Shown: one piece after another, positions 1-64,000 of the stretch
Layout: each line of letters opens with the position of its first letter
How positions within the stretch are numbered: the first letter of the stretch is position 1
DNA from: Actinopolymorpha sp. NPDC004070
Lineage (GTDB): Bacteria > Actinomycetota > Actinomycetes > Propionibacteriales > Actinopolymorphaceae
NCBI RefSeq assembly: GCF_040610475.1
Contig: NZ_JBEXMJ010000014.1
Coordinates: forward strand, 113,522 to 177,521
DNA: 64,000 nucleotides
Direction: 5' to 3'
Program-made: the position numbers and the translations under genes
Notes under the pieces: generated by a model
What the model was told of the DNA's origin: nothing
The model's input: only the letters and a program-made list of their open reading frames with translations
Database searches by the model: none

Positions 1-860
1 GCGAGGTTCGCGCTGAACGACTCCATCCCGGTCACTCGCCCGTGACCACCGGCGAGCCGGTAGGCGTCCAGGAACTCTCGTACCCGGTCCGCGTGGACGA
101 CGCCTTCCTCGGCGCACCAGCTGGCCAGCACGCCGGCCAGCATCCGGTCCGGCATGCCCGGTCCGGCGTCCTCCCAGTCCAGCAACACGTGACGTCCGGA
201 GCGGTCGACGAGCACGTTCTGCGGCTGGAAGTCCAGGTGGCTGTAGATCAACTCGGTCCGATCGATCGGTTTCACCTGTGCGCACTGGGCGTTCAGCAAC
301 GGGATCCGCTGCTCCAGCAGGGATGCCCAGGGCCGCCGGGCTGCCTTCCCCTTGGCAAGCAACGCTTGCCACTGCTCCGGAGTGGGCACCTGGTCGTACC
401 ACGGGTCGGGAGCGACGTCGGCGTAGGAATGCCGCAGACCGTGCAGGACCCCGAGCGTGTGCCCGACCCACCGGACGATGCCTGGTTCGCCCGCGTCGAC
501 CGGGCGCCCTTCCACCCAGCTGAACACCCGCACGTCCGCGCCGCCGAGTTCGGCCGGAAGGATGCACACGTACCGGCCGTCGGTCGTACGCAGGTTGGCG
601 GGTGAGTCGACTCCGGCGTTCGCGGCGGCGTCGCGGAGGGCGGCCTCGCGTACCACAGTGGCCTCGTCGTGACCCCAGAACAGTTCCTTGACCGCGTAGT
701 CGTCGGTGCCGATCGACAGCCGCCAGATCCGGCCCATCGCACCCCGCACGATCGGGACCAGCCTGCCCTCTCCCGCGCGCTCGCCGTCGTCCAGCGCGAA
801 CTGCTCGCACACGTAGCGGATCGTCGCCGACGTCGGCTCCAGCCTGCGCTGTCCGGTCAT
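1..860 (-). CDS. APH-type phosphotransferase (3' part beyond window edge)
   Basis: Kinase-like protein of the aminoglycoside/choline-kinase (APH) fold, cut by the left edge of the window. The translated minus strand shows the family's catalytic loop HLDFQPQN (HxDxxxxN) followed by a metal-binding LLDWEDAGPG segment. The N-lobe contains an AVKEL lysine that could contact ATP. Its ATG (858-860) overlaps the TGA of the upstream P-loop kinase as ATGA, so the two are probably translationally coupled. The substrate is unknown: homologues range from antibiotic kinases to small-metabolite kinases, and nothing here decides between them. Confidence 0.8.
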   Translation of the reverse strand, partial: MTGQRRLEPTSATIRYVCEQFALDDGERAGEGRLVPIVRGAMGRIWRLSIGTDDYAVKELFWGHDEATVVREAALRDAAANAGVDSPANLRTTDGRYVCILPAELGGADVRVFSWVEGRPVDAGEPGIVRWVGHTLGVLHGLRHSYADVAPDPWYDQVPTPEQWQALLAKGKAARRPWASLLEQRIPLLNAQCAQVKPIDRTELIYSHLDFQPQNVLVDRSGRHVLLDWEDAGPGMPDRMLAGVLASWCAEEGVVHADRVREFLDAYRLAGGHGRVTGMESFSANL

Positions 861-1525
861 GACGTCACCGGAAGCCGGAGAGCCGTCAGCGCCTGGCCGA
901 GCACCTCGTCCGCGGACGCCGATGCGTCGAGGTCGACGACTTGCCAGCCGGTGGTCCGGAGAATGTCAAGGTCGGCTTGCTTCAGCACCTGCACGCTCTC
1001 CTGGTAGTGGACGATCCGTTCGAACGCCGGCCCCTCGGACACGCCGTGCTCGTCGGCGATGCGAGCCCAGTAGTCGACCCAGCCGCGACCGCGTTCCGCC
1101 GCGGCCCGACGAGTTGCCTGCCGAACGTCGCCCCTCAGGGACACGACGAGCGGCGTCCTCTCCTCGGCGAGCAGACGTACGTCTCGCACCAGCGTTCGGA
1201 GTCTGGCCGGGTCCGACGCTGCCCACGGCAGGTCGCTCGCCATGCCTGCGCAGTTCCAGTCGAAGATTCCCCAGGCGTTCCCGGCTCGCTGCGCTTCGAA
1301 GGTCGCGGCGTACGCGGGCAGGAAGTGCTCCGGCGTCGGGAAGTCCTTGGTCCGGAAGCCCTGGGCGACCTCGGCGAACTCCGGGCGCGTGAACAGGTCC
1401 TCTTCGGGAAACAGGTCGACCGGCGAGCCGCCTGCTCGCAGGACGCGGGCGAGGGAGGCGGCGAGGGTCGACTTCCCGATCCCGGGCGCGACACCTTCGA
1501 TCATCACCAACCGGGGTCCCGTCAC
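857..1525 (-). CDS. P-loop nucleotide/nucleoside kinase-like protein
   Basis: A protein of about 222 residues with an N-terminal Walker A motif (GVAPGIGKST, roughly residues 11-20 from the chosen start), so an ATP-binding kinase of the thymidylate/shikimate-kinase-like superfamily. The rest is compatible with a compact alpha/beta kinase core, with DLFPEEDLF as a possible substrate-binding loop and a basic RRAAAERGRGW lid-like segment. The longer frame opens at 1552 with GTG, but no ribosome site precedes it; the GTG at 1525 lies closer to the P-loop. It overlaps the downstream APH-like gene by four bases, implying a two-kinase operon. Substrate not identifiable. Confidence 0.75.
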   Translation of the reverse strand: MTGPRLVMIEGVAPGIGKSTLAASLARVLRAGGSPVDLFPEEDLFTRPEFAEVAQGFRTKDFPTPEHFLPAYAATFEAQRAGNAWGIFDWNCAGMASDLPWAASDPARLRTLVRDVRLLAEERTPLVVSLRGDVRQATRRAAAERGRGWVDYWARIADEHGVSEGPAFERIVHYQESVQVLKQADLDILRTTGWQVVDLDASASADEVLGQALTALRLPVTS

Positions 1526-1614
1526 CGGGTGAGCATGTCCATTTCGGCACACCGGGGCAACCTGTTTTGACCAGTCCAGAGTTCAATCGGCTTCCCCCTG
1601 CCACACTGACCCGC

Positions 1615-2613
1615 ATGGTGCCGCGCAGCGCGTCCTTCCCATCGGCTCGGTCTTCCGTAGGCGTCAACACTTCCGGGGAGTCGTCGGCTCTGCTTCCCCC
1701 ACGGTTGCGGCCCGGTGACCGCGTGCGGTTCGTGTCCCCCGCCAGTCCACCGAGCCGGGAGGGCGTGGAGCGCGGCGTCGAGATTCTCACCGGCTGGGGC
1801 CTGCGGGTCGAGGTCGCCGAGCACGTCTTCGACCAGGTCGGCTACCTGGCCGGCACCGACGAGGATCGGCTGGCCGACCTCAACGCGGCCCTGCGCGACC
1901 CGGGCGTACGCGCTCTCTTCGCCACCAGGGGCGGCAAGGGTGCCTATCGCATCGCCGGCGACCTCGACTTCGACGCTGCCAGGCGCGACCCGAAACCGTT
2001 GGTCGGGTTCAGCGACGTCACCCATCTGCATCTCGCGTTGTGGCGGCACTGCCGGCTTGCGGGCATGCACGGCCCGTTCGTCAACTGGTACGACGAGTAC
2101 ACCGGCCCCGACGCTGCGGACGGCCTGCGCCGGGCGCTGATGACCACGGATACCGTGACGGTGCACGCGGACCCGGACGCACCCACCGCGAAGGTCACGC
2201 TCAAGGGAACGGCGTCCGGCTTCCTCCTCGGTGGCAATCTCACCGCGATCTGCACCGAGGTCGGCGCGGGCCTGCCCAGTCTGGATGGCGCGATCCTGTT
2301 CGTGGAGGACCAGAAGGGCACCGGGCTGGGCCAGGTCGACCGGCAGCTCACCCAGCTGCTGAGGTCCGGTTCACTGGACGGAGTGCGGGGCGTTGCGGTC
2401 GGTCAGTTCCCCGGCTTCGAGCAGGACACCGTGCACGGGTGGACCATCATCGACGTACTCCGTGACCGTCTTGCCAGGCTGGGCGTTCCGATCCTCGGCG
2501 GCATTCCGGTCGGCCACGCGAAACGACTCGACCTTCCTACTCTGCCGCTCGGTCCACGAGCCACGATAGACACCGAGGCACGCACCCTGACCATCGAGGC
2601 AGGTGTCCGATGA
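1615..2613 (+). CDS. S66 family LD-carboxypeptidase / MccF-like peptidase
   Basis: Serine peptidase of family S66 (muramoyltetrapeptide LD-carboxypeptidase, also MccF immunity-type). It shows LRPGDRVRFVSPASPP at the N-terminus, RGGKGAYRI, then GFSDVTHLHLAL, where the Ser is the expected nucleophile. Downstream come the Glu-containing LFVEDQKG and a late PVGHAKR His, completing a Ser-Glu-His triad. An upstream in-frame TTG at 1567 exists, but ATG 1615 is a better start because conserved sequence begins only at LLPPRLRPGD. Family role: trimming D-amino-acid-containing muropeptides or inactivating peptide-nucleotide toxins in the cytoplasm. The stop overlaps the next gene's ATG (ATGA). Confidence 0.88.
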   Translation: MVPRSASFPSARSSVGVNTSGESSALLPPRLRPGDRVRFVSPASPPSREGVERGVEILTGWGLRVEVAEHVFDQVGYLAGTDEDRLADLNAALRDPGVRALFATRGGKGAYRIAGDLDFDAARRDPKPLVGFSDVTHLHLALWRHCRLAGMHGPFVNWYDEYTGPDAADGLRRALMTTDTVTVHADPDAPTAKVTLKGTASGFLLGGNLTAICTEVGAGLPSLDGAILFVEDQKGTGLGQVDRQLTQLLRSGSLDGVRGVAVGQFPGFEQDTVHGWTIIDVLRDRLARLGVPILGGIPVGHAKRLDLPTLPLGPRATIDTEARTLTIEAGVR

Positions 2614-3767
2614 CCGGCCAGGACATCCTTCGGATCGGAATCGCCGGGGCGGCGCGAGGAGCAGGGTTCGTCGACGGGATCCGGGTGGCGGAGTCGGCGG
2701 GGACCGCTCGCCTGGGGGCGGTCTACGACCCCGACCCCCCGGCGGCCGAACGCTTCTCCCGCGAGTACGACGTGCCGGCGCCCTGCACGAGCTTCGAGGA
2801 GTTGCTCGAACGCGTCGACGCCGTGGTGCTCTCCTCCCCGCAGCACCACCACACGCCCCAGGCGATCGCCGCGCTCGGTGCCGGCGTGCACGTGCTGTCG
2901 GAGGTACCCGCCGCGGTGAGCCTGTCCCAGAGCGAGGCGCTCGTCGCCGCCGTCCGAGCGAGCACGGCAACGTACGCCATGGCGGAGAACCTCTGCTACA
3001 CCCGCCCCAACCTGATCGTTCGTACGATGGCGCGCTCCGGCGTCTTCGGGGAGCTCTACTACGGCGAGGGTGAGTACCTCCACGACGTCCGCGACCTGCA
3101 GCACACCCCCGGTGGGCAACGCAGTTGGCGGTCGTACTGGCAGACCGGCCGCAACGGCTTCACCTATCCCACGCACAGTCTCGGCCCGCTGCTGCAGTGG
3201 TTCGACGACCGCATCGTCGCCGTCAGCTGTGTGGGCACGGGCAACCACACCGCGCCCGAACACGAGATCGACGACACCGTGCTCCTGCTCGCCCGCACCC
3301 GGCGCGGCGCCCTGCTGCGCGCCCGCCTCGACATGCTGTCCAACCGGCCACACCTGATGGACTACTTCTCGTTGCAGGGAACCACCGGCGCCTACAAGGC
3401 GGCGCGGGCAAACGGACAGGAACCCCGGGTGTACGTGCGCGGGCGCAGCGGCGAGAACACGTGGGATCCGCTTGAGTCCTGTGCGGCCGACTTCCTGCCC
3501 ACCCGGTATGCGCACGCACCAACCGAGGCAGGGCACTGGGGCGCCGACGCCTGGCCGATCCTCGACTTCATCGAGACCGTACGCGAGGGCCACCCACCGC
3601 AGGACTCGGTGCCGGTCGACGTCTACGCCGCGCTGAACATGTCCCTCCCCGGGATCGTTTCCGAGACCTCCATCCACCAGGGCGGAGCCTGGATCGCGGT
3701 CCCCGACCCGGCGAGGTTCACCGCCGGCATCGGCACCCAGCCCGGCCGCGAGAGCCCGCTCGCCTGA
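2610..3767 (+). CDS. Gfo/Idh/MocA family NAD(P)-dependent oxidoreductase
   Basis: A 385-residue sugar/inositol-type dehydrogenase. The N-terminal Rossmann region reads LRIGIAGAARGAGF instead of the usual GxGxxG, followed by LGAVYDPDPPAAERF, LSSPQHHHTPQAIAAL and HVLSEVPAAVSLSQSEAL (the family's EKP-like region with V in place of K). The C-terminal alpha/beta domain contains the putative active-site histidine region FTYPTHSLGPLLQW. The altered EKP lysine and glycine motif suggest a divergent or non-canonical reaction. Coupled by ATGA overlap to the S66 peptidase; tail-to-tail with the substrate-binding protein gene. Substrate unknown. Confidence 0.85.
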   Translation: MTGQDILRIGIAGAARGAGFVDGIRVAESAGTARLGAVYDPDPPAAERFSREYDVPAPCTSFEELLERVDAVVLSSPQHHHTPQAIAALGAGVHVLSEVPAAVSLSQSEALVAAVRASTATYAMAENLCYTRPNLIVRTMARSGVFGELYYGEGEYLHDVRDLQHTPGGQRSWRSYWQTGRNGFTYPTHSLGPLLQWFDDRIVAVSCVGTGNHTAPEHEIDDTVLLLARTRRGALLRARLDMLSNRPHLMDYFSLQGTTGAYKAARANGQEPRVYVRGRSGENTWDPLESCAADFLPTRYAHAPTEAGHWGADAWPILDFIETVREGHPPQDSVPVDVYAALNMSLPGIVSETSIHQGGAWIAVPDPARFTAGIGTQPGRESPLA

Positions 3768-3774
3768 CCCCGAA

Positions 3775-3907
3775 CGGCACCAGACCCGGCTCCCGTAGGA
3801 GCCTCGGCGACACCCGTGGCGCGGGACTCGGGCACGAACACCGCGGTGTATCCGATCGCGGCGACGACGATCGGCACGTTGACCCAGAAGATCGAGTGCC
3901 GGCCGAA
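3775..3907 (-). pseudogene. MFS transporter remnant (DHA2-type segment)
   Basis: The minus strand encodes a short stretch resembling the loop between helices 6 and 7 of 14-TM major-facilitator exporters (HSIFWVNVPIVVAA, then FVPESRA), ending at a stop near 3770. No start, no other transmembrane helices and no domain boundaries remain. It directly follows the substrate-binding protein stop. Interpreted as a decayed fragment, not a functional gene. Confidence 0.5.
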
Positions 3908-3916
3908 ACCGCCGCT

Positions 3917-5923
3917 TCAGTCCGGGGAGATGAAGTACTGGTGCGGGTCGGTCGGTCCCGGGGTCGGGTACCACGCACCCGTGCTGGCGATCATGGACTT
4001 CGGGACGTTGTGGAAGTCGTTGCGCACGATGCCGTACCCCGTGGCGGGCAGGACGACCCCGATCAGCGTGAACTCCTCGGCGGCGATCTGCACAACCTGA
4101 CGCATGAGTTCGTCCTGTCGCTTCTCGTCGACCGTCGTCCGGATCTCGTCGTAGAGCGTCATCTGGCGACGGATGGGCGCGGGCGGCTTCTCGCCGGCCT
4201 TGCCGCCGCTCTCGTACCACTGCACCCAGGGCACGAAGTGCTCGGTCCCGTGGTGCGGGAAGACCGCACGAGGGTCCATCAGGATGTTGAGCCCACCGAA
4301 GTCGACGTCGATGGAGGCGTCCGGCAGGTTGGCCTCGGTACGCGTCGCCATCAGGGTGGCGTTCCACACTCGCGGTTCCGACACGAGCCCGACCTCGCGC
4401 CAGTAGCGGCTGACGAAGTCGGCGACGTCGGGAAGTGCCGGACTGTCCCACTGTCCGGTGCACTCGAGCAGGATCGAGATGCGGTTTCCGTCGGGACCGA
4501 GCCGATAGCCTGATCCGTCGCGCCGGCTGAAGCCCGCGCGGTCGAGGTAGGCGTTCGCCTTCGCCACGTCGTACGCGGTGTACTGCTTGGCGAGTCGTTC
4601 GTTGTAGTACTTCGACTCCCGCCGCGGCGACGTCTGCCATGGTTCGCCCTGGCGCTGGTAGACGGTGTTGATGATCTCCTGCCGGTTCAGGGCGTACGAC
4701 AGTCCGATCCGGAAGTCCTTGTTGCGGTAGATCTGCCGCTTCACCGGATCCTTGTGCGTGAGGTTGAGGGTGATCACGGCGTCGTTGACGAGTTCTGAGG
4801 TGAGGTCGAAGAAGTCGTAGTTGCCCTGCTTCCTGCTCCGCGCCAGCACCGGCTTGTTCCGCAGGATGTTGATGTGCCGGTCCACCTCGCCGAACTCGCC
4901 GTTCTGCGTCTTCAGCAGTGCTGCTTCGAGGTTGGCCATGACGTAGTAGTGGATCTCGTCGATGTAGGGAAGCTGCCGTCCCTCGGTGTCGACCTTCCAG
5001 AAGTACGGATTCCGCTTGGCGATGATGCGGTCGAGTCCGTTGCCCAGTGGCGATGTGACCACCCAGGCGCTGAGCACGGGCAGGTCGGGGTTGGTCGACC
5101 AGTCGGCCTGGTTCAGGAACAGCTGCACCCAGTCGTCCAGGCGAGCATTCTTGACCAGCTTCGCGATTCCGTCCGGGTTGTACTTCCGGTGGAAGCGCTG
5201 AAGGTAGTGGCGGGGCTTGCCGATGATCTCGTCGCCGTACCCTCCGGCCAGCACCCGCGGCAGAAGCCCGTGAGGAGTGTCGTACCGGAAGACGACCGTG
5301 TGGTCGTCGATCTTCTCCACCTTCGGCGGCTTGCCGCTGCTCAGCATGTCCGTCGGACGCACCGGTGTCAGCTCGTCGTTCATGAAGAGGTCGTCGTACC
5401 AGAACATGATGTCGTCTGCGGTGAACGGATGACCGTCGGACCACCTCACGCCCTGCCGGAGCCGGAAGACGTACTCCCTACCGTCCTTGCCGACGTCGTA
5501 CGACTCGGCCAGGTCCGGGATGATCCCGCTCCAGTCGCGGTTGTAGCGGAGCAGGCCGTTGTAACGCTGCTGCCGATCCATCCACGCGGCATAGTCGCCG
5601 CTCACCAGCAACGAGTGCCAGATTCCCCCGTAGGTGCCTACTCGGTCGACCGGCGTGACGACGAGGGGGTTGGACGGCAGCCGGTCCTTCAGCGGCGGCA
5701 GCTTCCCCTGCCTCACCAGCGCGGCCAGCACAGGTGCTTCCTTCTCGGTACGCCCACCGGCCCGGCCGGACCCGTCCGCCGCGCCGCCGTCTCGCGACCG
5801 CGGTTTCTGCGGGTCGGTGGCGAAGAACTGACAGCCCGGCAGGGAGAACGCCGCCCCCGCCGCCACGGCGGTCCGGACGAAAGCCTTGCGGCTCAACCCT
5901 CCTGCTGCCTTCGGATCATCCAT
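3917..5923 (-). CDS. ABC transporter substrate-binding lipoprotein (SBP_bac_5 family)
   Basis: A 668-residue extracytoplasmic solute-binding protein of the oligopeptide/nickel type (family 5). The N-terminus has a basic LSRKAFVR stretch, a hydrophobic core and the lipobox LPGC, so it should be a lipoprotein, possibly Tat-exported. Family-5 hallmarks include AESYDVGKDGREYVFRLRQG followed by VRWSDGHPFTADDI. It lies 64 bp downstream of an enolase-superfamily gene on the same strand, suggesting co-transcription. No permease or ATPase genes are nearby; only an MFS remnant follows. Similar long family-5 proteins in actinomycetes often accompany carbohydrate-acid catabolic genes, but the ligand cannot be inferred. 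Confidence 0.9.
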   Translation of the reverse strand: MDDPKAAGGLSRKAFVRTAVAAGAAFSLPGCQFFATDPQKPRSRDGGAADGSGRAGGRTEKEAPVLAALVRQGKLPPLKDRLPSNPLVVTPVDRVGTYGGIWHSLLVSGDYAAWMDRQQRYNGLLRYNRDWSGIIPDLAESYDVGKDGREYVFRLRQGVRWSDGHPFTADDIMFWYDDLFMNDELTPVRPTDMLSSGKPPKVEKIDDHTVVFRYDTPHGLLPRVLAGGYGDEIIGKPRHYLQRFHRKYNPDGIAKLVKNARLDDWVQLFLNQADWSTNPDLPVLSAWVVTSPLGNGLDRIIAKRNPYFWKVDTEGRQLPYIDEIHYYVMANLEAALLKTQNGEFGEVDRHINILRNKPVLARSRKQGNYDFFDLTSELVNDAVITLNLTHKDPVKRQIYRNKDFRIGLSYALNRQEIINTVYQRQGEPWQTSPRRESKYYNERLAKQYTAYDVAKANAYLDRAGFSRRDGSGYRLGPDGNRISILLECTGQWDSPALPDVADFVSRYWREVGLVSEPRVWNATLMATRTEANLPDASIDVDFGGLNILMDPRAVFPHHGTEHFVPWVQWYESGGKAGEKPPAPIRRQMTLYDEIRTTVDEKRQDELMRQVVQIAAEEFTLIGVVLPATGYGIVRNDFHNVPKSMIASTGAWYPTPGPTDPHQYFISPD

Positions 5924-5987
5924 CGCGTCTGCCCTCCACCGAGTCGATGGTGTGGGTGCAGGCCGAGGTTGACGGCCGGCCCGTGGG

Positions 5988-7019
5988 TCACATGTCGTGT
6001 CCGATGCCGGGAGCAGTCGGGGCCTGGACGTGCCCGTCGGGCCCGACTGCGGCTTCGCGCTGTACCGGGTTGGTGTAGATCAGGGACTCGTAGTACGTCG
6101 TGTTGGGGATCGCCATGCACAGGTTCCGATTGACGACTCCGCCGCCGTGCACCTCCGCCCGGATCCGGAACGCGTCGGCCAGGTGGGCGATCCGCATCGC
6201 GCCGGTGATCCCGCCCTTGAACGCGGCACTGGTGCGGACGAATGCCGGTGACACCGCGGTGATGAAGTCCGCGGTGTTCATGTGTGCGCCGTCGGAGGTT
6301 TCCGCCACCAGCAGCGGGATTCTCACCTTCTCCGAAAGGATGCGGTAGGCGGTGATGCTGAACTCACGCATCGGCTCCTCGTACCAGAGGTATCCCGCGT
6401 CGGAGAGGGCGTGACCGAGGTAGAGCGCGTCGGGAAGGTCGAAGCCCGCCGACCCGTCGTACATCAGCGGCACCTCGTCGCCCACGTGCTCGCGCAGGGC
6501 CACGCAGAGCCTGGCGTCCTCACGGGCATCGCCCCAGGCGTGCAGCTTGATCGCCGGGTAGCCGAGCGCGAGGCACTGGTCGGCGACGTCGAGGTACTCC
6601 TCCACCGAGGCGAAGGTGACGGTGCTCGCGTAGGCGGGAATCGACGTGCGGAAGCCGCCGAGCAGTTGGTGGACCGGCACTCCCGCGGCCTTGCCCGCAA
6701 GGTCCCACAGGGCGACGTCGAGGACGCCGAGGGCGTAGATCGGGAGTTCTTCGATCCGGTCGACCTCCCAGACCCGGTGCCAGAGGTACTCGCGCAGCAA
6801 GGGGTTCTGGCCGACGAGTTCGTCCCGCAGCCGCCGGGCGACGACCTCGGCCACGATGGATCCCCTTCGGGCGTAGGCCACACCTTCGACGCCCGAGTCG
6901 GTGAGAACGCGGACGACCGCCAGGTTGCCCGGCGACGAACCGGGAATTCCTCTGCGCCAGCGGTAGGTCGGTCCTGGTGGTGCGTCGACCACATCGACCT
7001 TCACGTCGGTTATTCGCAT
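5988..7019 (-). CDS. Enolase-superfamily enzyme (mandelate racemase/muconate lactonizing family)
   Basis: A 343-residue protein with an N-terminal capping domain and a C-terminal barrel. The second-strand catalytic motif is KLHAWGD (KxH rather than KxK). Putative Mg ligands follow at successive strand ends: MYDGSAGF (Asp), WYEEPM (Glu) and VAETSDG (Glu). Later AEVHGGGV supplies a His. The KxH motif points to an acid-sugar dehydratase-type subgroup, not a muconate cycloisomerase, but assignment needs modelling. First gene of a probable two-gene unit with the substrate-binding lipoprotein, so the ligand may be the imported acid sugar (inference). Confidence 0.85.
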   Translation of the reverse strand: MRITDVKVDVVDAPPGPTYRWRRGIPGSSPGNLAVVRVLTDSGVEGVAYARRGSIVAEVVARRLRDELVGQNPLLREYLWHRVWEVDRIEELPIYALGVLDVALWDLAGKAAGVPVHQLLGGFRTSIPAYASTVTFASVEEYLDVADQCLALGYPAIKLHAWGDAREDARLCVALREHVGDEVPLMYDGSAGFDLPDALYLGHALSDAGYLWYEEPMREFSITAYRILSEKVRIPLLVAETSDGAHMNTADFITAVSPAFVRTSAAFKGGITGAMRIAHLADAFRIRAEVHGGGVVNRNLCMAIPNTTYYESLIYTNPVQREAAVGPDGHVQAPTAPGIGHDM

Positions 7020-7181
7020 GACTCAAAGTAGCTACGCACGTACGTCGTGACCACCGCCGTCGCCGTCCGCCGGCGGCCGATCGTGGACGCGGGGCGGTTT
7101 TACGTGGCGGCCTGATCGGTAGGTAGTGCATGCCACAGGTCTTCGCCGGAAGGGTGCGCGGAGTACGTCGGGAAGGTACGT

Positions 7182-7856
7182 GTGCAGGTGACGCGGTCCA
7201 GACGGGTGTCGAACGCGGCCGGCGCATCAGCGCGCCGGGCCGTGCTGGTCGCGACCGCCTGCGGGCTGGTCGCGGCGGCCGTCGCCGCGCTCGCACTGCC
7301 GGCGCCGTACCTTCCCCTGATCGGCTGGGACGTGGGCGCGCTGGCCTTCCTGTTCGTCATCTGGCGACGTGTCGGCCCGCTCGACGGCCCGGCGACCGCC
7401 GCCGACGCGAGCCGGGAGGACCCCACCCGCGCCGTCGCCGATCTGGTGCTGCTCGTGGCCGCGCTGGCCAGCCTGCTCGCGATCGGCTGGATGATCGTAC
7501 GAGCGAACGACCGGCAACCGCTCGATGTCGTCCTGCACGTCGGGCTCGGGGTCGCCAGCGTGATCGTCTCGTGGGTGGTGGTGCACACGATCTTCACGCT
7601 TCGGTACGCCCGGCTGTACTACTCGGACGCCCGCGGTGGCGTGGACTTCCACGACAGCGACCCCGATGCCCAACCGCGCTTCGTCGACTTCGCCTACATC
7701 GCCTTCACCGTCGGGATGACCTACCAGGTCTCCGACACCGAGCTGCGCAACTCCGCCTTTCGCGCCCACGTGCTGCGGCAGGCGCTGATGTCGTACCTCT
7801 TCGGCGCGGTCATCCTCGCCCTGCTCATCAACCTGGTCGCCGGCCTGAACCGCTGA
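7182..7856 (+). CDS. DUF1345 family membrane protein
   Basis: A 224-residue integral membrane protein with about five hydrophobic helices. The DUF1345 signature FVDFAYIAFTVGMTYQVSDTEL sits near residue 165-186 (shown in two parts: FVDFAYIAFTVG and MTYQVSDTEL). GTG 7182 is chosen because GGAAGG lies five bases upstream. Function of the family is unknown. Convergent with the YCII gene; a GC-rich hairpin separates the two stops. Confidence 0.88.
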   Translation: MQVTRSRRVSNAAGASARRAVLVATACGLVAAAVAALALPAPYLPLIGWDVGALAFLFVIWRRVGPLDGPATAADASREDPTRAVADLVLLVAALASLLAIGWMIVRANDRQPLDVVLHVGLGVASVIVSWVVVHTIFTLRYARLYYSDARGGVDFHDSDPDAQPRFVDFAYIAFTVGMTYQVSDTELRNSAFRAHVLRQALMSYLFGAVILALLINLVAGLNR

Positions 7857-7889
7857 CGCCGGCCGGTGGGCTCGGACGCCGGCCGGCGT
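7856..7889. terminator. Bidirectional hairpin between convergent genes
   Basis: An 11-bp perfect stem (ACGCCGGCCGG / CCGGCCGGCGT) with a 12-base loop lies between the DUF1345 stop and the YCII stop. There is no T-run, as is common for actinomycete terminators. Confidence 0.6.
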
Positions 7890-7895
7890 GGGGGC

Positions 7896-8252
7896 TCAGT
7901 CCCGGACGCGGACCGGCCGGATCTCCACCCCGCCGTGCCGGGTCTGCACTTCCGGCAGCCGGGACGCCAGCTTGATCGCCTCATCGAGGTCCGAGGCCTC
8001 CAGCAGGTAGTAGCCGCCGAGCACCTCCTTGGTCTCCACGAACGGCCCGTCGGTGACCATCAGCCGCCCGGAAGCGTCGTTGCGCAGGCTGGTCGCCGCG
8101 CTCGTCGACTCCAGTTCGTTGCCGCCGAGCAAGCCGGACCCGGCCGCGGCTGCGAACTCGCCGTGCGCCTTCATGTAGTCCTGCACCTCCTCGGCCGTCA
8201 ACGCGTCCCACTTCTGCTCGTCGCCGTAGATGAGCACCAGGTACTTCGCCAT
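7896..8252 (-). CDS. YCII-related (DGPF-domain) protein
   Basis: A 118-residue protein starting MAKYLVLIYGDE, with the characteristic VTDGPFVETKEVLGGYYLLE segment and the SRLPEVQTRHGGVEIRPV ending of the YCII/DGPF family, which adopts a ferredoxin-like dimeric barrel. The chosen ATG gives the standard family length; upstream in-frame codons are low-quality extension. In actinomycetes such genes commonly precede an ECF sigma factor, but no complete sigma gene is present here. Between 8253 and 8460 only a roughly 30-codon open stretch on the plus strand (from ATG 8357) was seen. Confidence 0.88.
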   Translation of the reverse strand: MAKYLVLIYGDEQKWDALTAEEVQDYMKAHGEFAAAAGSGLLGGNELESTSAATSLRNDASGRLMVTDGPFVETKEVLGGYYLLEASDLDEAIKLASRLPEVQTRHGGVEIRPVRVRD

Positions 8253-8460
8253 GGCTGATGTCCGTTTCGTGCGGGGGCTCGGTCGGCCCGTTCGGGTCGG
8301 TGACGAACGAGGTGTCCGCCGATCGACACTTTGCCCGCTCCGGCACGATTCGGCACGATGCGGCACGGGGGAGAGGTCACCTCCGCGGTGCTTCAGGAGG
8401 TGGCCGAGGAGATCACCGCGTCGCCGGTGGACTCGCTGCTGCACCCGCGGTAGAGCCGGG

Positions 8461-8871
8461 TCACGCCGCCTCGTCGGCGTACTCGGGCTGGACGTGAACG
8501 AGATCGGTGAGAAGTTCGCCGAGCAGGTGGACCGGTGGCCGGCCGAACGGCGCGTGTGCCCGCAACGCCTCGGCGAGGTCGTCGTCACCGTCGGCGGCAC
8601 CGTCTCGCAGGACGTGCAGAGCGCGGCGGAGGAGGCGTACGTCGTCATGGCGAACCGGCCCGCCGGTGACCAGACCGTCCTGGACGCGGCGTACGGCATG
8701 AAGGGACTGCTGCCCGGCCAGTGGCACGGGGAGGATCAGGAAGTCGTCAGCGTCCTCCCAGGTCGCGAGGGTGTCCAGAACGTCCTCGAGCCAGCGCAGG
8801 TGACGCGCGAGGGGCTCGGTGTTCGCGATCCGCGACGACTTCGGGGCTGGGGCAAGGACGGTGACGGCCAT
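8461..8871 (-). CDS. Hypothetical protein (136 aa)
   Basis: No family recognised. The protein begins MAVTVLAPAPKSS and is rich in Leu, Asp and His, predicted soluble and mostly helical (ARHLRWLEDVLDTLATW, RLLRRALHVLRDGA). The start is supported by an excellent GGAGGAAA ribosome site five bases upstream of ATG 8869-8871; the longer frame to 8913 lacks one. Codon usage is typical of the real genes around it. Confidence 0.6.
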   Translation of the reverse strand: MAVTVLAPAPKSSRIANTEPLARHLRWLEDVLDTLATWEDADDFLILPVPLAGQQSLHAVRRVQDGLVTGGPVRHDDVRLLRRALHVLRDGAADGDDDLAEALRAHAPFGRPPVHLLGELLTDLVHVQPEYADEAA

Positions 8872-8952
8872 GTCGAGGTTTCCTCCGTGGACCAGACGGG
8901 GCGTGACTGCCATGAGCGCAGTCCGCGGGTGGAACTGTCATTGACTGCTGTG

Positions 8953-9062
8953 GGCGGTGCGATGCCTGCCGGGTGCCGTCGAGTCCTGAACCGGACGTGA
9001 GTGGGAGCCGAAGATGCCGCTGCGCTCGGGGTTGCGAGGGACTCGGCAGGCATCGCACCGCC
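8953..9062. repeat. 19-bp inverted repeat pair
   Basis: GGCGGTGCGATGCCTGCCG (8953-8971) recurs as its exact reverse complement at 9044-9062, separated by 72 bases. The 8872-9133 stretch contains no convincing gene, so the pair may be the ends of a small non-autonomous element or a large regulatory hairpin. Confidence 0.5.
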
Positions 9063-9133
9063 GTCGTTCGAGCAGATTCGTCGAGGAGCTGGACCTCACC
9101 TCCTGGTCGTCTTCAGCCTTACGAGTCGTGCTT

Positions 9134-9451
9134 TCAGCTGTGCTCCGGCATCCGAACCGGGCTGGGCGGGCCTCGCTGCCGGCCACCCGCGCTACGGGAA
9201 ACCGCCGAGGACTCGAGCCTTCCGGTGCGGGTGTGACGCTGCCTTCCGCGGAACCGCCGAGGCCGCCGTGGCGGTCGCCGCGGAGGGCCCAGGCGGCGTA
9301 CGGGCGGAGGGGGTGGCTCCTCCCAGCACGCCGCCACCAGCTCGTCGAACTCCGCGCGGAGCAGGCCCGGATCGCCGCAGACCAGATCGAGGAACGCCGC
9401 CGCTTCGTCGGCGATGTGCGTACCAGCCACTGTCGCCACCAGCCTTCCCAC
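9134..9451 (-). CDS. Small hypothetical protein with Pro/Arg-rich tail
   Basis: Up to 105 residues. The conserved-looking part is HIADEAAAFLDLVCGD, then LLRAEFDELVAACWEEP, followed by a Pro-rich and Arg-rich basic tail. Short proteins with an EFDxIVAAxW-like core and a Pro/Arg tail are common unannotated genes in actinomycetes (recollection, not a search). The GTG at 9451 has no clear ribosome site; a GTG eight codons later is an alternative. The low-complexity tail makes gene status uncertain. Confidence 0.45.
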   Translation of the reverse strand: MGRLVATVAGTHIADEAAAFLDLVCGDPGLLRAEFDELVAACWEEPPPPPVRRLGPPRRPPRRPRRFRGRQRHTRTGRLESSAVSRSAGGRQRGPPSPVRMPEHS

Positions 9452-9499
9452 GATGTCCGCTGCGGGTCGTCTCCTGGTCGGTCGGCGCCGAGGCGCCGC

Positions 9500-9946
9500 T
9501 CAGGCGTTGATCTGCTTCTTCTCCGAATCGGTACTGGAGATGGAGATCCTGCGGGGCTTGGCCTTCTCGGCGACGGGAATCCGCAGTGTCAGTACGCCGG
9601 CTTCGTACGTCGCCTCGAGATGCTCGGTGTCCAACGTGTCACCGAGGAAGAGCTGCCGGGAGAAGACACCGAGCGGGCGTTCGCAGACCTGCATCTCCAC
9701 GCCCTCGCCCACCTCGGGCGGGCGGCGTTCGGCGCGGACGGTGAGCACGTTGCGCTCGACGTCGAGTTCGATCGCGTCCGCGGTGGTACCGGGAAGATCG
9801 AACGCGACCACGAAGTGGTCACCGGAGCGGTAAGCGTCCATCGGCATCGGGTTCGGCCGGGACCACGTGCCAGGAGAGTTGCCTCCGCCGAGAGTCTGCT
9901 GGGCGAGTCGGTCCAACTGCCGGAAGGGGTCCGTGCGCATCAACAT
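9500..9946 (-). CDS. Hsp20/alpha-crystallin small heat-shock protein
   Basis: A small heat-shock chaperone (about 148 residues) that holds unfolding proteins in oligomeric complexes. The alpha-crystallin domain is clear: [20 protein letters not shown], then [21 protein letters not shown], and the C-terminal core [12 protein letters not shown] (the GVLxLxIP motif). ATG 9944-9946 is preceded by AGGAGG. The gene faces away from a regulator gene, with a RheA-type operator at 10013-10031 in between, matching the Hsp18 locus of Streptomyces. Confidence 0.93.
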
Positions 9947-10012
9947 CGTCCCCTGCACCTCCTGATCGTCGACTTGGACGGGAGTTCGTCAATGCACGAG
10001 TACCTTGTAGCA

Positions 10013-10031
10013 TGTCATCGAACCGATGACA
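10013..10031. promoter_or_regulatory. RheA-type operator (TGTCATC-N5-GATGACA)
   Basis: The exact inverted repeat TGTCATC, five bases, GATGACA lies between the divergent Hsp20 gene and the regulator. From literature memory this is the published operator of RheA, the thermosensing repressor of hsp18 in Streptomyces albus. It overlaps the first possible ATG of the regulator frame (10026), supporting a downstream true start. Confidence 0.8.
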
Positions 10032-10088
10032 AGTAATTCCGTCAGCATCGCGCTGACATTTCGTCCGACCTCCCGGGAGCGCCGACCG

Positions 10089-10769
10089 ATGGCCCGAACG
10101 CACGACACCTCCGGGCAGCGGACCCGGCGGCCCGCGCCCGGGCCCGCCCCGACGGGCAACGCGTCGACCGCGGCTGAGGCGATGGCCGAGCTGTCTGACC
10201 TGATGGCCCGGCTCGACCGGGGTGCTGACGGGCAGGTCGTCCTGGAGGCTCTCGGGACGCTTCGTCGGCTCCGCGACCAGCTCGCGGCCTGGGAGCCGTC
10301 CCTGATCGACGCCGCGCGTACGCAGGGGCTCACCTGGACCGAGATCGCCCCGGCGCTGGGACTGGCCAGCCGCCAGGCCGCCGAGCGCCGCTTCCTGCGG
10401 CTCAACCCCCAGGCCGGCGACCAGGCCGCCACCACCCGCGAACAACGCGTCCAGACCACCCGCGACCGGCGTTCCGGCGACCGGGCCGTGGCGGCGTGGG
10501 CTCGTGCCCACGCCGCCCAGCTTCGTGAGCTGGCCGGCCAGATCAGTGCGCTTCCCGTGCGCGACCAGGGCGGGCGAGCGGCTCGCGAGGCCATCCACGC
10601 CGCGTTGGGGCACGACGACGCCGCCGCGCTCCTCGCCCCGCTGCGGGCCAGCGAACCCGCGCTGCGGCGAAAGCACCGGGTGCTCGCCGAACGCATCAGC
10701 TCCCTCGACGAGACGACCACCCGGATCCGCGACGCCGACCACAGCCGGCGCAACCCGGCAGCCGGGTGA
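10089..10769 (+). CDS. Hsp18-type transcriptional regulator (RheA-like)
   Basis: A 226-residue predicted DNA-binding protein divergent from the Hsp20 gene. A helix-turn-helix-like segment lies at TWTEIAPALGLASRQAAERRF, read in two parts: TWTEIAPALGL and ASRQAAERRF. Arg/Ala-rich helices flank it. ATG 10089 has GGGAG nine bases upstream; the earlier ATG at 10026 falls inside the operator. By position and domain it matches the regulators annotated beside hsp18 in actinomycetes, which repress the chaperone and themselves until heat shock. Assignment to RheA itself is inference from context plus the operator. Confidence 0.78.
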   Translation: MARTHDTSGQRTRRPAPGPAPTGNASTAAEAMAELSDLMARLDRGADGQVVLEALGTLRRLRDQLAAWEPSLIDAARTQGLTWTEIAPALGLASRQAAERRFLRLNPQAGDQAATTREQRVQTTRDRRSGDRAVAAWARAHAAQLRELAGQISALPVRDQGGRAAREAIHAALGHDDAAALLAPLRASEPALRRKHRVLAERISSLDETTTRIRDADHSRRNPAAG

Positions 10770-11263
10770 GCCGAAACCGCCGCGATCTTTTCCTGCGCTC
10801 TACGGTTGTTGGCGATCAACAGGGGTAGGTGCGGTGGTGGTTGAACAGTCAGCCGATGCGGCGTCACCGCATGACGTGCCCGCGAAGCCGACCACGACTC
10901 GACATCTTCTTTCTTTACCTGACCAAGCTCCACGCATTGTTTGTCCATGTCCGCGACCGGAGCAGTCTCTCCGTTCCACCTGATCGGTGTTCCGACGGCA
11001 CCCTGGCCACGCCGGGTGTCTCGCTCACGAGATCGCCAACCACCCCCAAGACCGGGCAGTCGGCTCAAGCCCCCGTCGGCTGCCCGCACCACCACCGGCG
11101 ATCCGTCGACCATCAGCACGGCGCAGAATCGCTTACAGGTAGAGGATCTGGTGGATCGAACGGGCGTCATCACGCCGCACACGGACGACTTCGCCGAGCA
11201 GGCGACGGTCTGGGAGTAGCCGCCGACCTGGCCGGACGACGCCGACCTGACGACAGTTTGGCA
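10770..11263. other. Region without recognisable gene
   Basis: About 500 bp after the RheA-like gene. Several open frames overlap (for example 10941-11219 on the plus strand, ending in a stretch DLVDRTGVITPHTDDF), but none has a convincing ribosome site or family, and composition differs from neighbouring genes. Possibly decayed sequence. Confidence 0.4.
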
Positions 11264-11311
11264 AGCTGGGAAGACTTTTGGGTGTCATAGCCCCCATAAG
11301 TCTTCCCAGCT
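11264..11311. repeat. Palindromic hairpin 1 (14-bp stem)
   Basis: AGCTGGGAAGACTT at 11264-11277 pairs perfectly with AAGTCTTCCCAGCT at 11298-11311. The 20-base loop, read on the minus strand, contains GGGGGCTATGACACCC. No T-run follows. Confidence 0.75.
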
Positions 11312-11325
11312 CGGCATTGGCATAC

Positions 11326-11372
11326 AAGTGTGGAGACCTACGGGGCTACAACCACCGTAGGTCTCCACACTT
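11326..11372. repeat. Palindromic hairpin 2 (18-bp stem)
   Basis: AAGTGTGGAGACCTACGG at 11326-11343 pairs perfectly with 11355-11372. The apical part reads GGGGCTACAACCACC on the plus strand, nearly the same loop core as hairpin 1 although the stems are unrelated. Fourteen bases separate the two structures. Confidence 0.75.
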
Positions 11373-11523
11373 CATGACCCCCGCGCCCCCCGTGACCACC
11401 GCAGTGGCAGCACCTCCGTCAGACTGCCAGCTGCTCCTCACTGGTTGCGGCCTGCACTACCGTCGTACCCGAGCAGGAGGCCCGTATCCGCGGACAGCGG
11501 CAGGCGGCAGCGCCGCGCAGACG

Positions 11524-12039
11524 TCACTCGGTGCGGATCCGCGCGTACACGTGCTGGAGGACGTCCGAGATCGCCACCATGGTCATGGCCGAGGACCAGG
11601 CCCGGGCCACTCTCGGTGCGAACGTCAGCGCCGCGACGTATCCGGTCGCGATCCACGGCGCGAGGCAGAACGGACAGGTGACGAGCTCCCCGATCCCGTG
11701 GCGTACCTCGCTGTCGTCTCGCACGCTCTCGTTCAGCTCGGCTGAGCCGGCCGCTCCCTCGAACTGCGTGAACGGCACCCGGGCCGGGCTGGTCACGGCG
11801 TCCTTGGCGAGAATGCGCGCGAACTTGTGGGTGGCGATGCCGCCGAGGATCACGTCGGTGAGCGCGACGCGTTCGGGCAGTCGCCGGCCGGTCACCCGGG
11901 CCAGTGCGGAGACGGCTCCGGTGCCACCGGCGTACACCGCCATCGCCGCGAGATAACCGCGCAGTGGCTGGTCGTGCCCGTGTTCGTACTTGTGCTGCTC
12001 GTCCGCCGGGCGGCCGAGTGCAGCGGTGGCGTCGATCAT
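11524..12039 (-). CDS. DUF1360 family membrane protein
   Basis: A 171-residue protein with the DUF1360 hallmarks: ERVALTDVILGGIATHKFARILAKD (seen in parts, THKFARILAKD) and the cysteine motif VTCPFCLAPW near residue 120, with hydrophobic helices at GYLAAMAVYAGG and IATGYVAALTFAP. The ATG is preceded by GGAAGGAG six bases upstream. Family function is unknown; related genes occur in Bacillus spore-coat loci, but that role does not transfer here. Confidence 0.85.
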   Translation of the reverse strand: MIDATAALGRPADEQHKYEHGHDQPLRGYLAAMAVYAGGTGAVSALARVTGRRLPERVALTDVILGGIATHKFARILAKDAVTSPARVPFTQFEGAAGSAELNESVRDDSEVRHGIGELVTCPFCLAPWIATGYVAALTFAPRVARAWSSAMTMVAISDVLQHVYARIRTE

Positions 12040-12171
12040 CTGGCGCTCCTTCCGGGCCAGCGGGACATCAGTACTGGGCTACCCGGCAACACCGCCTGTA
12101 CGCATAGCGAAAGCGGCCGCCCGCAGGCCTCGATGTCGTTTTGGTGGATCGTGGCCGGGTAGTCCGCCGGA

Positions 12172-12294
12172 GTGGAGCGCCACCGCCTGAACAGCGAGGA
12201 AGCATTCCAGGTCCTGCGCCAGATCTCGCAGAACCGCAACATCAAGTTGCGCGAGGTGGCCTGCGACTGGACGGCAGAGCGGTCGGTGGGCTGA
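12172..12294 (+). pseudogene. ANTAR-domain tail remnant
   Basis: A 40-codon stretch opening after an in-frame TAG reads RHRLNSEEAFQVLRQISQNR then NIKLREVACDW, a recognisable ANTAR RNA-binding helix bundle. No GAF or PAS domain precedes it. It sits just upstream of an intact GAF-ANTAR gene, so it may be a decayed paralogue. Confidence 0.6.
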
Positions 12295-12543
12295 ACCTCC
12301 TCTACGCTGAACCCGGGGAGTGGCGCATGCCCTCAGCGGCGGATCGTTGAGTCCAGCCGACCTGGACCGCTCCGCCGGGCTGGACTGACCTCCCGCGACC
12401 CCACGCGACGTCACGGAGAGAGCAACACGGCCGACACAGGCACACCGGTGACTTTTGCCCGGTCTGGTTCCGGGAAGCACCAGGAGGAGAGAACGCCTTA
12501 CGTGACAGGGAACGCGCGCATCAGATCAGTCAGGAGCAGATCT

Positions 12544-13278
12544 GTGGACGAGGAGCGCTACCAACGCCTGTGGCACAGCATCACCGCACGGGTAGAGGAC
12601 TCCGGCTCGACCCGGTGGGTAGGGGCGGTGTGCGCTGCCGTCGTGTCGCTGGTCGACGGCGTGGACGCGGCAACCCTGACCGTACGCGCAAACTCTTGGG
12701 TGCAGGAGACGTGGGGCGCCAGCGACGAGTGGGCGGCGAGCCTCGAGGAGTTGCAGTACACCCTCGGTGAGGGCCCCGGGCTGGACGCTTTCAAGACGGG
12801 GAACTTCGTACTCGCGCCGTATCTGAGCGCTGAGCACGCCCGCTGGCCGGGGTTCGTCCAGGCGGTGGGAAGTCTGGGTCTCGTCGCCGTCGTCGCGTTT
12901 CCCCTGCAGGTCGGTGCGATCCGGCTGGGAACCCTCGATCTCTTCTGCCGTACGGCCGGCCGGATGACGCCGGACGCGCTGACCGATGCCGCCGTTCTCG
13001 CCGACCTCGCGGTGTACGCACTGCTCCGGCAGCTTGGTGACCCGCCGGCGGACGACCCTCCGGAACCGGACCCCGCGCCGAGCAGCGGCGATCTGCCGTT
13101 GTCGTACCACGAGGTGCATGTGGCCACCGGCATGCTGGCCGCGCACCTGAACGTCGAACTCGACGAGGCGTTCACCCGCCTGCGGGCGCGTGCCTACGCC
13201 GAGGACAGGCCGCTGCTCGCCCTTGCCCGAGACGTCGTGGCCCGGCGTGTCCCGCTCGACGACGTGGACTCCGACTGA
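12544..13278 (+). CDS. GAF and ANTAR domain-containing regulator
   Basis: A 244-residue cytoplasmic regulator: an N-terminal GAF-like sensor (about 20-165; YTLGEGPGLDAF, VVAFPLQVGAIRLGTLDL) and a C-terminal ANTAR domain (VHVATGMLAAHLNVELDEAF then TRLRARAYAEDRPL). ANTAR domains bind paired hexaloop RNA hairpins to antiterminate transcription, so this is likely a signal-responsive antiterminator. GTG 12544 is chosen for AGGAG seven bases upstream; the frame extends back to 12448 without one. RNA targets are not identifiable here. Confidence 0.88.
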   Translation: MDEERYQRLWHSITARVEDSGSTRWVGAVCAAVVSLVDGVDAATLTVRANSWVQETWGASDEWAASLEELQYTLGEGPGLDAFKTGNFVLAPYLSAEHARWPGFVQAVGSLGLVAVVAFPLQVGAIRLGTLDLFCRTAGRMTPDALTDAAVLADLAVYALLRQLGDPPADDPPEPDPAPSSGDLPLSYHEVHVATGMLAAHLNVELDEAFTRLRARAYAEDRPLLALARDVVARRVPLDDVDSD

Positions 13279-13318
13279 GGGTCACGACGACTGATGGCCG
13301 GGATCGGCGAGGCCAGGG

Positions 13319-13609
13319 TCAGGACTGGCAGGCGCATCCTGGTGCGCAGGTAATCAGCACGAGTTCGGCCGGCCAGGCAACGCTGTCCGCGTGTCTGGGA
13401 GGTCCCGAGTCCCGGGTTACCTGCACGGTTCGCTGTCCGTCCACGCCCGTGATGACATCGGAGACGGCTCGGTAGCCGTACGCGTACGTGGCGGTTCCGA
13501 GGTCCTCGTCGATGGTGATCAGCAGAACGCGATGGCCGGTGACTCTCTTCGTGGCGATGGCGGAACGTGGTTCCGCGTGCACCTGTCGGGGTTCGTCGAG
13601 GTCGGTCAT
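13319..13609 (-). CDS. Small hypothetical protein (96 aa)
   Basis: No family recognised. The sequence MTDLDEPRQVHAEPRS continues into two beta-like strands (HRVLLITIDEDLGTATYAYG) and ends LITCAPGCACQS with three clustered Cys residues. GAGGAGG four to five bases before the ATG strongly supports translation. Convergent with the GAF-ANTAR gene. Confidence 0.6.
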   Translation of the reverse strand: MTDLDEPRQVHAEPRSAIATKRVTGHRVLLITIDEDLGTATYAYGYRAVSDVITGVDGQRTVQVTRDSGPPRHADSVAWPAELVLITCAPGCACQS

Positions 13610-13771
13610 GACGCCTCCTCGGGCACCCCGATTGCAGTGGCTGGGCAGTCGACGGGGTCCGGGTCGGCTGCCCTGTGGGCGGGTCGCATCCGGGCGGCGT
13701 CATCGCCGCTCGGGTCTCCGCCGGGTCAGCACAGGGTCCAGGTGCACGTCTGGGTGTGTCTCATGGAACGT

Positions 13772-13990
13772 TCAGGTGTGACCGACGATCGCGGCGTCAA
13801 GGTGGCCTTGCTCGTCCGTGCTCCAGGTCACCTCGAGATGCCGAGGCGGCTCGGGCCACGGTCCGGTGACCAGACCGGCGGTTTCGGGTGAGTTGCCGAA
13901 CGAGAGAAGCGAGCTGTCGGAAGGATCGCCCTGCTCAGGGACGTAGCCGTGCCTGGAGGAACGGCTGAGGAGAACTGGGTGCTCGCTCAT
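13772..13990 (-). CDS. Small hypothetical protein (72 aa)
   Basis: Starts MSEHPVLLSRSSRHGYVPEQ; hydrophilic, with no known domain. ATG 13988-13990 has GAGG five bases upstream; an in-frame ATG 14 codons earlier is possible. Same strand as the neighbouring 96-residue protein gene. Confidence 0.45.
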   Translation of the reverse strand: MSEHPVLLSRSSRHGYVPEQGDPSDSSLLSFGNSPETAGLVTGPWPEPPRHLEVTWSTDEQGHLDAAIVGHT

Positions 13991-14150
13991 GGTGGCCTCG
14001 AACAACTCGAAGTTGCCGCGATGGTGCCGCATGGCTAGCTGCCCAACCGGGATTGAAGCTACCACAGGTACGGGCGCTTTCACCGGGGCAAGGCGAGCAT
14101 GGCCGAGGCCGGACCGATTCGCTCGGCCGGCCTCGGCGTGTCCTCTTGGC

Positions 14151-14205
14151 GATGTGGGTGGTGGTGTGGGTGGTGGTGTGGGTGGCGGTGTGGCTGGCGG
14201 TCAGT
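14151..14205. repeat. 12-bp GT-rich tandem repeat
   Basis: About four imperfect copies of GTGTGGGTGGTG in non-coding sequence between two minus-strand genes. Confidence 0.6.
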
Positions 14206-14716
14206 CATGGCTGCGTACCCGGAAGTTGCTGTGGCTGGGGCGGAACATCGGAGCAAGGCCCGTGCACTCGTTGATCGGCGCGTTGGCGAACTCCCACGCC
14301 CAGTACATCCGGTCGTGGCCGCCCTGGTCGAGCACCGTGAAGGAGACCTTCGTCCCCGTCACGTCGGGGTTGTCCCGGCCGGGAAAGTGCGCGTAGCCAT
14401 CAGTGATGACGCCGGTGGCGACGGCCACCGGACCGGCGACGGTCAGGCAGGTGATGTCGCCCTCGAACTCGGCCCTGGCCTCGTCCGTCGTACCCACGCC
14501 GTGGAAAACCTTGAACGTCCCGGCGGTGTCCATCGGGTTGCCGTGCGCGTCGATGTCGAACCGCACGCGGTCGCCGGCCCAACCGGGTGGGAACCAGTCC
14601 GGAAGCGTGCCGGTCACCGTTCCCACCACGCTTCCCGGCGGGATGCCGGTCGACGTCGAGGCCGGCGCCTGCACCGACGTCGCGTTCTTCGCCGCCGCTC
14701 CGCCCGGGGCAACCAC
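14201..14716 (-). CDS. Conserved hypothetical protein (171 aa)
   Basis: A beta-rich protein with segments VRFDIDAHGNPMDTAGTFKV, DITCLTVAGPVAVATGVITD and VSFTVLDQGGHDRMYWAWE. It resembles a widespread actinomycete family of unknown function in which similar repeats occur in secreted proteins (recollection). No signal peptide is visible. GTG 14714-14716 is preceded by GGGAGAGG five bases away; the frame remains open a little further upstream but lacks starts. Confidence 0.7.
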   Translation of the reverse strand: MVAPGGAAAKNATSVQAPASTSTGIPPGSVVGTVTGTLPDWFPPGWAGDRVRFDIDAHGNPMDTAGTFKVFHGVGTTDEARAEFEGDITCLTVAGPVAVATGVITDGYAHFPGRDNPDVTGTKVSFTVLDQGGHDRMYWAWEFANAPINECTGLAPMFRPSHSNFRVRSHD

Positions 14717-14839
14717 ACGAACCTCTCCCAGCGGCGATCCGGGTGGCTCCCTCGCGGGAGGGAACCCGCTCCCTCCCGCGGACCTGCCGACCGGACGTCA
14801 AAGTACGGTGACGTGATCCGCAGAGAACTCCAGGAAGGT

Positions 14840-15958
14840 GTGAGCCGACCGGTGCTGTACGAACTGAGGAACGTCTCGAGCAGAGCGGCCACCGCGGAGA
14901 ACCCGACCGCCGCGCCGGGTGAAGGCGGCCGTGCAGGCAACGGCAGGAAGGGCGCGCCGTGCCTGTCACCGCTGGCGAAGGGCGAAACCGCGACGCTGCT
15001 GGACCACGAGGGTCCCGGCGTCGTACGCCACATCTGGTGCACCGTTCCGCCCGGCAATCCCGACCACCTGCGCAACCTGATCGTCCGGATGTACTGGGAC
15101 GGGCAGGACCATCCCAGCGTCGAGGTGCCGCTCGGTGACTTCTTCGGCGTCGCGCACGGCCGGCAGACCGAGATGGCGTCGGAGCTGGTCTCGATGCAGG
15201 AGGGCAAGGGCTTCAACTGCTGGATCCCGATGCCGTTCCGGGAGCGCGCGGTCATCACCGTGCACAACGACTCCGAGTCCGACGTGTCGATGCTCTTCTA
15301 CCAGGTGGACTTCACCGTCGGCGACACGCTGGATGAGTCGACCGGCTACTTCCACGCGCAGTTCCGGCGGAGCAACCCGTGCCCGCTGCACGAGGACTAC
15401 ACGATCCTCGACGGGGTGGAGGGCCGCGGCGTGTACGTCGGAACGGTTCTCGGCGTACGCGCTCGTTATCGCGACTGCTGGTGGGGCGAGGGCGAGCCGA
15501 AGTTCTTCATCGACGGGGACACCGACCACCCGACCATCTGCGGAACCGGCGCGGAGGACTACATGGGTTCGGCGTGGGGACTCGGCTGGGTGCTGACGCC
15601 GTACCAGGGCGCGCCGGTCGTCGACGGCGACAACGGCTTCTACTCGATCTACCGGCTGCACGTGCGGGACCCGATCCACTTCGCCGAACGGCTCAGGCTG
15701 ACGATCCAGCAGATCGGCTACGGCGACATCGCGAAGGCGCGGGCCTTCTTCGGTTCGAACTACGTGGGCTACCACGCCGCCGGTGCGGGTCCCGGCTCGG
15801 AGCAGGGGATGTTCGACCTGAGCGACGACTACAGCAGCGTGGCGTACTGGTACCAGACCCTGCCGGCCCGGCCGTTCCCTCCGTTGCCGGACCGGGCGGC
15901 ACGCTCGGCGGACCTGGGCCCGGTCGCGGCGTCCACACCGAAAAGGGCTGACGCCTAG
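14840..15958 (+). CDS. DUF2961 (GH172-like) protein
   Basis: A protein of about 370 residues of the DUF2961 family. The most diagnostic segment is EGEPKFFIDGDTDHPTICGT followed by GAEDYMGSAWG; GPGVVRHIWCTVP and VEVPLGDFFGVAHG precede it. DUF2961 members include GH172 glycosidases (difructose-anhydride synthase/hydrolase and D-arabinofuranosidase), typically trimeric jelly-roll enzymes, so a fructan or arabinan activity is possible. No signal peptide. The start is uncertain: GTG 14813, 14840 or 14852 are all in frame; AGGAAGG at 14832 best fits 14852 or nearby. The open frame back to 14099 is extension only. Confidence 0.85.
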   Translation: MSRPVLYELRNVSSRAATAENPTAAPGEGGRAGNGRKGAPCLSPLAKGETATLLDHEGPGVVRHIWCTVPPGNPDHLRNLIVRMYWDGQDHPSVEVPLGDFFGVAHGRQTEMASELVSMQEGKGFNCWIPMPFRERAVITVHNDSESDVSMLFYQVDFTVGDTLDESTGYFHAQFRRSNPCPLHEDYTILDGVEGRGVYVGTVLGVRARYRDCWWGEGEPKFFIDGDTDHPTICGTGAEDYMGSAWGLGWVLTPYQGAPVVDGDNGFYSIYRLHVRDPIHFAERLRLTIQQIGYGDIAKARAFFGSNYVGYHAAGAGPGSEQGMFDLSDDYSSVAYWYQTLPARPFPPLPDRAARSADLGPVAASTPKRADA

Positions 15959-15985
15959 CAGCTGCGACGTGGGAGCCTTGCCCGC

Positions 15986-16483
15986 ATGGACGACCGGGTG
16001 AGTGCGAATCCCGCACAGGACGTACGAGGGTGTCTGGGGTGCGACCTGCGGGCAGGCAGGCGCGAACTCCCCGGCGGGGTCATCCGGCAGACCGATCACT
16101 GGGTCGTCCAGCACGTCATCGGACCGCTGAACCTCGGCACGCTGATCGTCGCGCCACGCCTGCATGTCGTCTCGGTCGCGGACCTCGACCCCGGCGCGGC
16201 GGCGGAGTTGGGGCAGTTGCTGCGGGACGCGTCCCGGATGCTCGAGGCGCTGTGCGAACCCGAACAGGTGTACGTGTGCCAGTGGTCGCACGGTGAGTCC
16301 GCGCGCAAGCACCTGCACTTCGTCGTCCAGCCCGTCACGGCTGACGTCGTACGTGCCTTCGACGGAAAGCGGTCCGAGCAACTGCAGGCGGCGATGATGC
16401 TGACCGACTACGAGGCACCGCGCGAAGAGGTGGAGGCGTTCTGCGAGCGGGCCCGGCGCTGGTTCGGGGACGACGCAGGCTAG
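15986..16483 (+). CDS. HIT-superfamily protein
   Basis: A 165-residue protein of the histidine-triad nucleotide hydrolase/transferase superfamily. GCLGCDL near residue 17 resembles the family's N-terminal zinc-binding Cys pair. The active-site strand reads HGESARKHLHFVVQP: HLH retains two histidines while the canonical third position is Val, so it is an atypical member. Upstream core strands include DHWVVQHVIGP and GTLIVAPRLHV. Starts at ATG 15986, 28 bp after the DUF2961 stop, on the same strand. Confidence 0.82.
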   Translation: MDDRVSANPAQDVRGCLGCDLRAGRRELPGGVIRQTDHWVVQHVIGPLNLGTLIVAPRLHVVSVADLDPGAAAELGQLLRDASRMLEALCEPEQVYVCQWSHGESARKHLHFVVQPVTADVVRAFDGKRSEQLQAAMMLTDYEAPREEVEAFCERARRWFGDDAG

Positions 16484-16497
16484 ATCGCTGACCCGGG

Positions 16498-16742
16498 TCA
16501 GGCGTGCTTGTCCTCCGGCTGCGAACCCGGCTGGACCGACCAGTTCGGCGGCTCGTCGGTGCCGGACTCCTCGTCGCGTTCAGCGTCTGCGGCCGTGGCG
16601 TGGATCTTGCCGGCCGCGTGGTGGACGGGTGCGTAGACGCGGTCACCGGGTGTGCCTCCAGGCCGATGTCCACCCCGACGGGGATGGACATCAGGGTGCG
16701 CTGGAGGTACTTCCCGGACCAGGCATCCGGCGACGGGCTCAC
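16498..16742 (-). pseudogene. Possible frameshifted small ORF
   Basis: A GTG overlapping the hydrolase stop (GTGA) opens a frame reading LQRTLMSIPVGVDIGLEAHP. A -1 shift near 16645 continues as GDRVYAPVHHAAGKIHATAA and ends QPGSQPEDKHA at 16498. The two halves look protein-like only when joined, so this is either a frameshifted gene or chance. Confidence 0.3.
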
Positions 16743-17593
16743 CCCGCGTCGAGCACCTCGCGCAGACGTGCCGCGAACTCTTCCGGCCGGCCGAGCCCGT
16801 CGACGAAGCCGAGGTGGTGGCTGGGGAAGACGATCGCTTCCTGGCCGAGCACCCGTGCGGTCGCGCGGGCGGTGCGGGCCGTGTAGACGTCGCCGGTTTC
16901 CTCGCCCACCGCGATCACCACGCGGGTCGGCGCCGCGGCCAGGGCGGCCACGTCGGGGTGGTAGTCGGTGATGGCCACGGCCAGCCCGGACAGCAGTGGA
17001 TTGTCCCGCGAGCCGTCGTCCTCGACCGGCAGTCCGAACTGCGCGGGGTCCGGGTCCGGTTGTGCGAAGTAGGCCTCGGTGAACTCGCCCTCCCAGGCAT
17101 ACATCGCCTGGAACGCTGCCATCGCCGCGCCGTACCCCTTCGCCTGGTAGGTCTCCAGGTAGTGCGCGCGGGCGCGGTGTGCGGCCGCACCATCGGGCAG
17201 CACCGGGTTCATCGGCGGCTCGTGCGCGACGAGGACGGCGACGTCGTTCGGGAACGCGGCGACGAGCGCGAGCGAGACCACCGCTCCGCCGCTGCTGGCG
17301 AACAGGTGAACCGGTCCGCCTCCGACCGCCTCGATCACCGCGCGCACGTCGCGGGCCGAGTCCTGCGGGGTCTGCTCGCCTCGTCCGTCCTTGCGGACGC
17401 TGCGAGGGCCGCCGCGCGGGTCGTAGGTGACCACGGTGCGGTCCGGGAAGTACGCGGCCAGCGCGCGGAACCCGCTCGCGTCCATCGGCTGCCCGATCAT
17501 GAGCAGCGGCGGGCGACCGTCGGCGGTCGGCAGCGGGCCGGCCACGTCGTAGACGAGGTCGACCTCGGGAGTCTCCAGCGTGTGAGTCTGCAT
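16739..17593 (-). CDS. Alpha/beta hydrolase
   Basis: A 284-residue alpha/beta-hydrolase-fold enzyme. The nucleophile elbow is FASSGGAVV (GxSxG-like with Ser at its centre), the oxyanion region is MIGQPMDASGF, and SYDPRGGPRS-like YDPRGGPRSV precedes it. A late HHLGFVDG provides the catalytic His. ATG 17591-17593 fits the first core strand; an in-frame start 15 codons earlier adds a non-conserved tail. Resembles the 322-residue hydrolase at 43.9 kb (shared VAHEPP and AMAAF segments), so the two may be paralogues. Substrate unknown. Confidence 0.88.
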   Translation of the reverse strand: MQTHTLETPEVDLVYDVAGPLPTADGRPPLLMIGQPMDASGFRALAAYFPDRTVVTYDPRGGPRSVRKDGRGEQTPQDSARDVRAVIEAVGGGPVHLFASSGGAVVSLALVAAFPNDVAVLVAHEPPMNPVLPDGAAAHRARAHYLETYQAKGYGAAMAAFQAMYAWEGEFTEAYFAQPDPDPAQFGLPVEDDGSRDNPLLSGLAVAITDYHPDVAALAAAPTRVVIAVGEETGDVYTARTARATARVLGQEAIVFPSHHLGFVDGLGRPEEFAARLREVLDAG

Positions 17594-17669
17594 GCCCCTA
17601 CAACTACCCGTCCCCGCGGAACTCATCGGTGCGTCCACAGGTCAATGCCCCGCCGTTGCCGACGTGGTT

Positions 17670-17828
17670 CTTCCCGGTGATGGCCGCGCTGGTCGCCGCT
17701 ACGTCGAGCAGCGGCGGGTGCTCGTCGACTCCCGCCATCACGTGTGGCTCAAGCTGACCAGTGCCGGCCGTTCGGCGTACGCGCGTCATATCGCCGCCCT
17801 CCGAGCCATCCTCGAGACGGGTGGGTGA
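17670..17828 (+). pseudogene. Winged-helix regulator C-terminal remnant
   Basis: The plus strand encodes GRRYVEQRRVLVDSRHHVWL then KLTSAGRSAYARHIAALRAI, the C-terminal wing and dimer helix of small MarR/PadR-like winged-helix regulators. The N-terminal recognition-helix half is missing, and the upstream frame is unrelated. Likely a truncated regulator. Confidence 0.6.
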
Positions 17829-17855
17829 GGGCGCGCTCGGAGTACTCTCGGCAGG

Positions 17856-19277
17856 GTGACCGGCTACTGGGACGTGGAGCCGTCCGGTCGTTCGGAGCCG
17901 ACGACGGTGCGGCTCAGCCTGCCCGACGTGCAGGTCGACCTTCGTGCCGATCGGGGCGTGTTCGCCGCCTCCGGTGTCGATCGGGGAACGCGGGTACTGC
18001 TGCGTGACGTCGCCGCGCCGAACCCGTACACCGGCGTCGTCGACCTGGGTACGGGCTACGGTCCGATCGCGGTCGCCACGGCGCTCCGTCAGCCGCTGGC
18101 CGGCGTCTGGGCGGTCGACGTCAACCGGCGGGCGCTCGACCTCACCCGCGCCAACACTCGCGACCTCCCCAACGTCGTGGTCGCCGAACCCGAACAGGTT
18201 CCCGCGTCGTTGCGGTTCGGCGGCCTCTACAGCAACCCGCCGATCAAGATCGGCAAGGACGCGCTCCACCAGCTGCTCACCGACTGGCTGACGCGGCTGG
18301 ACCCGGGCGCCCCGGCCTGGCTCGTCGTCAAGCAGGCAATGGGAGCCGACTCCCTGCAGCGCTGGTTGAACGACGGTGGGTTTGCGACCAGCCGGGCCGC
18401 GTCGAAGCAGGGCTATCGGATCCTGCGGGTGGATACGCCCGGTCCTCCTCCGCCGCTCTTGGCGCGGGAGGACCTCGCCACGATCGCCGCGCACACCGGC
18501 GGCTCGTGGACCGTGCTGGGCCGGTTGACCGGCGGGTACTCCGACACCGTTGTGCTGCTGGGGCGAGGCGCTTTGCGCGCGGTCCTCAAGGTCAAGGAGG
18601 GCGCGTGGTGGCGGTCGCAGCTGAACCGTCTCGTACCTCTTGCTCAGGAGCTCCGGGTGCTCGGTTACCCGACGCCGGAGGTCATCGGCTGCGGTTCGCT
18701 GGACGAGGACCGCTCGTACCTGCTGACCTCCTGGGCCCGCGGCACGTCCCCCACTGTGCCGAACCGCCGTCAGCTCGACGCCGCTCTTGGTGCGGCCGAA
18801 CTTCACCGCTCGGTCCGGCCGCCGGCCGACCGCGACTGGTCCGCGATGATCACGGCGTTCCTCAACGGCGGGATCGGCGAGCACGAGTTCCATCCGGCGA
18901 CCAGTGCGTACGCCCGGCAGGCGCTGGCCGTCCTGCCCAAGCCGGTGCCTGCATTGCCTTCCGGCGACCTGACTCACGGCGATTTCACGTTCCGCAACAT
19001 GCTCTTCGAGCGTGACGCCCTGAGCGCGGTGGTGGATCTGGAGGGCTTCGGGACGGGCACCGTCGCGGTGGACCTGCTGGCCCTGCTGCCGTCCCTGTCC
19101 GATCCGGACCATCGGCGCGTCGTCGTCGAGCGTGCAGTCGAGCTCACCAGCGCGGACGTCGTGGCAGCGTGCCTGTGCCACCGGATCCTCGCCGGCCTCG
19201 ACTGGGCCAGCCAGCACGTCGAACTCCTCGACGACGCCATCGAACGCGCCAAGCTGCTGTTGTCACTCCTCCCGTAG
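17856..19277 (+). CDS. RsmC-like methyltransferase fused to APH-type kinase
   Basis: A 473-residue two-domain protein. Residues 1-195 form a class I SAM methyltransferase of the RsmC/small-MTS type (FAASGVDRGTRVLLRDV, motif I VVDLGTGYGPIAVA, motif IV YSNPPIKIG), the family that makes m2G in 16S rRNA. Residues about 205-470 form a phosphotransferase: TGGYSDTVVLLG nucleotide loop, LKVKEG with the possible ATP lysine, catalytic LTHGDFTFRN (HxDxxxxN variant HGDFTFRN) and metal-binding VVDLEGFGTG. Both catalytic centres look intact and no stop separates them. No usual linker family is recognised. The pairing suggests either methylation and phosphorylation of one RNA/antibiotic target or a recent fusion. 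Confidence 0.82.
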   Translation: MTGYWDVEPSGRSEPTTVRLSLPDVQVDLRADRGVFAASGVDRGTRVLLRDVAAPNPYTGVVDLGTGYGPIAVATALRQPLAGVWAVDVNRRALDLTRANTRDLPNVVVAEPEQVPASLRFGGLYSNPPIKIGKDALHQLLTDWLTRLDPGAPAWLVVKQAMGADSLQRWLNDGGFATSRAASKQGYRILRVDTPGPPPPLLAREDLATIAAHTGGSWTVLGRLTGGYSDTVVLLGRGALRAVLKVKEGAWWRSQLNRLVPLAQELRVLGYPTPEVIGCGSLDEDRSYLLTSWARGTSPTVPNRRQLDAALGAAELHRSVRPPADRDWSAMITAFLNGGIGEHEFHPATSAYARQALAVLPKPVPALPSGDLTHGDFTFRNMLFERDALSAVVDLEGFGTGTVAVDLLALLPSLSDPDHRRVVVERAVELTSADVVAACLCHRILAGLDWASQHVELLDDAIERAKLLLSLLP

Positions 19278-19680
19278 CTTCGGGCACAGGTGAAGTCCTC
19301 CGCGACGTCGGTGCTGCCGTGACCGTCGTAGCGGGCGACCTGCGGGTAGGGGCACAGCGGTCTGGTCCGGACGGCCTTGCCGTCGTCTCCCTTTCCGACT
19401 GCCTCGATGGTCCGCGGCGCGTGACCGTGCTCCACCCAGGACGTCAACGCAGCAGGCGGATCGGCGAGCGGGCCCGATCTGTTCCCCCGGTATGTCGCCG
19501 CAGTGACCCACGCCTGGCGCGAGGAAGAGGCGGTCTGCGTGGCGTGCGTCCCGCCGAACTGGCATACGGCGTCGTAGTAACGAATCACGCCCTGCGGCGG
19601 AATCGTGGGATCGGCGAGGCCTGCCCACAGGACGAGCTTCCCCCCCGGCGCCCCGGAACGTGCTGAGGTGCGCATGTACG
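19270..19680 (-). pseudogene. Tannase/feruloyl esterase C-terminal remnant
   Basis: Minus-strand frames reassemble the end of a tannase-family esterase: GGKLVLWAGLADPTIPPQGV and IRYYDAV in one frame, RLFLAPGVGHCGDIPG in a second, then SWVEHGHAPRTIEAV and RTRPLCPYPQVARYDGHGS back in the first. At least two frameshifts and a missing N-terminal two-thirds (including the nucleophile) make it non-functional. Confidence 0.8.
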
Positions 19681-19744
19681 CGATGCACAACGTGCCATCG
19701 CGATCCGTCACCGTCCCACCACGAAACCACCTTGGAGGTAGGCC

Positions 19745-20620
19745 ATGCTGTCGGAGAAGTCGGCCGCCACGATCGTGTCACCCTTTCCGCCGTCGGCGCG
19801 GCGATCGGCGACATCACTGGTCTCTTCTACGAGAGGATGTTCGCCGCCCACCCCGAAACTGCTCCGTGACCTGTTCAACCGGGGCAACCAGTACGCGATC
19901 GTGCACAAGTATCTCTTCGAGGCGATGGTGGAGGTGCTCGGCGAGGCGATCACGCCCAAGGTCGCGCAGGCATGGAACGAGGTGTACTGGCTGATGGCGA
20001 ACGCGCTGATCGCCATCGAGTCCCGCCTCTACGCCGAGGCCGGCGCCGCCGATGGTGACACCTGGCGGGAGTACCGCGTCGTCGGACGGTACGAGGAGAC
20101 CGCGGACGGGGCGACGTTCCTCGTACGCCCGGTGGACGACGGCGCGCTGCCGCCGGCCCGGCCGTGGCAGTACACGTCTCGGTGCAGGTGGAGCTGCCCG
20201 ACGGCGCGCACCAGATCCGGCAGTACAGCCTGTCCGGGACCGCTCCGGACGCGCTGCGGTTCGCGGTGAAGCGGATCGTCGGTGCCCCGGACGGAGAGGT
20301 TTCGAACTTCCTGCACGACCGCGTGAGCGAGGGCGCCGTGGTACGGGTGAGCGCGCCGTTCGGCGACGTGAGCGTGGACGACGCGGATGGCCCGGTCGTA
20401 CTCGCCTCCGCGGGCATCGGCTGCACTCCCATCATGAGCATGCTCGATCACCTCGCCGCCACGAACTCCACGCGGCAGGTCACCGTCGCCCACGGCGACT
20501 ACTCCCCCGCGAGACACGCGTTCCGCTCCGACCTGGAGCAGCTGGTCGCCAAGCGGGGCAACGCCCAGGGCGCGGTGTGGTACGACGTTCCTGAGGGAGA
20601 GCCGCGCCACCACTGGCAAC
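19745..20620 (+). pseudogene. Flavohaemoprotein (Hmp-type) remnant
   Basis: Frames on the plus strand together spell a flavohaemoglobin (nitric oxide dioxygenase). Globin start: MLSEKSAATIV, then GDITGLFYERMFAAHPE in another frame. A jump follows from LLRDLFNRGNQ straight to YAIVHKYLFEAMVEVLGEA, removing the segment carrying the proximal haem His. The linker is YRVVGRYEET. After a further shift comes the FAD/NAD domain (HQIRQYSLSGTAPDALRF, LASAGIGCTPIMSML). At least three frameshifts plus an internal deletion mean it cannot work. Confidence 0.82.
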
Positions 20621-20765
20621 ACCGCACTGCACGTCGCCCCGCTGGACCTGGCCGACCCGGCTTCCGTAGCGGCATTCACCGCCGCCTGGGACGGGCCGCT
20701 GCACATCCTGGTCGCGAACGCCGAGGTGATGGCCTGTCCCGAGCAGTACATGCCGTCGGGAGTTG
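20620..20765 (+). pseudogene. Short-chain dehydrogenase (SDR) fragment
   Basis: A 48-codon piece reading TALHVAPLDLADPASVAAF then HILVANAEVMACPEQ, the second and fourth beta-strands of a classical SDR (LVNNAG region, here VANAE). The GxxxGxG N-terminus and YxxxK catalytic half are absent. Similarity stops near 20765, the left edge of the AT-richer defence island. Confidence 0.7.
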
Positions 20766-20805
20766 AGTGGCGGGATTTGATCAGGGCAAAACACACTCAA
20801 GTCTT

Positions 20806-21237
20806 CTACAGACGACTGCGAACTACAGCCATGACGCGCTGCGCGGCCTCCTCGATCGCCTCGTGCTCCCACACCCGGACGGGCTCCCACCCTGCAGCCC
20901 TCAGCCTTGTATCCGTCTCACGGTCCCGCGCGGCGTTTCCTTCGATCTTCGCCCGCCAGAACTCCACATTAGTAGCCGGCCACGTACCGTGTATCGGACA
21001 GGCATGCCAGAAGCATCCGTCGACGAAGACCGCGACCCTGGCCTTACGAAAGACGATGTCTGCCTCGCGACGCAGGTCCCGCAAGGGCCTCTGGTGGACC
21101 CGGAAGCGGTAACCCGCGCGATGGAGAACGGACCGCAAAGACCGTTCGACCGCAGTATTACGGCTAGCCTGCCGGCTCATTCGACTGGAAGTCGCGGGCG
21201 TCGTAGGCAGGGAACCGCGCCCCGGCTTGCTGGCCAT
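20806..21237 (-). CDS. vsr: Very short patch repair endonuclease (Vsr family)
   Basis: A 143-residue endonuclease of the Vsr family, which nicks 5' to T in T:G mismatches formed by deamination of 5-methylcytosine. The conserved core is intact: NTAVERSLRSVLHRAGYRFR, ADIVFRKARVAVFVDGCFWH (catalytic Asp in VFVDG; the FWHACPIHG His/Cys cluster binds zinc), then NVEFWRAKIEGNAARD. It diverges from the C5 methyltransferase gene across a 248-bp gap, the usual partnership. First gene of the foreign island. Confidence 0.95.
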   Translation of the reverse strand: MASKPGRGSLPTTPATSSRMSRQASRNTAVERSLRSVLHRAGYRFRVHQRPLRDLRREADIVFRKARVAVFVDGCFWHACPIHGTWPATNVEFWRAKIEGNAARDRETDTRLRAAGWEPVRVWEHEAIEEAAQRVMAVVRSRL

Positions 21238-21485
21238 GGCTCTACGTTAACCACCCATAGAGCCTCGTCGCGGACCAGGCCCGGCAGCGGAGGCCCTTCG
21301 GATCCGCTCGGCACAACTCCTCCTCCTGCCGCTTACCTCAACCGACATGGCCTCGTCGCAGGTCCACCAGGAGGCTAGCGACCGCTCGTCGCACGACGCT
21401 CTCATCGCTGCTTCCACGAACAGCAGACCTCAAGTGCCAGCGAGCCACTGCGGGGCCGTAGGAGCCGCCCCGTTACCATGCATCT
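21238..21485. promoter_or_regulatory. Divergent promoter region, vsr / methyltransferase
   Basis: The 248-bp space must hold both promoters. Close to the vsr start an inverted repeat GGCTCTA (21238-21244) / TAGAGCC (21258-21264) could form a hairpin or operator; a 7-bp match could be chance. No confident -35/-10 pair could be assigned. Confidence 0.4.
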
Positions 21486-22541
21486 GTGGCAGGTGTCCTC
21501 CGCTTGATCGACCTCTTCGCGGGATGCGGTGGGCTGACCCAGGGCTTCACTGCTACCGGCTTGTTCCGTCCTGTAGCGGCTGTGGAGCTCGACGTCCATG
21601 CGGCCGCAACGTACGCGCAAAACTTCGGTGACCACGTCCACGTTGGCGACATCGCCGATTGGGTGCAGGCGTCGTTACCTAAGGCTGAAGTCGTCGTGGG
21701 CGGACCGCCGTGCCAGGGATTCTCGGCCCTCGGAAGACGGAACCCTGCAGACCCCCGAAACGCTATGTGGCGGCACTACGTGGAGACCCTGCGGCGAGTG
21801 CAACCTGCACTCTTCGTGCTGGAGAATGTACCCCAGTTCCTCCGGTCATCAGAGTTCGCCCAATTCGACGCTGAGACGCAGCGTGGCGGCCTCCTGGACC
21901 GATACGCGCTCGAGCCGTTCGTCCTGAACTCAGCGAACTACGGCGTACCGCAAAGCAGGCGCAGAGCTGTGGTAATCGGTCGACTGCGGGAGCTCGACGC
22001 TCTAGGCCAACCGCCCGAGACTAGCACTGCGACCCTCTCCGATGCCTTCCCAGAGTGGCTCCATAGACGCGTCACAGACACCGATCTCCCGAAGAGCACC
22101 GTCGAGTTTCGGGGCCGACAGATCCCAGGCGTCTTCGAAATCCGTGATCTGCACATCACGCGTAGACCGACCGATATCTCGAAAGCCAGATTTCGGGCTA
22201 TTCCTCCCGGTGGCAACCGGAACAACCTTCCCGATCATCTACTGACGCCCTGTTGGCGGAAACATAAGTCGGGCAGCGGTGACGTCATGGGACGACTCGT
22301 GTGGAGCAAGCCGTCGGTTACGATCCGGACTGAATTTTTCAAGCCGGAGAAGGGGCGTTACCTACATCCTGACGAGGATCGCCCCATCACCCACGCCGAG
22401 GCGGCCTTTATCCAGGGCTTCCCACAGGAGGGGTTCAGGTGGTGCGGCAACAAGTCGTCGATCGCTCGACAGATCGGGAACGCTGTACCTCCTCCTCTAG
22501 CTAGCGCAATCGCAAGTCACCTTGCGCAACGCCTCGGCTAG
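21486..22541 (+). CDS. DNA C5-cytosine methyltransferase (DrmMII-like position)
   Basis: A 351-residue C5-MTase. Motif I LIDLFAGCGGLTQGF (6-20), catalytic motif IV GGPPCQGFSALG (about 76-87), motif VI LFVLENVPQF, motif VIII QSRRRAVVIG and motif X IARQIGNAVPPPLA near the C-terminus are all present, so it should be active. The target-recognition region lies at about 190-265. In class 2 DISARM loci a C5-MTase (DrmMII) modifies self DNA. Its 3' end overlaps the convergent drmB stop by four bases. GTG start; third codon positions are markedly more AT-rich than flanking genes. Confidence 0.95.
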   Translation: MAGVLRLIDLFAGCGGLTQGFTATGLFRPVAAVELDVHAAATYAQNFGDHVHVGDIADWVQASLPKAEVVVGGPPCQGFSALGRRNPADPRNAMWRHYVETLRRVQPALFVLENVPQFLRSSEFAQFDAETQRGGLLDRYALEPFVLNSANYGVPQSRRRAVVIGRLRELDALGQPPETSTATLSDAFPEWLHRRVTDTDLPKSTVEFRGRQIPGVFEIRDLHITRRPTDISKARFRAIPPGGNRNNLPDHLLTPCWRKHKSGSGDVMGRLVWSKPSVTIRTEFFKPEKGRYLHPDEDRPITHAEAAFIQGFPQEGFRWCGNKSSIARQIGNAVPPPLASAIASHLAQRLG

Positions 22542-24355
22542 CGGTCACGGGAAGCGATCGACTCCCGCATCTCGGGGAGTACCTGACCGAACAGCCCGGG
22601 AACGTTGCTCCCCCCGAGGACCAACTGTCGGTCAAGCATACGATTACCGGATTCGCACGAAGTTTCGCTGACGAGCGCACAGCCGTGACAGGCGGACAAG
22701 TTCAGACTCGACGATCCCTGGCGATCGCTCTCAATACACACCGGATCGTTCGAACAGACGTCGGCCTCATCTAGCGCGGCGACCAACAACGGAATCAACT
22801 TGTCCGGAGAACCCAGACGCACAAGTCCCCCCAGTGTTCCTTGTGCGTCTCCTGCCGCGGTGTAGATCAGGACCCCCGCCGTGCGATCCGGGCGCTCGGA
22901 ATTGGCGTAGATGCGCTCTTGCAGGGACGCCGACGAATACCCGCTATCAAACGCCAGCCTGCGCATGAGGAGGTGAGAGAAGGTGTGCAACGCAATGAAA
23001 CGCGGTTCGGGCACATCAAGCCTGTGCGCCCACAACGTCTCACTCCTACGCTTGACGAGAATCTCCGCCCGAGCCCGAACCTCTGGTAGCTGTTCCCACT
23101 CCCGTAGGCGAGCCTCGTTAAAACGTAAAAAAATACCTTCACCGAACATTTCAATTGCCGGATACACCGGCATGCGCCTTTGATCCGGGCCCAGATCGGC
23201 CTTGATGAACTCAGCGTCAGCGCTATATCGACGGAACCCTCGCAGTGCGCGCACCTCGCGCACACGCTGCACCTGCCCGAGTCCGATGAGACTACCGGTG
23301 AGCGTCGCTGGCCAATTCGGTTTGGAGTCGATCGTCCATCCGTCGACAACAAAGTCGCTACCGCTCCTGTCACGACCGGCCTCGAGCTTCTTGAGGAACG
23401 CGGCCCACTCGCCGTCCTTCAGGTCCAGCAGCGGTGTCGACTCGGACGCCCCACCGTCCGCCGCGATGGCAAGCACCTCAGCTGCCGTCGCACTAAGTTC
23501 TGTAGCGATCCACTCGGCAACCATCTGGGCTTGGGGCCCGCCGTTGTCATCGACCACTTTGCTGAAATAGATATGGCTCCGGATCTTGTCGGCAAGCTCC
23601 CGAGACCTCGGCCTCTCCTCGGGTATGTCAAGCGCCACAAGTCCTTCGGCGATATAGTTTGCGGTGGCTCCGCGCTGTACGGCTATGAGCCTGTGCTCGC
23701 AGGCGTGCGCTGACGTATGCTCCATCCACGGCTGGGTCCCGTTGCATTTAATTCCATCGCGCTTCAGTGAATCCTCGACAACTAGGTCCGCCAGCGAACG
23801 CCTTCGCCTGCAGGCGTTACATTGGATACTTAGAGCCTTTAGCCCCTCGCCGAGCCCCGCCGATCGAAGAAACCTCAGCTCTGCGTAAGCCTTACAGAAG
23901 CGCACCTCGTCCGCGATTAGCCCGTCATGCCCTCGGTGGGCCCACTTGAACCATGGGATGTCTTGAATGTGACTCCCCTTCTCGCAGACCGCGACGTAAC
24001 GCATCGGAACGAGCATGCCGCCACACTCACACTTGTTGACCCACTTACCCTTGTCCCTGCCGGTCAATTTCGAGACCTTTGAGCAACGTTCGCAGAAACG
24101 CCAGGCCGGAAACCGCCAGTATGTTAGGCCCGGCGTATTCTTAGCTGCTTTCCCGGCGTGGGACGGCGCCTGGCGAAGCACGCCCGCGCCGATGCGCGCC
24201 AAGAGTCGATCGCAGCTAATCTCGGGGGAGAACTTCTTGTCCCACCACGAAGTGTCCGGGGCGATAATTGACTCTCCACGGATATCGACGATTGCTCCGA
24301 CACCGAAGGGCGACAACGTCTCTGAGAGGCGCAAGTCGTGTCTGATTGGTTCCAT
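22538..24355 (-). CDS. drmB: DISARM DrmB-family protein (DUF1998)
   Basis: A 605-residue DrmB homologue. N-terminus RLSETLSPFGVGAIVDIRGE matches the family opening. Cys pairs follow at FCERCSKVSK and NKCECGGMLVP (about 87-115), with further ligand-like Cys at IQCNACRRRR and CNG. The DUF1998 region contains ALHTFSHLLMRRLAFDSGYS, VLIYTAAGDAQGTLGGLV and the C-terminal cluster CHGCALVSETSCE, then NRMLDRQLV. In DISARM, DrmB forms a complex with the DrmA helicase and is required for phage restriction. Its ATG overlaps the drmA stop (TGATG), so the two are coupled. Last gene of the four-gene minus-strand operon. Confidence 0.92.
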   Translation of the reverse strand: MEPIRHDLRLSETLSPFGVGAIVDIRGESIIAPDTSWWDKKFSPEISCDRLLARIGAGVLRQAPSHAGKAAKNTPGLTYWRFPAWRFCERCSKVSKLTGRDKGKWVNKCECGGMLVPMRYVAVCEKGSHIQDIPWFKWAHRGHDGLIADEVRFCKAYAELRFLRSAGLGEGLKALSIQCNACRRRRSLADLVVEDSLKRDGIKCNGTQPWMEHTSAHACEHRLIAVQRGATANYIAEGLVALDIPEERPRSRELADKIRSHIYFSKVVDDNGGPQAQMVAEWIATELSATAAEVLAIAADGGASESTPLLDLKDGEWAAFLKKLEAGRDRSGSDFVVDGWTIDSKPNWPATLTGSLIGLGQVQRVREVRALRGFRRYSADAEFIKADLGPDQRRMPVYPAIEMFGEGIFLRFNEARLREWEQLPEVRARAEILVKRRSETLWAHRLDVPEPRFIALHTFSHLLMRRLAFDSGYSSASLQERIYANSERPDRTAGVLIYTAAGDAQGTLGGLVRLGSPDKLIPLLVAALDEADVCSNDPVCIESDRQGSSSLNLSACHGCALVSETSCESGNRMLDRQLVLGGSNVPGLFGQVLPEMRESIASRDR

Positions 24356-27300
24356 CAGTCGTTCCCTTCCATAGGCTCACGGACCTGCACTGCAACGTTA
24401 GGTTCGACCGATCGCATCGAATCTGCAACCAGCCACCCCTCGCCCGATTGCCCGAATCGCTTCAGTAGCGCCGCGTCGCCACTTCCCCGGTCGTAGCTCA
24501 TTTTGGTCCCGGCGGAGCGCATCGCCTTGGCCCTTCGATCCCAATCGTTCAGCAATGATCGGAGCCGATCGACTGTAGGCACCGCCTCGATTTCATCAGA
24601 ACGGCTCAGTAACCCCTTGAGATCATCGATGACTTTCTCGATCGAGGCCGATAGCTGCCCGTCGTCAAGATCCATACGCCCGGCGTCGTCGTTTTGAGCA
24701 AGACCGCTGAAGGTGTGCCGCACGAGCATCACGAGTGCGCCAGCGAGCGACCGCTCGCGGGAGGCTCTCGACCACGGTGTCACGCTGGTCGGCTCGACCG
24801 TCCGATAAAGAGATTCGTGATAGCTGCGGAAGGTCTCAAAATGCGATCGGTCACGGGCACGGTTCGACCGGAACAGTGTCGTAACGATTCCCCTCACGTC
24901 ACCACGGCCGACACGGCTCGTAGCCTGAATGTACTCGGCCGTCGTCTTAGGTTGCCCGACCATCAACATCAACGCGAGTCGGGGTACGTCGATGCCCACC
25001 GACAGCATGTTGGATGAAAGGACAACGTCGACCGCCTGGTCAGTCTTATCGATGCGCCAACCGAGCTCGCGCAAATCGTTGGGAAGCTCCTCCGGGCCAC
25101 GTCGACTGGTGAGTTCTAGGACGCGATCGGGGCGGACCCGGCGGTATGGCAATCGCAATCGATCCGCGCGCGCCTCAAGCCGCGCGTTCACGTCGTCGAC
25201 TACCAGAGTCCCGGTGCGACCCAGCTCGCGCAGACTGTTGTGGTACATGACAGCCGTCCAGTATGCGTCCCTCGCTGTTCCCTCGCGCTGGATAGAGATT
25301 GCGGGAATCTCGAGTAGCGGAGAGGCTGCTGCGATTACCGCCGAGGCTTGAGACAAGGATTGCGGCATGAGTCCGACATACAGCCGTCCCTTTCCTGATG
25401 CCTCAGGCTGGGAAAAGAAGGTTCGGTCATCGTCGAGGCCTGACGGCGGGTAGAGTGCCACTTCGCGTCCATATAGACCGCGCACTTGCTCATGCGAAGC
25501 CCGGATCGTCGCCGTCGAGGCAATGATCTTAGGCGGAGTGCCTCCGCGGCTCAGTAACTGCTGGATCACCGCGTCAAACACCGCCACGGTGGTCCCCAGC
25601 GGACCCGACAACAGGTGAAGTTCATCTTGGATGATCATAGACGGTTGACAGAACGGGACGTTTAGCCCCAATAGGCGCCCGGCGTCTGGATTGAATTGGA
25701 GCCTTGCGAACTTGTCCACGGTCGCTAGCAGGTACGTCGGCGGATTGTCATATAAGACCTGGTCGACGACAGCGACCGGCAGCTCGCCATTAAATTCGCA
25801 ATGAATGTTCGTGCACCGGATAATGATGTCATTACCAACCTGGCGTATACCGTAATCAGAAGGTTTTGTCGAGTGCCTCTTAGGCACAAGCGAAGCAGCG
25901 CACCATGGGCAGCTCTCGACCTGAAATTGGTTCGCCTCCTGCGGTCGAGCTGCCTTTAGTAGGCGCTTCAGCGCCATGCGGGCTTCGCCGCGCGTGCCGG
26001 GCGTCACCTCGTTGCCCACCCAAAGTCCGATCGAGAACGGAGCCATCCCCTCCGCCCTTGTATCGGAATCACGGCCGGGTCGCCGCAGGATCTCCATCGC
26101 ACAGATCAGAGATGATGCCCGGTGGAACTGCTGGGCCGTCAGAAGGCGCAACGTGTAGCGGGTGATCACCGCCGTGCCACCGCCGCACGTACCGTGGCGG
26201 AGTCTCCGCCGAAAGATCTCGATTGCAGCCAGGCCCAGGTATGCCTCCGTCTTCCCGCCACCCGTGGGGAACCAAATGAGATCGACAAGCTCGCGCTCCG
26301 GGTGCCGATCATCCACGGTCGAGGCCAAAGCTACGAGAATGAATCCAAGCTGGAACGGTCGCCAGGCCGGCTCGGCTACGGCCTCGAGTTCCGTGCCTTG
26401 GTTGATCCGCGCTTGTCGCATCTGCAAGCGCATCGCCGCCATCCCCAACGCGAATGCCGTGCGAAGCTTGCCCTGATCCTCTCCTCGGAGGAGATCCACG
26501 GTCGCCTGCATCCGACTGGAGGCCCTCCGCGACCGCGCCACAATGGTGGCGGCGACGGACGAGTCTCGACCGAAACTCGAAACCCGTCCCTCCTGCTCTG
26601 CGACCCATCTCTCGAACGCGGCCACGAATGTTTCGAGTGCGGCGATCACCAGCTCGGGCTCACTGTCGATACGCGACAGGAAGTCGAGTCGAAGAGCAGT
26701 ACCTTCGGCGCTTCCGGAGGCGAAGGCAACGGTCTCGACGGCAGGGACGACGTACGATGGGACAGGATCGATGAAGACTCTCGTGCATATCCCGTCGACC
26801 ATGTCCCAGTCGGCCGCCATGCCGTGCCCGACAGCGTAGGTCTTCCGATTGCGGTATCGCAGACGAAGCTCAGCCGCCTCGTGGTCGACATCTAGGCTAG
26901 ACGTTGGATCGTATTCGAGGATTCGTCCTCCAGATTTGGGTAGGACGGACAACTCCAACTGATACAAGATCCGGGCGGCATCCACTTTCATATCGCCGCT
27001 AGCGGCCGTGACCACTCTGACGTGAACAGTGACGAGGTACGCATTGCCAAAAGAACGCCAGCGGGACCCGACTTGGAGCGTGACGTCGCCAGCGGTCAGC
27101 TCGCGTGGCGGATCTTCAGCCGAAAGCTCGAGATCTGGATAGGAGAAGGGCGTCCTCTGCCACTGCGGTGGCCCATCGAGGTCTAGCGCTGCATATGTGC
27201 CTCCCGCTATGCTGCACTGCACCGTGGCCCCATCGGTCACAAACGATACTGCTGCTGACGACGGGCGCCAGTCCTCGGCAAGAGGAATACCTGCGTTTCG

Positions 27301-27537
27301 GTCATCCACCTCACCTTCGACGACGTCGGCTTCAACCTCGGGCATAGCGTCGGAGTCAACGTCGGTCAGCCCCTCAGGAGCCGCCTCCGAATAGGATTCG
27401 GGTGGATATAGCATCCCGACGCTGTATTGCAAATTCGGGCGCCCATTGACAATGATCTCGTCGGGACCACCCTCTGGGCCGACGTAGGCCGATCTAAGGT
27501 GTGCAAGGACCTCTTGCTGCTCGCCGGTGAGTGTCAA
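24355..27537 (-). CDS. drmA: DISARM DrmA-family helicase
   Basis: A 1,060-residue superfamily 2 helicase of the DrmA type. Walker A WFPTGGGKTEAYLGL lies near residue 428, the DExH box MIIQDELHLLSGPLG near 640, motif III IIASTATIRAS near 676 and motif VI YIQATSRVGRGDVRG near 870. A Cys insertion (ESCPWCAASL ... CTNIHCEFNG) sits between motifs I and II. The roughly 400-residue N-terminal part is acidic and beta-rich. DrmA translocates on DNA and, with DrmB, recognises incoming phage DNA ends in DISARM. Overlaps the NERD gene upstream (ATGA) and drmB downstream. Confidence 0.93.
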   Translation of the reverse strand: MTLTGEQQEVLAHLRSAYVGPEGGPDEIIVNGRPNLQYSVGMLYPPESYSEAAPEGLTDVDSDAMPEVEADVVEGEVDDRNAGIPLAEDWRPSSAAVSFVTDGATVQCSIAGGTYAALDLDGPPQWQRTPFSYPDLELSAEDPPRELTAGDVTLQVGSRWRSFGNAYLVTVHVRVVTAASGDMKVDAARILYQLELSVLPKSGGRILEYDPTSSLDVDHEAAELRLRYRNRKTYAVGHGMAADWDMVDGICTRVFIDPVPSYVVPAVETVAFASGSAEGTALRLDFLSRIDSEPELVIAALETFVAAFERWVAEQEGRVSSFGRDSSVAATIVARSRRASSRMQATVDLLRGEDQGKLRTAFALGMAAMRLQMRQARINQGTELEAVAEPAWRPFQLGFILVALASTVDDRHPERELVDLIWFPTGGGKTEAYLGLAAIEIFRRRLRHGTCGGGTAVITRYTLRLLTAQQFHRASSLICAMEILRRPGRDSDTRAEGMAPFSIGLWVGNEVTPGTRGEARMALKRLLKAARPQEANQFQVESCPWCAASLVPKRHSTKPSDYGIRQVGNDIIIRCTNIHCEFNGELPVAVVDQVLYDNPPTYLLATVDKFARLQFNPDAGRLLGLNVPFCQPSMIIQDELHLLSGPLGTTVAVFDAVIQQLLSRGGTPPKIIASTATIRASHEQVRGLYGREVALYPPSGLDDDRTFFSQPEASGKGRLYVGLMPQSLSQASAVIAAASPLLEIPAISIQREGTARDAYWTAVMYHNSLRELGRTGTLVVDDVNARLEARADRLRLPYRRVRPDRVLELTSRRGPEELPNDLRELGWRIDKTDQAVDVVLSSNMLSVGIDVPRLALMLMVGQPKTTAEYIQATSRVGRGDVRGIVTTLFRSNRARDRSHFETFRSYHESLYRTVEPTSVTPWSRASRERSLAGALVMLVRHTFSGLAQNDDAGRMDLDDGQLSASIEKVIDDLKGLLSRSDEIEAVPTVDRLRSLLNDWDRRAKAMRSAGTKMSYDRGSGDAALLKRFGQSGEGWLVADSMRSVEPNVAVQVREPMEGND

Positions 27538-29072
27538 AGCGCCCCCATGTTGTTCTGCAACAGCTCTTGTAGCCGCTTCCTGTCGGCTGCCGACACCAAG
27601 ATGTGTAGACCCACACGTGCCCTCGTCGCCGCCACATAGAAAGCCGCCGACCCACCATGATCAAAGACTTCCGGCAAGTTACACACGACGACTCGGTCCG
27701 CCTCGAGCCCCTTGGCGTGCTTGGGGCTTGTGATCATAACGCCACGCTTCGTTGAAACTGGTGCAGCCGACGAAGAAGCATCGATGATCCAAATAGAGCT
27801 AGGCCTCGAACCATCCGCTACGAGCTGATCAGCGATCTTCACGGCGGTGGCGACATCAGCGACGCCGGTAGCGTCGGCCCAGTGGAGGGGTTCGCCATGA
27901 ACGATTCCCGGGTCCCCGACGTCCGCACCTAGATAGCTCTGGACAACGTGGACGATGGGCTTGGTGTTGCGGACGTTCATCGGAAGCTCGAACTCGACGG
28001 CATCCTCAAGGATCAACGCGAAGATATCCTCGTCGAACGCCCCGTCGACGCGCGCTTGATTGTTCGGATCCAGAAACATGCGCCAACGACCGTTTGCGCG
28101 CCCGCCGTCGATGACCGTATCGAGCTTGTCCATGTCCTCTGCCGTCATCAGGTCCTGTGCCTCGTCCACGAAGACGGCCTCGTAGGTCCGTTCCCCCGAC
28201 AGCTCAGCGAAAGGAATGACATCAATAGCTCTGCCAGCAACCAACGTCTTGAAGAAGCGAATGAGGCCCGGGGAGCCGAAGGTGATCAGCACCGAACGGC
28301 CCTGATCTGCCTCCTGCTTCGCGCCCTCAGCCAATGCCAGCGACTTCCCCGTGCCGGCACCGCCGAGAACCAACACGCGCGGGCTGCGAGCCAGACCTTC
28401 GAGGTACTTAGCCTGGCCAGCCGTGGCGCGATTCTGCTCTTCCAGCACAGCGCCACGCTGTGCATCGATGGCAGGAAGGCGCGTGAACTCGCCGTACAGC
28501 CTTGTACGGATGTCGGCGAGCCGCGCGACCTTGGTACCGTGGCTGGGTGTTGGCGCCCTTCTCACTATCTCGTCGAGCGCGCCCGCGACACCCTCAACTG
28601 TCATGTCCGAGCTTGCCAACCAGTGCGACGGATACCAACCGATGGCGCGGTTCAGATCATCGGTATCCGGGGTGATAACCGCATGCTGGTCTGGATACCA
28701 ACCGAGACCGTCCGCCTTTAAGATATCGCGGAGCGCCATCTTTGCACCATTTGCCTGATCCATGGGCGGTTCCTTCAGTTGGAACCATTCCTGACGTCGG
28801 TTTTTAGTCCACCACCTGCCTTCGAGGCATCGAATCCCTCCGCCCTTGACCTCGAATACGACCACCACGCCCTTCCAGAGGACGATGAAATCGGCTTCCG
28901 CCTGCTGCTTGTGTCGATGAGATCGGAGCTTTACCGAGTGAAAGGCAACCGCATTCGGGTCGCCAGTCACTTCGAGCAGCAGGCGTGCAACGGTTTTCTC
29001 AGCGTCGCTCTCGGCCACCTGGAGGATCGACTTGAGGTCCGGCGAAAGTATCACGCGGGGTGCTCCTTCCAT
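27534..29072 (-). CDS. NERD-nuclease / UvrD-like SF1 helicase protein
   Basis: A 512-residue protein. N-terminal NERD (nuclease-related) domain: SDAEKTVARLL near residue 20, then EADFIVLWKGVVVVFEVKGG (58-77) with the D..ExK nuclease core. C-terminal SF1 helicase: Walker A LVLGGAGTGKSLALAEG near 240, Walker B AVFVDEAQDLMT near 300, motif III-like MFLDPNNQ, and the UvrD-type ending SPKHAKGLEADRVVV with YVAATRARVGLHILVS. Likely a DNA-cleaving or processing helicase. It stands where DISARM loci normally carry the PLD-like DrmC nuclease, so it may be the effector nuclease (inference). Overlaps the upstream giant gene by 22 nt. Confidence 0.9.
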   Translation of the reverse strand: MEGAPRVILSPDLKSILQVAESDAEKTVARLLLEVTGDPNAVAFHSVKLRSHRHKQQAEADFIVLWKGVVVVFEVKGGGIRCLEGRWWTKNRRQEWFQLKEPPMDQANGAKMALRDILKADGLGWYPDQHAVITPDTDDLNRAIGWYPSHWLASSDMTVEGVAGALDEIVRRAPTPSHGTKVARLADIRTRLYGEFTRLPAIDAQRGAVLEEQNRATAGQAKYLEGLARSPRVLVLGGAGTGKSLALAEGAKQEADQGRSVLITFGSPGLIRFFKTLVAGRAIDVIPFAELSGERTYEAVFVDEAQDLMTAEDMDKLDTVIDGGRANGRWRMFLDPNNQARVDGAFDEDIFALILEDAVEFELPMNVRNTKPIVHVVQSYLGADVGDPGIVHGEPLHWADATGVADVATAVKIADQLVADGSRPSSIWIIDASSSAAPVSTKRGVMITSPKHAKGLEADRVVVCNLPEVFDHGGSAAFYVAATRARVGLHILVSAADRKRLQELLQNNMGAL

Positions 29073-32000
29073 AGCGGCTCGTACTCACGATAGCCAAGAA
29101 GGTTACTCATATTGCCAAAGTCGTCCGCCATGTCGACGATGAGGCACTCTTCTTTACCGCCGTTGGCTGGGCCACGCAGCCCGCGTCCCGCCATCTGAAT
29201 ATAGGCGCTCGGGCTGAACGTTGGACGCGCAATATAGAGTGCCCGGACACCAGGCGCATCGAAGCCTTGGATAAGCAGATCGCAGTTAGCCAGCACCCGG
29301 ACGGCGCCGTCCTTGAACTTTTGGATCACATCACGGCGTACCTGTCGACTGGTCTGCCCACTCACCGACTCAGCCCGAACGTCCCGGTAGCGCAGCGACG
29401 CGGCGAGGACCTGCGCTGAGAGAACATTCGGAGTGAAGACCAAAATCGGCCAATCATCATCCTGGCTCATGATGTGATCTATGAGGATCGCCATACGCGC
29501 TTGGTCGCGGCCGATACGGTCGAGTACCGCAGGGTTAATACGTCGAAGTCGACTGGCTTCGGCGACCTCGCTGGGGTACAGCCTTACCTTGATACCCGGC
29601 AGCACATCGTGTTTCACACGCGCCAGAACACCGAGCTCGGCAAGCTCATGATATGCATCTCCCTCAAAGGCCTTGATAATCTTGTTTCCGAACCTGTTGG
29701 CGAGCTGTTTGGTGGCGGACTCTGAGGTTCCCTTGAATGGCGTGGCCGACAAGCCAACTAACGGCCTTGCCCATCCGGTGCCTGCAACGCCCAGCCATTG
29801 AAGGATGCTGGTGTACATCGACGAGTTTCCTGCGCGGTGGCCTTCATCGACGATGACGAGTGTCGCCTCACTTAGCCATTCATATTCCGCAGTGCCACGA
29901 ACCACGTTGAGCTTGGCATCAGTTGCGACTATCACGCTGAACTCGGTGTCTGGCTCATGCACGATATTGCTTTCCCAGAGCCTGCCGATCGTCAGCGGAC
30001 GCTCGTCGCCCAGGCCCCGCCACACTAGGCCCCAGGTTTGGACGGCCTGCTCACAGAGCTCTTGGGACTGGGCGATCCACAAGACCGGTCCACGCAACTT
30101 TCCCTCAATGAACAGGCGGAGCACGGTCTCAGAAGCAACGCGCGTTTTACCCGAACCCGTCGGCAATTCAAGCATTGCCTTTTTAGATCGGCCAGCGCCA
30201 CTTTGGGTGATAACCTGCTGCAGCTCCTCACTGATTCTCTGTTGGAACTCATGTAGCGGATTCAGCTTAACCGCCCCGGGCACGATGAATTCGTTGACCT
30301 GCGGCTCGCTGCGACGTCCAGCGTACTCGGCTCCGAAGCCCATCTTCCGAAGCCACGAGATCGTCGACGCGCCACCTCCCCAGGTAGTGGGAACGTCAGG
30401 GAAACCTAATTGCCGGAAATTTTCCTGCAATTGTTTGACAGCCTCCGAGCCATAGACCGTCAGGAATAACCGGGCGACTGATGTATCGTCGCCGACCAAT
30501 CCCTGGACTTGAAGTGCTTGCCATAAGCCGGAGGGCAGTGCCTCACGCAGATCATCAGGCCCAATGTAGACTTCCAATCGCGACTCGTCGTCGGGCGCCG
30601 CAATAGCTTCCTGACGCATAGTCTCAAGGCGGTGATCAACACCTGCCTTGATGACCGTGGCGAGCTCGGCATTGTTAAGGCGCATTTCGAACGCATCATT
30701 TATGAAGCTGAGGACTTTTCTTTCGTCTGCTTCGTTCGCGACAATGAGCCTGCCACCTTCGAGATGCCAGTCGATAGCTTGATCCTCTACCCCTTCTTCG
30801 GTGGTAACCCGCTTCGCTAGGAGCAAGGCGCGCGCCACGGTGGCGTGAGCCACCTTCTCGGCCCAGAGCGTGCTTCGCAGGCCGGGGTAAACGTCAACGA
30901 TCCGTTCGCTATCTTGCCGTCCTTCTACAAGCACGGAAAAGGCAAAGCTCTCCTCGAAGCGGCGACACCCTACAGCTTCGGCTAGGTCCGCGGCTTCCTC
31001 TTCGCTTACGCGCAGATAAGGGCGGTGCCGGTGTGAAAGATACTCCTGCTGCTCGTCGGTAGTCGCGAGATAGACGGCGTTGGGGGGACGGGCCTCGACT
31101 GCCTTTCGGACCCGTGCAGGAATGCTGGGAGGATGGGACTCTGGATACGCGATCCGGTCCGCAGTCAAGATGAAGTCAACGAGCGTGGAGTCGCTGATCG
31201 CTGGCGGAAAGATTTCGGCGCCGAGTGCATCGCGAAGCACTTTCACAGGGACCACCGCCAACTCGTCAGGTAGCTCAAGCGCGTCCGACACGTGGCCTGG
31301 CCCTTTGAAGAGAGGGAGCAAGCCCTCGTACTTCACGAGCGACGGGGCGACAACGTCGGCGGGCGCGCGGAATCCGCGATTGGTCCTGAGTAGGCCTGCG
31401 CGCTCAACTGCCCAACGAACCGGTGATTTCACCGGATAAGTTCGCGAGGTATCGAGATCCTCACAGATCCAGTCGCCGTCCCCCTCTGCAAGGAGCCCGG
31501 CCGTCCATCGTGCCCGTAGTTCATCCGAGGCGTCCGCATCGCGAAGCATGAAGAGCATCGAGAACGGCCCAGGTCCTTCGTACGGGGTCAGATCGATACG
31601 CTCTGTGGGACGCTCGCCGGGCCCGCGGCACTGGTTGAGAGTTGTAAGCACCCATTCTTTGTAGCGGTCGAATGCCGGCTCGTCGTCAGCGGGAAATTTC
31701 CTAACCGGCCCACGGATGACACCGAGTTGGTACGCGACCTCCGGGAGGCATCTCGATCTGTCAAGGGTCCTCGATGCGAAGGACGGGCCAAGCGACTCCG
31801 AGACGTCGAATACTTGGCGCGGAAGGCTCCATCCTCCATCGACCGTCGGCACTCTCACCTTCATCGCATGTGCAGCGAGCGCTTTGGAAGCGGCTAGGAC
31901 CGGGACGCCCATGACCGCGTCCCACAACTTGGTCAGCTCCTGGTCGCTTCCCACTAGCGGAAGCTTCGCGAGTCGGGCGTTCAGAACAGCTAGTGGATCG

Positions 32001-33811
32001 AGGTCTCGGAACCCCGATTTCCGTAGAAGATCATCGACACCCGGCCGTGCTAGAAAGATGGGGTCGACGAAGGTCGCACCCTCGATCTCGATATCGGCAT
32101 CCTGGCTCAGGAAGACTACATCCTTGTCAACGAGTGCTCGCAGCCCCTCGGTGGTTGGGATGACCTTGGCTTGGTCAACACCTTCGATCTTCCGGTGGAG
32201 GGCGCAGACAGTCTTGAAAGCGTTCTCCGAGGAGATCGGGTCGACGCCGTCGGCCCACTCGCGTAACCACGAAAGAAGTCCGCGCTTTGGCATGAGCTCT
32301 AGTGCCCGCCTTGTGTCCCTAGCACTGCCACGATCCCCGCGGTCCAACCCTGCCGTGAAGAGATCCCGCAGGCGCGTGGTGCGTGTCGACGTGGCATAGC
32401 AACGCCAGGACGGGACGTCCTCGCCAGTGTTCGGTGACTCGATCCATGCCTGGTGAATCGACGGTTCGAGAGCGAAAGAGAAGTCCAGTGGGCGCAGGTC
32501 AGTCGCATGCTTCAAGACACCGTTAGCGTCAGGAATTATCCCCTGCTCCGCCGCGAATACTGGGATATGGGCGATCAGGAGCTCATCTCCAAAGCTAAGC
32601 AGTTCACGCCCCCGAGCAGGCATGTAGTCGAGGTGCGCTGCCGGATCTTCAGTCGTCCGTGTACGTGGGAGCAGATCGACGAACATCTTCGATAGTGTCC
32701 GCAAGATTTCGCGATTGTAGTCGTTGTGCAGAAGCGTCGTCCGGTCATCGTTCACACTCCAAGGAGCGTTGAAGAGAGCGGATGCCGAAGTCTCATCCTG
32801 AAGCGGGAAGTAGGCCCAGAACCGTCCTATGCGCTGCCGGGATTGCCGGGCTGGCAGTGCGACCGTTACCTTGACCCGCTTTCGCGAGACCGCCTGTCCG
32901 ACCTGCTCGCGAGCGGCCTCGCTCGGTGAGTGCATCCGATCCTGGACGAACCACTCCTCACCCTCCCCGTCTGGCCGCTCAATCTTGAGGACTCCGTCAC
33001 CGAGGTCGCGCGAGATATGACTAGTCTCGAACGCCTCTGGGCCAATGATTCGGAGCTTCACCTCACGCACGGCGTTTACGAAGAGCAAGAATTCAGGGGA
33101 GAAGCCCCTCATCTCCTCCGTCAGGCGCTTGAGATTCGTCGCATTCGGAAGCTTGACGATAGTGGTTGCCCACTCGGCCAAGTCAGCGAGGATTGGGTCC
33201 GCGGCAAACTCCGCGAGCGGATCGGCAACTGTCGCCGTACGTAGAATCGGGTAGCGCTTCGCGCCGGGCCCAACCTTTGTCAGGGCCTTCCTCGCCTTGA
33301 CGGAGTTAAACTCGAAGGAGATGGATCGGCTGAATACCTGGGGAGAATCGGATACCGCGAGGACGGACTTGAAGCCGAGACCGAACCGACCGATCTCGTC
33401 CCCTCGTTTGGCGCTCAGGTATGCCATCGTGATGGCTCTTAGACCGCTCTCCGAGAATGGTCGGCCAGCATTCGCACAGTACAGAGTCTTTTTGTCGACA
33501 TCGAGTGTGATCTCGACCCTGCCAGCAGTCGGCCCTTGACCGTCTTCCGCTCCGGCCAACGCGTCAGCAGAGTTCTGTACGAGCTCGAGAAGCGTACGGT
33601 TCGCATAACCGCCGGTTCGGATCGACTCCTCATGGTTCGCATGCTCCTCGATGAGGTCGGGATGGATCTCATACGACCTGATCGCGCGATCGAACTGATC
33701 TCCGACCTCCCGCTCGAGACCTGGGTCAGCTGACCACAAGTTGGCCACAGTCACCACTACGAACTCCTCGCCCTCGCGCTGTCTTTGCTCCCAAGGCGGT
33801 GCGTCTGGCAA
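29051..33811 (-). CDS. Sacsin/HSP90-type ATPase fused to SF2 helicase (1,586 aa)
   Basis: A giant protein heading the defence operon. The N-terminal 250 residues are a GHKL ATPase of the sacsin type: N-box LLELVQNSADAL near 79, YCANAGRPFSESGLRAI (DxGxGF-like box with Asn in place of Asp), and G2 box IGRFGLGFKSVLAVSD near 140. About 900 residues of unassigned mostly helical sequence follow. Residues from about 1200 form an SF2 helicase: Walker A ELPTGSGKTRVAS, DExH TLVIVDEGHRAGNS near 1320, motif III VGLSATPF and motif VI YIQMAGRGLRGPANG near 1540. Such fusions suggest ATP-driven conformational sensing coupled to DNA translocation. Function in defence is inferred from position. Confidence 0.88.
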   Translation of the reverse strand: MPDAPPWEQRQREGEEFVVVTVANLWSADPGLEREVGDQFDRAIRSYEIHPDLIEEHANHEESIRTGGYANRTLLELVQNSADALAGAEDGQGPTAGRVEITLDVDKKTLYCANAGRPFSESGLRAITMAYLSAKRGDEIGRFGLGFKSVLAVSDSPQVFSRSISFEFNSVKARKALTKVGPGAKRYPILRTATVADPLAEFAADPILADLAEWATTIVKLPNATNLKRLTEEMRGFSPEFLLFVNAVREVKLRIIGPEAFETSHISRDLGDGVLKIERPDGEGEEWFVQDRMHSPSEAAREQVGQAVSRKRVKVTVALPARQSRQRIGRFWAYFPLQDETSASALFNAPWSVNDDRTTLLHNDYNREILRTLSKMFVDLLPRTRTTEDPAAHLDYMPARGRELLSFGDELLIAHIPVFAAEQGIIPDANGVLKHATDLRPLDFSFALEPSIHQAWIESPNTGEDVPSWRCYATSTRTTRLRDLFTAGLDRGDRGSARDTRRALELMPKRGLLSWLREWADGVDPISSENAFKTVCALHRKIEGVDQAKVIPTTEGLRALVDKDVVFLSQDADIEIEGATFVDPIFLARPGVDDLLRKSGFRDLDPLAVLNARLAKLPLVGSDQELTKLWDAVMGVPVLAASKALAAHAMKVRVPTVDGGWSLPRQVFDVSESLGPSFASRTLDRSRCLPEVAYQLGVIRGPVRKFPADDEPAFDRYKEWVLTTLNQCRGPGERPTERIDLTPYEGPGPFSMLFMLRDADASDELRARWTAGLLAEGDGDWICEDLDTSRTYPVKSPVRWAVERAGLLRTNRGFRAPADVVAPSLVKYEGLLPLFKGPGHVSDALELPDELAVVPVKVLRDALGAEIFPPAISDSTLVDFILTADRIAYPESHPPSIPARVRKAVEARPPNAVYLATTDEQQEYLSHRHRPYLRVSEEEAADLAEAVGCRRFEESFAFSVLVEGRQDSERIVDVYPGLRSTLWAEKVAHATVARALLLAKRVTTEEGVEDQAIDWHLEGGRLIVANEADERKVLSFINDAFEMRLNNAELATVIKAGVDHRLETMRQEAIAAPDDESRLEVYIGPDDLREALPSGLWQALQVQGLVGDDTSVARLFLTVYGSEAVKQLQENFRQLGFPDVPTTWGGGASTISWLRKMGFGAEYAGRRSEPQVNEFIVPGAVKLNPLHEFQQRISEELQQVITQSGAGRSKKAMLELPTGSGKTRVASETVLRLFIEGKLRGPVLWIAQSQELCEQAVQTWGLVWRGLGDERPLTIGRLWESNIVHEPDTEFSVIVATDAKLNVVRGTAEYEWLSEATLVIVDEGHRAGNSSMYTSILQWLGVAGTGWARPLVGLSATPFKGTSESATKQLANRFGNKIIKAFEGDAYHELAELGVLARVKHDVLPGIKVRLYPSEVAEASRLRRINPAVLDRIGRDQARMAILIDHIMSQDDDWPILVFTPNVLSAQVLAASLRYRDVRAESVSGQTSRQVRRDVIQKFKDGAVRVLANCDLLIQGFDAPGVRALYIARPTFSPSAYIQMAGRGLRGPANGGKEECLIVDMADDFGNMSNLLGYREYEPLWKEHPA

Positions 33812-34225
33812 CTACATCGGTCTCGCGCCCCCCGAGGTCATAATTCCGTCCCCCTTGCCCTGGTTGCGCCTCATCGCGCATTTTTTCGGGTCGCCTTGTC
33901 AACGGGTCAACCGAATCTTTGGTTACGGTGCGCGTACGGGGCAGTTGCGTCGGGTACACGGAGGTGTACAGGATGGTGGCTGACCTGCGGGAATAGGGAG
34001 GCCCTTGCAGGGACCCGTGCCTGCGAGATGCTAGCTAGCTGTAGCTAGCGGGACCCCGCTTACTCTGGCCAGCCCCGGCCATATGTGGAGAGGCATGCGC
34101 TAGAACTGGGCCGCCTGAGGGTTCGGCGACCAGCGCGTGCTCTGCTCCGACGGCGGGTCAGGTCGATCCAGCAGCCGTCCTGACGAGGGTGAGCACACCG
34201 GTGAGCCTGAGTACTCGCCCGTCGC
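33812..34225. promoter_or_regulatory. Island right flank / operon upstream region
   Basis: 414 bp without a credible gene. It must contain the promoter of the four-gene defence operon; on the minus strand GGTTGACCCGTTGACA (around 33900) offers -35-like hexamers but no clear -10. A small palindrome GCTAGCTgtAGCTAGC lies at 34034-34049. This stretch is also the right boundary of the foreign island. Confidence 0.4.
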
Positions 34226-34800
34226 TTACAGCGGCGATGTCGAGCCGAACGTCTCAGGTAGTGCGCTAAACGGGGGTAGACGGTTCTTCTCGGGCCACTG
34301 TTCAGACTCGGCGAGGTCCGAGTCGAGCTCGGGGATCAGCGCGTCCACCACTCGAAGCATCTGGGACGGCAGCGCGTTGTCGTCCAGTTCGCCGTGGACG
34401 AGTAACAGCCTGCCGCGCAGACCCGCGGCCACCTGCGTGTTGTCGACATCAGCCCATCTCGCGACTGTGCCCAGATAGAGGTGCGACCAAGCCGGGATGT
34501 AGTGCCGCCAGTTGTGGTTGCCGGAGATGGACACGCCGACGCGGTAGGAGGTCCGGACGGGTGAACATCGCGCGAGCCGACGCGAACCCGCCGCCGAATA
34601 GGCCGTACACCTCCACTTGCCCGGCATCCGTACAGGGATGACGCTCGGCGAGCTGGCGAATCGCCATCACGTGGTCCTCCACGTGCCAGGCCTCGTCGGC
34701 GTCGCCGTACGCTGCGTCGTGAAACGCCTTGCCCCTGCCCGGCGTCCCGCGTCCGTCATGCGCGACGACCGCGAAGCCGAGTGCCGCCGACCCTAGGAAC
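34226..34800 (-). pseudogene. S9 prolyl oligopeptidase/DPP-IV C-terminal remnant
   Basis: Frames on the minus strand give HDGRGTPGRGKAFHDAAYGD, VEDHVMAIRQLAERHP, then VEVYGLFGGGFASARAMFTRPD; a frameshift follows, then YRVGVSISGNHNWRHYIPAW and GRLLLVHGELDDNALPSQML. This is the catalytic half of an S9 peptidase, but the GxSGG serine is Phe (GLFGG) and the frame is broken, so it is dead. Its truncation marks the island's right side. Confidence 0.8.
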
Positions 34801-34968
34801 CGGGCGGAAACCACCGCTCGCTCTCAGGCCCCGGTTTCTGATACTCGCTTCGCTCGGACTTGTCGGCCCACCGGCCGTCGACCTCGCGTCGTTGCTTCAG
34901 GTACCCCACCACCAGCAGCAGCACGGCGAGTCCACGACGATCAGGATCCAGACCACCACCGCACTCAT
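34797..34968 (-). pseudogene. Small membrane protein with frameshift
   Basis: ATG 34966-34968 opens MSAVVVWILIVV; after a one-base shift the sequence continues LAVLLLVVGYLKQRREVDGR and WADKSERSEYQKPG. Together this would be a roughly 57-residue single-helix protein with a charged tail. The frameshift makes it a probable pseudogene. Confidence 0.4.
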
Positions 34969-34986
34969 GCCCACACGGTGACACCG

Positions 34987-35020
34987 GGCATGCCCGCGGT
35001 CCACAGACCGCGGGCATGCC
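34987..35020. terminator. Strong hairpin downstream of gdhA
   Basis: A perfect 15-bp stem GGCATGCCCGCGGTC / GACCGCGGGCATGCC with a four-base loop, 27 bp beyond the gdhA stop. No T-run; likely an intrinsic terminator of the actinomycete type. Confidence 0.7.
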
Positions 35021-35046
35021 TCCCAGGGTGCTCTTTCGTACGCGGA

Positions 35047-36492
<1,446 letters not shown>

Positions 36493-36530
36493 CTACCTGG
36501 CCCCCGCAGCCCGTCCGTGAGCGAACCGGG

Positions 36531-39365
36531 TCAGGCGTCCGGGTAGCTGAGTTCGACGTCGTGCGTACCGTCGGCCCCGGGATCCACCCGGACCGAGCTG
36601 GCCACCGGCGGATAGCCGCTGGCGATGACGGTGTAGTCACCGGCGGGAAGGTCCTCGAGGGTGTAAACGCCGTCGGCGTCGGTCACCGTGGTCGTGAGCA
36701 CCGCACCCGAGGCGTCGACGAAGGTGATCAGCGCCTCGCGCACCGGATGGCCGTACCGCCCGGACCGAGCGACGCCGGTCAGCCGGCCGCCACCCTCCAA
36801 CTGCAGGTCCAGTCGCTCCTCGCCACCCTGCGGCACCGTGACACCCGTCGCGATCGGACGGTAGTTCGCCGCGCTGACGACCAGGGTGAAGTGGCCGCCG
36901 CCCAGACCCTCCAGCGCGTAGCCGCCGTCCGCGCCAGTGAGCCGGGAGGTGACGACCTCACCGCTCTCGTCGGTCAGGGTCACCGTGGCGTCGGGCACCG
37001 GGGCGCCGGTCCCACCGACGGAGACCGTGCCGTAAAGCCGGGTGCTGCCGGAGAGCACCAGGTCGGCCGTCACCGGTCCCCCGGTCGTGGTGATCGTGGA
37101 CGCCCGCGGCTGGTAGACGCCGGCCGAGGCGATCAGGACGTACGTACCGGCCGCCAGAACCGGCACCGCGTACGCACCGGACTGGTCGGTGAGAGTACGA
37201 GCCACCTGGTGGCCGTCGAGGTTGATCAGGGTCAGCGCAGCGCCCGAGATGGGGCTGCCGTCCGGCCGGAGGACCTTGCCACCGATCCGGTGGCCGTCGA
37301 GCTGGTGCTCGTCATCGCGGGGCGCTGCGGGTGATCCGTTGGCCGCCGGCGCGGCTCCCTGCCGGGGGCGGCGCACCCGAAGGAGCTGGCCGAAGTCCTC
37401 CCCGTCCGCCAGCGCGTGCCGGCCGTTGGCGCCGCCGTGACCGTTGCTCACCGCGTACCCGTTGGCGGTCGTGTGACCGTTGGCACTCGCGTGACCGTTG
37501 CCGTTCGCGTGACTGTTGCCGTACGCCGATTCCTCCTGCGGCGTGTCACCGACCTCCGGGGCGTCCGCCTCCGGGGTCTCCGCCTGCACCGCGGTCGTAC
37601 CCAAAAGCTCCGGGGTTTGGGCCTGCGCCGCGCTCGGGCCCGCCTCCTCCGCGGCCCGCGCCGCCATGCCGGACTGGGTCCGCAGCGGAATCTCCTTCAT
37701 GAACGCCAGCAGTACGAACGCCACGACCGGAGCGACGGCTGCCGTCAGGAACACCAGGTCCATCGACTCCGAGAAGCCCATCCGGAACGGCACGGCGAGC
37801 CTCGGGTCGAGCCGCTGGATGAAGGACGAGTCCTGCAGCACGCCGCCAGTGCCACCGCCACCGGAGCCGTGCAGCATCGCCAGCACCGGCTGGTTCGCCT
37901 TGTCGGCCAGCACCTTCGGGTCGTGCAGCGCCGCCTGGAAGGCCGGCGTCTGGCTGACCGTACGGAAGGCGTTCGCGATCTTGTCACCCACCGTGCTGAA
38001 CAGCAGCGAGAGGAAGACGGCGGTCCCGAGTGTGCCGCCCATCTGCCGGAAGAAGATCGACGAGGACGTGGCGACGCCCATGTCGCGGGGCGGGACGGCG
38101 TTCTGGATGGCGAGGGTGAGGGTCTGCATGGACAGACCGAGACCGAGGCCGACCACCGCCATGTAGATGTCGGTCTGCCACAGCGGGGTGTCCCACGCCA
38201 CCTGGTGGAAGAGCACCAGGCCGCCGGTCATGAGCAGGGTGCCGATGAGCGGGAAGATCTTGTAGCGGCCGGTCTTGGCGGTGATCTGCCCCGACGACAG
38301 TGAGCCGGTCATGATGCCGGCCATCAGCGGCAGCATCAGCAGCCCCGAGTGCGTGGGTGAGGCGCCCTTCACGATCTGGAGGTACTGCGGCACGATCGCG
38401 ATCGCCCCGAACATCGCCATACCGATGAAGAAGCCGCCCGAGGAGATCAGCGAGAAGACCCCTGACCGGAACAGCCGCAACGGGATCAGCGCGTCGTCCC
38501 CCATCCGCTTCTCGGCGAGGACGAACGCGACCAGGCCGACCACGCCGAGCACGTAACAGATCAGCGCGTCGCGAGATCCCCAGCCCCAGTCGCGGCCCTG
38601 CTGCGCCACGATCAGGAGTGGTACGACGCAGACTGCGATCGCGATCGCACCGAGCCAGTCGATGCGGTGGTCGCGGCGGGTGTGCGGCACGTGCAGCACC
38701 TTGCCGACCACGATCAGCGCGATGACGCCGATGGGCACGTTGACCAGGAACACCCACCGCCAGCCGGCCAGGCTGATCAGCTCGGACTGACCGGCGAGGA
38801 ACCCGCCGATCACCGGCCCGAGAACGCTGGAGCTCGCGAACACGGCCATGAAGTAGCCCTGGTACCGCGACCGCTCGCGCGGCGGAACGATGTCGCCGAC
38901 GATCGCGAACGCCAGCGACATCAGGCCGCCGGCGCCGAGTCCCTGGAACGCGCGGAAACCGGCGAGTTGCCACATCGACTGGGAGAAGGTGCAGGCGAGC
39001 GATCCGATCACGAAGATCGTGATCGCGGTCAGGAACAGCGGCCGCCTGCCCCACAGGTCGGACAGCTTGCCGTAGAGCGGCGTACTCACCGTCGACGTGA
39101 TCAGGTAGGCGGTGGTCGCCCAGGCCAGCATGTCCAGGCCCTTGAGATCGTCGGCGATGGTACGGATCGCGGTGGAGACGATCGTCTGGTCCAGCGCGGC
39201 AAGGAACATCCCGAGCATCAGACCCGAGATGATGGTGACGATCTGGCGGTGACTCAGCTGTCCATGGGGCCGGTCCTGGGCCTGGCCATGGGACTGGTCT
39301 GCTGTCTGCTGCTTGGGCTCCGCGCCCGCTGTCCGGGTCGCCGTACTCTCCACCGCGTTACTCAT
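36531..39365 (-). CDS. DHA2-type MFS exporter with carboxypeptidase-like repeat tail
   Basis: A 944-residue fusion. Residues about 40-590 are a 14-helix DHA2 drug:H+ antiporter: LAALDQTIVSTAIRTIADDL, GKLSDLWGRRPLFL, RAFQGLGAGGLMSLAFAI, the antiporter motif C region SVLGPVIGGFLAG, and GWRWVFLVNVPIGVIAL. A hydrophilic linker carries repeated Asn-Gly-His units (about 650-685). The last 240 residues hold three to four carboxypeptidase-regulatory-like (Ig/transthyretin-type) repeats with TLTDQSGAYAVPVL, LTGADGGYALEGLGGG and VTDADGVYTLEDLPAGDY. Such cytoplasmic or external tails on exporters are uncommon. Probably regulated by a MarR/TetR protein acting at the upstream inverted repeat. Substrates unknown. 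Confidence 0.92.
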   Translation of the reverse strand: MSNAVESTATRTAGAEPKQQTADQSHGQAQDRPHGQLSHRQIVTIISGLMLGMFLAALDQTIVSTAIRTIADDLKGLDMLAWATTAYLITSTVSTPLYGKLSDLWGRRPLFLTAITIFVIGSLACTFSQSMWQLAGFRAFQGLGAGGLMSLAFAIVGDIVPPRERSRYQGYFMAVFASSSVLGPVIGGFLAGQSELISLAGWRWVFLVNVPIGVIALIVVGKVLHVPHTRRDHRIDWLGAIAIAVCVVPLLIVAQQGRDWGWGSRDALICYVLGVVGLVAFVLAEKRMGDDALIPLRLFRSGVFSLISSGGFFIGMAMFGAIAIVPQYLQIVKGASPTHSGLLMLPLMAGIMTGSLSSGQITAKTGRYKIFPLIGTLLMTGGLVLFHQVAWDTPLWQTDIYMAVVGLGLGLSMQTLTLAIQNAVPPRDMGVATSSSIFFRQMGGTLGTAVFLSLLFSTVGDKIANAFRTVSQTPAFQAALHDPKVLADKANQPVLAMLHGSGGGGTGGVLQDSSFIQRLDPRLAVPFRMGFSESMDLVFLTAAVAPVVAFVLLAFMKEIPLRTQSGMAARAAEEAGPSAAQAQTPELLGTTAVQAETPEADAPEVGDTPQEESAYGNSHANGNGHASANGHTTANGYAVSNGHGGANGRHALADGEDFGQLLRVRRPRQGAAPAANGSPAAPRDDEHQLDGHRIGGKVLRPDGSPISGAALTLINLDGHQVARTLTDQSGAYAVPVLAAGTYVLIASAGVYQPRASTITTTGGPVTADLVLSGSTRLYGTVSVGGTGAPVPDATVTLTDESGEVVTSRLTGADGGYALEGLGGGHFTLVVSAANYRPIATGVTVPQGGEERLDLQLEGGGRLTGVARSGRYGHPVREALITFVDASGAVLTTTVTDADGVYTLEDLPAGDYTVIASGYPPVASSVRVDPGADGTHDVELSYPDA

Positions 39366-39438
39366 CTGACCTCTCCACCCCGCCTTTGCCGCGCTCTACC
39401 TGCTCACCCCGTCGCGGCTCGTCTTTTCCATCTCTTTG

Positions 39439-39453
39439 CTTGCGTCATGCAAG
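39439..39453. promoter_or_regulatory. Candidate operator CTTGC-N5-GCAAG
   Basis: A perfect inverted repeat in the exporter's 5' leader. Just upstream on the minus strand TTGTCT, 18 bases, CATAGT (about 39465-39494) could be the promoter. Position fits repression of the exporter by a MarR/TetR-type protein not encoded nearby. Confidence 0.45.
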
Positions 39454-39566
39454 TGATGCCCAGACAACTATGCGGAGCGGCCGTTGCCTTAGACAACACA
39501 ACTACTTGTGAAGTGGCGCACAATTAGGCAAAAGAACTTTTTACGTGACCTTGCGTGGTACTGAGC

Positions 39567-40016
39567 TCACCCGTCCTCCGGCGCGGGCGGGGCCTGCCTG
39601 CGCCCTGCTCGCCGAGGCGCTTGCGACGTGCCTGCAAGGTGCCTGCGGACGAGGGGTGCCGTCGCGAGCAGAAGCAGTGTGAAGACGGTGAGCCGCTGGA
39701 GGCCGGGCGCCGACCCGACGTCGAGATGCTGGATGGCGTACGTCGCGTAGAAGTTGGCGGCGAGGTCGGTGGCGACGATGAGACAGGCGAGGTCGAGCCC
39801 TCGGGGCCGGCCGGCGACCAGGAGGACGGCGGCGAGCGGGTCGAGGAAGGCCAGCGCGGTCCAGTAGAGGTTCAGCCAGTCCGGCGCCCAGGCGTACGGA
39901 TGCAAGCCATGGCGTACGAGGTCGCTCACGTGCGTGACCGTGCCGACGAGAAGCCCGGCCGCATACACGCCGACGAGTACGACGACCCACGGTGGTGTCC
40001 GGCGTACCCATCGCAC
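39567..40016 (-). CDS. Hypothetical integral membrane protein
   Basis: A 149-residue protein with four predicted transmembrane helices: TPPWVVVLVGVYAAGLLVG, LYWTALAFLDPLAAVLLV, DLACLIVATDLAANFYATYA and LTVFTLLLLATAPLV. It matches a common four-helix actinomycete membrane family in layout, but no function is known. GTG 40014-40016 is preceded by AAGGA eight bases away; the longer frame adds a non-conserved leader. Confidence 0.75.
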   Translation of the reverse strand: MRWVRRTPPWVVVLVGVYAAGLLVGTVTHVSDLVRHGLHPYAWAPDWLNLYWTALAFLDPLAAVLLVAGRPRGLDLACLIVATDLAANFYATYAIQHLDVGSAPGLQRLTVFTLLLLATAPLVRRHLAGTSQAPRRAGRRQAPPAPEDG

Positions 40017-40108
40017 GGCGTCGATCCTTTCAGACACCTCGTGCACTGCTTCTGTGCAAGCTGCGGACCGGCTCGCAGCACTCCCGGTGACGACCGACCC
40101 GCATGAGA

Positions 40109-40270
40109 TGGTGTGCCGCACGAGCTACGACGTCGTCGTGATCGGGGGCGGCCCGGCGGGTGCGACCGCGGCGATCCAGGCAGCCCGGCTGGGGGGCGCG
40201 GACCCTACTCGTGGAGAAGAACGCCATGCCCGGCGATGTGGGGTGCCCCCGGGGACGGCTCAGCATGTCT
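40109..40270 (+). pseudogene. FAD-dependent oxidoreductase N-terminal remnant
   Basis: YDVVVIGGGPAGATAAIQAA (dinucleotide-binding GxGxxG) is followed, after a one-base frameshift, by ARTLLVEKNAMPGDVGCP. All downstream domains are missing. A truncated flavoprotein start. Confidence 0.7.
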
Positions 40271-40277
40271 GCGGCGC

Positions 40278-40736
40278 TTATCGACGGAGCCGGGACAGAC
40301 CACCGAGCGGCACGAGGACCTCGCGCATTGAGGGGCATGCCCAGCCGAGCGAGCCCCGTTCGTACTTCGGCACCAATGCATGGCGATGGTGCGGACATCG
40401 TGGCCATTCCTCGGTAGTCACCTCGGCGACGACGGTTTTCAGTTGCTCGATCGACTCCTCGAGCTGTGCACCCTGATCGGCGAGCCGGCAGCTCAAAGCC
40501 AGCTGGATGTAAGGAAATCCGTCGTGCCGCACTTGCACCGCGTGTGGGAAAAGCTCCGGCATGCTCAGTCCGTGCCTGGCCGCGGTCTCGCGTACTTGCT
40601 CGGGCACGCCCTCAGTCACCACGACCTCGACCGACCAACGATCGCTCAGTGCGCGAAGATCCGCATCAACAGCTGCGGCGAGTTCATCTACCGAAAGCAC
40701 CGGCGCCCTTCCGCCCGGTTGGCTACTGCCCACCAC
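40278..40736 (-). CDS. Hypothetical protein (152 aa)
   Basis: No family recognised. The sequence runs VLSVDELAAAVDADLRALSD, an amphipathic helix LEESIEQLKTVVAEVTTEEW and a zinc-like WPRCPHHRHALVPK segment near the C-terminus (one Cys plus three His, a second Cys further on). GTG start. Soluble and plausible as a real gene; function unknown. Confidence 0.55.
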   Translation of the reverse strand: MVGSSQPGGRAPVLSVDELAAAVDADLRALSDRWSVEVVVTEGVPEQVRETAARHGLSMPELFPHAVQVRHDGFPYIQLALSCRLADQGAQLEESIEQLKTVVAEVTTEEWPRCPHHRHALVPKYERGSLGWACPSMREVLVPLGGLSRLRR

Positions 40737-40791
40737 TTCTCACCGGGACGAGGGAGCAGAGCAGGAGCCCTGCTCCGGCTTGGGGAGATGA

Positions 40792-40828
40792 TGGGCCGCC
40801 TGGGGATCGAAGCCAGAACCCGCGGATT
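40792..40828. repeat. att-like copy of the tRNA-Lys 3' end
   Basis: 37 bases match 43714-43750, the 3' part of tRNA-Lys(TTT), with a single mismatch (40812). It lies in the same orientation about 2.9 kb away, the arrangement left by site-specific integration into a tRNA 3' end. Confidence 0.85.
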
Positions 40829-41184
40829 TGATCAAGACGGCTGCCCCCAAGTGTGCGTTATCTCGCGAACGTGGCCGTGACCTGGGCCGTCGTCGCCCTG
40901 GCCGTGATCATCTGTTGCCTTCAGTGGTGGACTCGTTGCGTCCAAAGGTGTGGGTTAGGTGTGGTGCCGCCGCAACCTCCTCGCCAATCCATTCGTCGAA
41001 CAAGTGTGCGATCCAGGGCGTATGCTGCTGCTCGGGCGGGGGGCCGGCACCGATACTGGGCAGGGGATCGGCCGTATGGCCCTCCCCGCCCACCAACGGG
41101 TTATGGAATCGGTGCAGAAGTATCATTCCTCTCCATGACCGAGACCCGCCGGACCCCCGGGACCGGGCTATCGCTCAGTTCCTC

Positions 41185-41391
41185 ATGACGCTGTCCACCG
41201 CGGCGGCCGAGCTGGCTGCAGCCTTTACGGCCAGGCCGACGGAACAGCCGGACTTCAGAAATCGGCTGGTCGGTTCGATGCAGCGGCAGGTGGCTGCACT
41301 GCTGGATGTGTGCCAGGCTCGTCGTGGCCGCAGCTGTGGCGTCCCACTGCGCTCTACAGGAAGGGCACGGACAGGGCCGACACCTGAAGGA
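41185..41391 (+). pseudogene. Degraded ORF ending PGSSWPQLWRPTAL
   Basis: MTLSTAAAELAAAFTARPTE continues to SMQRQVAALLDV. A two-base TG duplication (GTGTG at 41308-41312) then shifts the frame; restoring it gives VPGSSWPQLWRPTALYRKGT, ending at TGA 41391. The same C-terminus recurs at 42038. Function unknown. Confidence 0.5.
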
Positions 41392-41607
41392 GCGCCTGAC
41401 GGCAGGGCTGATGGGTCTAGCGGGTGTGCTGTTTGTCGTCGGCCGTGGCCCGCTCGCCGGTCGAGGCCGGCAGATGTGGTCAGTGACTGCTGCGCTACCT
41501 GTCGTGTTTTCACAATTTGTTGATGTTGGTTCTGTTTGCTACGCCCCAGACATCCGGGGGTCGGGGCGCTTGAGCGGGGGCTCGGGGGGACCGGTTGTTG
41601 GGGGATG

Positions 41608-41641
41608 GCGCGGTCGGGGCCCGGGGGGACCCCGACCGCGC
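41608..41641. terminator. Strong GC hairpin
   Basis: A perfect 12-bp stem GCGCGGTCGGGG / CCCCGACCGCGC with a 10-base loop, followed by TACTCGTTTT. Probable intrinsic terminator on the plus strand. Confidence 0.6.
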
Positions 41642-41771
41642 TACTCGTTTTGGGGCTTGCCGGTCATGCGAGCATGGCCAGGATTCACGGCCACCAAGAT
41701 CACCATTCGCGAGTCTGGTATGACCATCTCGGCTTACCATTCGATCAGCCGACCCGCTGGTTCGTAGCCTC

Positions 41772-42038
41772 TTGCGCCGCCCCTCCCAGTCACCGGCGCT
41801 GGTCGCCCGGGTGGACCAGCGGGTCGTGCTTACAGGCACCTCCGCGGACAGTCACCGTGCGCTCGAAGGGTCGGAGGGTTTGGCCGGTCTTGGCCGTACC
41901 GACGACGGCAACGTACGCAACACCCTCAACCAGTTGCGGGAGCTCGGTGTTGCAGCGCTGGTGCCAGGTTCGTCGTGGCCGCAGCTGTGGCGGCCCACAG
42001 CGCTCTCCCGGAAGGGCTCGGACGAGCCCAGTGATTAA
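41772..42038 (+). CDS. Small hypothetical protein, PGSSWPQLWRPTAL family
   Basis: Up to 88 residues ending NTLNQLRELGVAAL then VPGSSWPQLWRPTALSRKGS. The last 26 codons are homologous to the degraded ORF ending at 41391, indicating a real protein family. Start uncertain (rare start at 41772). May itself be a truncated relic within the tRNA-Lys element. Confidence 0.4.
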   Translation: MRRPSQSPALVARVDQRVVLTGTSADSHRALEGSEGLAGLGRTDDGNVRNTLNQLRELGVAALVPGSSWPQLWRPTALSRKGSDEPSD

Positions 42039-42235
42039 GCGGCCAGAGGTCAGCGCAATTGACCAGTGCGATCGCTGGGACTCCGTAGCCACTCACCTCC
42101 GCCACCGGAGCCCCGGTGGTAAACCGTCGATTTGCAGTCCGGATCCGGTCACAACTGGTTGGCCTTAACCAGTAGGGGTAGGGCCCGCTCGACAGCCACG
42201 GGGGTCGTCGCCGATCGTCCTCTGTGAGGGTAGCT

Positions 42236-42592
42236 ATGACTGGACAAGCCACCACGATGCCCAAGCGCCGAAGAGCGATCCTTGGTGGACGGAGCAACGC
42301 TCCCCGACCAGAAAAGTCGTGGACCCGTTGGCACGAACATGCAGCCTGCGCGGACCTGCCGTCCCAACTGTTCTACGGAAGCGAGTCGGAAAGCGCAGCA
42401 GAACGTGCTGACAGAGAGGCAGCGGCCACCGCGGTGTGTGCCCAGTGTCCAGTCCGCTGCCAGTGTGAAGCGCACGCGATCAACCTGCCGGAACCCTACG
42501 GAGTGTGGGGAGGCACCACGGAAGCAAGCCGGCGGAACCACCGGCGGTGGGCGAGAACGCAAGCTTATGGCGAGGCCACACGTGCGTCCTGA
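42236..42592 (+). CDS. WhiB-family iron-sulfur transcription factor
   Basis: A 118-residue WhiB-like protein. The four cluster cysteines are present: AACADLP, then AVCAQCPVRCQCEAH (CxxCxxxC arrangement within CAQCPVRCQC). The following turn GVWGGTTEASRR is the diagnostic G[VI]WGG loop, and RRNHRRWAR is the basic DNA-contacting tail. ATG 42236 has GAGGGT four bases upstream; an in-frame GTG at 42224 is less likely. These proteins act with sigma factors in redox or developmental control. Lies inside the decayed tRNA-Lys element; WhiB genes are common cargo of actinomycete mobile elements. Confidence 0.9.
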   Translation: MTGQATTMPKRRRAILGGRSNAPRPEKSWTRWHEHAACADLPSQLFYGSESESAAERADREAAATAVCAQCPVRCQCEAHAINLPEPYGVWGGTTEASRRNHRRWARTQAYGEATRAS

Positions 42593-42839
42593 GCACCACC
42601 TGACTTCGCAGAGCACACGCCGACGATGAGCCCGCGTAGTCGAGGGCCGTCACAGGGGCTCGGCATACCGCCGGAGGGTCGGAGGGTTTGGCCGGTGTGC
42701 TCGTTTGGTCCGGGAGAGTGGCGGCCCGTAGCCTTGCCCGGCGCGGTGGGCAGCTTGGCTGCCCGCCCGTAACCGCCCACCGTGGGCCGCCGCTCTTGGG
42801 GTCCCGGACCAAGCGAGGTGGCTAAAGTCTCCGGCCCGG

Positions 42840-42982
42840 CACGTTGCCGGTACACGTGGTGGCTGGCTTCGCCGACCGGCACCTCGGTGGCGCCCCAAGG
42901 CAGCTGACCAGAAGGCAAGGCCCTGATCCAGGTCGTTGACGTCGATGACGAAGTAGCACAGGCAGCTGCGGTGGCCGGTCAT
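42840..42982 (-). pseudogene. VOC/glyoxalase-family remnant
   Basis: ATG 42980-42982 opens MTGHRSCLCYFVIDVNDLDQ and GLAFWSAALG; after a frameshift it reads ATEVPVGEASHHVYRQ. This is the first third of a vicinal-oxygen-chelate protein; the rest is lost. Confidence 0.7.
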
Positions 42983-43050
42983 GCAAGCTCCTCGGGGCTC
43001 AGTGTCTCGTCGCGGATCCACTGCAGGTACTCCGGCAACCCTCGCCTTGG
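42979..43050 (-). pseudogene. C-terminal fragment of unidentified gene
   Basis: The minus strand reads GLPEYLQWIRDETLSPEELA and stops at 42979, with an ATGA overlap with the VOC remnant's start. The overlap suggests these were once an operon. Upstream coding sequence is not recognisable. Confidence 0.35.
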
Positions 43051-43125
43051 TCGTGGACCTGGCCGGCCCATCGGTAGATGGAGCGGATCGGGGTGATGAG
43101 GTGACCGCAGGCCCAGAGCCGGTCG

Positions 43126-43658
43126 TTGACGGCGACGGGGCTGCGGATCGGGGAAGCGGCAGCGCTTGTCTGGGATGCGGTCGACCTGGACGCGGGCACG
43201 GTCGAGGTTCGTGCCACGGTCGTGTGTCGGCGGGGGCGGGGTCTGGTCATCAAGCCCGGCCGAAGAGCAAGCACGGCTGGCGGACTCTGGTGCTTCCATC
43301 CTGGGCGGTCGCGATGCTGCGGCGTCGCCGACCTGTGGACTTCGGACCGGACGAGGCAGCGTTCCCGGCTACCCTCGGCACCTTGCGGGACCCGTCCAAC
43401 ACGGCGGGGCATCTGCGGAAGGTGATCGACGCCGCCGGCTACCCGTGGGTGAGCTCGCATGTCTATCGCAAGACGGTGGCGACGCTGATGGACGAGGCAG
43501 GGCTCTCGGCGCGGGCCGCGGCGGACCAGCTGGGGCACGCGAAGGTGTCGATGACCCAGGACATCTACATGGGTCGCCGGGTGGCGAGCATGGGTGCGGC
43601 GGCAGTGCTGGAGCAGATCGTGCTCCTGCCGGGTGGAGGAGGCAAAGGTGTGGGTTAA
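43126..43658 (+). pseudogene. Tyrosine recombinase (integrase) C-terminal remnant
   Basis: Catalytic half of a phage-type integrase. TGLRIGEAAALVWDAVDLDA contains the first catalytic Arg. After a frameshift near 43260 come KSKHGWRTLVLPSWAV, SSHVYRKTVATLMDEAG (HxxR), ADQLGHAKVSMTQDIYMGR (His and nucleophile Tyr). All catalytic residues survive, but the frame is broken and the N-terminal domains are missing. It ends 53 bp from tRNA-Lys, as expected for an element integrated there. Confidence 0.85.
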
Positions 43659-43710
43659 GTGTGGTGATGATCTTGACGCGATCATCGGGGGTCCCCGTGA
43701 CCTGGGGGTT

Positions 43711-43786
43711 TGGTGGGCCGCCTGGGGATCGAACCCAGAACCCGCGGATTAAAAGTCCGCTGCTCTGCCAGTTGAGCTAACGGCCC
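43711..43786 (-). tRNA. tRNA-Lys (anticodon TTT)
   Basis: Cloverleaf with 5' GGGCCGT, D-arm TTAGCTCAACTGGCAGAGCA, anticodon loop CTTTTAA, T-arm GGTTCGATCC, acceptor 3' side closing and an encoded CCA. Attachment site of the decayed element to its left. Confidence 0.95.
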
Positions 43787-43933
43787 GGTGATCCGGCAGC
43801 CTACCGGGCGCGACGGCTCGGATGCCGCCTGGGCACACGCTCGTCAGCGGATGTCAGCCGGTTGTACGGGATCTCTCAGCGCCTCCGGCCACCGTGGGGT
43901 CGGACGTCGCCGCCCCCGCCGAGAGGAATCCGG

Positions 43934-44902
43934 ATGACCAGCCAGAATGCCGGCCCCGCCACGACCAGCACAGCCAACACCAGCCCAGCCAACACCAGCC
44001 CAGCCAAGACGGCCGGCACGCTCGAAGTGTCAGGGGCACACCTGTACTACGAGACCTGGGGCTTCGAACGAGCCGACGCCCCGCTCCTGCTGCTGATCCC
44101 GGGCGGCCTCGGCGACGCCGGCTTCTACTCTTCGCTCGGTCCGGCGCTCGCCGACGACTACCGCGTCCTGACGTACGACCGGCGCGGCAACTCCCGCAGC
44201 ACGGTCGCCAGCCCGCACGGGGAGGCCCGGATCGAGGAGCAGACAGCCGACGCGCTGGCCCTTCTCGACGCACTCGGCGACACCGACGACACCGACGACA
44301 CCGGCTCGGACGACGAGCCCGGGCCCGCCCCGGCGTACGTCTTCGGCGGCAGCGGCGGCGCGATCATCGGCCTCGACCTCGCCGCCCGGCACCCTCACCG
44401 CGTACGCGCGCTCGTCGCGCACGAGCCGCCGGTCGTGACCGTGCTCCCCGAGGCAGAGAAGCATCTGGCCCGCTTCGAGAACATCCGCACCCTGTATCGC
44501 ACCGAAGGCACGGAGAAGGCGATGGCCGCGTTCGGCGCCGACTACGCGGGTGGCGACGAGCAGGACTTCGAGATCGACCCCGAGCTTCCGCCCGACCGCG
44601 ACATCCAGCGGCGGTTCGCCGGCAACTTCGACACGTTCCTGAGCATGGAGATGCTGCCGTTCGTACGCTACGAGCCGGACGTCACTGCGCTGCGGGCCGC
44701 GGCGAGCGCCGGCACCCGGCTGGTCCTGGCCGGCGGCGAGCGCAGCAGCGCCCACTACCCCTACCGCGCGGGCGCGGTGCTGGCCGAACGCATCGGGCGG
44801 GAGTACGCGGAGTTCGTGGACTTCCCCGGCGACCACGCGGGATACCTCGGCAGGCCCCGCGCGTTCGCCGAGAAGCTCCGGGCCGTGCTCCGCGCCGGCT
44901 GA
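43934..44902 (+). CDS. Alpha/beta hydrolase
   Basis: A 322-residue alpha/beta-hydrolase. LLLIPGGLGDAGFYSSLGPA (oxyanion HG-like PGG), YDRRGNSRSTV, the nucleophile elbow VFGGSGGAIIGLDLA (GxSxG) and a late FPGDHAGYLGRP His are all visible. The N-terminus has a short repeat (ANTSPANTSPAKT). ATG 43934 is preceded by GAGAGGA six bases upstream. Distantly like the hydrolase at 17 kb (shared VAHEPP and KAMAAF). Convergent with the SARP regulator. Substrate unknown. Confidence 0.9.
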   Translation: MTSQNAGPATTSTANTSPANTSPAKTAGTLEVSGAHLYYETWGFERADAPLLLLIPGGLGDAGFYSSLGPALADDYRVLTYDRRGNSRSTVASPHGEARIEEQTADALALLDALGDTDDTDDTGSDDEPGPAPAYVFGGSGGAIIGLDLAARHPHRVRALVAHEPPVVTVLPEAEKHLARFENIRTLYRTEGTEKAMAAFGADYAGGDEQDFEIDPELPPDRDIQRRFAGNFDTFLSMEMLPFVRYEPDVTALRAAASAGTRLVLAGGERSSAHYPYRAGAVLAERIGREYAEFVDFPGDHAGYLGRPRAFAEKLRAVLRAG

Positions 44903-44924
44903 CCCAGGCTCGGCACTCCCAGGC

Positions 44925-47900
44925 TCAGTACCCCGGTTCCTCCGGCCCGATCAACGCGACGATCTCCTCCTCCGACATCCCCGCACCGCGCGCGTACGCC
45001 TTGTCGTACGCCTCCGGCCCGAGCACCGCCCGGACCTCCTCCGCCGTACGACCCGGGTCGCCACCGCTGCGGTCCGGCCTGCCGCGCACCGCCTCGGCCA
45101 CCCCCAGCAGCAACGCCGCCTGGGAGGGGTCACCCGACCGATACGCCACCGCCGCCATGCCGTGGACGACCATCGCCCGCATCGGCCGGTCGTGCCCGTG
45201 GGCGGCGAAGTTCCGCGCGTCGCGCAGGACCTCCGCCGCCGCGTCGACCTCACCCGCCGCGGCCAGGACCAGGCCCAGCCCGGCGACGACGACGATCCGC
45301 ATCGGCAGCGGCATCGGCCGGCGTCCGGCCAGCTCCGTACGCACCCGGTCGGCCTGCCGCCGGGCCTCGGGAAGATCACCGGTACGGACCGCGAGCTCCG
45401 CCCCGCCCAGGCGTACCCACGCGGCGAGCTCGGGCGCCTGCCCCGCGTCGACCAGCGCATAGGCCCTGTCGAGGTCGGCCCGGGCACCCGCGAGGTCACC
45501 GGTGCGCGCCCGGTCGCCGGCGATCTGGGTCAGCGCAACCGGCAGGTCGGCGTCGCTGCCGAGCTCCCGCAGCAGTGCGAGCGCCTCCTCCCGGGCGCTG
45601 ATCGACCGGGCGTACTCCCCGGCCCTCCCCCACAACCCGGCCAGGCTGCGCAGCGCGGACGCCCGGCCCCACCGGTCGCCGAGTTCGGTGAACCGGTCCA
45701 GGGCGCTGAGCAGGTGCGCCTCGGCGGCCTCGGTGTCGCCGGCGTTGTCCTCGATGTTGCCGAGGAACAGTTTCGCCATCCCCTGCCCCCACGGCCGCAG
45801 CGCGGGGAACACCGCCTCCAACCGGCGCCGCCCGGCCACGTCGTCGCCCTCGAACGTCAGCGCCACCGACTCCAGCAAGCCGAGCTCGGGGAACTCGTCC
45901 CGAATCCGCGACCCGGGCGCGTCGACGAGCGCGAGCGCCTCCCGCAGCGACCGCTTGCAGGCGTCGGCGTCCCCGGTCGTGAGGTAGCCCAACCCGGCGA
46001 GCATCAGCAGCAGGGCACGCGGTCCGGGCGGGGCGTCGCCCGGCACCGCGAGTGCGGCGCGGGTCCAGTTCGTGGCCGCCGCCCGGTGTCCCTCCAGGAA
46101 CCAGAACCACGAGAACCCCGCGACCAGGCGTACCGCGAGATCGGCGTTGCCGGAGTCCACGGCGGTACGCATCGCCGCGAGCACGTTGTCGTGCTCGGCG
46201 CGCAGCCGGGCCATCCACTCCACCTGCCGGCCGCCGCGCAGGTAGGGGACGCCCTCCTCGACCAGGCGGGCGAAGCACTGCGCGTGCGCCGCGTGCATCG
46301 CCTGGGACTCGCCGGCCTCGGTGAGGCGTTCCAGCCCGTACGCCCGAACCGTCTCCAGCAACCGGTAGCGCACCTCACCGGCGCCCGCTTCCGCGGAGTC
46401 CGCGCCGCCGCCACCGCGCCGCCGATCGAGCACGGCGTCGACCAGCGACTTGTCCACCAGCGCGGCGAGTACGTCGAGTACCGCCTCCCGCGGCAGGTCC
46501 CCCGTAGGAGTCCCGGCGCTACCCGAGCCGTCGGCGGCACAGTCGACGTCGTCGGCGCAGATCAGCTCGGCGAACTCCAGCGTCGCGCCGCCGTGGAACA
46601 CCGCGAGTCTCCGCAGCAGGATCCGCTCCGGCTCCTCCAGCAGGTCCCAGCTCCATTCCACCACCGCGCGCAGCGTCTGGTGCCGTGCCAGGACGGTACG
46701 TCGGCCGGCCGTCAGCAGCCGGAACCTGTCGTCCAGCCGGGCGGCGATCTGGCCCACCGACAGTGACCTCAGCCGGGCGGCGGCCAGCTCGATCGCCAGC
46801 GGGATGCCGTCCAGCCGCCTGCAGATCTCCACCACCGACCTCAGCGTGTCCGTCGTGACCTCGAACTCCGGGCGCACGGCGACCGCACGGTCGGCGAACA
46901 GCCGGATCGCGGGGTACGCCAGCGCCGCCGCCACCGGGTCCGAGCTCGCCAGATCCGAGCTCGCCAGATCCGAGCTCGCCAGATCCGAGCTCGCCGGGTG
47001 CGCCAGGCCGTGCGGCCGGCCGTGCGCGGGGCCGTCCGGGTTCGTCTCGGCCACCTCGGGCTCGGGCGGCAGGCCGAGCGGCGGGATCGGATAGAGGCGT
47101 TCGCCGGGTACGCCGAGCTGTTCGCGGCTGGTGGCGAGCACCCGCAGCCCCGGGCACGCGCCCAGCAGCCGGTCGGCAAGTGCTGCGGCCGCGTCCACCA
47201 GGTGCTCGCAGTTGTCCAGGATCAACAGGATCTGTTTGGTACGGAACGCCTCCACCAGCACGGTCACCGGGTCGCGTACCGGCACCGACTCCAGTTGGGC
47301 GCCGGTCAGCTGCGACGACGCCAGCAAACCCAGGTCGCGTACGCCCAGCGTGGACAGGACCGCCTGCGGCACCTCGCCCGGCTCGGCGATCGCTGCGAGC
47401 TCGACGAACCACGTCTCCTCGGCCGGGCGGGGCGTGGCGCGGGCGGCGAGTTCGAGGGCAAGCCGGGTCTTGCCGGCACCACCGGAGCCGACCACAGTGA
47501 CCAGGCGTTCCTCGGTGAGCAGCTTGCCCAGGCTGCGCAGCTCCGCGTCGCGGCCGACGAAGCTGGTGAGGGGTACGCGCAGGTTGGTCCGCAACTGCTC
47601 GCCCTGATCGCTGGCCGGGTCGTCAGGCTCGGAGGCCGAGCCGGAGATCTCCGCCGACCCGGCCGCCGCACTCGAAGGCAGCAGCTTCGGGTCCTGCCGC
47701 AGCATCGCGAGGTGGAGGTCGGCGAGTTCGGCGCCGGGGTCGACCCCCAGCTCGTCGGCCAGCGCGGCCCGGACCCGTTCGTACGTCGCCAACGCGTCCG
47801 CCTGCCGGCCCACCGCGTACAACGCGCGCATCACCTGCCCCTGCAGCCGCTCGCGCAGTGGGTGAGCGGCGGCGAGGCGTTCGAGAACGGCGAGCGCCTC

Positions 47901-48434
47901 GGCGTGCCGGCCGCAGGCGAGGTCAGCCTCCAGCCGGTCCTCGGTGGCGGACAGCCGCAGGGCGGCCAGCCGGGTCGCGGCCGCCTCGGCGAACGGCGCG
48001 TCCACCGCGTCGGCGAGCGCGGGCCCGCGCCACAGATCCTCGGCGGTACGCAGGACCGCGGCCGCCTCGGCGTACTCCCCCGCCGCCAGCGCCGCCCGCC
48101 CCCGCGCGGCGAGGCGTTCGAACCGGTACGCGTCCACCTTGTCCGGCTCCACCGCCAGCCGGTAGCCCGCGGGGTGCGACTGGATCAGCGCCGCGTCCGG
48201 GCCACCGGACGGGAGCGCGCGCCGGAGCCGCGACACCAGCGACTGCAGCGCGTTCAGCGCTCCGGACGGCGGCTCCTCACCCCACAGCCCGTCGATCAGC
48301 GCCTCGACGGTGACGATCGCGCCCGGGTGCAGCGCGAGCCGGATCAGGAGTGCACGCAGCCGCGACCCGCCGATCTCGACCGGTCGCCCGTCGTCGTCCC
48401 GCAGCTCCAGCGGGCCCAACATCCGAACGTGCAC
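44925..48434 (-). CDS. SARP/AfsR-type regulator (BTAD, NB-ARC, TPR)
   Basis: A 1,169-residue regulator. N-terminal OmpR-type winged helix (MHVRMLGPLELRDDDG, SRLRALLIRLALHPG, LWGEEPPSGALNALQSLVSR; 1-95), bacterial transcriptional activation domain to about 245 (GPALADAVDAPFAEAAATRL, LRERLQGQVMRALYAVGRQA), an NB-ARC ATPase with Walker A VVGSGGAGKTRLALELA near 316 and LLILDNCEHLVDAA, then a C-terminal TPR-rich region. Family members activate secondary metabolism or act as ATP-dependent switches. An in-frame 15-bp repeat interrupts the protein near residue 485. Divergent from the disulfide oxidoreductase, which it may control (inference). Confidence 0.92.
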   Translation of the reverse strand: MHVRMLGPLELRDDDGRPVEIGGSRLRALLIRLALHPGAIVTVEALIDGLWGEEPPSGALNALQSLVSRLRRALPSGGPDAALIQSHPAGYRLAVEPDKVDAYRFERLAARGRAALAAGEYAEAAAVLRTAEDLWRGPALADAVDAPFAEAAATRLAALRLSATEDRLEADLACGRHAEALAVLERLAAAHPLRERLQGQVMRALYAVGRQADALATYERVRAALADELGVDPGAELADLHLAMLRQDPKLLPSSAAAGSAEISGSASEPDDPASDQGEQLRTNLRVPLTSFVGRDAELRSLGKLLTEERLVTVVGSGGAGKTRLALELAARATPRPAEETWFVELAAIAEPGEVPQAVLSTLGVRDLGLLASSQLTGAQLESVPVRDPVTVLVEAFRTKQILLILDNCEHLVDAAAALADRLLGACPGLRVLATSREQLGVPGERLYPIPPLGLPPEPEVAETNPDGPAHGRPHGLAHPASSDLASSDLASSDLASSDPVAAALAYPAIRLFADRAVAVRPEFEVTTDTLRSVVEICRRLDGIPLAIELAAARLRSLSVGQIAARLDDRFRLLTAGRRTVLARHQTLRAVVEWSWDLLEEPERILLRRLAVFHGGATLEFAELICADDVDCAADGSGSAGTPTGDLPREAVLDVLAALVDKSLVDAVLDRRRGGGGADSAEAGAGEVRYRLLETVRAYGLERLTEAGESQAMHAAHAQCFARLVEEGVPYLRGGRQVEWMARLRAEHDNVLAAMRTAVDSGNADLAVRLVAGFSWFWFLEGHRAAATNWTRAALAVPGDAPPGPRALLLMLAGLGYLTTGDADACKRSLREALALVDAPGSRIRDEFPELGLLESVALTFEGDDVAGRRRLEAVFPALRPWGQGMAKLFLGNIEDNAGDTEAAEAHLLSALDRFTELGDRWGRASALRSLAGLWGRAGEYARSISAREEALALLRELGSDADLPVALTQIAGDRARTGDLAGARADLDRAYALVDAGQAPELAAWVRLGGAELAVRTGDLPEARRQADRVRTELAGRRPMPLPMRIVVVAGLGLVLAAAGEVDAAAEVLRDARNFAAHGHDRPMRAMVVHGMAAVAYRSGDPSQAALLLGVAEAVRGRPDRSGGDPGRTAEEVRAVLGPEAYDKAYARGAGMSEEEIVALIGPEEPGY
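46941..46997. repeat. 15-bp in-frame tandem repeat in the SARP gene
   Basis: CGAGCTCGCCAGATC occurs three times in a row with a fourth partial copy, encoding repeated Ala-Ser-Ser-Asp-Leu. A slippage-prone spot that changes linker length without shifting the frame. Confidence 0.85.
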
Positions 48435-48557
48435 GCACCAAGCCTTTCAGGTCCTGACCCCTACCCGACGCCCCCGCCGCCGGAGTGGTTGGTCGCAGGA
48501 GGAAACGGTAACTACTCTCATAACCTTGATCTCTCTCGGAAGGCAGGTCGCGGACCG

Positions 48558-50033
48558 ATGACAGACAACACCTACGACGTGATCGTCATCGGCGGCGGCG
48601 CGGTGGGCGAGGTTCTCGCCGAACGCGTGGTCAAACGAGGTCTGTCGGCCGCGATCGTCGAGGCCGAGCTTCTCGGCGGGGAGTGCTCCTACTGGGCGTG
48701 CATGCCGAGCAAGGCGCTGCTGCGCAGCGGCGAGGCGCTCCGCGCGGCGAAGAACGTCAAGGGCGCGGCGTCGGCGGTGACCGGTGAGCTGGACGCGCAG
48801 GGGGTGTTCGAACGCCGTGACTCGTTCACCAAGAACTGGGACGACTCCAGTCAGCTGGAGTGGGCCGACAGCGTCGGGATCACCGTCGTCAAGGGCCGCG
48901 CCCGGATCGACGGCCCCAAGCGGGTGGTCGTACGTACGAAAGACGGCGGCGCCGAGGGTGCCGACGGCGGCGGGCAGGAACTCACGCTCGAGGCCCGGCA
49001 CGCCGTGGCCGCCTGCGTGGGCTCGCTCCCCCGCATCCCCGACATTCCCGGCCTGCGCGAGGTCCGTCCCTGGACCAGCCGGGAGGCGACCAGCGCCCAC
49101 GAGGCGCCGCGCCGGCTCGCCGTCATCGGCGCCGGCCCGGTCGGCAGCGAGTTGGCCCAGGCCTGGAACGACCTCGGCTCCCAGGTCACGCTCCTGGTCT
49201 CCGGCGACCGGATGCTTCCCTCGCTGGAGCCGTTCGCCGGTGAGTACGTCCAGAAGGCGCATGCCAAGGCCGGCATCGACGTACGCACCAACATCACCGT
49301 GCAGTCGGTCACCCGGCTCGCCGGGACCGGTGGCGGTGAGGGCGACGAGGGTCCGCTGAGCATCCAGACCGACCAGGGCGAGATCGTCGTCGACCAGGTC
49401 CTCGCCGCCACCGGCCGCGCACCCTCCACCGGCGAGCTCGGCCTGGAGACGGTCGGGCTGGAGTCGGGGAAGTGGCTCGACGTCGACGACAGCTGCCGGG
49501 TCATTGGTGTCGAGGGCGGCTGGCTGTACTCCGCCGGCGACACCAACCACCGCGCGCTGTTCACCCACCAGGGCAAGTACCAAGCGAGGATCGCCGGCGA
49601 CGCCATCGCGGCCCGGGCGAAGGGCGAGCACGCCGCACCTGTCGCCTGGTCGCCGTACGCCGCCACCGCCGACCACGGTGCCGTGCCCGCGGTCGTGTTC
49701 ACCGACCCGGAGGTGGCGACGGTCGGGCTGACCGAGCAGGCCGCGATCGACCAGGGGATCACCGTAGGAGTCGCGGAGTACGACATCGGCAACGTCGCCG
49801 GCGCCTCGCTCTATGTCGACGGCTACTCCGGGCACGCGAAGCTGGTCGTCGACCAGGAGCGGCTGGTCCCGGTCGGGTTCACCGCCGTCGGCCCGGGCGT
49901 GGGCGACGTGCTGCACGCGGCGACGATCGCGATCGTCGGCGAGGTGCCGCTGGACCGGCTGTGGCACGCGGTTCCGGCGTACCCCACGGTCAGCGAGGTC
50001 TGGCTGCGACTGCTCGAGACGTACGGCATGTAG
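48558..50033 (+). CDS. Pyridine nucleotide-disulfide oxidoreductase
   Basis: A 491-residue flavoprotein of the dihydrolipoamide dehydrogenase/mercuric reductase class. FAD fold YDVIVIGGGAVGEVLAERVV, redox-active disulfide GGECSYWACMPSKALL (CxxxxC), NAD fold RLAVIGAGPVGSELAQAW, second FAD contact WLYSAGDTNH and the C-terminal dimer domain with the HAVPAYPTVSEVW His motif. No lipoyl-complex genes are nearby, so its natural disulfide or quinone substrate is unknown. Start ATG 48558; the frame continues far upstream only as the antisense of the SARP gene. Confidence 0.93.
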   Translation: MTDNTYDVIVIGGGAVGEVLAERVVKRGLSAAIVEAELLGGECSYWACMPSKALLRSGEALRAAKNVKGAASAVTGELDAQGVFERRDSFTKNWDDSSQLEWADSVGITVVKGRARIDGPKRVVVRTKDGGAEGADGGGQELTLEARHAVAACVGSLPRIPDIPGLREVRPWTSREATSAHEAPRRLAVIGAGPVGSELAQAWNDLGSQVTLLVSGDRMLPSLEPFAGEYVQKAHAKAGIDVRTNITVQSVTRLAGTGGGEGDEGPLSIQTDQGEIVVDQVLAATGRAPSTGELGLETVGLESGKWLDVDDSCRVIGVEGGWLYSAGDTNHRALFTHQGKYQARIAGDAIAARAKGEHAAPVAWSPYAATADHGAVPAVVFTDPEVATVGLTEQAAIDQGITVGVAEYDIGNVAGASLYVDGYSGHAKLVVDQERLVPVGFTAVGPGVGDVLHAATIAIVGEVPLDRLWHAVPAYPTVSEVWLRLLETYGM

Positions 50034-50070
50034 TCCGGCGGGCTTCTGCCCAGGATGCTCCGGGCGCCGA

Positions 50071-50613
50071 CTACTCGCCCGGCGCGGTGAAGTAGCGACC
50101 GCGCCGGTGCAGGAGCGGGTCGTTCTCCTCGCCGAGTTCGATGTGCTCCAGCTCGGCCTCGACGGCGAGCGCCCAGCCGATCGGCCGGGCGTCCAGGATG
50201 CGGCAGCCGGCCCAGGTCTGCGCCGAGGCCGGCACCGGGCCCCAGTCGGTGTCGCGCCAGTCGGTGAGCCGGAACGCCCCGCCCGGCGCGGGCATCAGCC
50301 CCGCGAACGCGTCCGCCAGCGACCGGTGCTCCCAGCGCAGCACCGACAACGCGAACCTCCCCGACGCCTCGGCCACCGGCCACAGGTCGGAGTCCTCGTC
50401 GACCAGGCCGAGCACCTTGCCGGGTTCGCCGTCCGCGACGACCAGCCCGGACACCGGCAGCCCCGCGCGCCGCGAACCCAGCGCGGCCGTCCACAACGTG
50501 ACCGGTGCGGCCAGCCGGCCGCGGAGTCTGCGGATCGGGTTGCGTTCGTGCGGGGGCGGCAGGAACGGGTGCTCGGCGTGGATCTCGCCTCCGGTCTCGG
50601 ACACGCCCCTCAC
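50071..50613 (-). CDS. Flavin reductase-like (FMN-binding split barrel) protein
   Basis: A 180-residue protein with the flavin-reductase-like core: [59 protein letters not shown] and [20 protein letters not shown] then LLHRRGRYF. Members reduce FMN with NAD(P)H or bind flavin for partner monooxygenases; several conserved residues typical of active reductases are hard to place here. GTG 50613 or GTG 50604 could be the start. Convergent with the disulfide oxidoreductase. Confidence 0.78.
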
Positions 50614-50862
50614 TCTGCCCGGTCCGGCCGCGACATTTCACTCCGGGCCGCGTTCGACCGGGTTGCACTGCGACTCATTTCGGTTCCAGCGGTGCGTAAC
50701 CGGGTACTCACGTACGGCGTCCAGGCATTGATACGTAGCAGCGCGAACGCGTTCGCCGTGAGAAGATAGGTGCCTTCATCGACGACGGGGTACCGGGGTC
50801 TGAACAGGTGTGTGCACGCCTGCCCCCGGGCACGTCTGGGGGTAAAAGGGAGTGTGGTCGCC

Positions 50863-51336
50863 GTGAGTGTCCTCGACCATCAAATACACCAGCTCTCCGC
50901 ATCTGCGCGCAAGAGGCTGCAGCAGGACGAAATCGACCTCACCGCCCGGCGGGCCGAGCTCGTCGCCGAGCAGGGCAGCGAGACCGGTGGCGATCTCGTC
51001 GACCAGGCGTCCTTCGCGACGCAGCAGATCGAGATCGAGTCCATCGACCGCCGGCTCAACCGCATTCGCGAGCTGCTGTCGGCGACGACCGTGGCCAGCG
51101 ACGCACCCGAAGACACGGTTGCGGTCGGATCCGTCGTCACTCTCCGCTTCGACGACGGGAGCACCGAGGCCTACCAGGTGGGTCTGATCGAGGAACAGGC
51201 CGACGACGTGGTCGCGCTCACCCCGTCCAGCCCGCTCGGCCGCGCGTTGATGGGCCACAAGATGGGTGACAAGGTCACCTACGCAGCGCCCGTCGGCGAG
51301 CTCAGTGTGGAGATCGTGCAGGTGGCCGGCAGCTGA
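50863..51336 (+). CDS. GreA/GreB-family transcript-cleavage-type factor
   Basis: A 157-residue protein with an N-terminal antiparallel coiled coil (ARKRLQQDEIDLTARRAELV, IEIESIDRRLNRIRELL) and a C-terminal FKBP-like Gre domain (VAVGSVVTLRFDDGSTEAYQ, SPLGRALMGHKMGDKVTYAA). Such factors enter the RNA polymerase secondary channel. The coiled-coil tip carries Glu/Asp (QGSETGGDLVD), so cleavage activity is possible. The order differs from canonical GreA, placing it among the divergent actinobacterial Gre homologues. GTG 50863 is chosen because GGGAG lies ten bases upstream. Confidence 0.85.
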   Translation: MSVLDHQIHQLSASARKRLQQDEIDLTARRAELVAEQGSETGGDLVDQASFATQQIEIESIDRRLNRIRELLSATTVASDAPEDTVAVGSVVTLRFDDGSTEAYQVGLIEEQADDVVALTPSSPLGRALMGHKMGDKVTYAAPVGELSVEIVQVAGS

Positions 51337-51358
51337 GGCGCCGCCTGAGAGGCATCAC

Positions 51359-51404
51359 CGGCACCCGCCGGTCGAGACCGTGAGGTCCTGACCGGCGGGT
51401 GCCG
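51359..51404. terminator. Bidirectional hairpin terminator
   Basis: A perfect 15-bp stem CGGCACCCGCCGGTC / GACCGGCGGGTGCCG with a 16-base loop between the convergent Gre-like and metallopeptidase genes. Confidence 0.75.
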
Positions 51405-51446
51405 TCATGTTCGGGCTCAGGTGGTGGCGCCGGACTCGCTCGGTCC

Positions 51447-51800
51447 TCAGTCGTAGCCCAGTTCGTGCAGCCGGGCGTCGTCGATCCCGAAGTGGTGCGC
51501 GATCTCGTGCACGACGGTGACGTGCACCTCGTCCACGACGTCGTCGTACGTCTCGCAGATCCGCAGCGTCGGGCACATGAAGATCGTGATCCGGTCCGGC
51601 AGCACCCCGCCGTAGGAGTGGTCCCGGTCGGTGAGCGGCGTCCCGTCGTACAGCCCGAGCAGGTCGTCCGGCTCCCCCGCGGGCGGTTCGTTCTCCACGA
51701 ACACCGCGACGTTGTCCATCAGCGCGGCAAGCTCGGGCGGCACCTCGTCCAGGGCGATACCGACGAGTTCCTCGAACTGCTCGCGGGAGATCTCCAGCAC
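51447..51800 (-). CDS. Minimal zincin (metallopeptidase family) protein
   Basis: A 117-residue single-domain metallopeptidase-like protein. ISREQFEELVGIALDEVPPE opens the family; DNVAVFVENEPP follows. The zinc motif VVHEIAHHFGIDDARLHELG (HExxHxxGxxD) is complete. GTG 51798-51800 gives the usual family length; an earlier ATG at 51850 adds non-conserved residues. Cellular substrate is unknown. Confidence 0.85.
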   Translation of the reverse strand: MLEISREQFEELVGIALDEVPPELAALMDNVAVFVENEPPAGEPDDLLGLYDGTPLTDRDHSYGGVLPDRITIFMCPTLRICETYDDVVDEVHVTVVHEIAHHFGIDDARLHELGYD

Positions 51801-51948
51801 GTACTCATTCGAGCACAACAAACCGCTCCAGACTGGGCGCTTGATCATGCTCGGCGAAACCGGATCCGGCGCCGTGGCAGGCCGTACGGGCCCGGCTCCC
51901 CCGCCGCACCGGACGACGTTGTCGGCATCGTGGGGTACAACGGTGGGG

Positions 51949-53802
51949 ATGCCCGACGAGCCCCAGCAGCCCAACGGACCCGATCTCGCTGCCCGTACGG
52001 ACGCGCTCAGGCGCACGGTGACCACCGCCGTACGGGCAGTGGCGCGACTCCTCGTCCTTCTCGGGACGTACCTCCGAAAGCCCGCCATGGTCGCCGGGGT
52101 GGTGCTACTCGCGGGCGCCGGCGCGTGGTTCGGGATGGCGGTGCTGGGTACGACCAGCCGGCCGATCGGGCCGGTGGAGACGTCCATGCGGCTGGTGCCG
52201 TCGCTGCACGGCGAGTCGGTCCTGTCGCTCCCGCCGCTCGGGACGCTGGCGATCAACAGCCACGACGGGCCGCTGCAGTTCGACGTCACCGTAGACCGGA
52301 TCAACCAGGACGCGGCCAGGCAGATCTTCGAGGACCCGACCCTCCTCGCCGGGCTGGAGGGTGAGGTGATCAACGACGTTCGCAGGGGTGTGTACGCGAC
52401 GGCCGGGCGTGGCCTGGTCGCCGGGATCGCCTGCGCGATGCTGGTGACGCTGATCGCGGTCCGGCGTCCGCGCCCGACGCTGGTGGCCGGCGGGGCGGCC
52501 GCGGTGGCGATCGCCGGGATCTACTCCTTCGCCGGGCTCACCCTGCATCCCCGGGCGATCGCCGAGCCCCGCTACACCGGGCTGCTGACCGGTGCCCCGT
52601 CGCTGATCGGTGACGCGGCGGACCTGGCGCACAACTTCGACGCGTACTCCAAGGAGCTCGTACGGCTGGTCACCAACGTCACCAAGCTGTACGACGTCAC
52701 CGCCACGCTGCCGGCGTACCAGCCGGACTCCGACGTCACCCGCGTCCTGCACGTCTCGGACCTGCACCTCGGCGAGCACGCCTGGGACGTGATCGCGTCC
52801 GTGGTCAAGCAGTACCGTGTCGACGTGATCGTGGACTCCGGCGACATCACCGACCACGGGACGGCCGCCGAGAACGTCTTCCTCAACCGCATCCCGTCGC
52901 TGAAGGTGCCCTACGTCTGGGTGCGCGGCAACCACGACTCGACGGTCACCGAGGGCGCGATGAAGGCGCTACCGAACGTCGTGGTGCTGGACGGGTCGGT
53001 GCGCACGGTGAAGGGGATCACGTTCCTGGGCGCGGGTGATCCCCGCTTCACCCCCGACCGGAGCAATCGGAACATCCCGGCCGAGACCGAGGCCGTCGTA
53101 CGCCAGGCGATCGGTCTGGGGAGGGTCGCGGACAAATACGACGTGTCCCACAAGGACGAGCCGCCGTCGCGGACCGGGGCGGTTCCGGACGCCACTGCCA
53201 CGCCTGGGGAGACGCCCGCCGCGACCCCCTCGCCCGGCCAGACGGTCGGGCCGAACGGCGAGCCGATCCTCAACCCGCGGCCGGCGATCGACGCGATCGT
53301 CTACCACGACAGCGCCGGCGCCTCGATCATCGACGGCAAGGCGTCCCTGATCCTCACCGGGCACGCCCACAAGCGGCTGAACCTCACGCTGCCCAAGGGG
53401 AGCCTGCTGATGCAGGAGGGTACGACGGGCGGGGCCGGGCTGCGGGCGCTGGAGAAGTCCAAGCCCGCGCCGATCGAGATGTCGGTGCTGTACCTCGACA
53501 AGTCGACGCAGGAACTCGAGGCCTGGGACGAGATCACCCTCGGCGGACTGGGGCTGACGTCCGCCCAGATCGAACGCCACCAGGTCAAGCCGGAGAAGGC
53601 GACCACGCCGAGCCCGGTGCCCACCCCGACCGGGCCGTACCCCGACTCGCCGCTGCCGACCCCGACGATCACCCGGTGGCCGACCGACGAACCCACCGAG
53701 ACCCCGGGCGAGACACCGGGCGGGTCGCCGCCGGGCACTCCGTCCGACACCTCGTCCCCGGCTGGTGCGCCGGCCAGGCAGGGGCAGCCGAACCCTGGGT
53801 GA
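51949..53802 (+). CDS. Membrane metallophosphoesterase
   Basis: A 617-residue membrane-anchored phosphoesterase of the calcineurin-like superfamily. Two N-terminal helix regions (ARLLVLLGTYL, VAGVVLLAGAGAWFGMAVL; further helices near 155-200) precede the catalytic domain with VLHVSDLHLGEHAWD (DxH), VDSGDITDHG (GDxxD-like), WVRGNHDSTV (GNHD) and ILTGHAHKRLN (GHxH), a complete dimetal set. The last 60 residues are Pro/Thr-rich, so this tail is probably in the wall or extracellular. ATG 51949 is chosen; upstream frame is antisense to the metallopeptidase. Substrate unknown. Confidence 0.9.
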   Translation: MPDEPQQPNGPDLAARTDALRRTVTTAVRAVARLLVLLGTYLRKPAMVAGVVLLAGAGAWFGMAVLGTTSRPIGPVETSMRLVPSLHGESVLSLPPLGTLAINSHDGPLQFDVTVDRINQDAARQIFEDPTLLAGLEGEVINDVRRGVYATAGRGLVAGIACAMLVTLIAVRRPRPTLVAGGAAAVAIAGIYSFAGLTLHPRAIAEPRYTGLLTGAPSLIGDAADLAHNFDAYSKELVRLVTNVTKLYDVTATLPAYQPDSDVTRVLHVSDLHLGEHAWDVIASVVKQYRVDVIVDSGDITDHGTAAENVFLNRIPSLKVPYVWVRGNHDSTVTEGAMKALPNVVVLDGSVRTVKGITFLGAGDPRFTPDRSNRNIPAETEAVVRQAIGLGRVADKYDVSHKDEPPSRTGAVPDATATPGETPAATPSPGQTVGPNGEPILNPRPAIDAIVYHDSAGASIIDGKASLILTGHAHKRLNLTLPKGSLLMQEGTTGGAGLRALEKSKPAPIEMSVLYLDKSTQELEAWDEITLGGLGLTSAQIERHQVKPEKATTPSPVPTPTGPYPDSPLPTPTITRWPTDEPTETPGETPGGSPPGTPSDTSSPAGAPARQGQPNPG

Positions 53803-53980
53803 TCCGGCCGGCCGCCCTGGGGCTCCCGCCGGGCCCGTATCGTCCCTGATCGGACGAATCCGCAGGTCAGCGGCATTGGTGCAGGTAGCGTGGACGCTCG
53901 CGGGTGCCCGGTTTGGCCCGCCCGACGGCCTACCCATACACTTGTGCGGTCCCTGACGGCGGAGAGATCCGGCTGGACTT

Positions 53981-54053
53981 GCCCTCATCGTCTAGAGGCC
54001 TAGGACGCCGCCCTTTCAAGGCGGTAGCACGGGTTCGAATCCCGTTGGGGGCA
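53981..54053 (+). tRNA. tRNA-Glu (anticodon TTC)
   Basis: Cloverleaf with acceptor GCCCTCA / TGGGGGC, anticodon loop CTTTCAA and T-arm GGTTCGAATCC. CCA is not encoded. First of three clustered tRNAs. Confidence 0.95.
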
Positions 54054-54106
54054 CGCGAGATGAGTGCGATAGCATTCAACGTCGCAAGGCAACAAGGCAT
54101 GACGAT

Positions 54107-54180
54107 GGCCCCGTAGCGCAGTTGGTTAGCGCGCCGCCCTGTCACGGCGGAGGCCGCGGGTTCGAGTCCCGTCGGGGTCG
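54107..54180 (+). tRNA. tRNA-Asp (anticodon GTC)
   Basis: Acceptor GGCCCCG / CGGGGTC, anticodon loop CTGTCAC, T-arm GGTTCGAGTCC. CCA is not encoded. Confidence 0.95.
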
Positions 54181-54215
54181 CTGGGTGATCGGCACAGCCG
54201 ATCACCTTGTTGTAT

Positions 54216-54292
54216 GGGCAGGTAGCTCAGTTGGTACGAGCGTCCGCCTGAAAAGCGGAAGGTCGGCGGTTCGACCCCGCCCCTGCCCACCA
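54216..54292 (+). tRNA. tRNA-Phe (anticodon GAA)
   Basis: Acceptor GGGCAGG / CCTGCCC, anticodon loop CTGAAAA, T-arm GGTTCGACCCC, encoded CCA at 54290-54292. The integrase gene begins its stop only 85 bp beyond, so this is the probable attachment site of the adjacent element. Confidence 0.93.
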
Positions 54293-54376
54293 CCACTGAC
54301 CAGCGGGTTCACCTTTAACGCGAATCCGTGCTGGCCGGAATGACGCCAGCGCTGACGCCAACAGCGTCCGCCGGCG

Positions 54377-55612
54377 TTACTGGAGTCGCTCATCGAGCCT
54401 CCTCAGCGCTACCCGCTTTTCCTCCAGCGAGGCGTGCGCGTAGATGGTCATCGTGACGTCGATGTCGGAGTGCCCCACGATGTCCCGGACGATGTGCGGG
54501 GGCGTGCCGAGTTCGAGGAGCAGAGTGACGCAGCTGTGCCGCAGGTCGTGGAAGCGCACCCCTTCCAGCCCGGCTGCCTCCCGGATCGGGTACCAGCTGC
54601 GCCGCAGGTTGTCCGGCTCCACCGGCGTCCCGGTCCCGCTTGTGAACACGTGCCCGGATTCCACCCACGTGTCGCCGACCAGCTGCCGCTCCCTGGCCTG
54701 CCGTTCCCGGTGCTCCTTCAGCGCGTCGATGCAGACTCCGACCAGCGGCACCGTCCGCCGCGAGGTTCTGGTCTTGGGTGTCACCGACTGGAGCTGACCG
54801 TCGACCCGTTGCAGGCTCCGACGCACTTCGAGCAGACCCGCGTCGAGGTCGACGTCCTCCCAGCGGAGCCCGAGCAGCTCACCGCGGCGCAGCCCGACGT
54901 AGAGCGCCAGAACGTACAGCGCATAGAACCGGTCATGTTCGGCGACGGCCCGCAACTTCCTAGCCTCGGCGACCCCGACGCCGCGGTTCACCTCGTACGT
55001 GGGCGCTGACACCTGAACGAGCTTCGCGACGTTCCGCGCCAGCAGTTCTTCCCTGACGGCCGCCTGCAGCGCGTTCCGCAACACCGAGTGCACCTGCTGG
55101 ACCAGACGAGCCGACGGGACCCGCTCACAACACCGCCCGACCGCGCAGCACCTCCGCTCACCCACAGGCCGCCGAGCGTCGACACCATGCAGGCAGCACA
55201 GGCAGGTGCTGCGGAGCCTGGCCAGGAACTGCCGGACGTCGACACCGGTCAGCCGGTGCAGCTTCTTCCGCCCCAGCTGTGGGATCAGATGCACGCGCAC
55301 CACCACGCCATAGCCCTGATGCGTCTTGGGCTTACGCGCTGGCCGGACGACGTGTTCGAGCCAGTAGAGCAGGAACCGCTCGACAGTCCAGCCTGTGGCC
55401 TCGGCTGGAATCCCCTGATGGGACCTGGACATCGCCTCGACGAGTTTGCGGTTCGCGGCTTTCTCGCTGGTGGCGTAGTAGTCACGCCGGGCAGTCGTGC
55501 CGTCTGGCATGAGGACGTACGCCCGCGCCACCCAGCGCCCGTCGCTGCGCTGGTAGACGGTGCCGTTGCCGTTCGCGCGGCGCTTGCGATTCTCCCGCTG
55601 CCGCTCCGTCAT
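54377..55612 (-). CDS. int: Tyrosine integrase of an integrative element
   Basis: A 411-residue site-specific recombinase. An N-terminal DNA-binding region (NGTVYQRSDGRWVARAYVLM, arm/core-binding) precedes the catalytic domain: GLRRGELLGLRWEDVDLDA (Arg I), TPKTRTSRRTVPL (Lys), RFHDLRHSCVTLLLELG (HxxR), VGHSDIDVTMTIYAHAS (His and Tyr). A Cys-rich insertion (TCLCCLHG ... RRCCAVGRCCE) in the core-binding domain is characteristic of some actinomycete integrases. ATG 55610-55612 overlaps the xis stop. It lies beside tRNA-Phe; int-xis-repSA order matches pSAM2-type elements. Confidence 0.95.
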   Translation of the reverse strand: MTERQRENRKRRANGNGTVYQRSDGRWVARAYVLMPDGTTARRDYYATSEKAANRKLVEAMSRSHQGIPAEATGWTVERFLLYWLEHVVRPARKPKTHQGYGVVVRVHLIPQLGRKKLHRLTGVDVRQFLARLRSTCLCCLHGVDARRPVGERRCCAVGRCCERVPSARLVQQVHSVLRNALQAAVREELLARNVAKLVQVSAPTYEVNRGVGVAEARKLRAVAEHDRFYALYVLALYVGLRRGELLGLRWEDVDLDAGLLEVRRSLQRVDGQLQSVTPKTRTSRRTVPLVGVCIDALKEHRERQARERQLVGDTWVESGHVFTSGTGTPVEPDNLRRSWYPIREAAGLEGVRFHDLRHSCVTLLLELGTPPHIVRDIVGHSDIDVTMTIYAHASLEEKRVALRRLDERLQ

Positions 55613-55794
55613 GCCGCCGACTCCTCCTCGACCAGGAGGGCGATCACCTCGGGCAGCGCGTCGACGGGCACGAGCCGGCGCTTGCCGATCTTCACCGTCC
55701 GCAGGCGCCGGGACCTGATCAGGTCGTACAAGGTGCTCTTGCCGATGCGAAGACGGTCCGCGGCCTCCGCCGTCGTCAGTAGTAGCTGTTCCAT
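55609..55794 (-). CDS. xis: Excisionase (helix-turn-helix, MerR/AlpA-like)
   Basis: A 61-residue DNA-binding protein. MEQLLLTTAEAADRLRIGKS then TLYDLIRSRRLRTVKIGKRR LVP is the winged-helix excisionase fold used to direct excision by the neighbouring integrase. Overlaps int by ATGA. Confidence 0.92.
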   Translation of the reverse strand: MEQLLLTTAEAADRLRIGKSTLYDLIRSRRLRTVKIGKRRLVPVDALPEVIALLVEEESAA

Positions 55795-55830
55795 GCGGCG
55801 TTACTCCTTCCCTGCTTGTGGTCGTGCGTG

Positions 55831-57585
55831 TCAACCTGATGTTGCGATCTCCAGCCGTCCGGTCTGGCGTTGTTCGCGTGCCATGGCGGCGGCGGTGTTG
55901 GCGAGCATGGCGTCGCCGGTGGTGTGCCAGCCCGAACCGGCGAACACGAGTTCGCCGATGACTTCCAGGACCTCGTTCTCCTCGAGGTGCTCCGATGACT
56001 CGTGGTGGGCGCGGCGGTAGTCGACACGCGCTTGGCGGAGGCGTTTGAAGGTGGTGGAGTAGCGGCGGGATTTGGAGAAGAAGTGGCCGCCGTAGCCGAG
56101 CATGTGCGCCCACCTGCGTAGGGCGTAGTACCAGCCGCCGCGCCACTCGTCCGCGGGTTGCCGGCCTTTCTGGCTGAGCCGCCAGCAGGCTTCGATGATG
56201 CGGCCGGGGTGGGTGTTGTTGGCGTAGAAGTCGATGGACTCTTCGGTGATCTTGCGGGAGGTGTGCCCGGCCGCCTCGGTCGCCTTGGTGGCGTACTTGG
56301 CGAGGTAGCCGGCCACCGCTGGCCCGGACAGGAGCCGCCGGCGCCCGTGCTTGTCAGTCTGGTTGGCCTGGTCGGTGTGGTCGAGCTCGTCGACTACCCG
56401 TTCACCGGTGAGCTTGTCCTCACCGCGCAGCCGGACGGGGCGGACGTCCACCTGGTTACCCCAGCGGAGTAGCCACCCGTCGGGGCGGTCGACGAGGAGG
56501 CGTCCGCGGCGGCCGTGCACAACCAGGGGCGGAGTGCGCCAAGTCGTGTCGGCGACGGCGCGTTCGAGAATCCATTTGAGCAGGAACACGGTCGCCCACT
56601 CCGGCGGAGGTACTACGACGTCGGGGTCGAGGGGGTGGATCCCGTCGAAACGGGCGAGGATGTGAAAGTGGACCAGGCCGCGGCGCTGGAACTCCGCGAC
56701 CTTCCCGAACGAGATGCGTACCGGAACCTTCGACTCGACCTTGCCTGTGTTCGGGTTCACGACCTGCTGAGTCAGGCCGTGGCGGCGGGCCCACTTGCCG
56801 AGCTCGCGGTTGGCCTTCATGGTGGTGCGCCGCAACAGTTCGCCGACCAGGCCATTCCACACGGCGTGGTGGTCGTAGTCGTAGCAGTCCGGGCACAGGG
56901 GCCGACCGAGCCGCTCATCACCCTCGCAGTGGCGGGTCATGCAGCGCATGTCGATCCCGTGCGGGCAGATCTCCGGTGTGCGGCGGGCCCGGCAGAGTGC
57001 GGGCTGGCCCTTCTTGTTGGTGCGGGGGGTGTGCACGATGCCGAACCCGGGGGCGGTGACGGTGGCGAACACCGCCGGATGCCCGCTGACTGTTTCTGGG
57101 ACTCCTTTGCCGCCGCGCATCCCGGCGAGGACGAGCTGGTAGGCGTCGGCCCGGTAGATCTCCGAACACGACGGACAGACCGACGCTCTGCGGTTGCCGC
57201 AGGCCTTGTAGATCACCCCGTCCGGCATGTCGGCCGTCGAGCGTTCCGGGCCGTCGTTGGTGACCTCGCCTCTGGTGGTGTTGACAGTGGCGGTGCGGAA
57301 CTTCCCGGCCAGGCGGACCGGGTTGGTGCAGCCGGCGGCCGAGCGGACGCGTGAGAGCCACTGCCCGTAGTCCGGTGAGGCCCCGCGGGCCATCGCCGTC
57401 GTCACGGCGACGTGTTTGTCCGCACCGCGCAGGTCCGTGAGGTCCATGCCGTCCGGCCTGGGCCGGGGCGGAGTGTGCAGCCACACCGCGCCGGTCTCAT
57501 CGACGATCCGGATCGTCTCGACCACGGCCACCGCCCCCGCCACCGGTGTGGTGTCGGGGGTGATGGTCACCGTCGAGTCGGTCAC
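55831..57585 (-). CDS. repSA: RepSA-type replication initiator
   Basis: A 584-residue rolling-circle-type initiator of pSAM2-like actinomycete integrative elements. Cys-rich zinc segments ACGNRRASVCPSCSEIYRAD and CMTRHCEG ... LCPDCYDYDHHA are present, as are GLVHFHILARFDG (HUH-like HFH metal site) and AGYLAKYATKATE near residue 420. It drives element replication after excision. The GTG 57583-57585 overlaps the upstream small zinc protein's stop as GTGA, which fixes the start better than the longer frame to 57675. Third gene of the int-xis-repSA unit. Confidence 0.9.
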   Translation of the reverse strand: MTDSTVTITPDTTPVAGAVAVVETIRIVDETGAVWLHTPPRPRPDGMDLTDLRGADKHVAVTTAMARGASPDYGQWLSRVRSAAGCTNPVRLAGKFRTATVNTTRGEVTNDGPERSTADMPDGVIYKACGNRRASVCPSCSEIYRADAYQLVLAGMRGGKGVPETVSGHPAVFATVTAPGFGIVHTPRTNKKGQPALCRARRTPEICPHGIDMRCMTRHCEGDERLGRPLCPDCYDYDHHAVWNGLVGELLRRTTMKANRELGKWARRHGLTQQVVNPNTGKVESKVPVRISFGKVAEFQRRGLVHFHILARFDGIHPLDPDVVVPPPEWATVFLLKWILERAVADTTWRTPPLVVHGRRGRLLVDRPDGWLLRWGNQVDVRPVRLRGEDKLTGERVVDELDHTDQANQTDKHGRRRLLSGPAVAGYLAKYATKATEAAGHTSRKITEESIDFYANNTHPGRIIEACWRLSQKGRQPADEWRGGWYYALRRWAHMLGYGGHFFSKSRRYSTTFKRLRQARVDYRRAHHESSEHLEENEVLEVIGELVFAGSGWHTTGDAMLANTAAAMAREQRQTGRLEIATSG

Positions 57586-57795
57586 CCGCGCCGTCCAGCG
57601 TCGCGTCGGTCGGCGAGCCCAGTGATCTTGCGGTCTTCGGGCCTGGTGCCCTCCCGGGCTACGCAGCCCGGGCACAGGGCGTTGTCACCGTCGATGGCCC
57701 AGCCAAAGTCGGCGAGGTCGTCGCGGTCGCACGGCAGCTCGTTGTGGCTGGTTTCGAACTCGGCGTCGCATGAGTCACAGGCGGCGATACGAAAC
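57582..57795 (-). pseudogene. Small zinc-ribbon protein, 5' truncated
   Basis: The minus strand reads FRIAACDSCDAEFETSHNEL then NALCPGCVAREGTRPEDRK, a CxxC...CxxC zinc ribbon typical of the gene before repSA in such elements. Recognisable sequence stops near 57795, where an unrelated plus-strand regulator fragment begins; an in-frame start at 57845 adds only low-complexity Arg residues. Probably truncated by the deletion junction, although a short product may still be made and couples to repSA. Confidence 0.55.
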
Positions 57796-58294
57796 CGGCG
57801 AACAACACCCGGTGTTTCCCGTCGCCGTCGCCATCGCGAAGGCACTGAACATCTCCCTCGCCGAACTCGCCGGCATGTCCACCCGTCGGATCAACCTCAC
57901 CGGTGACTGGTGGGCGTCCTGGCAGACGCCGAAGGACCACCAGCAGCACGTCACCGCCCAACAGATCAGGATCGACCAGCAGGTCGAACTCATCCACGTC
58001 GTCACGACGACCCACCGCACCTCCGCCGAAGGCGGCTACATGTGGAGCGGCGAGCTACGCCTGTGGGACAACGAGATCCTGATGGGCTGGTACACCGCCG
58101 CCGACGGATCTGTGCGCTCGAAGGGAACCGTATATATCGTCCTGCACGCCCACGGCGACAGCGCCCGAGGGCGCTGGGTCGGGCTGAGCAACGGCGGGCA
58201 GCTCATGACCGGCTGGGTCGGACTCGGAAAGTCCGAAGACGAAGCCCGCGGCATCACCGACCAGCTCAAAGCCGGCGAGCCCAAGCCTGCATGA
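57776..58294 (+). pseudogene. XRE-type regulator, 5' truncated
   Basis: RRYETGEQHPVFPVAVAIAK and ALNISLAELAGM are the last helices of a Cro/CI helix-turn-helix; the recognition helices before them are missing. A complete C-terminal effector-like domain of about 130 residues follows (TGDWWASWQTPKDHQQHVTA, LRLWDNEILMGWYTAADGSV, LMTGWVGLGKSEDEARGI). Truncation coincides with the zinc-ribbon breakpoint, so both record one recombination. DNA binding is probably lost. Confidence 0.6.
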
Positions 58295-58385
58295 CATACA
58301 CGGCGACCTCGGGCGAACCGGCTGGCTCAGGCGAACCAGCTGCCTCATTTGAACCGGCCCGCTCAACGGAACAGAGGTCCGCTGA

Positions 58386-58604
58386 GCCGCTCCGGATCGG
58401 GGAATAACCGACCTCACTGGACAACTGACCACCGCTGTATCCGACCGCGACCTCATCGAGCGAGCCATCGGAATACTCATGCAACAACGAGGATGCGACC
58501 TCGACACCGCACTGACAGCCCTCCGGGATGACGCCCAGACCGCCCACCAAAGCGTCCGCGACTACGCGGCAAACCTCATCGCACGCACCAGCCGCCGACC
58601 GTAA
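58386..58604 (+). pseudogene. ANTAR-domain fragment without start codon
   Basis: Reads LTGQLTTAVSDRDLIERAIG then ILMQQRGCDLDTALTALRDD, a clear ANTAR helix bundle, after an in-frame TGA and with no ATG or GTG. A relic of an antiterminator gene. Confidence 0.6.
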
Positions 58605-58664
58605 CGGTCAAGATCGATCAACGGCCGCCAGGTGCCCCTCACTCGGGACTGTGGATCTAACGGT

Positions 58665-59010
58665 GTTCCCGGCTACCCGACACAGACGCGGCGGTACAGC
58701 CCAGCGGAGAGGGCCGCGGCAGTGCGGATGGTGCTCACGTTGCGGACTGAGCTGGGCGGAGAGCATGGGACGGTCAGCGGGTCGCGGACCAGCTGGGCGC
58801 TACGGAGATTGCTCGTGGGTACGTCAGGTCGACATCGACGACGGCGCGAAGCCTGGGGCGACTTCGGCTGAGGCGGTGCGGATCGCTGAGCTTGAGCAGG
58901 AGAACCGTGAGCTGCGCCGGGCGATTAGTAGCCGCGTTCATCGACGCGAACCGTCACGCGGTGTATGCGGGCCAGGACCTCGGAGTGGAGCCCATCTGTG
59001 CTGTTCTCGA
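58665..59010 (+). mobile_element. IS3-family transposase remnant (orfA plus start of orfB)
   Basis: RRYSPAERAAAVRMVLTLRT, then (frameshift) RVADQLG, then (frameshift) VDIDDGAKPGATSAEAVRIA with ELEQENRELRRAI: the IS3 OrfA helix-turn-helix and leucine zipper. orfB begins VAAFIDANRHAV and QDLGVEPICAVL and then breaks at about 59010. The rest of orfB resumes 2.3 kb away. Confidence 0.8.
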
Positions 59011-59065
59011 TAGCTGGCGACAGTTGTGGGCACGCGCCGGTGAATTTGTCGATGGCGTGGTCGCC

Positions 59066-60424
59066 TCAGTCGTCGTCGCTGCTTTCCTCGACGTAGGAAC
59101 GCCACCCCTGCACGAACCGCTCCGCCGAGACGCCCAGCACCCGCTGGTAGACGCGGTACTGGTCGCCCTCCGTCGCGGCGTGGTCCATCTCGACGTACAA
59201 GCGCAGCAAGGTCAGCTGGCCCCACCGGTGCGCGATGTAGCGGCAGGCCATCCACGCCGACTCGTACGCCTCGTCAAGGGCCTTGGCGCGGGGATCAAAC
59301 TGCGCGCCGCTCGGCAACGCTCGCGGCGGGCCCCGGCGGCGAACGTCCCGCAAGAACCCCCAAGCGACTACGGAGGACGAAAGCCCGGACCCGTGGAACG
59401 CTACGAAATCGGCAAAGCCTTCCAATAGCCACACCGGCATACCACTGACGGTCGCGTGCGCCGCCACGTGAGTGGCCTCGTGAGTGAGGACGACGAGCCG
59501 GCCAAGGCTACCGAGCTGGTCAAAAGTACGCGGGTTGGCGACGATATGCGAAGCTCGTTCGGGACGCGTCCGTCCGACCGACGTCGTTACCGCCGCGACA
59601 GTTGCCTGGGTCTGCGCGCCGCCGCCGATGAGGCGCTCCATCTGCGCCTGGGTCGAGGGCAACAACACCACAACGTACTGCTCCCACCCGCTTCCCCACA
59701 CTGCGCTGACCCTTGAAACAGCGCGGTCGGCGGTGTCCGCGAAGCCGCGAAGCTCCCCGTCGTCGCCCGTACCGACGACCAGGCTGTGCCGCCCGCGGAC
59801 GACGTTCACCCGATCGATCAGCCACAGCGGCAGCGGGCTGGCCACGCCACCCTCGCTGTCGTTCGCCACGTAGGTAGTCCCCTCGCGATCGACGAAGACC
59901 AGGCGCAGGGTGGTCCTCCACGGGTCGGTGTCTCCCGTGGGGAGCCGGAACGTCATGTCGATCCTGGCCGCCCAGGCAGACGGCCCCAAAGCGGCCCGCC
60001 GTGCCGGGGTCAGCCCGCTCGGATCGACGACGGGCGTCCCGAATTGGACCTCGCGCACGCCCATCCGCCGCAGGTTGTCATAGGTGAGGGCCGCGGACCT
60101 GAGGGATGAACGCGCCTGCGGGTCGACAGACGCCAGGTACCCGCTCCGGTCCTGCTCCCGTACAGCCACGGTCTGCCGGCGCAGGACGTCCTCGGCAGCG
60201 GCGACCCGTTCGACGCTGGGGCGACCTACCTCAAAAGCTGACGCAACCCATGGCCTGCTTCCAACCCCAGCGACATGATCGTGAGCGTCGGTAAGCGCCG
60301 CCGCTACGACGGCGAGCACAGTGAGCAGCGCGACGCTGCAGATCAGGACGGCCAACGTCCGCCCGGAGCCCCGTCCAGCACGGCGGAGTAGAAGCTCTAC
60401 CCGCTGCGCAGGGTCGCCAATCAC
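59066..60424 (-). CDS. Membrane-anchored gluzincin-like metallopeptidase
   Basis: A 452-residue protein with one N-terminal transmembrane helix (TLAVLICSVALLTVLAVVAA) and a large outside domain. A SnoaL/NTF2-like region (VREQDRSGYLASVDPQARSS) precedes the peptidase part with RLVVLTHEATHVAAHATV (HExxH) and WLLEGFADFVAFHG (downstream Glu ligand), the arrangement of gluzincins. GTG 60424 is the first reasonable start; the frame runs 80 codons further without a ribosome site. It lies between two halves of IS3 orfB. Substrate unknown; likely a cell-surface peptidase. Confidence 0.75.
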   Translation of the reverse strand: MIGDPAQRVELLLRRAGRGSGRTLAVLICSVALLTVLAVVAAALTDAHDHVAGVGSRPWVASAFEVGRPSVERVAAAEDVLRRQTVAVREQDRSGYLASVDPQARSSLRSAALTYDNLRRMGVREVQFGTPVVDPSGLTPARRAALGPSAWAARIDMTFRLPTGDTDPWRTTLRLVFVDREGTTYVANDSEGGVASPLPLWLIDRVNVVRGRHSLVVGTGDDGELRGFADTADRAVSRVSAVWGSGWEQYVVVLLPSTQAQMERLIGGGAQTQATVAAVTTSVGRTRPERASHIVANPRTFDQLGSLGRLVVLTHEATHVAAHATVSGMPVWLLEGFADFVAFHGSGLSSSVVAWGFLRDVRRRGPPRALPSGAQFDPRAKALDEAYESAWMACRYIAHRWGQLTLLRLYVEMDHAATEGDQYRVYQRVLGVSAERFVQGWRSYVEESSDDD

Positions 60425-60626
60425 TCCCTCAGAGTAAGCGGTGACACTATGGCCGCTCCGTAGTTCGAGGTGATCGGCTCCCCCGTCCGTCCGTCGAGCC
60501 AGACCTATAAAGCTAACCCCAATGAGGGACAAAGCGGATCCGAGTTGACCGCCCAACTTCAGGCCCTGCGTAGAACCGCCTGGGGAGTTCGCGCAGGTCG
60601 GACTGATGCGCCCCGGGTCTCGTCGA

Positions 60627-60880
60627 GGCTGTGGCCGCCACCTCGCCCACGAGCTCGCCCACATCGCCCTCGGGCACTGCGCACCCGGTTACGGGTACCA
60701 CACCCACCGCGGCCACGCGGAAGTTGATGCCGAATCCGTCGCCTACGTCCTGCTTGCCACCCACGGCATCACCACCGACGCACCGATCGGCTACATCACC
60801 AGCTGGGCCGCTGACGTCACCCGCATCCGCGCCACCGCACAGGCCGTTACCTCCGCCGCGAGAACCCCTGCTCGAGGTCC
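60627..60880 (+). pseudogene. ArdC-like antirestriction protein C-terminal remnant
   Basis: RHLAHELAHIALGHCAPGYG, YHTHRGHAEVDAESVAYVLL and YITSWAADVTRIRATAQAV match the zincin (HExxH) half of ArdC-type ssDNA-binding/metalloprotease proteins carried by plasmids and conjugative elements. The N-terminal ssDNA-binding domain is missing. Confidence 0.7.
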
Positions 60881-60983
60881 TCCGGCGGATGTCTCGAGGA
60901 GTACGCCTCTTCAGGCTGGGACGAGCCGCAAGCCGGCGGGCCATTCAGCAACGAACAGGTTGTCCATCATCAGAGGGGTTCGA

Positions 60984-61290
60984 ATGCCGTTCTACATCTG
61001 GGCGCTAGTGCTGGCCGGAGCCGTCAGAATCCCGGCGGTGGCCTGCGTTGCGCTGTACCGCGGTGCACTCGCCGTCGGCAGGCCGGCAACAAGAGTCGCC
61101 GTGATCGCGGCGGTCTGGTGGGTAGCGTGGCTGGCGATCACCTGGGTGCTGGCTGCAACGAACTTGTTGAAGCAGGACGCGCAGGTCGTCCGCCCGTGGT
61201 TCACGATGGCGTTCCTGGTCGCCACGCGGATCCCGCTCGGTGCAACCCGGATCCCGGCGGTCTCCGCCATCCTGGCCGATCCCGGGACAC
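60984..61290 (+). pseudogene. Hypothetical membrane protein truncated by IS3 sequence
   Basis: Starts MPFYIWALVLAGAVRIPAVA with AGAGGGG before the ATG, and has helices VAVIAAVWWVAWLAITWVLA and a third partial one. It runs into IS3 orfB sequence at about 61290, losing its C-terminus. Confidence 0.6.
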
Positions 61291-61978
61291 CACGCGGCTC
61301 CGCGATGCTGAGTTGCGGCCGGTACTGCGGAAGCTGTGGGCCGACAACTACTGCGTCTACGGGGCTCGCAAGTTGTGGAAGGCCGCGCGCCGGAGCGGGC
61401 ATGACATTGGCCGCGATCAGGTCGCCCGACTGATGCGCGCCGAGCAGATCGAGGGGGCGCGACGCGCCAGGCGGGTCCGCACCACAAGGCCGGCCGCGGG
61501 CGTGCCACGTCATCCGGACCTGGTCAAGCGGGACTTCACCGCCACCGCACCGAACCAGTTGTGGATGACCGACCCGACGTACGTGCCCACGTTCGCCGGG
61601 ATCGCCTACGTGTGCATCATCATCGACGCGTTCTCCAGATGATCGTCGGGTGGCGAGTGGCCGGCCACATCAGTTCACCAGCGTGCGTTACGGTGAGCGG
61701 CGCGCCGAGATCGGGGCGGTGCCCTCGATCGGCACCGTCGGCGACAGCTACGACTGTGAGACTGTCAACGGCTACTACAAGACCGAACTCATCCGCGGCC
61801 CGGCACGCCGGGGCCCTGGCACACGGTCAACGACGTTGAGCTGGCCACCCTCGGCTGGGTCCACTAGCACAACACCAGCCGGCTGCACGGCTACCTCGAC
61901 GACCTACCACCGACTGAGTTCGAAGGGAGGTTCTACGCTATCCAGCAGGGCGAGAAGGCCCTGGCCGAAATCAAGTAG
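61288..61978 (+). mobile_element. IS3-family orfB remnant (middle and end)
   Basis: RDAELRPVLRKLWADNYCVY, HDIGRDQVARLMRAEQIEGA, ATAPNQLWMTDPTYVPTFAG and YVCIIIDAFSR are the IS3 DDE core start. A frameshift precedes MIVGWRVAGH, then a deletion leads to GAVPSIGTVGDSYDCETVNG (shifted) and YYKTELIRGPAR. The tail DVELATLGWVH is followed by an in-frame TAG, then LHGYLDDLPPTEFEG. Multiple lesions; inactive. Confidence 0.85.
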
Positions 61979-62011
61979 CCAGAGCCTCCATCGGACCCAG
62001 GGCGGTTCAGG

Positions 62012-63565
62012 TCAGCGGGTTGCGGACTGGTTGGCCGGGGCCGGCTTGCTGGCTGGATCGTTGACCGGCGCTGGCTTGATGGTGGGGACCGGCGCGGGTG
62101 TGCCGGTCGGGCCGCCCTTCCAGGCGCAGGCGTCCTCCAGCGAGTCGGCGACGTTCGCGCTCGTCCTGCCCTCCTCGCTCGCCTTCAGGGCCGCCTGGAC
62201 CCGCGAGTGGATCAGGTCGTAGTCGGGGTCGGCCGACTTGATGATCTCGTTGGTGAACGCGATGCTGGTGATGTTCGCGTCCTTCACCTTCAGCGACAGG
62301 TCGACGAAGGCCGGCAACACGCCCTGCGGGATGTCCGTCATCACGATGTCCTTGGTGACCCGGGCGAGGGCCTCGTAGCGGGTCAGGAGCTTCACCGGGT
62401 CGGCCTGCCGGACGATCGCGTCGATCGCGCAGCGCTGGCGCAACATCCGCTGCCAGTCGTCGGAGCCGTAGCGACCGCGCGCGAACCACAACGCCATGGC
62501 GCCGTTCAGGTGCTGGTTCGGCCCCGGCTCGATCCAACCGGCCGGCGGCAGGTTGCGGTCGGTCTCGCCCCCGATCGAGACCCGGGTGTTGACGTTGACC
62601 GTGATCCCTCCGAGCGCGTCGACGAGCTGCCGGAAGCCCTTGAGGTTGACCAGGACGTAGTAGTCGAGCTTGAGCCCGACTGCTCCGCTGGCGGCGAGTT
62701 TGGTGGCGTCGGCACCGGGGTTGTCACTGTCCAGGACGCCCGGATGCTGGCGCGGGACGTTCAGGTAGACGGCGTTCAGCATCCACTCCAGCGGATCGGA
62801 GTCCGGCCCGCCGGCGAACCTGCCGTTCGGGTAGACGTCGGCGAGCGGCGAGCCCGCCGGGAAGGGGATGTTCTCCAGGTTGCGTGGAAGGCTGAACATG
62901 ACGGTGTTGCCGGTCTTGGTGTCGATGCTCGCCACGATGACCGTATCGGTGCGGATGCCCATCCGGTCCGGGCCTCCGTCGCCACCGAGCAACAAGACGT
63001 TGACGCGATCCTGGCCGGCCCACGGGTCCGCCGCGCTCGCCCGGACCGGCCGGGTGGCGCTCTTGCTCTGCGGACTGGCGAAGACCTTCTCGACCAGACT
63101 CTTCTGTACCATGGCGTACTTCCCGCCGACCGCGAGCGGGGTGACGGCGACGGCGGCCAGGACCAGCACCAGGCCGTAGCCCAGGCCCTGTTGGGACCAG
63201 CGGAGACTCCTGGGACGCAGTGACCGGTAGGTCGCCACGATGACGCACATCCACGCCAGCGCCACCGCGCCCAGCACCACGCTGATCACGACAAGCGCGC
63301 CGGGCTGCACCACCCAGTGCAGGATGGTTCGCTGCCCCGCCAGCACAAGATAGGCCGCGTACCCCGCCCCGACGAGGAACAACGCGAGGATCGTCAATCC
63401 GATCTTGCGCCGACCCGCGGCGAAGAGCCCACTACCGGGAAGGAAGGTTCCAACCGCCGTGAGACCAAGTGCGGCGCCGAACGTCCGCCGTCGGCGGCGC
63501 GCCTTCTCGATTCGTCCGGATTGGTTCGACAGCGGTTCTCGTTCCTGCTGCGCTCCCTCATCCAT
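62012..63565 (-). CDS. LytR-CpsA-Psr (LCP) family protein
   Basis: A 517-residue membrane protein. About four N-terminal transmembrane helices (TILALFLVGAGYAAYLVLAG, ALVVISVVLGAVALAWMCVI, GYGLVLVLAAVAVTPLAVGG) precede an extracytoplasmic LCP domain: VNVLLLGGDGGPDRMGIRTD then TVIVASIDTKTGNTVMFSLP with Arg at SLPRNL, DYYVLVNLKGFRQLVDALGG and ALWFARGRYGSDDWQRMLRQ (the catalytic RxxDxxR-like). LCP enzymes transfer undecaprenyl-linked glycopolymers to peptidoglycan. ATG 63563-63565 is preceded by GAGGAAGGGGG. The C-terminal tail is Pro/Ala-rich. Confidence 0.93.
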   Translation of the reverse strand: MDEGAQQEREPLSNQSGRIEKARRRRRTFGAALGLTAVGTFLPGSGLFAAGRRKIGLTILALFLVGAGYAAYLVLAGQRTILHWVVQPGALVVISVVLGAVALAWMCVIVATYRSLRPRSLRWSQQGLGYGLVLVLAAVAVTPLAVGGKYAMVQKSLVEKVFASPQSKSATRPVRASAADPWAGQDRVNVLLLGGDGGPDRMGIRTDTVIVASIDTKTGNTVMFSLPRNLENIPFPAGSPLADVYPNGRFAGGPDSDPLEWMLNAVYLNVPRQHPGVLDSDNPGADATKLAASGAVGLKLDYYVLVNLKGFRQLVDALGGITVNVNTRVSIGGETDRNLPPAGWIEPGPNQHLNGAMALWFARGRYGSDDWQRMLRQRCAIDAIVRQADPVKLLTRYEALARVTKDIVMTDIPQGVLPAFVDLSLKVKDANITSIAFTNEIIKSADPDYDLIHSRVQAALKASEEGRTSANVADSLEDACAWKGGPTGTPAPVPTIKPAPVNDPASKPAPANQSATR

Positions 63566-63934
63566 GCCCCCTTCCTCTCCCTGCCCCGTCCGCCAAAACC
63601 GGATCGCAGGGGTGGGTGAGGGCCCGATCGGGGTCCCGAAATGAACAGGCACCCATCTTCTCGGACGTCACGAGCAGGGCGGCGGCCCTGACGAAGTTGT
63701 GACCTGGCCGGGCCCATAGCAACCGGCGCCGTCATCACCGGTGATCCAGAGGTCGTACGCCGTCTCGTCACGAGCACGCGCATCCCAAGCTCCATAGATC
63801 ACCACCCAAACGGCAGGCCAAGCCAGGTACGGAGAACGGATACTCGCCAGAGGGCGCCCAAGAATTGATCCGCGACACATGTCCAATCAACTGATGTGCG
63901 ACACGTGGCCTAGACATCCCACGGCTCTAAGCTG
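63566..63934. other. Upstream region of the LCP gene, no clear gene
   Basis: 369 bp. Holds the LCP promoter (not resolvable). A minus-strand frame 63668-63886 reads YLAWPAVWVVIYGAWDARAR but lacks a ribosome site and a known family. Confidence 0.4.
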
Positions 63935-64000
63935 TCAAGCGGCGATGGCTTCTTGGGTTGGCCAGGCGGTGGCTTCGTTGTAGCTGGTGCCGTGGGTGAG
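63935..64000 (-). CDS. 3' end of an unidentified gene (right window edge)
   Basis: The last 21 codons read SYNEATAWPTQEAIAA before TGA at 63935-63937. Too little remains to identify; a transposase C-terminus is one possibility. Confidence 0.4.
   Translation of the reverse strand, partial: LTHGTSYNEATAWPTQEAIAA

What the first reader, a model, noticed from the sequence alone, without database searches (positions are those of the whole stretch)
20806..33811. DISARM-like defence island with a non-canonical gene set
Seen: Vsr, C5-MTase, DrmB, DrmA, a NERD/SF1-helicase and a 1,586-aa sacsin-ATPase/SF2 helicase, the last four in one overlapping minus-strand operon. Known: class 2 DISARM couples a C5-MTase with drmA-drmB-drmC. 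Inferred: the PLD-type DrmC is replaced by two large proteins not in the canonical set, giving a variant or related system with two or three DNA motors and a chaperone-like ATPase. The tight overlaps imply stoichiometric co-expression.
Basis: partly seen in the sequence, partly recalled or inferred. Interest (0 to 1): 0.92.

Follow-up and report, generated by a model that had tools for sequence, protein, structure and literature searches.

The report
Four-gene relative of DISARM phage defence
This is a complete four-gene cousin of a known bacterial virus-defence system (DISARM), in which the usual cutting enzyme is missing and two other DNA-handling machines are built into the same operon; the same gene order recurs in other actinobacteria, so it looks like a real variant that can be tested directly.

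Summary
Window 20806-33811 encodes Vsr, a C5-methyltransferase (C5MT) and a tight minus-strand operon: GHKL/sacsin-RadD-like helicase ("SacHel"), NERD-nuclease/SF1 helicase, DrmA, DrmB. The DrmC profiles used found none in window or genome. Gene order is strongly conserved: SacHel alone, searched in 297 genomes of one order, gave 41 places in 40 genomes, and 41 of 41 read SacHel-SF1-DrmA-DrmB. In 6 the SF1 gene is the NERD type (group A, the window's); in 35 it is UvrD-like (group B). Their DrmA proteins form two clades; holding both together is rejected. A phylum-wide sample is sparser: 4 of 396 genomes, one of them without adjacent DrmAB. The island lies in a defence hotspot where congeners carry a group B system or a type IV restriction enzyme. 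My searches of the open-licence library showed no description of this set. Best reading: DISARM-related restriction-like defence; DrmAB engages single-stranded invader DNA, SacHel gates it, NERD-SF1 cuts, C5MT marks self. Mechanism inferred. New variant of a known kind.

The parts
20806..21237 (-). Vsr endonuclease (143 aa); accessory gene, likely repair of T:G mismatches from deaminated 5-methylcytosine
   Evidence: Pfam Vsr, NCBIfam vsr over cut-off; a Vsr lies in 7 of 14 group A and 22 of 49 group B stretches; 88% identical Vsr beside the group B system of a congener
21486..22541 (+). C5 cytosine DNA methyltransferase (351 aa), convergent with drmB
   Evidence: Pfam DNA_methylase; PADLOC best DruM2 313 bits, best DrmMII 141.5; a C5MT in 13 of 14 group A and 30 of 49 group B stretches
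22538..24355 (-). DrmB: DUF1998/MZB canopy protein (605 aa)
   Evidence: NCBIfam DrmB_fam 412.6 bits over 240; Pfam MZB; PDB 7s9v_B 6e-64; 22 Cys/His positions kept in at least 13 of 14 group A sequences
24355..27537 (-). DrmA: YprA-family SF2 helicase (1060 aa) with an acidic stretch at the trigger-loop position (about residues 42-90)
   Evidence: PADLOC 1e-189; PDB 7s9v_A 6e-142, residues 17-626 on chain 147-820; three helicase motifs kept in 14 of 14 group A
27534..29072 (-). NERD-type PD-(D/E)xK nuclease fused to an SF1 helicase (512 aa as listed; likely start GTG near 29054)
   Evidence: Pfam NERD over cut-off; D61, E74-x-K76, Walker A and DExx invariant in 32 aligned sequences; AlphaFold2 model pLDDT 83.7, nearest SLFN11/14, Dna2, UvrD
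29051..33811 (-). SacHel: N-terminal GHKL/sacsin-like ATPase with transducer, long middle region, C-terminal RadD-like SF2 helicase (1586 aa as listed; likely start near 33754)
   Evidence: NCBIfam sacsin N-terminal domain over cut-off, ResIII/Helicase_C, PDB RadD 1e-16; GHKL motif positions invariant in 40 sequences; model of residues 24-1180, pLDDT 86.5, SMCHD1/topo VI/Hsp90 fold in its first 400 residues
19745..20601 (+). Left edge: remnant of a globin/NAD-binding (flavohemoprotein-type) gene, with an internal gap and cut off at 20601
   Evidence: Alignment to congeners in which the gene is intact at 395 aa (aligned parts 19659-19891 and 19884-20601)
35047..36414 (-). Right flank: Glu/Leu/Phe/Val dehydrogenase, conserved gene that marks the hotspot
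   Evidence: Pfam ELFV_dehydrog; 90-96% identical in five congeners

Best explanation
An apparently chromosomal, horizontally acquired, DISARM-related restriction-like defence system. Shown: gene content, intact catalytic motifs, overlapping genes, conserved order, hotspot location. Inferred steps: the C5 methyltransferase marks host DNA and Vsr repairs the deamination errors this causes; DrmAB stays autoinhibited by an acidic loop until it loads on exposed single-stranded or 5'-overhang invader DNA, as shown for Serratia DrmAB; SacHel, a GHKL ATPase fused to a RadD-like translocase, acts as an ATP-gated clamp and motor on that DNA; the Dna2/Schlafen-like NERD-SF1 protein follows and cuts the unwound strand, doing the job that DrmC is thought to do.
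For: Synteny: 41 of 41 SacHel places in 297 genomes carry SacHel-SF1-DrmA-DrmB on one strand, in 29 single-linkage clusters at 80% identity. Overlapping junctions. Nuclease, GHKL and helicase motifs kept. A stretch with 15 acidic and 1 basic residue in 45, at the Serratia trigger-loop position (PMC9142583, passages). C5MT in 13 of 14 group A stretches. No DrmC in the window and at 63 of 64 SacHel loci. Hotspot shared with a group B system and a type IV restriction enzyme. Nuclease-helicase model nearest to SLFN11/14 and Dna2.
Against: No experiment. No nuclease was recognised in the three group B SF1 proteins scanned and L046 and L047 have no SF1 gene, so cutting by a NERD protein cannot be the common core step. 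The methyltransferase is outside the operon, varies in place and family, and was not seen in 19 of 49 group B stretches. One SacHel (L041) sits with a UvrD-like and a DruE-like gene instead of DrmAB. The acidic stretch could be anchored by motif in only 6 of 14 group A DrmA sequences; 5 of these 6 are strongly acidic (12-15 acidic, 1-2 basic), one is not. The usual aspartate of the GHKL DxGxG box (recalled) reads N91-x-G93 here. The middle third of SacHel was not assigned to any fold.
Confidence: 0.6

Rival explanations
1. The operon is DISARM in all but a loose accessory set: DrmAB does the work and SacHel and the SF1 gene are optional helpers or a second, separate system parked next to DrmAB.
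For: DrmA and DrmB are clear homologues of the Serratia pair. L046 and L047 keep SacHel-DrmA-DrmB without the SF1 gene. Another DrmAB pair in the same class (L054) is followed by Mza-like genes.
Against: 41 of 41 SacHel places have the SF1 gene and DrmAB in the same order; junctions overlap; the window's DrmA scores 794 bits against NCBI's DISARM DrmA equivalog model, cut-off 950.
Confidence: 0.2
2. SacHel plus SF1 is the real effector, a MORC/paraMORC-like restriction system, and DrmAB is the recruited sensor: GHKL ATPase, SF2 helicase, C5MT and Vsr are parts of the restriction systems described by Iyer and colleagues in 2008.
Confidence: 0.15
3. A DNA repair or recombination cluster rather than defence: YprA, RadD, Dna2-like and Vsr relatives act in repair.
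For: The C-terminal helicase of SacHel is RadD-like; Vsr is a repair enzyme; MrfA, a YprA relative, repairs mitomycin damage (PMC12458937, part read).
Against: Patchy presence (40 of 297 genomes; 4 of 396), insertion in a site that holds restriction-type systems in congeners, C5MT association, DrmAB as DISARM marker proteins.
Confidence: 0.05

Closest known systems
DISARM class 1 and class 2 (Ofir 2018, recalled, not held; PMC9142583 and PMC9252829, passages seen)
   Same: Split DrmA/DrmB helicase pair, DNA methyltransferase nearby, restriction-type setting, acidic stretch at the trigger-loop position.
   Different: No DrmC found; no DrmD or DrmMI among the frames scanned; DrmA below NCBI's DISARM cut-offs and, by local alignment, lacking about 130 N-terminal residues of Serratia DrmA; adds SacHel and an SF1 gene in fixed order.
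ARMADA, BRIGADE, TALON (PMC12458937, parts 1-4 of 8 read)
   Same: YprA-family helicase with extra helicases; TALON also has a NERD nuclease.
   Different: DrmA and DrmB are separate genes; no PglX or BrxHII match among the eight frames scanned; TBP and TPR-CSD were not sought. The words Hsp90, GHKL and sacsin do not occur in that paper's main text.
Druantia (DruE systems)
   Same: YprA relative with DUF1998; the window's C5MT is closest to a Druantia methylase profile; one SacHel relative lies beside a DruE-like gene.
   Different: No DruE-type single-chain helicase among the window frames scanned.
MORC/paraMORC restriction systems (PMC2292703, passages seen)
   Same: GHKL ATPase, SF2 helicase, cytosine methylase and Vsr together.
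Tiamat TmtA (PADLOC label; system name recalled)
   Same: N-terminal region of SacHel matches TmtA profiles (5e-57, residues 32-388).
   Different: Best match covers only 9-358 of 1538 profile positions; the rest is a different middle plus RadD-like helicase.

Membership tests
DISARM | DrmA-family SF2 helicase | tested here: met
   PADLOC DrmA 1e-189; 7s9v_A 6e-142
DISARM | DrmA over NCBI's curated cut-off for DISARM DrmA | tested here: not met
   NF038325 794.1 bits, cut-off 950; NF038326 542.4, cut-off 999
DISARM | Separate DrmB with DUF1998/MZB | tested here: met
   NF038324 412.6 bits over 240; 7s9v_B 6e-64
DISARM | DrmC, PLD-type nuclease | tested here: not met
   None in the window at E<=10 with a DrmC model that hits 13 of 14 class 1-like loci (three of them its seeds); PADLOC DrmC PDLC02588 0 matches in the window's genome, control rings in 9 of 14. 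PMC9142583 notes that DrmC is dispensable and often missing
DISARM class 2 | DrmE | tested here: inconclusive
   PDLC02637 0 of 13 and 0 of 266 genomes, but no control rang; no DrmE match among eight window frames
DISARM class 2 | DrmMII cytosine methyltransferase | tested here: inconclusive
   A C5MT is present; best DrmMII profile 141.5 bits, DruM2 313 bits
DISARM class 1 | DrmD and DrmMI beside DrmAB | tested here: not met
   No match among the eight open frames scanned from 20806 to 39365; the rest of the genome was not searched for them
DISARM | Autoinhibitory trigger loop and 5'-overhang DNA preference | tested here: inconclusive
   Acidic stretch at the aligned position in the window; anchored in 6 of 14 group A sequences, acidic in 5; DNA preference not testable
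DISARM | Restriction of phages | not testable with these tools
   Needs plating assays
ARMADA | Unsplit YprA helicase with BrxHII-like and PglX-like genes | tested here: not met
   DrmA and DrmB are split; no BrxHII or PglX match among eight frames
Druantia | Single-chain DruE | tested here: not met
   No DruE match among eight window frames scanned
MORC/paraMORC restriction systems | GHKL ATPase with SF2 helicase, cytosine methylase and Vsr | tested here: met
MORC/paraMORC restriction systems | Membership of the MORC or paraMORC1-5 families proper | not tested
   [not shown]
Tiamat | Full-length TmtA | tested here: not met
   Best profile matched over 9-358 of 1538 positions

The most novel reading that the evidence does not exclude
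SacHel plus an SF1 partner is a portable two-gene cassette that has joined YprA-family helicases at least twice as split DrmAB (groups A and B) and once as a DruE-like single chain, making a separate class of GHKL-gated, multi-motor DNA-targeting immunity that links MORC-type restriction systems with the DISARM/Druantia world.
Probability: 0.4. Interest if true: 0.78.

Novelty: new variant of a known kind. Interest (0 to 1): 0.64.

Why it matters
How DISARM destroys DNA when DrmC is dispensable is open (PMC9142583, passages). Here is a recurrent relative (40 of 297 genomes of one order at E<=1e-100, the centre genome included; 4 of 396 in a phylum-wide sample, the window's own included) in which a candidate nuclease-helicase and a GHKL-helicase are locked into the operon, so the DrmAB-to-nuclease hand-off can be tested genetically. 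It also ties GHKL/MORC-type restriction to YprA-family helicases, and gives annotation tools a new system definition: PADLOC 2.0.0 returned no DISARM component for SacHel or for the NERD-SF1 protein.

Tried and rejected
Chance neighbourhood: rejected by 41 of 41 synteny. A hidden DrmC: not found in the window or genome with the profiles used. In one search, 10 of 13 genomes had some DrmC-profile match at E<=0.001, most of them weak and in longer frames; the strong ones were G1010 (2.6e-97, a contig other than that of L007, judged by its length), G761 (5.5e-96, its class 1-like DISARM) and G1007 (1.2e-23, on the contig of L004 about 24 kb beyond the end of the operon). ARMADA membership: rejected (PMC12458937). 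My early reading of the 1047-aa gene at the same site in congener G765 as a lone sacsin-like protein (in a note) was wrong: it is a PLD-ResIII-DUF3427 type IV restriction enzyme. My note calling the SF1 gene of L041 NERD+UvrD rests on a PADLOC profile name; Pfam sees UvrD only. The DrmE searches gave no answer, since no control rang. A scan of viral contigs gave one weak helicase match, phages none, plasmids one partial. SacHel middle region: modelled, but the fold comparison covered mainly model residues 25-483, so nothing is claimed about the rest; families not listed there are not excluded. One search returned places under other handles and was not counted. The promoter and terminator scan found no more than the shuffles.
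Full report
What is there. Six open genes lie between 20806 and 33811. On the minus strand, in order of transcription, come SacHel (a GHKL/sacsin-like ATPase fused to a RadD-like SF2 helicase), a NERD-nuclease/SF1-helicase, DrmA and DrmB. The junctions are GTGA, TTGA and TGATG, so each gene overlaps the next by a few bases. A C5 cytosine methyltransferase runs towards DrmB on the plus strand and meets it tail to tail, and Vsr lies divergently behind it. Domain evidence: Pfam, PADLOC, NCBIfam, PDB sequences. Pfam's own SACS model stays just under its cut-off; NCBIfam's sacsin N-terminal model is over its cut-off.

Is DrmC or DrmE hidden nearby? A DrmC model built from three class 1-like proteins finds DrmC in 13 of 14 class 1-like loci (three are its seeds), in none of 26 other loci, and in 1 of 64 SacHel loci. 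That one hit is at the edge of L085, where the DrmC of the neighbouring class 1-like system of the same genome lies. The 64,000-base window has no hit at E<=10. PADLOC's DrmC profile finds none in the window's genome while ringing in 9 of 14 control genomes. For DrmE nothing rang anywhere, so its absence is not shown.

Is the gene set conserved? A genome-collection scan with SacHel gave seven loci from Serinicoccus, three Nonomuraea, Subtercola, a Cellulomonadaceae bacterium and a Micrococcus MAG, all seven with the same four genes in the same order. Those hits were near relatives, so I made a fairer test. SacHel alone was searched in 297 genomes of the order of one Nonomuraea (G1008, itself counted): 41 places in 40 genomes at E<=1e-100. 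All 41 neighbourhoods were held or fetched (30 new held earlier) and typed with profiles: 41 of 41 read SacHel-SF1-DrmA-DrmB on one strand. These 41 SacHel proteins form 39 clusters at 95%, 29 at 80% and 4 at 60% identity by single linkage. In 6 the SF1 gene is the window's NERD type (group A). In 35 it is a UvrD/GajB-like helicase (group B); three representatives were scanned (L074, L071, L040), and neither Pfam nor PADLOC showed a NERD or other nuclease domain in them.

A thinner, phylum-wide sample gives the other side: at E<=1e-100 only 4 of 396 genomes had SacHel, the window's own included. Two of the other three (G177, G182) have DrmA and DrmB beside it; the third (G278, L041) does not, and has a UvrD-like gene and a DruE-like 2238-aa helicase instead. 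Across all 64 loci with SacHel that I hold, 14 of which were found through DrmA and are therefore biased, 12 have the NERD type, 49 the UvrD type (L040 with a NERD-type gene in addition), two (L046, L047) have no SF1 gene, and one (L041) has no DrmAB beside it. A C5MT was seen in 13 of 14 group A and 30 of 49 group B stretches, Vsr in 7 of 14 and 22 of 49; most stretches are about 20 kb and some are cut by contig ends.

In the protein database 1589 proteins match SacHel at E<=1e-30 (7990 candidates scored) and 502 match the NERD-SF1 protein at E<=1e-20 (7999 scored). Only the best 120 of each were seen, and the totals may include more distant helicases. Of 119 typed lengths each, 39 longest-contig lengths are shared between the two lists, which fits adjacency but does not prove it.

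One origin or two? A DrmA tree of 70 rows places the 11 window-type rows in one clade (SH-aLRT 100) beside DrmA proteins without SacHel, and the group B rows in another clade (100, 23 rows) beside class 1-like DISARM. Holding all SacHel-linked DrmA together costs 98 log-likelihood units, AU p 9e-76, in a thinned set of 58 rows. Either SacHel joined DrmAB twice or an old association was lost several times. No class 2 DISARM reference could be included.

Where it sits. The island cuts off a globin/NAD-binding gene (intact at 395 aa in congeners G755 and G765; here with an internal gap and ending at 20601) and stops before a conserved glutamate-type dehydrogenase (35047-36414). At the same site congener G757 has a group B SacHel-UvrD-DrmA-DrmB system with HNH, C5MT and Vsr genes (Vsr 88% identical to the window's). 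G765 has a type IV restriction enzyme. G755 has only about 2.2 kb between the two flank genes, with a 487-aa frame that has a weak type IV profile match (51.7 bits) and no Pfam match. In G768, G762 and the more distant G753 the dehydrogenase was found, but the left flank did not align beside it, and no SacHel relative was seen there in G768 and G762. This swapping is the behaviour of a defence hotspot and the best indirect evidence that the operon is immunity.

Known or new? PADLOC defines DISARM type I by DrmA, B, C, D and MI and type II by DrmA, B, C, E and MII (PMC9252829, passages seen); as far as tested, this locus meets neither. The YprA survey (PMC12458937, parts 1-4 of 8 read) does not use the words Hsp90, GHKL or sacsin in its main text. 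No paper in the open-licence library holds both DISARM and sacsin. In the other searches no listed title or abstract start describes this set, but some lists were capped (20 of 22, 20 of 53, 20 of 780, 25 of 108). Supplements and most subscription papers, including Ofir 2018, were not readable. Further passages or abstracts seen without this set: PMC8011034, PMC3710099, PMC13192584, PMC13316683 (abstract and outline). I therefore call it a new variant of a known kind, with defence as the function at about 0.9 and the stated mechanism at about 0.6.

Noticed in passing
L041 (G278:C3:1-17000), 2470-16354: SacHel relative, UvrD-like SF1 (885 aa) and a DruE-like 2238-aa helicase in a row: the SacHel-SF1 pair joined to a Druantia-type YprA helicase.
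   Followed up: partly
L052, L053, L054, L059, L061: DrmA-DrmB followed, in the one locus scanned (L054), by a MzaA/MzaB-like sigma-domain protein and an AIPR (MzaE-like) gene and a C5MT; the others look alike by gene sizes only.
   Followed up: partly
L057, L078, L079, L080, L081, L088: NERD-SF1-DrmA-DrmB without SacHel, with Vsr, C5MT or both nearby; in L078 preceded by a 507-aa protein with no Pfam or PADLOC match.
   Followed up: partly
L046, L047: Group A relatives in which SacHel overlaps DrmA directly and the NERD-SF1 gene is missing.
   Followed up: partly
[not shown]
   Followed up: partly
window 19745-20796: Globin/NAD-binding (flavohemoprotein-type) gene broken at the island edge; what follows to 20796 looks by eye like a piece of a short-chain dehydrogenase.
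   Followed up: partly
L084, 1-1813 (G757): In a congener the same left-flank gene is also interrupted, with a 208-base stretch present twice around a 342-aa open frame.
   Followed up: no
L085 and L102 (G761:C2): A class 1-like DISARM with DrmC next to a group B SacHel system in one genome.
   Followed up: partly
window 36531-39365: 944-aa protein joining an MFS transporter to carboxypeptidase-regulatory/SdrD-like repeats, next to the dehydrogenase.
   Followed up: no
G000:C2:260889-261365 (L144, 6157-9411): A second sacsin-like ATPase gene (1107-aa frame) elsewhere in the same genome, with no DrmA or DrmB match in the fetched stretch.
   Followed up: no
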